Positions 1 through 27,664 of a stretch of DNA of 27,664 nucleotides are shown one piece after another. The notes beneath the pieces were generated by a model. That model had not been told where the DNA came from. It saw only the letters and a list, made by a program, of their open reading frames with translations, and ran no database searches. A program made the translations under genes and the position numbers. This DNA is from a virus: positions 1 to 27,664 of IMG/VR virus record IMGVR_UViG_3300042895_001799; one strand, written 5' to 3'. Positions within the stretch are counted from its first letter, which is position 1. The number at the start of each line of letters is the position of its first letter.

Positions 1-3000
1 CACCTCCGCTGTAATTTGTAAAATCATCACCTTCGAGCAGGCTTTGGATTCTATTTAATTCATTTTGAGCCCTGGCTGAGGCTTGATTTCTATTTGCTCC
101 ATTGCCAACAACATTCTCTATTGCTGTAGTCGCTTTTGTTCTCTTCTTGCCAACAGTTGGTCTTCCGTTATTCGCGGCAGGCTTTTGCTCAGTCGTAGGA
201 GATGGTTCTTCTATTATGGACTCAAGACCAGTCTCCCAGAGGTTTACTCTTGGTCGCTTGTCTATCTCTTCGTGAACTTTTTCCGCTTCATCAGCAAGGA
301 TGTCTTCCAATTCAGCAGGGGAAGTGTTGTTTATGAGCTCAATTATTTCTGGGTCTATGTCTTCAAATGAAATTCCCAATTCTTCATTTGACTCTTTAGA
401 TTCAAATAGTTCTTGGAGAGCTTTTGTTATTTCAGCAAATTTCTCAACTCTATCTTTTCTTCTCTCTTCCCTTGTTTGTGGCTTTCCAAACATTTCCTCA
501 GAAGCCTCATCTGGGCCATCTTCTGATTCGGAAACAGAATCTGCGTAGTCGGTATCAATAGGCTCACCAAAAGAACCGCCAGAATCATTGACATCATCAA
601 ATGACTGATTATTTTTGTCTTCTATTGCTTCTTTTACGCTTGAAGGGGTTTTTTGCTCATTATGCAAGCCACGACTACGACGTTCAACTATATGTTTATT
701 TACAGAATTTTCAATTTGAAGTTTTGCTGCTGGCGGAATTTCGTTGTTAGGGTCAGAAGTGAGTATTCCGTCAAGAATTTCTTCCGTGCCTTTCTGCTCT
801 ACAACTCTTGCAATAAATGTAGTCGAGCCATCTTTTTCTTGGCGTCTTTCTACTATCTCTATTCTTCCTGGTGGAGATACAACTTTTTGAACAAAATTAT
901 CTGGTCTTTCTGAATCCTCGTCACTCCAGTGTGGGTAGTAGCCCTTTTGTCCCTCTTCAAGCTGCACTACGACTCGTTGTTGATTTCTGCCTGTTTTGCG
1001 ACTCCACATAGGACGTTTAACTATTATTCCATTTTCTTCGTCAATAAGGTTGCCACTAATGAAACCATCTATCGTTATTGGCGTTAGGTCATCTCCAGCA
1101 ATCTGTTCTGGAGTGAGGTCCATTTCTATTTGTATTTCTACAGAGTTTGATAATTCAGACCTTTCAATGATGTCCAAAAGAGGCATCAAGATATTGTCCA
1201 TTTGATTCTCTAGAGAGCCCTGCTCTATAGATTCTGGGTCGTAGCCGTACCCCAAGGCGACAAGAGCATCATTGTTTTTCCTAATAAGGTCAATCGCTAG
1301 ACTTCTTTGTTCTGGGTCAAGTATCTTTGCAATGTCCTTGTATAGAGGGTCAGACATCTCAATGATGGCTTTTTGTTCTTTTTCATTAGCTTCGTCAAAG
1401 AGTTTTTTTCTCTCGGACTGAGCCAACCTTGTTGTAGCAGCTTGATTTTTTGGTCTTCTAATTGGCTTTGGTTTTTTCCCAACAGTTTTAGGAGCTGATT
1501 CACTTGGCTCTTCTGGTTTTTGTTTTTTGGGATTAAGTCTATTATTTACCTTATTGTCAATCTCGCGATTTAACTTTTGAGCATTAGAGTCGTCGCCATC
1601 TTTTTTACGCTTGTCTCTGTATGCTTTTCTGTATTCTTCTTTGTATTTTTTTAATTTCTTCTTGTCGTCTTCGGATGTATTTTTGTTTTTTATTCTCTGC
1701 TCAATGAAAGCAATTCTTTCAATTAACTCTTCTTCACTACTAGATTCAGCATCCTGAATTACTCTATCTAAGTCTTTTTTATCTTTTTTTCTCTGCAAGG
1801 CGTCTGGCGCAAGTTTATCTTTTTCGTCCCTGTTTCTCGAAACCCTTGCGTCCAGTGCTGATTTTGGATATCCAGGATTTTTTTGCGACCATGTTTTTCT
1901 AGCTAAAGCTATTTCTTGCATTGCTTCCGCGCGCCTGCTTGCGGCTTCGGGGTTGTCGGCAATATCTAATTTTGCATCAATCTGCTCTATCTCAAACTCG
2001 AGGTCAGCAATTTCGTCAATCAATGAATCAGAGTCGAGGTTCTCTATTTGTTCTTTTCTTAATTTCTTTTCATTCTCTATTTGTTCTTTTCTTAATTTCT
2101 TTTCATTCTCTTGTCGTCTCTTTTCCATAGCAGCTGCTTCGGAGTCATTTATTGGTTCAAAAACTCTCTCGCCAGCCTCTACTCTGTCTACTAATTCAAA
2201 GAATCTTGCTGTCTCTTCTGCGTCAGAAATTCCTCTTTCATCATTGAACCTATTATCCCTATATGAATCAACCCACGCTAAAGCGTCGTCAACCATTGCG
2301 CCGTGTACGATTCCCTGTTCTCGAAGAGTCGCTACTTCAGCCATAATTTCGAGAGCCGTTATAACATCGCTAGATTTATCAAATTCAACATATTTTCCAG
2401 CAAGCCACCGCACTGCTTGGCTTTTTTTCACGACTTCATCTATTTCCCTAATTCTTGTCTCTCCACCTATTATTGAGGACATTAAATTTTGCATTTCCGC
2501 ATTGGTAATTTCGTTAAAAGATTTTACTAATCGACCAGGATTCCCTCTTCCGTCGGGAGGGAGCTGCAGAAAACCGTCTTCATCTATCTGCCTTTCAACC
2601 ATTCCAAGAAATGCATTGATTTGCAAAGTATGGTTTATTTCATGAGACATGATGTGTCTTGCGAATGATTCTGCTCCGCCTATTAGTGCGGCCGTTTCTT
2701 CGCTATATGCCTCTGAGCTAACTAGGAAATCATTTAATTCAGTAGCAGCTTCTCCTGGATTGGCGGCATTTACTGCATCTATCCTGAGTCTTTCGTTTTC
2801 TTCTATAGATGGAAGGCTCTTTGATAATGCTCCCAATGTTCTTGGAACATTGATGCGGATACGAGTTGAGCGTTTTTTCATATTGCCAGTGTCAAACAAC
2901 CAGTCTGCGTTGGCGTTATCGTTTGCTTTTTCGTTCCATTCAATAAAGTCAACCGAACGCATGTGGTCAGGAAAGTCCATGTATGACTTAAGCACCTGAG

Positions 3001-4285
3001 AGAGCATTGCTCTTTCTACTGTGTAATATCTATCTAGTTCTGCTTTGAATAACTGTTTTTTTCTTGTGTCGGAAAGGTTATCCCAATTCTTCAGTCCCCC
3101 TGCTCTGGCGATTAACAAATCGCGAACTGTATTCTTTACTTCGTCAGGACTCGGCCTGCCTACAAACGCCGTTGTGACAACTCCAGACTCGCGAAGTCTT
3201 TCAAATGCATTAATTATGTCGCTATTTGGGTCATTGCGGTCTGTTGATTTAGCTCCCGTTTTTTCAATTACATCATCTACTTTTTGCCTCATCCCTCTTA
3301 GGCTTTTTCTACCACGCTTAGCGCCATCTTTGAACCACATGGCTAATCCGGGAGTTGAGTCCGTTTGAACCGTTGAAGGAATTGTGCTTCTTCCATTGAT
3401 GTCCTCGGAAAAAACGCGTGACACATCTTTTAAGCTGCCTAGGATTTTTTTCCAACCGCGGACATTGTTCTTTAGCGGTTCGTCTTCTACGGCTAGGACC
3501 CCAGCTCCATCAACACCGAGAAGAGGTTCGTCAGCTCCGGAACTTAGACCAGAAGCAACTCTTTTTGCCATGTCAAATATTTCGTTAGCAGAGAAGCCAA
3601 AGCAGTTAGAGCCAGTGGAGTCTGTAAATTGGTTAGCAGCAGGAGTTCCTGGAGGGCAGCGCATCTTTCCGTCTGCGTCCAAGATAAGACCAGCGGCACG
3701 GGCGGCTCTTTGAAGAAATCCAGCACCACGCATTGTCTCGCCAATTGTTTGACCAGGCAAACGTTTTACTTGAGGAGAATCAAAGAAGTCTTCACCATCA
3801 GCCGTGAATGGATTCATCAGTTTTTCTGAATCCTCTATTATTTCGCCAGTTCTTACGTTAGTTTTATATTTCCTAATTCTTATCGAAGCATTTGATTTTT
3901 TTACTGGTTCTTCTTCTGCATCCATCCATCCCCAGTTTGGAGTCTGTAGACGTGGATTGATTCTGCTTTCATAAGATGCAGCAAACCTAAAAACTTTTCC
4001 TGGCCCGCCTTTTTGGTTGGGGTTATACCTATACCCTCCAAAATTTTCAACGCCAGGCACCGAACCATTGTTGGTTCTTTTTTTGCCATCTGAGTCGTTT
4101 TTATTTCCAGCACCCGGCATGGCTTTCACTGCTATTACAGGATTAAGTGAGTTCTGAAGAGACGACGTGCTTACAGAGTTTCTGAAATCAACAGCAGCTT
4201 CATTGAATGACTTGCGTTGAGGTATGGGTGATTCGAGCTTGCTAGTTAGAAAAACTCGGGTCTTTAAGTATGACTTACCCGTCAT
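1..4285 (-). CDS. Giant virion-type polyprotein with HExxH metallopeptidase-like motif (partial, runs off left edge)
   Basis: An uninterrupted leftward reading frame starts at the ATG at 4285, 17 bases after the stop of the acidic protein, and is still open at base 1, giving 1428 visible residues. A conspicuous motif RCPPGTPAANQFTD...GSNC has cysteines at residues 210 and 228. GLSSG follows at residues 246-250 (bases 3550-3536), the same pentapeptide that punctuates the neighbouring 2910-residue protein. A zinc-metallopeptidase signature SHEINH sits at residues 547-552 (bases about 2647-2630), with H548, E549 and H552 as the expected metal ligands and catalytic glutamate; a later EIMAEVATL segment could give a third ligand (inference). 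The remainder is highly charged, lysine/glutamate-rich and coiled-coil-like, including an 11-residue tandem repeat. No standard phage family is recognised for the whole. Position after portal, protease and acidic protein suggests a virion protein. The ribosome-binding site is weak. Confidence 0.8.
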   Translation of the reverse strand, partial: MTGKSYLKTRVFLTSKLESPIPQRKSFNEAAVDFRNSVSTSSLQNSLNPVIAVKAMPGAGNKNDSDGKKRTNNGSVPGVENFGGYRYNPNQKGGPGKVFRFAASYESRINPRLQTPNWGWMDAEEEPVKKSNASIRIRKYKTNVRTGEIIEDSEKLMNPFTADGEDFFDSPQVKRLPGQTIGETMRGAGFLQRAARAAGLILDADGKMRCPPGTPAANQFTDSTGSNCFGFSANEIFDMAKRVASGLSSGADEPLLGVDGAGVLAVEDEPLKNNVRGWKKILGSLKDVSRVFSEDINGRSTIPSTVQTDSTPGLAMWFKDGAKRGRKSLRGMRQKVDDVIEKTGAKSTDRNDPNSDIINAFERLRESGVVTTAFVGRPSPDEVKNTVRDLLIARAGGLKNWDNLSDTRKKQLFKAELDRYYTVERAMLSQVLKSYMDFPDHMRSVDFIEWNEKANDNANADWLFDTGNMKKRSTRIRINVPRTLGALSKSLPSIEENERLRIDAVNAANPGEAATELNDFLVSSEAYSEETAALIGGAESFARHIMSHEINHTLQINAFLGMVERQIDEDGFLQLPPDGRGNPGRLVKSFNEITNAEMQNLMSSIIGGETRIREIDEVVKKSQAVRWLAGKYVEFDKSSDVITALEIMAEVATLREQGIVHGAMVDDALAWVDSYRDNRFNDERGISDAEETARFFELVDRVEAGERVFEPINDSEAAAMEKRRQENEKKLRKEQIENEKKLRKEQIENLDSDSLIDEIADLEFEIEQIDAKLDIADNPEAASRRAEAMQEIALARKTWSQKNPGYPKSALDARVSRNRDEKDKLAPDALQRKKDKKDLDRVIQDAESSSEEELIERIAFIEQRIKNKNTSEDDKKKLKKYKEEYRKAYRDKRKKDGDDSNAQKLNREIDNKVNNRLNPKKQKPEEPSESAPKTVGKKPKPIRRPKNQAATTRLAQSERKKLFDEANEKEQKAIIEMSDPLYKDIAKILDPEQRSLAIDLIRKNNDALVALGYGYDPESIEQGSLENQMDNILMPLLDIIERSELSNSVEIQIEMDLTPEQIAGDDLTPITIDGFISGNLIDEENGIIVKRPMWSRKTGRNQQRVVVQLEEGQKGYYPHWSDEDSERPDNFVQKVVSPPGRIEIVERRQEKDGSTTFIARVVEQKGTEEILDGILTSDPNNEIPPAAKLQIENSVNKHIVERRSRGLHNEQKTPSSVKEAIEDKNNQSFDDVNDSGGSFGEPIDTDYADSVSESEDGPDEASEEMFGKPQTREERRKDRVEKFAEITKALQELFESKESNEELGISFEDIDPEIIELINNTSPAELEDILADEAEKVHEEIDKRPRVNLWETGLESIIEEPSPTTEQKPAANNGRPTVGKKRTKATTAIENVVGNGANRNQASARAQNELNRIQSLLEGDDFTNYSGG
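2041..2110. repeat. 33-bp tandem repeat, about 2.1 copies, in coding sequence
   Basis: Two adjacent identical 33-base units (2041-2073 and 2074-2106) plus the first bases of a third. In the leftward frame each unit encodes the 11 residues ENEKKLRKEQI, a charged heptad-like segment. This lengthens a coiled coil within the left giant protein. The exact DNA identity suggests a recent in-frame duplication, in contrast to the GLSSG motif, whose copies have diverged in codon use. Confidence 0.9.
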
Positions 4286-4302
4286 GAGCGGGCCGTACTT
4301 TC

Positions 4303-5910
4303 TTAGTTATTTTCAGTATCGGATTGAAGCAATTCAAACTCAATTAATGACTTCATGAAGTCTGCATCAAATTCATCATCTGATTTCTTTTTCATGTCGC
4401 CGCCTATGACCCAGTTTGATGGAATCAAGCTTTCCTTGCCCATGTCTTTGGCCCGCTTCATGATGTGACGCTTCGCGGCTTCCTTGTCCTTAGCCCTGCC
4501 ATAAGCCTGAATGGCGTTACGGAGGTCCTCTTCGGATTGAATAGGGTAGGAGCCGTCAGACATGGCAGTTCCTTCTTTTGCCATACTCATACGACGCTCT
4601 TCGGAAAAGGCACGCTTCAGGGCTATCTCAGCAGCCTCTGCTTCGATATCTTCTGCTTCCTCTGGTTCATACTTGTCATATCCAAGGACTTCACCGTCAA
4701 GACCAACAAATACGTCGTATGACTTGCCATCGATTCCATCGATTTCAACAGCATAGGAATCTATGCCCTCAAAAATGTCTGGCTCAACAGCAACGATAGT
4801 TCCTTCAATGGTTTTCATTGCGAGTTCTGCTGCTTCAACAAAACCAATAACCATCATTTCATCAATTGCTGATTTCTTCTCAAGAACGCTGTCGTCAAGT
4901 TTGTGGAAGCCAACAACTTCGGCAGTTGTTCCATCAATGTAAACTTCACGTACTGAGCCGTCTTTTACTTGAATATCAACAACAAACATGTCTGCATCTG
5001 CGGCATATCCAGAATCAATAACTATTCCGTTGAATTCTTTTTCAGCAAGACCTTCAACTTCAAGAAGACCAGGAAGTCCCTTTTCGGAAAGGCACCCACC
5101 TGGGCAGTTATCGCAAACAGCAGAAAGTCCTGGATGTGCCTTGCGCTCAATTGCGCACACGTAGCCATACTCGCCAAGGTCTTCTGCTTTCATTCCCATG
5201 GACTCGATACGACGCTTGCGTAAGTTGCGCATCATTGAGGTCTTCTCAACAGCATCCTCTTCGTCTTCCATGTCTTCGTCTTCCATGTCTTCTTCAGCCA
5301 TCGCCATGTTGCCCATTCCTTTTTTGGCAGCATCAACCATGTCTTCATCCATAAGGTCTTCTGGGTTTGCGCCCATCATCTTGCGATATGGCTTCTTCAT
5401 TCCCTTTTTGCCCGAATTCATAGAAGACTCTTCTTCTTCGTCTTCTTCTTCCATCATGGGAACGCCCATGCCCTTTTTCTTCTTCTTTGGCATCATGCCG
5501 TACATTTTTTCTTCGTCCATCATCTCTTCGTCATCTTCGGCCATGGGGGCGCCCATGCCCATGCCCTTTTTCTTCTTTGGCATTGCGTACATGCCCTTCA
5601 TTTCTTCTTCGTCGTCATCTTCAAACCTATTTGGGTCTTCTTCGAGGATTTCTGGTTCGTCGTCTTCTTCCTCGTCCTCCATTTCTTCTTCTTCCATCTC
5701 CTCTTCCTGTTCCATCATTTCCTTCTTGGAAGCAGACTTTTCTTTAAAAGCGGAGACAGGCACCATTTTCATCTCAACAGGCGTTGCGCCGCACTTGCCG
5801 CAGACAGCTCCGCCCTTGTAACCACACTCGTCAACACTGGCGCCTTTTGCGCACTTCAGTACAGTTCCGTCAGCATCAACGCTCAGCATTGGCTTTTTGT
5901 CAGTTTCCAT
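4303..5910 (-). CDS. Acidic Met/Lys/Glu-rich head-region protein with DUF6582-like C-terminus (possible scaffold)
   Basis: This 535-residue protein starts at an ATG preceded by AGGAG at a good distance. It has a cysteine cluster near the N-terminus (C20, C29, C37, C40), resembling a small zinc ribbon. Next comes a long extremely acidic low-complexity stretch (about residues 60-230) interrupted by repeated MPKKKKGMG blocks, then a second cysteine-rich patch containing CDNCPGGC. Two PepSY-like alpha/beta repeats follow (about 290-345 and 365-420), each with a GIVID/GTIVAV strand and a GEVLGY/AEVVGF end. Residues about 452-502 (YPIQSEEDLRNAI, GRAKDKEAAKRHI) match the DUF6582 pattern seen in many phage head-region proteins. 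It lies directly after the protease gene, where scaffolds are usually encoded, and its acidity would suit one, but that role is inference. It contains no GLSSG motif. Confidence 0.85.
   Translation of the reverse strand: METDKKPMLSVDADGTVLKCAKGASVDECGYKGGAVCGKCGATPVEMKMVPVSAFKEKSASKKEMMEQEEEMEEEEMEDEEEDDEPEILEEDPNRFEDDDEEEMKGMYAMPKKKKGMGMGAPMAEDDEEMMDEEKMYGMMPKKKKKGMGVPMMEEEDEEEESSMNSGKKGMKKPYRKMMGANPEDLMDEDMVDAAKKGMGNMAMAEEDMEDEDMEDEEDAVEKTSMMRNLRKRRIESMGMKAEDLGEYGYVCAIERKAHPGLSAVCDNCPGGCLSEKGLPGLLEVEGLAEKEFNGIVIDSGYAADADMFVVDIQVKDGSVREVYIDGTTAEVVGFHKLDDSVLEKKSAIDEMMVIGFVEAAELAMKTIEGTIVAVEPDIFEGIDSYAVEIDGIDGKSYDVFVGLDGEVLGYDKYEPEEAEDIEAEAAEIALKRAFSEERRMSMAKEGTAMSDGSYPIQSEEDLRNAIQAYGRAKDKEAAKRHIMKRAKDMGKESLIPSNWVIGGDMKKKSDDEFDADFMKSLIEFELLQSDTENN
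5464..5592. repeat. Imperfect direct repeat encoding PKKKKGMG blocks
   Basis: Two related copies (about 5464-5505 and 5559-5592) share the run CCCATGCCCTTTTTCTTCTT and continue through a TTTGGCAT...GTACAT end. In the leftward frame they encode a Met-Tyr segment followed by MPKKKKGMG or MPKKKKKGMG. They are part of the low-complexity middle of the acidic protein and look like an internal duplication. Confidence 0.7.
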
Positions 5911-5941
5911 GTTTTGGCTCCTAAAAATGATACGCCGTAAA

Positions 5942-5947
5942 ATTATA
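5942..5947 (-). promoter_or_regulatory. Possible -10 box upstream of the acidic protein gene
   Basis: The 102-base gap between the polyprotein stop (6013) and the acidic protein start (5910) contains a perfect TATAAT on the minus strand at 5947-5942, about 30 bases before the start. The hexamer 17 bases upstream (GAATTA) is a poor -35 box. A separate promoter would let the acidic protein be made in larger amounts than the giant polyprotein. No terminator hairpin with a T-run is visible in the gap. Confidence 0.25.
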
Positions 5948-6012
5948 ACCTAAAACTAGCAAACTAATTCGGACCATAGTGTAGAACTAGTCTTTAAAAT
6001 ATAGATTATTTC

Positions 6013-9000
6013 CTATTGAGCGTTAACGAGTTGTTTGATACTTGGAGCATTTGCCCCTTTTGTTCTTACCTTTTTACTATTCCTGGAAAATCCTTGCGAA
6101 CCGGAAACTGCTTCCAGCATCCGTTTCCTTATTTCAAGTAACGGCCCGTACTGATTGTCAAGGGCACTTTGTGAATCTGCAATTCCAGCATCAAGTCCTC
6201 GCAGGGTCATTTCCATATCCTGCTCTAACTCTAATTCAGCATCGGTTGGGTCTTCGCGTCCAGAAGTTAATGAATCAAGCATTTCAAAAACTCGCTTTTG
6301 ACTCGCTTCCATCTTTTTCATTTCTTCCCGCTCCTTGCGAGCCTGGATATCGATGCTGTTCATCTGGTCAACTATTGAGTCAATGTAGCCATTCAGGCGC
6401 TTGATTGAGTCAATAGCCTGCTGTGGATTGTCAATATCTGTATTCACCAGGTCATCAACAGTCCTATTTGGATTGTCGGCAATTTCGGAGAACATGTTTG
6501 CCAGAACTTCTCTAGCACGGAGAGCGTTCTTTAATCTAGAGAATTGACTCTGGGCAATATCTGTAAAATGTGCATTTTTAACTTCATCATTAAGCATGTA
6601 TATTGGTGGCGTTAAGTCGGAATCGCTCAATGCGCCAGATGCTTTGCCTCTTTGTGTTGCTAATGAAACGAAATCAGACACGTCTTTTGCGGAAGGAGTC
6701 TTCCTGGATGGGCCTGCTCCGGACGACAATCCAGAAGAACGTTTGCCACCTTCGATGGCTTCAATTTCATCTACCTGAGCCCTAAGTCTGGCAAGACGAG
6801 CAGCATATTCATCATCTGATTCACCGCTGGCCGTAAACTGAGCAGCGTTGCGGAATCCGTCAGGGTCAGACATAACTTCATTGATTAAGTCTCGTCTGGC
6901 AGTCAATCTTTCAATTTGACGATTGTAAACATTCTTTCTTGGGTCAACGTTTTGTGCTCCCAAGTCATTGTCTGCTATCCATTTTTCGTGTTCATTTATT
7001 GATTCCGAAAGCTCCGCAGAGGACATTCTGGCAATATCTGCCAAATTCATCCTTTGTGGTCCGCCTGGCATAAATTCAGTTACTTCCCTAGGTCTCCTGC
7101 TTTGTTCTTCTGGCTTCTCCGTAGATACACCAAGTCCCTCGAGTATTTCAGTATTCGCAGTAGTGACTCCACGCACCTTCATTCCCTGAGTGTCGACTTT
7201 TTTAATTTGGAAAATTTGTTCTTTTGTTAGTTCTGGTTTTCCTTTTGCAGCCAATTTTTCGTTGACATAAGCAGTTGCTCTATCTAGTTCTTCATTTGTA
7301 AATCTTTGATTTGCTTTCCCTACTCCTTTGAGGATTTCGCCTTTATCTCGAGCTGCTTTTCTCTTATCTCTGTACGCAGTGTAGGTATCATATAAAGTGC
7401 CATCTCTTTTTGGCGTAAACGCATTATTAAAAATGTTTTTGATTTCTTTTTCTGAAAAACCTTGGTCTATTAAAAATTTCTCCGCTCTTTCTTTAGCGAC
7501 AACTTTTGTCGGAAGCTCGTCAATTATCGCTAAATCAGCTCCAAAAATTGCAGAAACACTCGCCTCTGGGTAGCCAGCATTTCTAATTAGGTCAACCAAA
7601 TCGTCTACCCTGTCGGACTGAATTCCCCTTTGACTAGGGATTGATTCGTTTAGCCAGCCTCTTTTAAATTCATCTTCAGTTAAGTCGTAGCCCAGTGCCT
7701 TTAATGCTTCTGCAAATTTTGGATAGTTAGCCATTGTGGCGGTTTGATTTTCGTCAATTATCCCCAGATATCTACCCAAAGACGTTGGGTCAAAATTTGT
7801 TCTGTTATTTGCTTCGGTGAGTGTCTTTTTTTCTTGAGCGCTGGCGTTTGCCTGAACTATCTCTTCACTCGTTACGTTGCCGGAATTAGACACGCCGAGT
7901 GGTAAGTCTTGCGTAAAATCATCTTCTAGGTCCGGAACTATGAAGCCTTCAAAGAACTCTTTTTCGTTATTATCACGTGTAAATCTGAATTCATCTTCGG
8001 TCAACCTCATGCCACTCATGTTGTCAATCCATGCTGGAGCAGCCCTAAATCCCCATAGTTTTCTTATTTGACTATTTGCTGAACCCTTGCCGTATGCGCT
8101 CGAAGAGCCATCTCTCAATTCAATAAGTTCATTAACTACGATTTCTGGGATTCCAGAGCCAGGCTCATCCCATTTTTTTATGTCAGCTTCTTTTAGTCCA
8201 AGAAGACTGGCAATCACGTTGTCTGGTAACTGCTCGCCATTCGTGTCTGTAAATATTTTACGCAGCCTATCGGTAGATAGCATCCATGGGTCTCCTGGCT
8301 GCCTGCCGTCATTAAATGCCATAGAGCCTAAACTAAGGTCAAATTTAGCTCCGAGCCTTTTCTTAACATCTTTGTTTACACTGAACTTATTGTCATTAAT
8401 TACGCCCCATCCTTTTTGTCTCGGAGGGATTACTGTTGCGCCAACTGAACGCGGGCCCCTTGATTCAATTTCTCCAGAGTCGTAGTCCGAGCCGCCATAT
8501 GGGTTGGTGTCGCCTCCAGAAGAAAGACCACGCCTTCGAGCGCGGTTGTTTGCATTCCCACGAACGCCGTCCATGTCTCCAGGAGCGGAACCCCTACGCT
8601 TTCCAGAGATTGTCTGAGCACGGGTACGTACTCCGTCCCTAAATGCTTGGCGCTCTTCTTCGGTGAATGGTTTCCTTCTAGCTACTTCGCCAACTGTTCT
8701 CTTGGCTCTGCCAGAAGACAACCCTTCACTCTCTCCAGGAGCATTTGGCAATTCATCTTCATCTGATGTGTAGTCAAGTATCCACGCAGCGGAACCCATG
8801 TCTAGTTTTTTTCTTGCTCTAGTTAAAGCAACATAAATTACATTCATGTGCTCTTGGTCTGGCCAGTCGTATTTGCCGGTTTTTGAGTTGCGTACTGGCC
8901 CCCAGAAATCATTCCAGAGTTGAACATTGTCTTCTTCTAAGCCCTTAGCAAGATGAGCAGTTAGTATTTTTACGTCTATTGCTTTTTGGGGCCTCTTCAT

Positions 9001-12000
9001 CCCAGCTTGTTTTTCTATCTTGCTCCATTCGCTGCGTCTCAAATAACCTAAGCGCTTGTATGTGTCAAGAGCATACTGAAGGCCCTTTATTTTATTTTCA
9101 GGAACTCTACCTCGGGCTAATTTCTCTTCGGCGGCTTGAATTATTTCATCTATTTCGCCTTCTGGAGATATTTGAGAAAATGGCTTAAGGTCTCCACTGC
9201 TACCAAGCTTGACAGCGCTATACGCAGCCTGAAGAGCTTCTTTAATCTCATCTTCACTCATTCCTCGGGTAGGAAGAACCCTTCCCCACACCCCATTCAC
9301 CTGTTTGGGAGTAAAACCAATATCCCTAAGCCGCTTGTCTACAGCGTCACCCTTGCCAATGAAGGGGAGGTTGTTTAAAGTCACACCAGAACCAGAAACT
9401 GTGAATGTTGTTGGCTTTTTAACTTCCCCTTTCCTTCCGTACTTCAGGTCTCCAAAATTACCACTTGAGCCAGGAGAAGTATCACCAAAATCGTAATCTT
9501 CAATACCTGCTCCACTGTCTCCATTTTCCAAAACGTCTATAAGATTCGAAAAAGCTTTTTCTCTTTCCTCCGGAGTTGAGGCGCTAAATTTCCATGGACC
9601 ATTATCCTTCCATGTTGCTCCAATTCTCTTGATGTAATCCTTAATAGGTAAAGTTTCACCGGTAAAAATTATTGCATCTTCTGTAATTTCATACTCGGCA
9701 TCTCCAAAAGTACCAATGTCTCCGACTTCAAAAGATTCAGGTAAATCAAAACCAGCATCTTCGCCATCTTCACCTGGTGACCAAATTTCAATATTTCCAA
9801 GAACCCTTTCAAGGTCAGCGACGCTGTGTTCGAGGCCAAGGTTAAATAAAGTTTTTGTCTTTTGAGATGCGGTTCCTTTGTTTATAGCATCCTGTATTTC
9901 ATTAATGCTGTCGTATTCTTCAAGTTCCTTATGCATTTTTTTAGGTCTTCTAGCGGTTCCCTTACTTCCCCCACCTATTATATATTTCCAGCTGTCAACA
10001 AAGCTTTCAAGCTCTGCATAAGCTCGCGCCGTTGTTCCAACAACTCTTGGCTCTCCGACAGGATTATCCAGTTCACGCAGTATTGCTTTAATTACTCCTG
10101 CATTGGTTCTTGCTAAAATCATTCCAGCATCAGTCATGCTGTTTGCCTCAACAACTTCGCCTTTTGCGTCACCTCGTCCAAACATTCTTCCAAACATGAT
10201 GCCAAACAAACGCAAAACCCTATTACCTGGGCCAGCTATTTTGTCATTAAATCTAAACACGTCAGTTAATGGCAGTGTGTATTCAGTATTTCCAGCAAGA
10301 ACATCCATTTCGTTTTTTGCACCGCGGAAACTGTAGATAGCTTGGTTGGGGTCTCCAACTATAACTTTTTGAATATCTTGCTTTTGTATTATTCCAGACC
10401 ACACAGGGTTGAGGTCTTGTGATTCATCAAACATCATCAAGTCAATGTTTTGACCAGGGATAGCTTCTCCGCCAGAAAATGAAGGATTAGCCAAGGCAAA
10501 CAATTTCGTCATAGTATTGTTGCTGAACTGCATGCCGTTGTCATCGCTAGTATCAGTTCTACTCTGCCATATTGCATTAGCGAGAGACATTAATTCTTGA
10601 GGAACATCATCTATTTGTGCATCATTAAACATAAAATGACTTGTCAATAAAGTATCGTCTGCGGATATCTCATACCTATCAACCGCTTGGTTCGCAATCC
10701 TGGAAACGTCATCAGCGTCGACGGAATTTCCGTCGATAACCAAACCTTTTACTTTAAATTTTGTAGTTATATCTTTTGGACGATTTGGTGTTCCAGTAGC
10801 TCCCTCGTTTAAGTCATACCTATTTTTTACATGTGCAGCCTCTTCCTTGCCTTGACTCTTATACCAGCCGTATGTGACAGAATCTAAAGTTCTTACTGCT
10901 GTACCCGTGTCGCGGAATCTTCTTCTTGCATCTCGCGCAGCCGTTTTATTGAAAGCGACATAAGTTTTTTTACTTCTAGGCTTTTCTCTTTTGAGTCTCT
11001 TAGCCAAAGATACGAGAGTACTTGTTTTGCCACTACCGGCTAAAGCACCAACTACTACGTCAGCGCCTTCCATTACTGCATCTATAATGTCTTTTTGCTC
11101 TTCGGTCGGAGTATTCCCCCCGTCCTGAGTGTAGTCGTAGTCGCTTCTTTGTGGTTTTGGGCTTTGACTGATTAGGTCAGCAAGTTTTTTACTATTTTCA
11201 TAATTAGGCATGTCGTCAGCGCCTGCGCCGGAAGAAAGTCCTGATGGGTTATCTTCGTTGTCGCCATTCTCCATCCACCAGTCAATTGCTTCATCTTCTG
11301 AATTAAATGGGCCGACTACTCCATTTGTATCAAAATCCGGTTCGTCACTGTATCTTCCCTCGTAGTCGTCAAATACGAGTTTTTCCATGTACCAACCATC
11401 ACCAAGGTTTGCATCTTTACCAAACTTGCCATCAGGGTTTCTTGCGAAGTCGGTAGTCATTCTTTCGTAATTGCCTCTATGCAGAACCAATCTATTGCCG
11501 TAGCCAGGAAGGTCCTTTATGTACTGTTTTGAGTCACTTGGGGCTTCTCCAAGGTCCTCAATAAATCCGTCTCTTAATTCCTCACCGAGTGGGCGAATGC
11601 CTCTCTCGGCACGTATTTTTTCTCTTGCTTCCCTGTAAGCCTCCAGCTCTTCTTCTTCAGCGTCGAAGCCAGGCCATTCAATACCTTCCTTTGCAAGTAA
11701 GGAATCTATTCCACCAGTAAGACCCCTGTCGTCAAACCTGTCAAGAACTTCGTCGACATCGCCAAGGTATTCATTGCTTTCGCGGAACTTGCTTATCTTC
11801 CGTTTTCTATTATCGCGCCTACTGCCAGAACTCAATCCAGAACCAGATTTTCTAAGTTCGCTAGCGCGCCTCATTTCGGCAGCCCTAACCTTTTCTCTGG
11901 TCATGTTGAATTTTTCGGCTGCTTCGTCTAACGAGTTGCCGTCCATTCTGAAGTCAAATATTTCTTTATCAGAAGCTTCTGCATTTGAATCTGCTCCAGA

Positions 12001-14745
12001 AGATAGACCGCCTTTTTTGTCGAAGCTATTTATACGAGTATTAAGTTTTTTCTTCAGCATTTCGTATGTTTGCTCGGCCTGATTGGCTATGTCCCACAGG
12101 TCCTGAAGGCGCTCGGCTTCTCTTCCAGCCACCGCCTTGCTCATTTCCTCGTCGCGCATCAGAATCTCGGTTAGACCTGCTTCGTCCTGATAGGTGAGCC
12201 TGTCCACCATTTCGTCGTTCCACTCATTGTTAATATCTTTGAGTATCTCTTTCCATCTTGTTCTCAGGTCATAAAGAGCATCTTCGGCTTCTTCTTGCGA
12301 GAGGTTGTCAAAGTTTACTTCATTGACAATCCTGTCATGCGAATCGAATGCGTCATCGCCATTCTCGTTGTCAAGAACTGCGTCCAAAGCTAAGCCTGGA
12401 TTTTTTGAGTAATCCTTGTTTGATTTTTTGTCTTCACCGGAACTCAAGCCTTCTTTAGATTTTTTAGGCTTAGGGGCTCTCAACCTGCGTGCAATGTCCT
12501 CAAGTGCAGCAAGGTAGTTCTCACGTCTTGCAACATATGCGTCGGCAGCCTCAAGCATTCTTCCTGCTTCGTTTTCAGCCTCGACTGCATCCATGTCGTA
12601 TTCGCTTTTAAGAGTTTCGACGAGTGAATCAAAATCGTTATTTATAACATCTTCAGAAAGTAAGCCATCATTTCTTGCTGATGCTTGGTCTTTTTTTATC
12701 TGTGCGCCTATATTGTTGCGCGCATCTCCCAGTTCGTCAGGGTCCAAAGTATCTAAGTACTCGCCAAACTTTTCCCTAGAAGAGTCAGTATCCCACCTGT
12801 CATCCATCTCATCAAGGATGTCGTCTAGTTTTTTTGAAGCACCATCAGATGAATCGCTGCCAGACGAAAGTCCACGAGCTGCTGGTTTATTTGCTGCTTG
12901 ACCCTGCTGTTGAGCTTCGAAAGCCTGAGTAGCCCGTCTTGTGTCTACTCTTCCTCTTGATGCGTAGTCATTAACCCCTGGAACTGCTGGTCTCTCGAAA
13001 GCGGTGCCTTCTTGAACAAGACCGTCATTATCGCCGTCCCACGCTTTTGGGTTAAATCTTGCAGTTAAACCTCGACTAGAATTGCGTATCTTCCCAGATA
13101 CGCTTCTTCCTAAGGCTTTCTCTTGTTGAAAAAAAACAGGAGAGGCCGCCTCCGACACAGCCTCAATGAATTCTTTCGTTACGCCATTCGTAAAGACAAT
13201 TCCACCATCTTCAACATACGAGTCGACCATGTGGTAATTAATTATTGGGTCTAGCAGCTGTTTCACCTCAAATGCTTTTTCTGGTGAAACTGGGAGAACG
13301 TAACCAGCGTCTGGAACTCTATTCAAGGATTTTTCGCTGTACTCGTCAATTCTGAACAGTGATTTTAACTCTTCTCTTTTAACCCAGTTGCGACGCAGTG
13401 CAATTCTTGCACTTCCATCAAGGAATTCTCTTGGGTGCTTGGCTTCTATTTCTTCGAGCCACTTAACTTCTTCTTCTTCACGTTCCATGTCATAATTCAT
13501 TTTCTGAATTGGACCCATGGTCACTACGCCGTCAGGGATTACGGCAAATCTGCATTTGCCTTCTGGCTCTACGGCCAAGGCAATTATTTTGCACTTTCCG
13601 TTACCTTCATACAGGATGCAGTTTGCGCATTTGACACCTATTTTTGCTACAGGGTTTTCTGCTGGAGACTTGTAGCCAGCCCAAACACCAGTTGAGTCTT
13701 CGTTGAACTTGCCGTATCTTTTTGTAATCTTTATCAACGCTTCTGCGAGGTCTCGTTCTTCGTCTACTACCTTGGGATTTGTCCCTGGAGTAGGAGCCCC
13801 AGTTCCCTGATAATTAAAACGAACCATTGGCGGAGATGATGGGCTAGCTCCAGGAACGGCGGACGGTACGACTACTGGGACGAAAGGGTTCTGTGTAGTC
13901 ATTGGCTTAGATGGCATGCCCATTGGCATTCTCTGAACTGGCTTTGCTACTGGTGATTCATATCTTTCGGGTCTGCCAAACATGAAAACGCCATCATCAC
14001 CCATGTGATATCTGCACTTGTAGTCAGAAGGCTCACCCTGTTCGCCATCTCTGCTGAAATGAACAACACCATTATCCATCTTCAGAATTTTTACTGGCAT
14101 TCCAAGTCGTGCTGAAAGTTCTTCTTCAAGTTTTCTCTCAATGTCAGAACCTGGTTTTGGCTGCCCATAAGTGTCAGGCATTCCCATTGGAGAAGTCATC
14201 ATTGGAATCATCCCTCCCTTCTCATCAGACTTTACAGATATTGTTCCAGTTAGCTGATTTGCACCGTGAAGTACTGGGCTAACTTCGTAAAGCTCAACTT
14301 CGTAGAGGATATTTGCCTGAGAGCCTTGGTCGAATTGAGCACGAAGGGTTTTATAGCCAATGGACCATTCTTGTTCTTCACCAAAAAATGCAACATTGGC
14401 AAAGGCTTCACGTCCCTTTTCTGAATTTAAATTAAACTGAACTTTTGCATAAAGACCACCAATTCCAGCAGACCTCATTTTTCCTGGGAGGCGGGGGTCA
14501 GATGGCGCAACTTCATATATCTCAAGAACTTTACCGATTGGGTCATTCCAGTTATGTCCCCAAACAACACGTGGTTTACGACGCATAAGGCTTTTAGTGA
14601 ATGCACCGGTAGCGCAAACGTCACCAACGGAGTCTTTGTTTCCGATTCCAGCAACGAAACATTCAACAATGCCCTGAGCTTGGTCTAAATTTACTTGCCC
14701 GGCACTGGCCTTGTATTGTATGTCGCTAAAGACGGCAGAAGACAT
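6013..14745 (-). CDS. 2910-residue polyprotein: HK97-type prohead protease + GLSSG-punctuated cargo including UvrD-like helicase
   Basis: The start is fixed by AAAGGAG four bases before the ATG. Residues 1 to about 175 are a prohead protease: VVWGHNW gives candidate catalytic H64, EWSIGY gives S128, and ELYEVSPVLHGAN is the usual family ending. A four-cysteine cluster follows (C373, C376, C385, C398), then a calcium-loop-like DGDNDG at 570-575. The pentapeptide GLSSG occurs at residues 625, 766, 913, 970, 1169, 2008, 2073 and 2672. It separates two acidic helical segments, a helix-turn-helix-like segment (913-970), an unknown segment, a complete superfamily 1 helicase (1174-2007), a short very basic segment, a 600-residue unknown segment and a 239-residue coiled-coil C-terminus. 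Prohead proteases are normally about 200-250 residues, so this is more than ten times the usual size. Residues before the motif are often K/R-rich. Protease identity is firm; self-cleavage at GLSSG is inference. Confidence 0.95.
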   Translation of the reverse strand: MSSAVFSDIQYKASAGQVNLDQAQGIVECFVAGIGNKDSVGDVCATGAFTKSLMRRKPRVVWGHNWNDPIGKVLEIYEVAPSDPRLPGKMRSAGIGGLYAKVQFNLNSEKGREAFANVAFFGEEQEWSIGYKTLRAQFDQGSQANILYEVELYEVSPVLHGANQLTGTISVKSDEKGGMIPMMTSPMGMPDTYGQPKPGSDIERKLEEELSARLGMPVKILKMDNGVVHFSRDGEQGEPSDYKCRYHMGDDGVFMFGRPERYESPVAKPVQRMPMGMPSKPMTTQNPFVPVVVPSAVPGASPSSPPMVRFNYQGTGAPTPGTNPKVVDEERDLAEALIKITKRYGKFNEDSTGVWAGYKSPAENPVAKIGVKCANCILYEGNGKCKIIALAVEPEGKCRFAVIPDGVVTMGPIQKMNYDMEREEEEVKWLEEIEAKHPREFLDGSARIALRRNWVKREELKSLFRIDEYSEKSLNRVPDAGYVLPVSPEKAFEVKQLLDPIINYHMVDSYVEDGGIVFTNGVTKEFIEAVSEAASPVFFQQEKALGRSVSGKIRNSSRGLTARFNPKAWDGDNDGLVQEGTAFERPAVPGVNDYASRGRVDTRRATQAFEAQQQGQAANKPAARGLSSGSDSSDGASKKLDDILDEMDDRWDTDSSREKFGEYLDTLDPDELGDARNNIGAQIKKDQASARNDGLLSEDVINNDFDSLVETLKSEYDMDAVEAENEAGRMLEAADAYVARRENYLAALEDIARRLRAPKPKKSKEGLSSGEDKKSNKDYSKNPGLALDAVLDNENGDDAFDSHDRIVNEVNFDNLSQEEAEDALYDLRTRWKEILKDINNEWNDEMVDRLTYQDEAGLTEILMRDEEMSKAVAGREAERLQDLWDIANQAEQTYEMLKKKLNTRINSFDKKGGLSSGADSNAEASDKEIFDFRMDGNSLDEAAEKFNMTREKVRAAEMRRASELRKSGSGLSSGSRRDNRKRKISKFRESNEYLGDVDEVLDRFDDRGLTGGIDSLLAKEGIEWPGFDAEEEELEAYREAREKIRAERGIRPLGEELRDGFIEDLGEAPSDSKQYIKDLPGYGNRLVLHRGNYERMTTDFARNPDGKFGKDANLGDGWYMEKLVFDDYEGRYSDEPDFDTNGVVGPFNSEDEAIDWWMENGDNEDNPSGLSSGAGADDMPNYENSKKLADLISQSPKPQRSDYDYTQDGGNTPTEEQKDIIDAVMEGADVVVGALAGSGKTSTLVSLAKRLKREKPRSKKTYVAFNKTAARDARRRFRDTGTAVRTLDSVTYGWYKSQGKEEAAHVKNRYDLNEGATGTPNRPKDITTKFKVKGLVIDGNSVDADDVSRIANQAVDRYEISADDTLLTSHFMFNDAQIDDVPQELMSLANAIWQSRTDTSDDNGMQFSNNTMTKLFALANPSFSGGEAIPGQNIDLMMFDESQDLNPVWSGIIQKQDIQKVIVGDPNQAIYSFRGAKNEMDVLAGNTEYTLPLTDVFRFNDKIAGPGNRVLRLFGIMFGRMFGRGDAKGEVVEANSMTDAGMILARTNAGVIKAILRELDNPVGEPRVVGTTARAYAELESFVDSWKYIIGGGSKGTARRPKKMHKELEEYDSINEIQDAINKGTASQKTKTLFNLGLEHSVADLERVLGNIEIWSPGEDGEDAGFDLPESFEVGDIGTFGDAEYEITEDAIIFTGETLPIKDYIKRIGATWKDNGPWKFSASTPEEREKAFSNLIDVLENGDSGAGIEDYDFGDTSPGSSGNFGDLKYGRKGEVKKPTTFTVSGSGVTLNNLPFIGKGDAVDKRLRDIGFTPKQVNGVWGRVLPTRGMSEDEIKEALQAAYSAVKLGSSGDLKPFSQISPEGEIDEIIQAAEEKLARGRVPENKIKGLQYALDTYKRLGYLRRSEWSKIEKQAGMKRPQKAIDVKILTAHLAKGLEEDNVQLWNDFWGPVRNSKTGKYDWPDQEHMNVIYVALTRARKKLDMGSAAWILDYTSDEDELPNAPGESEGLSSGRAKRTVGEVARRKPFTEEERQAFRDGVRTRAQTISGKRRGSAPGDMDGVRGNANNRARRRGLSSGGDTNPYGGSDYDSGEIESRGPRSVGATVIPPRQKGWGVINDNKFSVNKDVKKRLGAKFDLSLGSMAFNDGRQPGDPWMLSTDRLRKIFTDTNGEQLPDNVIASLLGLKEADIKKWDEPGSGIPEIVVNELIELRDGSSSAYGKGSANSQIRKLWGFRAAPAWIDNMSGMRLTEDEFRFTRDNNEKEFFEGFIVPDLEDDFTQDLPLGVSNSGNVTSEEIVQANASAQEKKTLTEANNRTNFDPTSLGRYLGIIDENQTATMANYPKFAEALKALGYDLTEDEFKRGWLNESIPSQRGIQSDRVDDLVDLIRNAGYPEASVSAIFGADLAIIDELPTKVVAKERAEKFLIDQGFSEKEIKNIFNNAFTPKRDGTLYDTYTAYRDKRKAARDKGEILKGVGKANQRFTNEELDRATAYVNEKLAAKGKPELTKEQIFQIKKVDTQGMKVRGVTTANTEILEGLGVSTEKPEEQSRRPREVTEFMPGGPQRMNLADIARMSSAELSESINEHEKWIADNDLGAQNVDPRKNVYNRQIERLTARRDLINEVMSDPDGFRNAAQFTASGESDDEYAARLARLRAQVDEIEAIEGGKRSSGLSSGAGPSRKTPSAKDVSDFVSLATQRGKASGALSDSDLTPPIYMLNDEVKNAHFTDIAQSQFSRLKNALRAREVLANMFSEIADNPNRTVDDLVNTDIDNPQQAIDSIKRLNGYIDSIVDQMNSIDIQARKEREEMKKMEASQKRVFEMLDSLTSGREDPTDAELELEQDMEMTLRGLDAGIADSQSALDNQYGPLLEIRKRMLEAVSGSQGFSRNSKKVRTKGANAPSIKQLVNAQ
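8725..11226 (-). other. UvrD/Rep-type superfamily 1 helicase module (polyprotein residues 1174-2007)
   Basis: All core helicase motifs are present in order: Q motif TPTEEQKDII; Walker A GALAGSGKT with K1240; motif Ia VAFNKTAARDARRRF; motif II DESQD at 1440-1444; motif III GDPNQAIYSFRGA from 1464; motif IV ILARTNAGVIKAILREL; motif V ILTAHLAKGLE near 1925; motif VI VALTRARKKL with R1976/R1978. Catalytic residues look intact. Between motifs IV and V lie two roughly 60-residue segments (about 1680-1745 and 1780-1845) that look like divergent copies of one small domain (IGATWKDNGPWKF versus IGFTPKQVNGVWGRV). GLSSG stands immediately on each side of the module. The family unwinds DNA with 3'-5' polarity using ATP. 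Confidence 0.9.
14221..14745 (-). other. Prohead protease domain (HK97 gp4-like, residues 1-175 of the polyprotein)
   Basis: This is the N-terminal serine protease module. Visible signatures are the early GDVCATGAF segment, GHNW with H64, PIGKV, the WSIGY serine block with S128, and the LYEVSPVLHGANQLT end block with E149/E151/E154 as candidates for the acidic residue. In the HK97 family this enzyme cuts scaffold and capsid precursors inside the prohead. Here it is covalently attached to about 2700 further residues. Confidence 0.92.
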
Positions 14746-14749
14746 GATA

Positions 14750-14756
14750 CTCCTTT
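14750..14756 (-). promoter_or_regulatory. Strong ribosome-binding site of the polyprotein
   Basis: AAAGGAG on the minus strand, four bases before the ATG at 14745. It fixes the start just ahead of the protease domain. The surrounding 93-base gap (14746-14838) is very AT-rich and may hold a promoter, but no well-spaced -35/-10 pair was found. Confidence 0.8.
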
Positions 14757-14838
14757 GTGTTATTAAACGATAATAAACGACAAAAGATTAATGTATGAGC
14801 AAGTATTGACGTTTTTATTGTTCGTTTACAGAAATGGT

Positions 14839-16863
14839 TTACTTAAACACTTTTCCAAATGTCCAGGCGCGTCTTGCTTCTGCTTCCGCAACGCTGAATC
14901 TAGTTTTTGCCATGAGGTTTGAGAAGTAGGAAACTACCTCTGCCCTAAATGCCGAAGCCCTCTCTTCCTCCCCAGGAACGTTGAGTGCGGTAAACATTGC
15001 TCTAGACATAAAATTCTTAGTTTCAATGTTTATTTCAGATATTCTGCGTATTTGAGAGTCAACTTGAGCTATAAAGTCAACGTCGTACTTAACCTCCGCA
15101 GACTTCTCCGAAAGATTGCCGTGCCTGACAGACCAGGAGTCTTGAATGATTGAAGATATAACTGGTTTTATGTCTTCTTCCATCTGCTTGTCCCAAACAT
15201 CAATCTGTATTATTGAGTCAATATCCAGTGTTCCAGCGAATAGCGCCTTCTTGGACTTAACCCCTGAAACTTTTTCTAAAATAACTCTTTGTTGACGTTC
15301 CAGAACTCTTTCTATCCCTCTGTTGAGAATTTCTTCCCACCTATTTATGTCCTGATTCTCGTCCTTAAACATCATTGGTCCAGCCGCCGATGCTGCTCCG
15401 CCAGGAATTGGCGCCTGTCCCGTCATGGGTGCTGCCTGAGTTTCTGGTAGTGGCATTGCTGTCTGGGCTAAAGCCCCAGCCATCGTGTTTGGGTCAACTG
15501 GGGCTTCTGCTGCTCCCCCAATTGGGGGTACTGGCTGTCCAGGGGGCGCCCCTTCCATGCCTGGCATTCCTGGAGGCATACCTGGCATTCCTGGAGGGCC
15601 TCCGACTTCAGCCGCTGGCGGCTCCATCTTCTTCTTCGTATTCGAGATTGGTACGAGGTTAGGGTTCATCAGTAATGAGTCAGCAAGGTCGGACTCCGTT
15701 TCCGGCCTTCCTGAACCTATGCGGTATTCGTTGCTCGAAATAAGACCAGATTGGAACTCATCCTTTAGGTAACGTCTCTGTTCTTGTTGATAGAGCATGA
15801 TGATGGGAACATTTGATGTATCAAAATCTAAATAGTATTCATCATCTAGTTCGTCAAGACCACGCTCAAGTATCTCAAGATGAGGAAGCATTGTCTCCAT
15901 CCAAAAGACGCGAATTTCCTCAGCGGCATTGCTAAAGGTTCTGCCAGCAGCATTTCCTATAACGGACTCAGGCACGCCAAATGAGGAAAGTATTTCCTCT
16001 TTCGTTATTTGCCTCATCTGAATATAGGCAGCATCTCTTGGGTTCGCAGAGGTATCTATATAATCAGCGCCTTCGTCAGAAGCAATAACTGAAGTGTGTC
16101 CAGCTCTGGATAGATTTCCACGAAAACGAGATTTAAGCTCTTCTTTATCATCGTCATCAATTTCCCCACGTAGTACAAGAAGACCTCCTGGCCTGCCGTC
16201 ATTTAGCAAATAGTTTCTGTTATATATTTTTGCTAAATTTTCAATTTCTACAGCAACACCACAGGCTTCAAGTGGGGTCAGCGAAAGATATGGGTCAAGT
16301 GGGTGAGGTCGCCTAATCCACAGAACGTCTTCTGGTTTAAGAAACTGCTTTTCACCAAACGGCATACTTACTTCGTAGCCAGAAACAAATTTCTTAGGGT
16401 CTGGAATTGGGGCTGTTGCTTGGGGTGGGAGAAGGTTTATGCCAACTATGCTCCCGTCCCTTCCTCTTACTTTTTCTATGAATACCCCTCGTGTGCCTAA
16501 AAGAAGCTGAGCTGACATCCTGTATCTAAATATAAAAGAGTTTTCCCCAATATTTGATTTATTGTTCAGTATTTCTAAAACACTTGAATTTTGGGCTTTT
16601 CTGCCAGTAACTATTTCTCCGTTTGGAGAGTTATCTTTTCTAAGCTGAATTGGGAGCCTTGATTGGTTACCGGCAATAGCGTCTATGCATCTAGCAACCC
16701 ACGTTACTTTCTGCATTCCCTCTCTATAGGCGCGCTCTATGTCCCACGTATCCCTATATGGCCTACCTGCGTAACCTGGGTTATTGGAGACTATGGCTCC
16801 GGGACCAATAGTTTTTTCCTGTTGGCTATTGAGCGATTTGTTGCTTTGAGAGTTCCATGCCAT
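14839..16863 (-). CDS. HK97-family portal protein with long C-terminal extension
   Basis: The 674-residue protein forms the dodecameric ring at the capsid vertex through which DNA is packaged and ejected. The first 410 residues match the Phage_portal pattern: early VARCIDAIAGNQSRLPIQL, a central LLPPQATAPIPDP and DVLWIRRPHPLDPYLSLTPLEA, and the diagnostic FGVPESVIGN...TFSNAAEEIRVFWMETMLPHLE. Residues 413-496 are a Pro/Met/Gly/Ala-rich flexible linker, followed by a 175-residue helical domain (497-674) not found in minimal portals of about 400 residues. That extension may be a fused head-morphogenesis or minor capsid domain (inference). The ATG lies seven bases after the preceding membrane-protein stop with no good ribosome-binding site, suggesting translational coupling. 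Confidence 0.93.
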   Translation of the reverse strand: MAWNSQSNKSLNSQQEKTIGPGAIVSNNPGYAGRPYRDTWDIERAYREGMQKVTWVARCIDAIAGNQSRLPIQLRKDNSPNGEIVTGRKAQNSSVLEILNNKSNIGENSFIFRYRMSAQLLLGTRGVFIEKVRGRDGSIVGINLLPPQATAPIPDPKKFVSGYEVSMPFGEKQFLKPEDVLWIRRPHPLDPYLSLTPLEACGVAVEIENLAKIYNRNYLLNDGRPGGLLVLRGEIDDDDKEELKSRFRGNLSRAGHTSVIASDEGADYIDTSANPRDAAYIQMRQITKEEILSSFGVPESVIGNAAGRTFSNAAEEIRVFWMETMLPHLEILERGLDELDDEYYLDFDTSNVPIIMLYQQEQRRYLKDEFQSGLISSNEYRIGSGRPETESDLADSLLMNPNLVPISNTKKKMEPPAAEVGGPPGMPGMPPGMPGMEGAPPGQPVPPIGGAAEAPVDPNTMAGALAQTAMPLPETQAAPMTGQAPIPGGAASAAGPMMFKDENQDINRWEEILNRGIERVLERQQRVILEKVSGVKSKKALFAGTLDIDSIIQIDVWDKQMEEDIKPVISSIIQDSWSVRHGNLSEKSAEVKYDVDFIAQVDSQIRRISEINIETKNFMSRAMFTALNVPGEEERASAFRAEVVSYFSNLMAKTRFSVAEAEARRAWTFGKVFK

Positions 16864-16869
16864 ATTTTT

Positions 16870-17070
16870 TTACTCACGCCCCAAGAGGTAGCCGAATAGG
16901 CCGCAAGCAATACCTGCGGTTATAAAACCAGCTGGGGGGTAAACTAATGCCGCACCAACTGTTGTAAATAGTATAAATGAGAGCATCATTAAATAAGCGA
17001 AAGTACCGCGATTAAACAATGTTCTTAATTTTAGAAAATAATTCTTCGTTTTCAAAAGTAGATTTCGCAT
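16870..17070 (-). CDS. Small two-helix membrane protein
   Basis: A 66-residue protein with a basic N-terminus (MRNLLLKTKNYFLKLRTLF) followed by two predicted transmembrane helices (about residues 24-45 and 47-63) separated by a PP turn, ending in GRE. It is the first gene of the leftward operon, immediately before the portal. Small membrane proteins of unknown role occur in phage head modules; a holin-like function cannot be excluded, but there is no lysis gene beside it. No clear ribosome-binding site is visible before the ATG, so the exact start is moderately sure. Confidence 0.65.
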   Translation of the reverse strand: MRNLLLKTKNYFLKLRTLFNRGTFAYLMMLSFILFTTVGAALVYPPAGFITAGIACGLFGYLLGRE

Positions 17071-17119
17071 ATGACAACAGTAGCTTAGTCCATGATTCGG
17101 CGACGAATAGGAAGTAGTT

Positions 17120-18427
17120 ATGACAACTGACTGGAATAAAGTCTTAGAGTATCTTCAACCTAAAATGCCTCCATTCTGTCCCGAAGAGCCATCTGTTAAC
17201 CAAAAAGTGTTTTTAAGAACAAATTCGCTTGAAGGTTTATTTGGAGGCGCAGCTGGCGGTGGGAAAAGCTCGGCGCTGTTGATGTCTGCTTTACAGTATG
17301 TTGATATTCCTAATTATTCAGCAATTCTTTTTAGGCGCACATTTGCCGACTTATCGCTCCCTGGGGCACTCATGGACAGATTTAAAAGCTGGATAAATCT
17401 ATATGACGACGTACACTGGAACAACAACAGCTTCGTAGCAACATTCCCATCAGGAGCCAGGGTGTCCTTTGGTTACCTCAATAATGCTGGCGACTACTTG
17501 CGATACAAGGGTTCCGAGTTTCAGTTCATAGGCATGGACGAAGTTACCGAAATACGAGAATCCGACTACAGATACCTATTCTCCCGCCTTAGGCGCCCAT
17601 CTTCTGGTCCACTTTCAAGGGTTCCATTGAGAATGAGGGCGGCATCCAACCCTGCCCCTAACTGGGTTAGACAACGCTTCATCGTTGAAGGACCAACAAC
17701 TGGAAGAATATTTGTACCCAGCAAGCTTACCGACAACCCAGGAATTGACGCAGCTTCCTATAGGCAGGCCCTACAAGCCCTAGACCCAATAGAAAGAAGA
17801 AGGCTGGAAGAGGGTGACTGGTGGTCAACCAGCCTAGGAACACTATTTGATAGAACGTCAATAGTAATACTTGATTCTAGTGAAATTCCTCAAATAACGA
17901 GTTCAGCAAGAGCAGTGAGGTTTTGGGACCTTGCTGCAACCGAGCCAAGCCACTCAAATCCGAATCCCGACTATACGGTTGGGACATTGATGCTCTTTGA
18001 CCAAGGCATTGCCTACGTTCTCGACGTAAAGAGGGTTAGGGTCAAAGGGGAAAAGGTGGAGCAATTGATTGCCCAGACAGCCTACGAAGACGGCCATGGA
18101 GTTCCAATAAGAATGGAACAAGAACCTGGCTCCTCTGGTAAAGCCCTTGCTGACCAGTATGCGAGATATGTTGTTCCGGGTTACGACTTCGGGGCAATCA
18201 AGGCAACGGGTGACAAGGTCACCAGAGCACGCCCACTGGCTGCTGCTTCTGCTAACGGCAACCTCAGGGTGGTCAGGGGCCCATGGCTGACCGATTGGCT
18301 AGATGAGTTCTCCAGCTTTCCAGAAGCAACAGACCATGATGACCAAGTTGACTCCGCCGTTGGAGCTTTTACACATTTAGCTGGTTTGGGGTTGCCACAA
18401 CGAAGACCTATCTCTATACTCATTTAG
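17120..18427 (+). CDS. Terminase large subunit (DNA packaging ATPase/nuclease)
   Basis: A 435-residue motor of DNA packaging. The ATPase half has Walker A GGAAGGGKS (residues 42-50, K49), the FRRTF segment after it and Walker B FIGMDE with D140/E141. The RNase H-like nuclease half has RFWDLAAT (D270) and the terminal DHDDQVDSAV block (D407, D408, D411). Length is normal for the family. AGGAAG before the ATG supports the start. It is the first gene of the rightward block and is divergent from the portal across only 49 bases; in most HK97-like phages the two are adjacent on the same strand. No small terminase gene is recognisable nearby. Confidence 0.95.
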   Translation: MTTDWNKVLEYLQPKMPPFCPEEPSVNQKVFLRTNSLEGLFGGAAGGGKSSALLMSALQYVDIPNYSAILFRRTFADLSLPGALMDRFKSWINLYDDVHWNNNSFVATFPSGARVSFGYLNNAGDYLRYKGSEFQFIGMDEVTEIRESDYRYLFSRLRRPSSGPLSRVPLRMRAASNPAPNWVRQRFIVEGPTTGRIFVPSKLTDNPGIDAASYRQALQALDPIERRRLEEGDWWSTSLGTLFDRTSIVILDSSEIPQITSSARAVRFWDLAATEPSHSNPNPDYTVGTLMLFDQGIAYVLDVKRVRVKGEKVEQLIAQTAYEDGHGVPIRMEQEPGSSGKALADQYARYVVPGYDFGAIKATGDKVTRARPLAAASANGNLRVVRGPWLTDWLDEFSSFPEATDHDDQVDSAVGAFTHLAGLGLPQRRPISILI

Positions 18428-18458
18428 GAATACAGATACCTACAAAAAGGATTACTAA

Positions 18459-18956
18459 ATGACATTAGAAAATGTGGCCAATATTAGGCGTGCAATATTA
18501 GAATTAGATGCAGCACTAAGTGAATACATCAATTCCTCCCCAGATACAGAAGATGCAGCAAATGTTCTTCTGAACTTAAACCTAGCAAAATCTGATATGG
18601 GAATTGTTTATGATTCTTTTTCGCATCATTTTTCTTCAATGATTAACGACAAAGATGTTCTGAATCTACAAAACGGAGCACAGATTGAGAAAAAAAGTTC
18701 ATACGACCGCAAGGGCTGGCAACACAAAGAACTGGCTAGTGCAGTGGTGGACAAAATTCTAAAGATGTCGGTAGACATGGATACTGGAGAGATTATTAAA
18801 ACTCCACAAGATGTTGCACTTGATTTAATGAAGTACTGTGCTCCGTCTTACTGGCGCATCAAGGAACTCTCAAGCATTGGAATCAACGCAGATAATTACT
18901 GCGAAGTAGGTCAACTAAAAACAAGCGTCATCGTACGAAAGGGTGATAACAAATGA
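18459..18956 (+). CDS. Unknown protein of the recombination block
   Basis: A 165-residue protein with AAGGA at good spacing before its ATG. It ends four bases inside the next gene in an ATGA overlap, so the two are probably translated together. The first 60 residues are helical and acidic. The second half contains KGWQHKELASAVVDKIL and PQDVALDLMKYCAPSYWRI, a compact mixed segment. No family is recognised. Tight coupling to the Rad52-like annealing protein suggests a role in DNA recombination or replication. Confidence 0.8.
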   Translation: MTLENVANIRRAILELDAALSEYINSSPDTEDAANVLLNLNLAKSDMGIVYDSFSHHFSSMINDKDVLNLQNGAQIEKKSSYDRKGWQHKELASAVVDKILKMSVDMDTGEIIKTPQDVALDLMKYCAPSYWRIKELSSIGINADNYCEVGQLKTSVIVRKGDNK

Positions 18957-19621
18957 GCAATGAAATAATGAAACAGCTGTCGGAACCGTTTGCTCCAGAG
19001 ATGGAAAAAACGATGTCAAAGGGTGGAACACGACTCACCTATATTCCTGTGAGTGAAGTCATCAATAGGCTCAATAAGGTTCTTGGTGTTGACAAGTGGT
19101 CTTTTGAGGTCATTTCGTGCAACAGGGATGCTATGGACCCAGAGTACATCGTTGCTCATGTTCGCCTCACTTGGATGTCTGACGACAAGTACACAAATGC
19201 AAGTGGTCCTTTCGTAACAAGAGACGGCATTGGTGGTCAGAAAATCAAACGCACAAAAGGCGGAGACATCGTTGACCTCGGAGACGAGATGAAAGGTGCA
19301 GTTTCTGACGCTTTGAAAAAAGCAGCCCAAACACTTGGCGTTGGTCTTTACTTGGCTCGCTCCGATGACGCAATGGACATTGAAGATGCCATGCATGCAA
19401 CTCAAAACGTTGCTCCAGTTGATTCTGAGATTGAGGCAAAATGGGAAAATTTTGTATCAATAGTTAAAGGATTCAACGAAAGTAAAAAATCGCTTTTGAA
19501 TCAATTTTGGACAGAAGCAGCAAATGGAAAACCAAAGCCAACAAAAGCAACAGCAACACACGAAGCACTAGACATGCTTCTTGGGGAGGCTCTACGCTTA
19601 TCTTTTGAAGGCGCAGAGTAG
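18953..19621 (+). CDS. Rad52-like single-strand annealing protein
   Basis: A 222-residue protein matching the Rad52/Rad22 family of phage annealing proteins. Its N-terminal GGTRLTYIPVSEVINRLN (residues 24-41) with KWSFEV is the typical first signature. The block GDEMKGAVSDALKKAAQTLG (from residue 110) followed by VGLYL is the conserved DNA-binding/oligomerisation helix of the family. The C-terminal 60 residues are unrelated to the core and may contact a partner nuclease or single-strand binding protein. Such proteins anneal complementary single strands. The next gene is a RecB-like nuclease, forming a likely annealase/exonuclease pair analogous to lambda Beta/Exo. Confidence 0.85.
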   Translation: MSNEIMKQLSEPFAPEMEKTMSKGGTRLTYIPVSEVINRLNKVLGVDKWSFEVISCNRDAMDPEYIVAHVRLTWMSDDKYTNASGPFVTRDGIGGQKIKRTKGGDIVDLGDEMKGAVSDALKKAAQTLGVGLYLARSDDAMDIEDAMHATQNVAPVDSEIEAKWENFVSIVKGFNESKKSLLNQFWTEAANGKPKPTKATATHEALDMLLGEALRLSFEGAE

Positions 19622-19626
19622 GGAAA

Positions 19627-20436
19627 TTGACAGGAGAACTCAAACCCCCACCGCACCTATCGGTTTCTTCCATACAGACATTCCAGCAGTGTCCTCAAAA
19701 ATTTAAGTTCAACAAAATTGACTTAATACCAGACCGGTCAAACCATTGGGCCGTACTTGGAAATTTCGTTCACGACATCGCAGAAGAGTTCTACAATACG
19801 CCGCCTGAGATGAGGACAATCGAAAATGCCAGACCAATCTCTCGGCGTATGTGGGATGAGAAATGGGGCAGCGAGGCGAACAAGGTAATCGATGGTTTTA
19901 AGATAACTTACAAATTGCAATCAAAAAGTGACGAAGAAGCATTGCTGGTATTCAGGTACCACGCTTGGTGGTGTATTGAAAATCTATGGGCCGTGGAGGC
20001 TCCAGAAAATGTAAATACAGTTGGTCTTGAATATGAGGTCAACACAGAAATTGGTGGAGTCAGGATTAAGGGATTCATCGACAGAATAAGTCAAAGTACT
20101 GACTCAATGTTCTTAACGGTGAGTGATTACAAAACTGGCAAGACCCCAAAACCAGCATACGAAGATGATAAATTCTTCCAACTTTTTGTCTATGCAAAAC
20201 TTCTTTCAATATTAGAAGTTGGAGAAACAGATAAAGTTGAATTAATTTATCTTAAAGATAGCAAGAAGATAACTCGCCCTGTATCTGACTCTGATTTATC
20301 AAAAGCGGTCAACACAATACAGGACGCAAAAACAGAAATTGATAAAAGATGTGTTTCGGGACATTTCGAAGCAAATAAATCAACACTCTGCAATTATTGC
20401 AGCTATAAGTCAATATGCCCTATTTGGAAAAAGTGA
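19627..20436 (+). CDS. Cas4/RecB-like PD-(D/E)XK nuclease with Fe-S cysteines
   Basis: A 269-residue nuclease starting at TTG, five bases after the stop of the Rad52-like gene. TTG is favoured because the first in-frame ATG (residue 75) would remove essential motifs. Visible active-site elements are GNFVHDIAE (H49), GFIDR (D152) and SDYKTGK (D167, K169), then the FQLFVYAKLL helix. Four cysteines placed as in Cas4/AddB iron-sulfur nucleases (C22, C255, C258, C264) bind the ends of the fold together. It probably resects double-stranded ends to give single strands for the annealing protein. There are no CRISPR repeats or Cas1/Cas2 nearby, so a recombination role is preferred over CRISPR adaptation. 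Confidence 0.88.
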   Translation: MTGELKPPPHLSVSSIQTFQQCPQKFKFNKIDLIPDRSNHWAVLGNFVHDIAEEFYNTPPEMRTIENARPISRRMWDEKWGSEANKVIDGFKITYKLQSKSDEEALLVFRYHAWWCIENLWAVEAPENVNTVGLEYEVNTEIGGVRIKGFIDRISQSTDSMFLTVSDYKTGKTPKPAYEDDKFFQLFVYAKLLSILEVGETDKVELIYLKDSKKITRPVSDSDLSKAVNTIQDAKTEIDKRCVSGHFEANKSTLCNYCSYKSICPIWKK

Positions 20437-20440
20437 AAAA

Positions 20441-20947
20441 ATGATTAATGATGATGTTTTTGCCGGAATGGTTGCAGAAGAAGTAAAGAATAAACTCTCT
20501 GTAAATCAAAAAAAAGAATTACTAAAAGAAGAAAATTGGGAAAGATGGAGAGATGCTCTTCTTGCGTTGATTGACAATATCGAAGACCAAGTGGCCGGTA
20601 TTGACGAAGATGCAGAATTAGACAGGCTCAGATATGAAACCCTTGGTAAGGATGGACGTCGTTTGGCAAAAGAAGCATCCTTGGCTTACGCTTCTAGAAA
20701 AGCTAAAGTAACTAGGTTCTTGTTTCATGTAAATAAACGACTAGACGAAGTTGTGCAAATGATTGAAACCGGAGAAAAAATTCAATCCGATGGATGGGCG
20801 GAAATTGATTTTCTGCGTAAGGGAATTATTCGTCACAGAATGATGATTCGTGAATTTGACCTAGAAGAGACCGCAATTGACAAGGCTCTCTGGTCTACAC
20901 TTGATGGAAAATGGAATTTTGATTCCATAGACCCATCCTCCCTATAG
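20441..20947 (+). CDS. Unknown helical protein following the RecB-like nuclease
   Basis: The ATG at 20441 lies four bases after the nuclease stop, giving 168 residues. An upstream in-frame ATG at 20339 would overlap the nuclease gene by 98 bases and is less likely. The protein is mostly alpha-helical and rich in charged residues (DDVFAGMVAEEVKNKL, FLFHVNKRLDEVVQMIETGE). No catalytic motif or family is recognised. Its place in the recombination operon suggests an accessory DNA-metabolism role. Confidence 0.75.
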   Translation: MINDDVFAGMVAEEVKNKLSVNQKKELLKEENWERWRDALLALIDNIEDQVAGIDEDAELDRLRYETLGKDGRRLAKEASLAYASRKAKVTRFLFHVNKRLDEVVQMIETGEKIQSDGWAEIDFLRKGIIRHRMMIREFDLEETAIDKALWSTLDGKWNFDSIDPSSL

Positions 20948-20964
20948 GTGAAAAGGGGGCTCAC

Positions 20965-21324
20965 ATGCTTCCACGCAAAAAAGCAAATGATTCAAAAAAT
21001 TACCTAAAAAGAACTCCGCTTAAAAAACGTTCTAAAAAAATAGAAAAACTCTATGATGAACGTCGCCCTTTTGTTGAAAAGATTTTAGCGGAAAGACCAA
21101 TGTGCGAAGCGTGCAGGGTGTTTGCCAAGCACGACAATAAAAGCACGTACAACCAACATATGAGTAAAGACGTGCATGAGATTGTCAGAAGGTCTCAGGG
21201 TGGGTCAATTCTTGATGAGAATAACGTCCTTGCGGTGTGTCGGCCATGCCATGTACGTATCGGTAATTATCCACAATTAGCATTTGACCTTGGACTTGCA
21301 AAACATGGTTGGGAAAATAATTAA
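20965..21324 (+). CDS. HNH endonuclease
   Basis: A 119-residue protein with a basic N-terminus (LKRTPLKKRSKK) typical of small phage HNH proteins. Zinc-binding cysteine pairs are C47/C50 and C92/C95, and the nuclease core is VHEIVRRSQGG (H71) with NNVLAVCRPCH (N87, H96). The order Cx2C-H-N-Cx2CH is the classical HNH arrangement. An AGGGGG ribosome-binding site precedes the ATG. In HK97-like phages an HNH protein often assists terminase; here it sits in the recombination block, so recombination or homing functions remain possible. Confidence 0.88.
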   Translation: MLPRKKANDSKNYLKRTPLKKRSKKIEKLYDERRPFVEKILAERPMCEACRVFAKHDNKSTYNQHMSKDVHEIVRRSQGGSILDENNVLAVCRPCHVRIGNYPQLAFDLGLAKHGWENN

Positions 21325-21494
21325 TACAACTATTACTCCTTTCTGTAAAATTAATAAGTCTAAACTTTTCACAGGTACCTAAAGCAACGCTAACTTTCGA
21401 GCACAGAAAGGCAAGGTGGTCCAATGTCTAGTGGATTTCTCCACGGCAAGGAAGCTCGGGTCTCATAGGCGAACTGAACCTATAGCCAAAAGCC

Positions 21495-21531
21495 ACAACC
21501 GCTGGTTTGCTCTGCAGGCACCGGCGGTTGT
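21495..21531 (+). other. 11-bp hairpin in the gene-free stretch
   Basis: ACAACCGCTGG pairs with CCGGCGGTTGT (ten Watson-Crick pairs and one G-U), with a 15-base loop. It lies just upstream of the possible promoter at 21532. No T-run follows, so it is not a typical terminator. Confidence 0.6.
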
Positions 21532-21561
21532 TTGCTGTTTTGGGATAGAAATTGATATAAA
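21532..21561 (+). promoter_or_regulatory. Possible promoter for the RuvC-like operon
   Basis: TTGCTG (21532-21537) and TATAAA (21556-21561) are separated by 18 bases, an acceptable bacterial -35/-10 pair. Transcription would start near 21568, next to the 12-bp palindrome, and run into the resolvase gene. Confidence 0.35.
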
Positions 21562-21570
21562 ATACTTACC

Positions 21571-21582
21571 TGGGCGCGCCCA
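21571..21582. promoter_or_regulatory. Perfect 12-bp palindrome, operator-like
   Basis: TGGGCGCGCCCA is a perfect GC-rich palindrome in AT-rich surroundings, about ten bases downstream of the possible -10 box. The position would suit a repressor site at the transcription start. Confidence 0.35.
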
Positions 21583-21602
21583 AACCCTTAGGACCGTTAC
21601 AG

Positions 21603-21642
21603 ATGCAGAAGCCGGGAGATTAAACTCTTCCGGCTTCTGCAT
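21603..21642 (+). terminator. Perfect 13-bp hairpin before the RuvC-like gene
   Basis: ATGCAGAAGCCGG pairs perfectly with CCGGCTTCTGCAT around a 14-base loop, ending 16 bases before the resolvase ATG. The following bases (GTAGTAGGTT) are not T-rich, so classical Rho-independent termination is doubtful; an mRNA leader structure controlling translation is equally possible. Confidence 0.4.
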
Positions 21643-21658
21643 GTAGTAGGTTAAATCC

Positions 21659-22192
21659 ATGAACTTCATGGGGTTGGACCTTTCACTCACGTCCACTGGG
21701 TGCTGTATTAATGAAGAATCATTTGTTATAAAACCAAAGTCAAAAGGTGCAGAAAGACTTTCTATTGTCTCGGACATAATAGTTGCAACTGCTGTTGCTA
21801 AAAATATAAACCTAGTGCTGATAGAGGGATATGCATTTGGGGCCAGGAACAGTCAATCACACAGCATTGGCGAGCTTGGCGGTGCAGTCAGGATGAAGTT
21901 ATGGGAATCTAAAATACAATTCATTGACATCCCCCCAACGTGTAGAGCAAAATTTGCAACAGGTAAAGGCAATGCTGGCAAGAACGAAGTTATTTCTTCG
22001 ATATCTGCAAAAACTGGGATTGTGTGGTCAGGAGGGGGAGCGGACGATATGTGTGATGCGTGGATTCTTGAACAAATGGCAATGGCTAAAATTGAAATTT
22101 CAAGATATGATTGGACGAAATTACAACTATCTGCCCTAGACAGTATTGAATGGGGACCCCTAACAACCATGATGGAGTCAAGTGAGAAATAA
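21659..22192 (+). CDS. RuvC-like Holliday junction resolvase
   Basis: A 177-residue protein with the RNase H-fold resolvase pattern. First strand GLDLSLTSTG carries D7, VLIEGYAFG carries E56, and GGADDMCDAWIL carries D130/D133, giving the four metal-binding acidic residues in order. GKNEVISSI (from 107) is the usual basic helix between them. Length is close to cellular RuvC (about 170). It resolves branched DNA from recombination or replication before packaging. The ATG at 21659 is used; M4 is an alternative. The next gene overlaps its end by 11 bases. Confidence 0.87.
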   Translation: MNFMGLDLSLTSTGCCINEESFVIKPKSKGAERLSIVSDIIVATAVAKNINLVLIEGYAFGARNSQSHSIGELGGAVRMKLWESKIQFIDIPPTCRAKFATGKGNAGKNEVISSISAKTGIVWSGGGADDMCDAWILEQMAMAKIEISRYDWTKLQLSALDSIEWGPLTTMMESSEK

Positions 22193-22538
22193 TACCCAGT
22201 TTTCTAGAAACAATCCTATTAACCAAGTAGAAATTGAAAATGAGATATTAAGACTTTTGGAAGATTTAGAAGAACATACTGAAGCTTTTGAAGGACTGTG
22301 TATAGATTTTGCAAAAAAAGAATCAGTATACAAAGGGACTTGGGCGCAAGAATATCTTGGAGCAAAAGGCTCAATCAAAGAAAGAGAATCTTGGGCTGAC
22401 TACAAGACAGATACTCTATCCTATGAGTACAAAATTGCAGAAGCATTGGTAAAAACAAAAAGAGAAAAGCTTCTAAGCCTCAGAACAGCAATTGATGCCA
22501 TGAGAACACTGAATGCAAACGTAAGGACTCAAGTATGA
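22182..22538 (+). CDS. Unknown coiled-coil protein downstream of RuvC-like resolvase
   Basis: A 118-residue protein starting at GTG, inside the end of the resolvase gene, with GGAG five bases upstream. It is mainly helical: an acidic N-terminal segment (EIENEILRLLEDLEEHTEAF) then a long basic helix (ALVKTKREKLLSLRTAIDAM). A central KGTWAQEYLGAKGS loop is distinctive. No family recognised. It shares an ATGA overlap with the next gene. Confidence 0.75.
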   Translation: MRNNTQFSRNNPINQVEIENEILRLLEDLEEHTEAFEGLCIDFAKKESVYKGTWAQEYLGAKGSIKERESWADYKTDTLSYEYKIAEALVKTKREKLLSLRTAIDAMRTLNANVRTQV

Positions 22539-22828
22539 AATTAATGAAAAGAAAAGTTTCTTTATTTCCAAAAAATTTAACAAAACACTGGGAATCAGCG
22601 GCTCATAGAAGATACTCAAGTATGAACGACGATGATTTATGTCCATGGAATCTAAGTCCTAAAACAATTGACGAATTCGTACTAGCATGCGACAAACGCA
22701 ATGAGTGGCATAAGAGTAACGTAGGAGACCCTCGCTACTCTTGGTGGTCATGCATATTGACGCACGACCTGATGGAAGACATTGCAAGAACGCTAAAGGA
22801 AGTAAAAGATGCGCAACGGAATACATGA
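22535..22828 (+). CDS. Small unknown protein
   Basis: A 97-residue protein whose ATG overlaps the preceding stop (ATGA). It is basic at the N-terminus (MKLMKRKVSLFPKNLTKHW) and tryptophan-rich in the middle (DPRYSWWSCIL). No motif or family is recognised. Overlapping junctions on both sides show it is translated as part of the operon leading to the ParB-like gene. Confidence 0.7.
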   Translation: MKLMKRKVSLFPKNLTKHWESAAHRRYSSMNDDDLCPWNLSPKTIDEFVLACDKRNEWHKSNVGDPRYSWWSCILTHDLMEDIARTLKEVKDAQRNT

Positions 22829-23588
22829 GTCACTACTGCCATTGGCTGTAGACATTGAAAAACTTAGATTGCTTGATGGGAATCCAAGAATTGGAGACGT
22901 TGATGCAATTGTTGCTTCATACAAAGAATTTGGTCAAGTTAAGCCAATAGTTGCTAGAAAAAATGAAGACGGGACAGCAACTGTAATAGCTGGAAATCAT
23001 CAACTCCAAGCAGCATCTGCTTTAGGGTGGGACAAGATAGCCGTTGTTTTTTTAGAGGCAGACGACAAGAGAGCAATAGCTTTTGCCATAGCGGACAACA
23101 GGACAGTTGAGCTTGGATACACCGAACCCGAACTCCTTGATGGATTGCTTATTGAGGTCGCTGATTACTATCCAGAACTCTTTGATGCACTTGGATGGGA
23201 TGAATTTGAACTTGCTGGTATCGAATACGAAGCAGAAAGAAGCGGAACTGATTTTTCAGAAGCTGGAGTCTATGTTCCGCCATCTGTTGTGCAAAAAAAT
23301 GAAGAGCCAGCAGAGCAGCAGGTATTCCATGTTTCACAGTCTGAAAGTGGAGAGAACAGGATAGTCGCTGACCCATCGTCCGACCAGCGTGACGTTGCAG
23401 TAAGAGGTTCATCCGTGACTGGAGCAACTCCTAGGGCAGTTGTTCAATACACCATAGTTTTTGATGGAATCGACCAGCAAACAAAATGGTACGACTTTAT
23501 TAGGTGGTTGAAATCAGACCCAGGAACAGACGGTGCCACTACAGCGGAGCGCTTAATTAACTTCATAGAGGCACATACCGAAGTATGA
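22809..23588 (+). CDS. ParB-like nuclease-domain protein (IbrB-like)
   Basis: A 259-residue protein with a ParB/sulfiredoxin-type domain in the first 110 residues: LLDGNPRIGDVDAI, the helix SYKEFGQVKPIVARK, the nucleotide-site motif IAGNHQLQAASALGW (GNHQLQAA at 62-69) and AIADNR. The C-terminal third has VQYTIVFDGIDQQTKWYDF, a ferredoxin-like strand-helix segment seen in phage ParB-like proteins. AAGGAAG precedes the ATG. There is no ParA partner or ParB DNA-binding helix-turn-helix, so it is not a partition protein. It overlaps the PAPS-reductase-like gene by four bases, as in IbrB/IbrA pairs. Confidence 0.82.
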   Translation: MRNGIHESLLPLAVDIEKLRLLDGNPRIGDVDAIVASYKEFGQVKPIVARKNEDGTATVIAGNHQLQAASALGWDKIAVVFLEADDKRAIAFAIADNRTVELGYTEPELLDGLLIEVADYYPELFDALGWDEFELAGIEYEAERSGTDFSEAGVYVPPSVVQKNEEPAEQQVFHVSQSESGENRIVADPSSDQRDVAVRGSSVTGATPRAVVQYTIVFDGIDQQTKWYDFIRWLKSDPGTDGATTAERLINFIEAHTEV

Positions 23589-24736
23589 CAAAGCAAAGAA
23601 TGTTTATCCCAGAGATGAGTTGCATTGACGCAGCGAGAGCAAGATTACGTCACGTATACGATATATTCGATACCGTTTGCGTTCAGTTCTCTGGTGGAAA
23701 AGACTCCACTGCCGTTTTGTACCTAATGAAAGAGATACATGAAGAGCGAGGGCTTGGTCCAGTAAAGGTTATTTTCCGTGATGAAGAAATGGTCAGCCCA
23801 ACGGTAATTGAATACGTTGAAAAAGTTAGAAATTACGACTGGGTTGATATGGAGTGGTACTGCCTTCCATACGCCGCAGAGGTATGGGTTCTAGGCACGA
23901 GAGTTACAACTCTTCTATGGAGTAACGCTAGAAAAAACCAGAATCGTCTTGTTAGAGAAATGCCATCATGGGCAATAACAGCTGAAGATTTTGGCCTGAC
24001 AAACGATGTCTCACTTCCAGAACAAACGGACTACTACACAATGCAGGGAAAGACCGGGAACGTTGCTTTCGTTACGGGCGTCAGGGCTAGTGAGTCGATG
24101 GTTAGATATCGTTCTTGCGTCCAGAAGCTAACAGAAAGCTACATAGTCACGCCATACAAATTAAAAAAAGGTATACCTTTAAAGTTTGCAAAAATTATAT
24201 ACGACTGGAACATCAATGATGTTTTCAAGTTCATAACGGAAGAACACAATGCTGAGTTCTGCGAATATTACGATTTGGCTTCCTTGACCGGAAGTAATAC
24301 CAGAGTGGGGATTCCGCTTCACAGTGTTGCTATCAGAAGAATAGGCGATGTCGTTGCCACGGAACCGGAATTTTACAACAGGCTGTGGGAGTGCTTTCCA
24401 GAGATAGACGCCCAAAGGCGCTGGTGGAAAGAGTTTGATTCAGAAAAATTAATAGAGAGATACTCTAAAAGAGGATTCGATGGGGCATCTGACTTCATCG
24501 AAGACTACCTGTACGGAGAAAGACGGAAAAGAGACGCAAGGGCGTATGTTGGCAGGTTTAGGAAAAAGCATTTTGAAGACCCAAATGGCTACCCGGTAAG
24601 TTGGCTTATTAGAATGCTGGTTTTGAATGATATTGACGTAAATTCACCCACACCGGTAGGTCCTGGCACAAAAGCTCACGCCGTGAGAAAAATTGATGAA
24701 GAGGAACAAAATGTTGACACAACCTTTGAATATTAA
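23585..24736 (+). CDS. PAPS-reductase-like PP-loop ATPase (IbrA/DndC-like)
   Basis: A 383-residue protein of the phosphoadenosine phosphosulfate reductase superfamily. CVQFSGGKDSTAVLYL holds the PP-loop SGGKDS at 36-41, and VTGVRASESMVRYRS (from 163) is the second nucleotide-binding signature. It lacks the C-terminal catalytic ECGLH of assimilatory PAPS reductase in the visible sequence. It resembles IbrA and other DndC-like proteins that occur beside ParB-like genes. Members adenylate a substrate; the substrate here is unknown, with DNA sulfur modification, nucleotide modification or regulation all possible. It starts within an ATGA overlap and is followed by a second ParB-like gene, overlapping by 26 bases. 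Confidence 0.85.
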   Translation: MTKQRMFIPEMSCIDAARARLRHVYDIFDTVCVQFSGGKDSTAVLYLMKEIHEERGLGPVKVIFRDEEMVSPTVIEYVEKVRNYDWVDMEWYCLPYAAEVWVLGTRVTTLLWSNARKNQNRLVREMPSWAITAEDFGLTNDVSLPEQTDYYTMQGKTGNVAFVTGVRASESMVRYRSCVQKLTESYIVTPYKLKKGIPLKFAKIIYDWNINDVFKFITEEHNAEFCEYYDLASLTGSNTRVGIPLHSVAIRRIGDVVATEPEFYNRLWECFPEIDAQRRWWKEFDSEKLIERYSKRGFDGASDFIEDYLYGERRKRDARAYVGRFRKKHFEDPNGYPVSWLIRMLVLNDIDVNSPTPVGPGTKAHAVRKIDEEEQNVDTTFEY

Positions 24737-25274
24737 ATATGTTGATATTTCAAATCTATGCGTACCTGAGTGGAGGGCTACATGCATTCTCAGACCGGAC
24801 TTGCTAGTCCTGTCTTCTTCTTTATCCGAATTTGGGTTCATACAGCCAATACATGTAAGAAAAGCAACCGGAGAGATAATAGACGGCAATGAAAGATATT
24901 TACTTTCTTTAAACGTGAAGCAAATAAAAGAAATAATCAATGGGAAGATTCCAGTTGTAGAGCACGACATCGACTCCCTAGAGGCAATGATGCTTCATTT
25001 GCGACTAAATAGAGGCAGGGGAACGATAGTTGCCAAGCCGATGTCTAACATAATAAAGAAATTAAGACTTTCTGGCAAGTACAAACTTCCCGACTTTGAT
25101 TCATTGTTGTGCATGAGGAGCGATGAGTTGTCACTGATGCTTGATGGGTCTTTAGTAAAAACAAGAAAAATATCAGAACATAACTATTCCAGAGCTTGGG
25201 TTCCCGTGGAGGCCCCTCCTGGGACCATCGATTCTGGCCCAAGTATTGAAAGACCACCAAATGCTGATAGGTGA
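24711..25274 (+). CDS. Second ParB-like protein
   Basis: A 187-residue protein starting at the ATG at 24711, chosen because GAAGAGGAA stands just upstream; an in-frame TTG at 24693 is a weaker alternative. The ParB-like domain shows VDISNLCVPEW, SSSLSEFGFIQPIHVRK and the IIDGNERYLLSL motif (58-62), corresponding to the GxxR nucleotide site, followed by a helical LRLNRGRGTI segment. The C-terminus is short and proline-rich. It is clearly different from the first ParB-like protein, so the pair is not a recent duplication. It probably works with the PAPS-reductase-like protein. Confidence 0.75.
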   Translation: MLTQPLNIKYVDISNLCVPEWRATCILRPDLLVLSSSLSEFGFIQPIHVRKATGEIIDGNERYLLSLNVKQIKEIINGKIPVVEHDIDSLEAMMLHLRLNRGRGTIVAKPMSNIIKKLRLSGKYKLPDFDSLLCMRSDELSLMLDGSLVKTRKISEHNYSRAWVPVEAPPGTIDSGPSIERPPNADR

Positions 25275-25293
25275 ATAATAAAAAAATATTGAC

Positions 25294-25323
25294 TGCTATA
25301 ATTCGATTTAGACATTTATCGAA
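25294..25323 (+). promoter_or_regulatory. Extended -10 promoter with overlapping inverted repeat
   Basis: TGCTATAAT (25294-25302) is a perfect extended -10 element, which can work without a -35 box. A 6-bp inverted repeat TTCGAT-N10-ATCGAA (25302-25323) covers the expected transcription start and looks like an operator. It lies in the 60-base gap before the basic protein and connector genes and probably drives a late structural unit. Confidence 0.5.
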
Positions 25324-25334
25324 AGAGAGTTTAT

Positions 25335-25991
25335 ATGCCAGGTCTAAGATATGGGCGTGACATAACCGACGACGCAGCGCAACTCCTTAGAAATATTGAT
25401 GAATCAAGAAGATTGGTTGGAGATGCCAGAACTCCTGCCGATAGAGCTGCAGCAAGGTCAAGACTTCAGAACTTTGAAGATTACCTTAGGGCATCTTACG
25501 GGGATAGAAAAACAGCGCAAGCTCTTGCGGCAGAAGCATATGATTTCACCGGAACATTCACGGATAAAAACGGAAAAACATATAGCACAAGAGAGCCATT
25601 AAGCGAAAGTGCTTACAGGGCCTACAGGAGGGTCGCTGGCAAAGTCCAAACCGTTAAGACCGTCAGGGACGAAAACGGTCTGGCGGCAACCAACATAGGG
25701 CGAGCCATGGGCGATGTGCGCCGCAATCCTCCAACCCAAGGTTTAATTGAATTGAGTAGGCAGGTAGCTGGGCAGGGTGTTCAGAACATCATAGATGAAG
25801 CAGCAAATAGACCTCGTGGCTCAAGAAGCGCCCCAACAAAAAGAACTGGTCAAGCTCTCAGTAAGAACAGAGGCGCAGCTGGAGCTAGGGCTGCAGCAGC
25901 CAACGTGAGAAAAGAAGCCGCTCAAGCCGCAAAGCGCAACGCAAAGCGCAGAGCCGCTACTGCCGCAAAGCGTAAAAACCCGAGGGGTTAA
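25335..25991 (+). CDS. Basic Ala/Arg/Lys-rich protein with histone-like tail, probable virion protein
   Basis: A 218-residue protein preceded by AAGAGAG. The first 150 residues are helical and mixed in charge (RYGRDITDDAAQLLRNID, SESAYRAYRRVAGK). From about residue 155 onward the sequence is a disordered, strongly basic tail (AGARAAAANVRKEAAQAAKR) like histone H1 or phage DNA-condensing proteins. No family is recognised. Its place at the head of the connector genes, under its own promoter, suggests a head or DNA-binding virion component. Confidence 0.7.
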   Translation: MPGLRYGRDITDDAAQLLRNIDESRRLVGDARTPADRAAARSRLQNFEDYLRASYGDRKTAQALAAEAYDFTGTFTDKNGKTYSTREPLSESAYRAYRRVAGKVQTVKTVRDENGLAATNIGRAMGDVRRNPPTQGLIELSRQVAGQGVQNIIDEAANRPRGSRSAPTKRTGQALSKNRGAAGARAAAANVRKEAAQAAKRNAKRRAATAAKRKNPRG

Positions 25992-26011
25992 ATTGTGGCT
26001 GTTGATATAAA

Positions 26012-26659
26012 ATGTTAGCAACAGTTAGTGACCTCGTAATATACATGGACGTAAAGTTCTCTTTGCGCCAGCAGGATGCTGCGGAAATGATACTAGCTGG
26101 ACTACAAAGCGAGCTTGAGTCATATCTCAGGAGGCCAATAGAGGTAGAGCAGTTCGTGGAGGAATACAGACTTCCTTCTAGCCAGCATGGCGTGCCGATG
26201 GGAACGTTTCTAAGCATTGGAGATAACTACTTCAATGATTCATTTTCTTCAACAAACCCAGTAGACAATATGATTTATGCTGAGCCACCACACATGATTT
26301 ATTTACGTAACTCTCCTGTAGTGAGCGTAACCTCAGTTACCGTCAAACCCGTTCACGGAGACCTCAGAACGCTTGTAGTAGATGACGACTACGTTGCTAA
26401 CCGTTTCGGCCTGGAGTACTTCTACGGCTTTGAAAATGATTTAGTGACAGTTACTTATAATGCGGGCCTTGCTGGTGCTTCCACTCCACTGTTTAAGCTG
26501 TTAATTCTTCGTGCAGCGTCTAGAGAAATGCAGAACATGCACGATGACGTAGTTGGAGTAAAGGACCTGAATACAAGAAATATCGGTCCCCTCACTACAG
26601 GCTTCCTGGACTCAGAGCTGATGAGTGTCAGAAAATATAAACGGGTCAGAGTAGCGTAA
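26012..26659 (+). CDS. Head-tail connector protein (gp6-like adaptor)
   Basis: A 215-residue protein with the layout of head-tail adaptors: a helical N-terminus (ATVSDLVIYM, LRQQDAAEMILAGLQSELES, YLRRPIEV), a beta-rich middle (YLRNSPVVSVTSVTV, LVTVTYNAGLAG) and a C-terminal helix with LLILRAASREMQNM. In HK97 and related phages this ring joins the portal to the tail. The start is fixed by an in-frame stop three codons upstream; no good ribosome-binding site is visible. It is followed four bases later by the next connector gene. Confidence 0.75.
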   Translation: MLATVSDLVIYMDVKFSLRQQDAAEMILAGLQSELESYLRRPIEVEQFVEEYRLPSSQHGVPMGTFLSIGDNYFNDSFSSTNPVDNMIYAEPPHMIYLRNSPVVSVTSVTVKPVHGDLRTLVVDDDYVANRFGLEYFYGFENDLVTVTYNAGLAGASTPLFKLLILRAASREMQNMHDDVVGVKDLNTRNIGPLTTGFLDSELMSVRKYKRVRVA

Positions 26660-26663
26660 GCAC

Positions 26664-27131
26664 ATGGCAGCCGTAATTATAGATATTGAAATAGATATCG
26701 AAGAACCGCAAGAGAAGTTTGAAGACATGGTGGACCATTCAAAGGATATGCGGTCAGTATGGAGATATGCGAAGAAAAAACTCGAGACTTCATTTAGCCA
26801 AAACTTTCTAAGCGGAGGAAGTCTTGTGGGTGGATGGGCTCCGCTCGACAGGGGTTATGCAGCATGGAAAATTGCAAATTTCCCTGGAGCAAAAAAAATG
26901 AATATAGATGGAAAGTTGTTTCGCAGCATTTCCAACCTTGAGGAATCTGCTGTTAATAAGATTGAGAAAACGTCAGCAACATTTGGCACTGAAGTTAAAT
27001 ATGCAAAATTCCATCAATACGGAACATCGAAAATGCCAGCAAGAAAAATAGTCTTTGAACCAGCTGGTTTCTCTAGGGATATTTCTGACAAAATGGAAAA
27101 TTTTGTTGTACATGGGGTCGTCAATGGCTAG
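26664..27131 (+). CDS. Virion morphogenesis / tail completion protein (HK97 gp10-like)
   Basis: A 155-residue protein with the pattern of the phage virion morphogenesis family: GGWAPLDRGYAAWK in the middle, a DGKLFRSISNL segment, and the diagnostic YAKFHQYGTSKMPARKIVF near the C-terminus. Such proteins complete the head-tail junction. It overlaps the next gene by eight bases. Confidence 0.75.
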   Translation: MAAVIIDIEIDIEEPQEKFEDMVDHSKDMRSVWRYAKKKLETSFSQNFLSGGSLVGGWAPLDRGYAAWKIANFPGAKKMNIDGKLFRSISNLEESAVNKIEKTSATFGTEVKYAKFHQYGTSKMPARKIVFEPAGFSRDISDKMENFVVHGVVNG

Positions 27132-27664
27132 TTCACCTGGCTACTCATTGATGCACGGAGCTCATTTTGCAAAAAATTACGTCAATGACTACATAAGACA
27201 AGATATCCCTATCAGGATTATTGATTACAGAAATGGCTGGGGCCTTGATGACGCTACGCTCCCAACTCCTGAAGAATTCATAACATATGAACCATTAGCA
27301 ATAGATGCATGGCCTACTGTCATAACTGTTGTCATATCTTCAAATAGATTTAACAGAATTGGCTGGGATGGACCAGACCCTCTTTATCGAGTTTCTTATC
27401 AAATGAGAACTTATTTATGGGTAAGAACAGATGGTTCAGAAGAAGTAACGCTGATGAGAGACAGGCTTGCCGCTGTTCTCCGTTCATCATTACTGGATTA
27501 TCCATGTCTAAAAGCTTATGACGAAAGAACTTCTTTCAGAGCTCAAATAGATGAATCAACGTTGTCGGAAGAATTTTCTGACTTAACGTTACTCAAGGGT
27601 GACAGGATGATGGCTGGGGCATATCTCGGCTACACCCTAGAAATAGATGAAGTATTGCAAAGAA
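27124..27664 (+). CDS. Probable tail terminator / minor tail protein (partial, runs off right edge)
   Basis: The frame opens at the ATG at 27124, inside the end of the preceding gene, with GGGG eight bases upstream. It remains open at the window end (180 residues visible). It has alternating strands and helices (AWPTVITVVISSN, YRVSYQMRTYLWVRT, VTLMRDRLAAVLRSSL) consistent with small tail-terminator folds. Assignment rests mostly on gene order (adaptor, completion protein, terminator) and is moderate. Confidence 0.6.
   Translation, partial: MASSPGYSLMHGAHFAKNYVNDYIRQDIPIRIIDYRNGWGLDDATLPTPEEFITYEPLAIDAWPTVITVVISSNRFNRIGWDGPDPLYRVSYQMRTYLWVRTDGSEEVTLMRDRLAAVLRSSLLDYPCLKAYDERTSFRAQIDESTLSEEFSDLTLLKGDRMMAGAYLGYTLEIDEVLQR

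Follow-up and report, generated by a model that had tools for sequence, protein, structure and literature searches.

A conserved gene trio of two ParB-like proteins and a PP-loop enzyme as a putative phage DNA-modification module

ParB-like proteins have been noted singly in phage modification cassettes, with DpdA (PMC6392294), in a thymidine-hypermodification cassette (PMC11955845) and near CmoX (PMC12783734), and the role of the ParB that heads such cassettes has been called unknown (e.g. PMC12783734). The modified base dPreQ0 was measured in Rosebush DNA (PMC6884629), and a thymidine-hypermodification cassette resembling that of Gordonia phage Wooper was reported for Tonitrus (PMC11955845). 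PP-loop proteins also have described ParB-superfamily companions. In phage records, the IbrA/IbrB pair is described as co-activating the expression of prophage genes, an annotation going back to Sandt et al. 2002 (as cited in PMC10434257). In phosphorothioation, DndC needs Fe-S cysteines and a reactive sulfur-transfer cysteine dyad (PMC10853773, PMC11662687), and DndB, too, has been assigned to the ParB superfamily (PMC10853773, PMC12704722). Nuclease or NTPase activity is possible for ParB/Srx proteins, which have been proposed as conflict effectors (PMC12839542, PMC10853773).

Here we describe a trio of genes, encoding a ParB-like protein (ParB1), a PP-loop protein and a second ParB-like protein (ParB2), in a 27,664-nt (27.7 kb) tailed-phage fragment from IMG/VR (IMGVR_UViG_3300042895_001799), hereafter the window. 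According to Pfam and PHROG scans, the window also encodes portal, protease, terminase, recombination and head-tail genes. None of the literature searched describes the three genes as one unit, and an earlier ParB/PAPS mention may exist.

Gene order and distribution of the trio

The three genes were confirmed as tightly coupled reading frames on the plus strand (Table 1), in agreement with the overlapping set proposed in a preliminary description of this DNA; ParB1 and the PP-loop gene overlap by 4 bp, and the PP-loop gene and ParB2 by 26 bp. The ATG at 24711 is a likelier start for ParB2 than the upstream TTG at 24693 because AGAGGAA, a ribosome-binding-like sequence, precedes it. The trio lies downstream of the terminase large subunit (TerL) and RuvC-like genes, both within 4.4 kb, and it belongs to a core packaging/head region, not to an accessory region. 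Elsewhere in the window, a 2910-aa protein encoded on the minus strand (6013-14745) combines a prohead protease at its N terminus (Peptidase_S78, residues 24-169) with a UvrD-type helicase (residues ~1209-1983) and resembles the head-packaged, injected "polyvalent proteins" of phages. An open reading frame of more than 1400 aa on the same strand (2-4285), open at the window edge, had no Pfam or PHROG match.

Table 1. Positions of the trio, its conserved elements and two context genes in the window
Feature	Positions	Strand	Details
Terminase large subunit (TerL)	17120-18427	+	context gene, ~4.4 kb upstream of trio
RuvC-like resolvase	21659-22192	+	context gene; Pfam RuvC 0.005; conserved near trio in relatives
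ParB1	22809-23588	+	259 aa; Pfam ParB_N 2.7e-8; phrog_723 1.2e-35
ParB1 C-terminal tail	23436-23585	+	VVQYTIVFD..QQ.KW.DFIRWLK; conserved in trio ParB1 proteins (alignments)
PP-loop protein	23585-24736	+	383 aa; PF01507 1.1e-8; phrog_2302 5.6e-74
PP-loop motif SGGKDS	23690-23707	+	residues 36-41; invariant in 53/53
Motif GxRxxES	24077-24097	+	residues 165-171; G, R, E and S invariant in 53/53
ParB2	24711-25274	+	187 aa; phrog_2159 1.3e-24; ParB_N 0.004

Since the arrangement recurs in dozens of divergent viruses, it is not due to chance. Among 80 near viral relatives, ParB2 was present in all 80 and ParB1 in 78, the PP gene being at the contig edge in the two exceptions (L062, L078). For a wider view, proteins were clustered at 80% identity, leaving out IbrA-type clusters and one cluster with a solo PP gene (L133). 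In the 41 clusters with at least 1.5 kb on both sides of the PP gene, ParB1 was found upstream in 38, ParB2 downstream in 40, and both in 37 (37 of 42 with L133); adjacent genes mostly overlap or lie a few bases apart. A second ParB-like partner, initially taken to be uncommon, is thus the rule in this PP-loop branch. A survey in which the third gene proved usually absent or unrelated in relatives had been named as an outcome that would speak against the set, and the opposite was observed. The same order occurs in the annotated phages Gadjet, prophi79-1, Salgado, Bacillus phage 022DV001 and Rhizobium phage RHph_I4; with the PP protein of Bacillus or of Rhizobium as query, scans retrieved no locus or two.

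The two-gene IbrA/IbrB form constitutes a different branch, which occurs among phages, including those of Streptococcus and Lactobacillus, and in a handful of bacterial genomes. Bacterial genomes seldom carry the PP-loop family (5 of 299): four cases are IbrA/IbrB-type pairs, the IbrB-type neighbour being present in 4/4, and the fifth lies on a contig with phage-like genes, including a Pyr_excise relative and a helicase. One virus lineage (L104, L133, L138, L163, L181) carries the PP-loop gene with neither ParB and with an adjoining helicase gene. In L104, L133, L138 and L181 a Pyr_excise-like gene is located just upstream (PF03013, 4.8e-18 in L133), and an upstream reading frame with a GQHRL motif in L104 and L181 (phrog_5931 in L181) is possibly a stand-in ParB/DGQHR protein. 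In Microbacterium phage Rasputia (L087), where no ParB was found, a PP-loop relative is the last gene of a row that contains three glycosyltransferases, an acetyltransferase and a methyltransferase and may be a further hypermodification or glycan island.

The PP-loop enzyme and its IbrB-type partner

The PP-loop protein is labelled PAPS reductase or IbrA elsewhere in databases. In an alignment of 53 diverse sequences the DWxxxD motif is invariant together with the two motifs in Table 1, and the enzyme, judged by these residues, keeps its ATP site. The same alignment contains no invariant cysteine. The most conserved one, C226, occurs in 49 of the 53 sequences and is replaced by Asn in all six IbrA-type rows; a sulfur role for C226 was considered and rejected because the residue is not invariant. 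Single-sequence searches of the PDB with the PP-loop protein or ParB2 gave no match, and profiles and models were needed. The AlphaFold model of the PP-loop protein (pLDDT 88.5) has FAD synthase and PAPS reductases (CysH) as its closest folds, with TilS, TtuA and NcsA ranking lower.

The lack of an invariant cysteine argues against DndC-type sulfur chemistry as well as against PAPS reduction, for which CysH requires a conserved catalytic cysteine. For a protein that has no invariant cysteine among 53 sequences, exceeds CysH in length and is tied to ParB partners, a role as a true auxiliary metabolic gene, namely a PAPS reductase for sulfate assimilation, seems very improbable despite the Pfam PAPS_reduct match, the database labels and the interpretation of such a phage gene as an AMG in one paper (PMC10434257). 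For the phage "PAPS reductase" genes of this branch, DNA modification is a likelier function than sulfur metabolism.

The DndC, BrxP and SspD models also match the PP-loop protein, weakly, and together with the ParB-superfamily membership of DndB these matches might suggest phage-encoded phosphorothioation, in which a DndC-like enzyme would insert sulfur into the DNA backbone and the ParBs would act as DndB-like regulators. We consider this unlikely because even the best cysteine, C226, falls short of invariance. DndA/IscS-, DndD- and DndE-like genes were not seen among the window genes scanned and the neighbour families examined, but the window is a fragment and a host IscS could serve. The initial designation of the protein as DndC-like holds at the level of the PP-loop superfamily and fails beyond it, as the DndC cysteines are absent. 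The lower-ranking matches to TilS, TtuA and NcsA would allow an enzyme acting on RNA, presumably tRNA, in the manner of TilS or NcsA/TtuA. By both rank and TM-score, FAD synthase/CysH-type folds fit better, enzymes of the NcsA/TtuA type employ an Fe-S cluster, and the constant coupling to two ParBs together with the cassette link of ParB1 points to DNA and not RNA, leaving RNA modification with a slim chance.

ParB2 is an IbrB-type ParB/Srx-fold protein with DGxxR and NR motifs, and it aligns with IbrB of Streptococcus, Lactobacillus and Flavobacterium phages. Its ParB_N match is below the Pfam cut-off. The ParB2 profile matches ParB/Noc PDB chains at 2e-9, and the AlphaFold model built from a 45-sequence alignment (pLDDT 89) matches ParB/Noc structures with E ~4e-7; profile, model and fold search thus agree on a predicted ParB fold. 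ParB1 and ParB2 are different yet distantly homologous (hhalign 98.1%, E 7e-14). Pfam found only ParB_N in both proteins, with no HTH domain after it, and no ParA gene was present among the window genes scanned (part of the ORFs of the fragment), so that neither protein appears to be a partition ParB of the ParABS type.

ParB1 and the modification cassettes of actinophages

The best clue to the function of the trio is the homology of ParB1 to the ParBs of modification cassettes. ParB1 has a ParB/Srx-fold NTPase domain (residues ~14-110) with GNH and ADNR motifs and PDB matches to Noc at 4e-6. The tail following it is swapped for other sequences in the ParBs of Tet/JBP, preQ0 and Mom cassettes, and a common N-terminal domain with a tail varying with the cassette suggests that ParB1 could be an adaptor. 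With the ParB1 profile, the gp1 proteins of Lars, Heath, Stinger and Wooper score 114-123 bits; none of the four is matched by the ParB2 profile. Gadjet gp1 shares 48-58% identity with the other cassette gp1 proteins over the ParB domain.

Among Bclasvirinae and their actinophage relatives, a ParB homologous to ParB1 opens the slot upstream of TerL, and the remainder of the slot varies. Lars, which is classified as the same species as Rosebush and was used as its stand-in, has the order ParB-DpdA-QueC-QueD-QueE-FolE. The slot holds ParB-Tet/JBP-type oxygenase-kinase in Heath, Stinger and KayaCho, and ParB-Tet/JBP-aGPT-PPlase2-5hmU kinase in Wooper. In Gadjet (Pipefishvirus) it reads ParB1-gp2-gp3-PP-ParB2-TerL, with TerL directly after the trio; Mycobacterium phage Athena likewise has the trio. 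The slot is empty of any cassette in Thonko, a member of the same subfamily in which TerL is gene 1, and contains a sole gene labelled adenylate kinase in CharlieGBrown. RuvC-like genes are also located near the equivalent slot in Bclasvirinae, and the trio has a position near terminase, RuvC or portal genes in Gadjet, prophi79-1 and Salgado. ParB1 itself belongs to the gp1-type family. Among the genes of the window module, Pfam and PHROG recognised no enzyme of established base-modifying activity. The idea that the set may modify phage DNA has gained strong, if indirect, support from the membership of ParB1 in the cassette-ParB family and from the location of the trio in the slot that proven or predicted modification cassettes occupy in sister phages.

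Other ParB1 relatives have similar surroundings. Five of six further relatives of Gadjet gp1, sampled across the list of its relatives, adjoin recognised modification enzymes, namely methyltransferases, Tet/JBP, queuosine genes and, twice, Mom (PF25680, 4e-61 and 1e-46). We scanned 80 immediate neighbours and 60 distant genes at 80 viral loci with ParB1-type genes (50 after dereplication). The neighbours included Tet_JBP (11), QueC (4), 5hmU-type nucleotide kinase (3), TAGT (3) and ADDT (3); the distant genes on the same contigs included none of those families and three GTP cyclohydrolase I (FolE) genes. The enrichment, with FolE counted against it, has a Fisher p of 6e-5 for a profile (A6) seeded partly with cassette ParBs and for phages that are related and not independent. 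Some database labels of such neighbours differ from our matches. Heath gp2 (L185, 785-1759) is labelled "queuine tRNA-ribosyltransferase" and matches Tet_JBP (PF12851, 5.5e-6), so the label looks wrong. Gp46 of Microbacterium phage Pickles13 (L193, 4488-5114), labelled "acetyltransferase", is a Mom protein (PF25680, 1.2e-46) directly 3' of a ParB1-type gene, and Sonny gp71 shows the same pairing.

These neighbourhoods also bear on two other explanations. An IbrA/IbrB-type pair with a second ParB might act on phage or host gene expression via nucleotide sensing, as the alignment of ParB2 with phage IbrB and the co-activator annotation could imply. We regard such a regulatory module as doubtful: the reported IbrA/IbrB biology covers one genetic island and gives no biochemical activity, and regulation would leave the ParB1 relatives beside Tet/JBP, DpdA, Mom and methyltransferases unexplained. 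A module for counter-defence or superinfection exclusion, working by nucleotide depletion or by nicking, would draw on the nuclease or NTPase capability of ParB/Srx proteins and their proposed role as conflict effectors. With the PP-loop and its motifs as the most conserved part and the trio in the core packaging/head region, there is little to recommend it, and counter-defence by the trio could only be an indirect consequence.

Putative mechanism and relation to known systems

Taken together, the trio is probably a phage DNA-modification module, as far as can be judged from gene content and homology. ParB1 would be a general NTP-binding, DNA-handling subunit common to many phage modification cassettes, with a tail matched to the enzyme it serves and delivering DNA to it. 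The PP-loop enzyme would supply the chemistry, converting ATP to AMP and PPi, and might adenylate the DNA target at an oxygen, be it that of a base carbonyl, a base substituent or a phosphate, which a nucleophile would then replace, probably without Fe-S or persulfide chemistry. ParB2, an IbrB-type protein, would be the obligate partner of that enzyme. The safest statement of the mechanism is a putative ATP-dependent adenylation of a substrate oxygen by the PP-loop enzyme.

In some lineages other than that of the window, the product is probably modified further by a GNAT acetyltransferase or a small methyltransferase. A small GNAT-like acetyltransferase adjoins the trio in 10 lineages (L109, L112-L115, L119, L122, L123, L129, L158), between PP and ParB2 or just 3' of ParB2, and the small methyltransferase phrog_11826 is coupled to it in seven (L085, L098, L103, L105, L111, L120, L126), all outside the clade of the window. 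Salgado and Bacillus phage 022DV001 are examples of the form with the methyltransferase. Searches of six large window relatives (100-158 kb) for N6/N4 methylase, GNAT and phrog_11826 found none of these three families. Mutual exclusivity of GNAT and methyltransferase was considered and dropped: no lineage has both, and 10 and 7 of ~42 lineages are unremarkable by chance (p ~0.1, hand estimate). An HNH/zinc-finger endonuclease-like gene is found near the trio in 17 lineages (L086, L098, L100, L103, L105, L107, L109 and ten others), and the L086 copy matches phrog_2340 (endonuclease).

Several observations weigh against a modification module. One lineage has the PP-loop gene with neither ParB, IbrA/IbrB were reported as co-activators of prophage genes and not as DNA modifiers, and the trio of the window is not directly upstream of TerL, in a clade without a recognised base-modifying enzyme adjoining the trio. 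More tentatively, the trio might install an undescribed adenylation-dependent DNA mark, with ParB1-type proteins as general adaptors in post-replicative DNA modification of phages, in which one NTPase core would be combined with differing tails for each chemistry (preQ0 insertion, Tet-based hypermodification, Mom, methylation, PP-loop). This possibility, which we would not yet put ahead of its negation, would explain why a ParB heads so many unrelated phage modification cassettes. If true, phage "PAPS reductase" genes that are counted under sulfur metabolism would in many cases be DNA-modification enzymes. Should the genes of this branch serve DNA modification, a large set of freshwater viruses, together with several actinophages in laboratory use, would carry an undiscovered DNA mark, which could be sought now in cultured isolates of Pipefishvirus such as Gadjet, with Thonko as the cassette-free relative.

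Compared with known systems, the PP-loop enzyme has its best fold match (E 5.6e-7) in FAD synthase/FMN adenylyltransferase, the eukaryotic PAPS-reductase-like enzyme, whose adenylation chemistry it may share, whereas the likeness is confined to the core (TM-score to query ~0.37) and the trio has no FMN-related context. BrxP of BREX type 4 likewise contains a PAPS-reductase-like domain, with a weak model match, but spans 779 model positions and has extra domains and other partners. Phosphorothioation also combines a PP-loop ATP pyrophosphatase with a ParB-superfamily companion, but the trio enzyme lacks the Fe-S and dyad cysteines and is phage-borne. The initially proposed link to IbrA/IbrB stands for the PP-loop protein and ParB2, as both systems place a PP-loop protein with SGGKDS, GxRxxES and DWxxxD next to an IbrB-type ParB. 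It does not extend to the two-gene form: the trio adds a second, upstream ParB, and its PP-loop protein is shorter (383 versus 408-475 aa), with C226 at the position of an Asn in IbrA types. With the left-end cassettes of actinophages (Rosebush-type preQ0 and Tet/JBP), the trio shares a homologous ParB as the first gene and, in sister phages, the position before TerL in the vicinity of RuvC and portal genes, whereas its chemistry genes are PP-loop and ParB2 instead of DpdA/Que or Tet/kinase. On these comparisons, the trio is most likely a variant of the phage modification cassettes that a ParB heads, built around a core resembling IbrA/IbrB.
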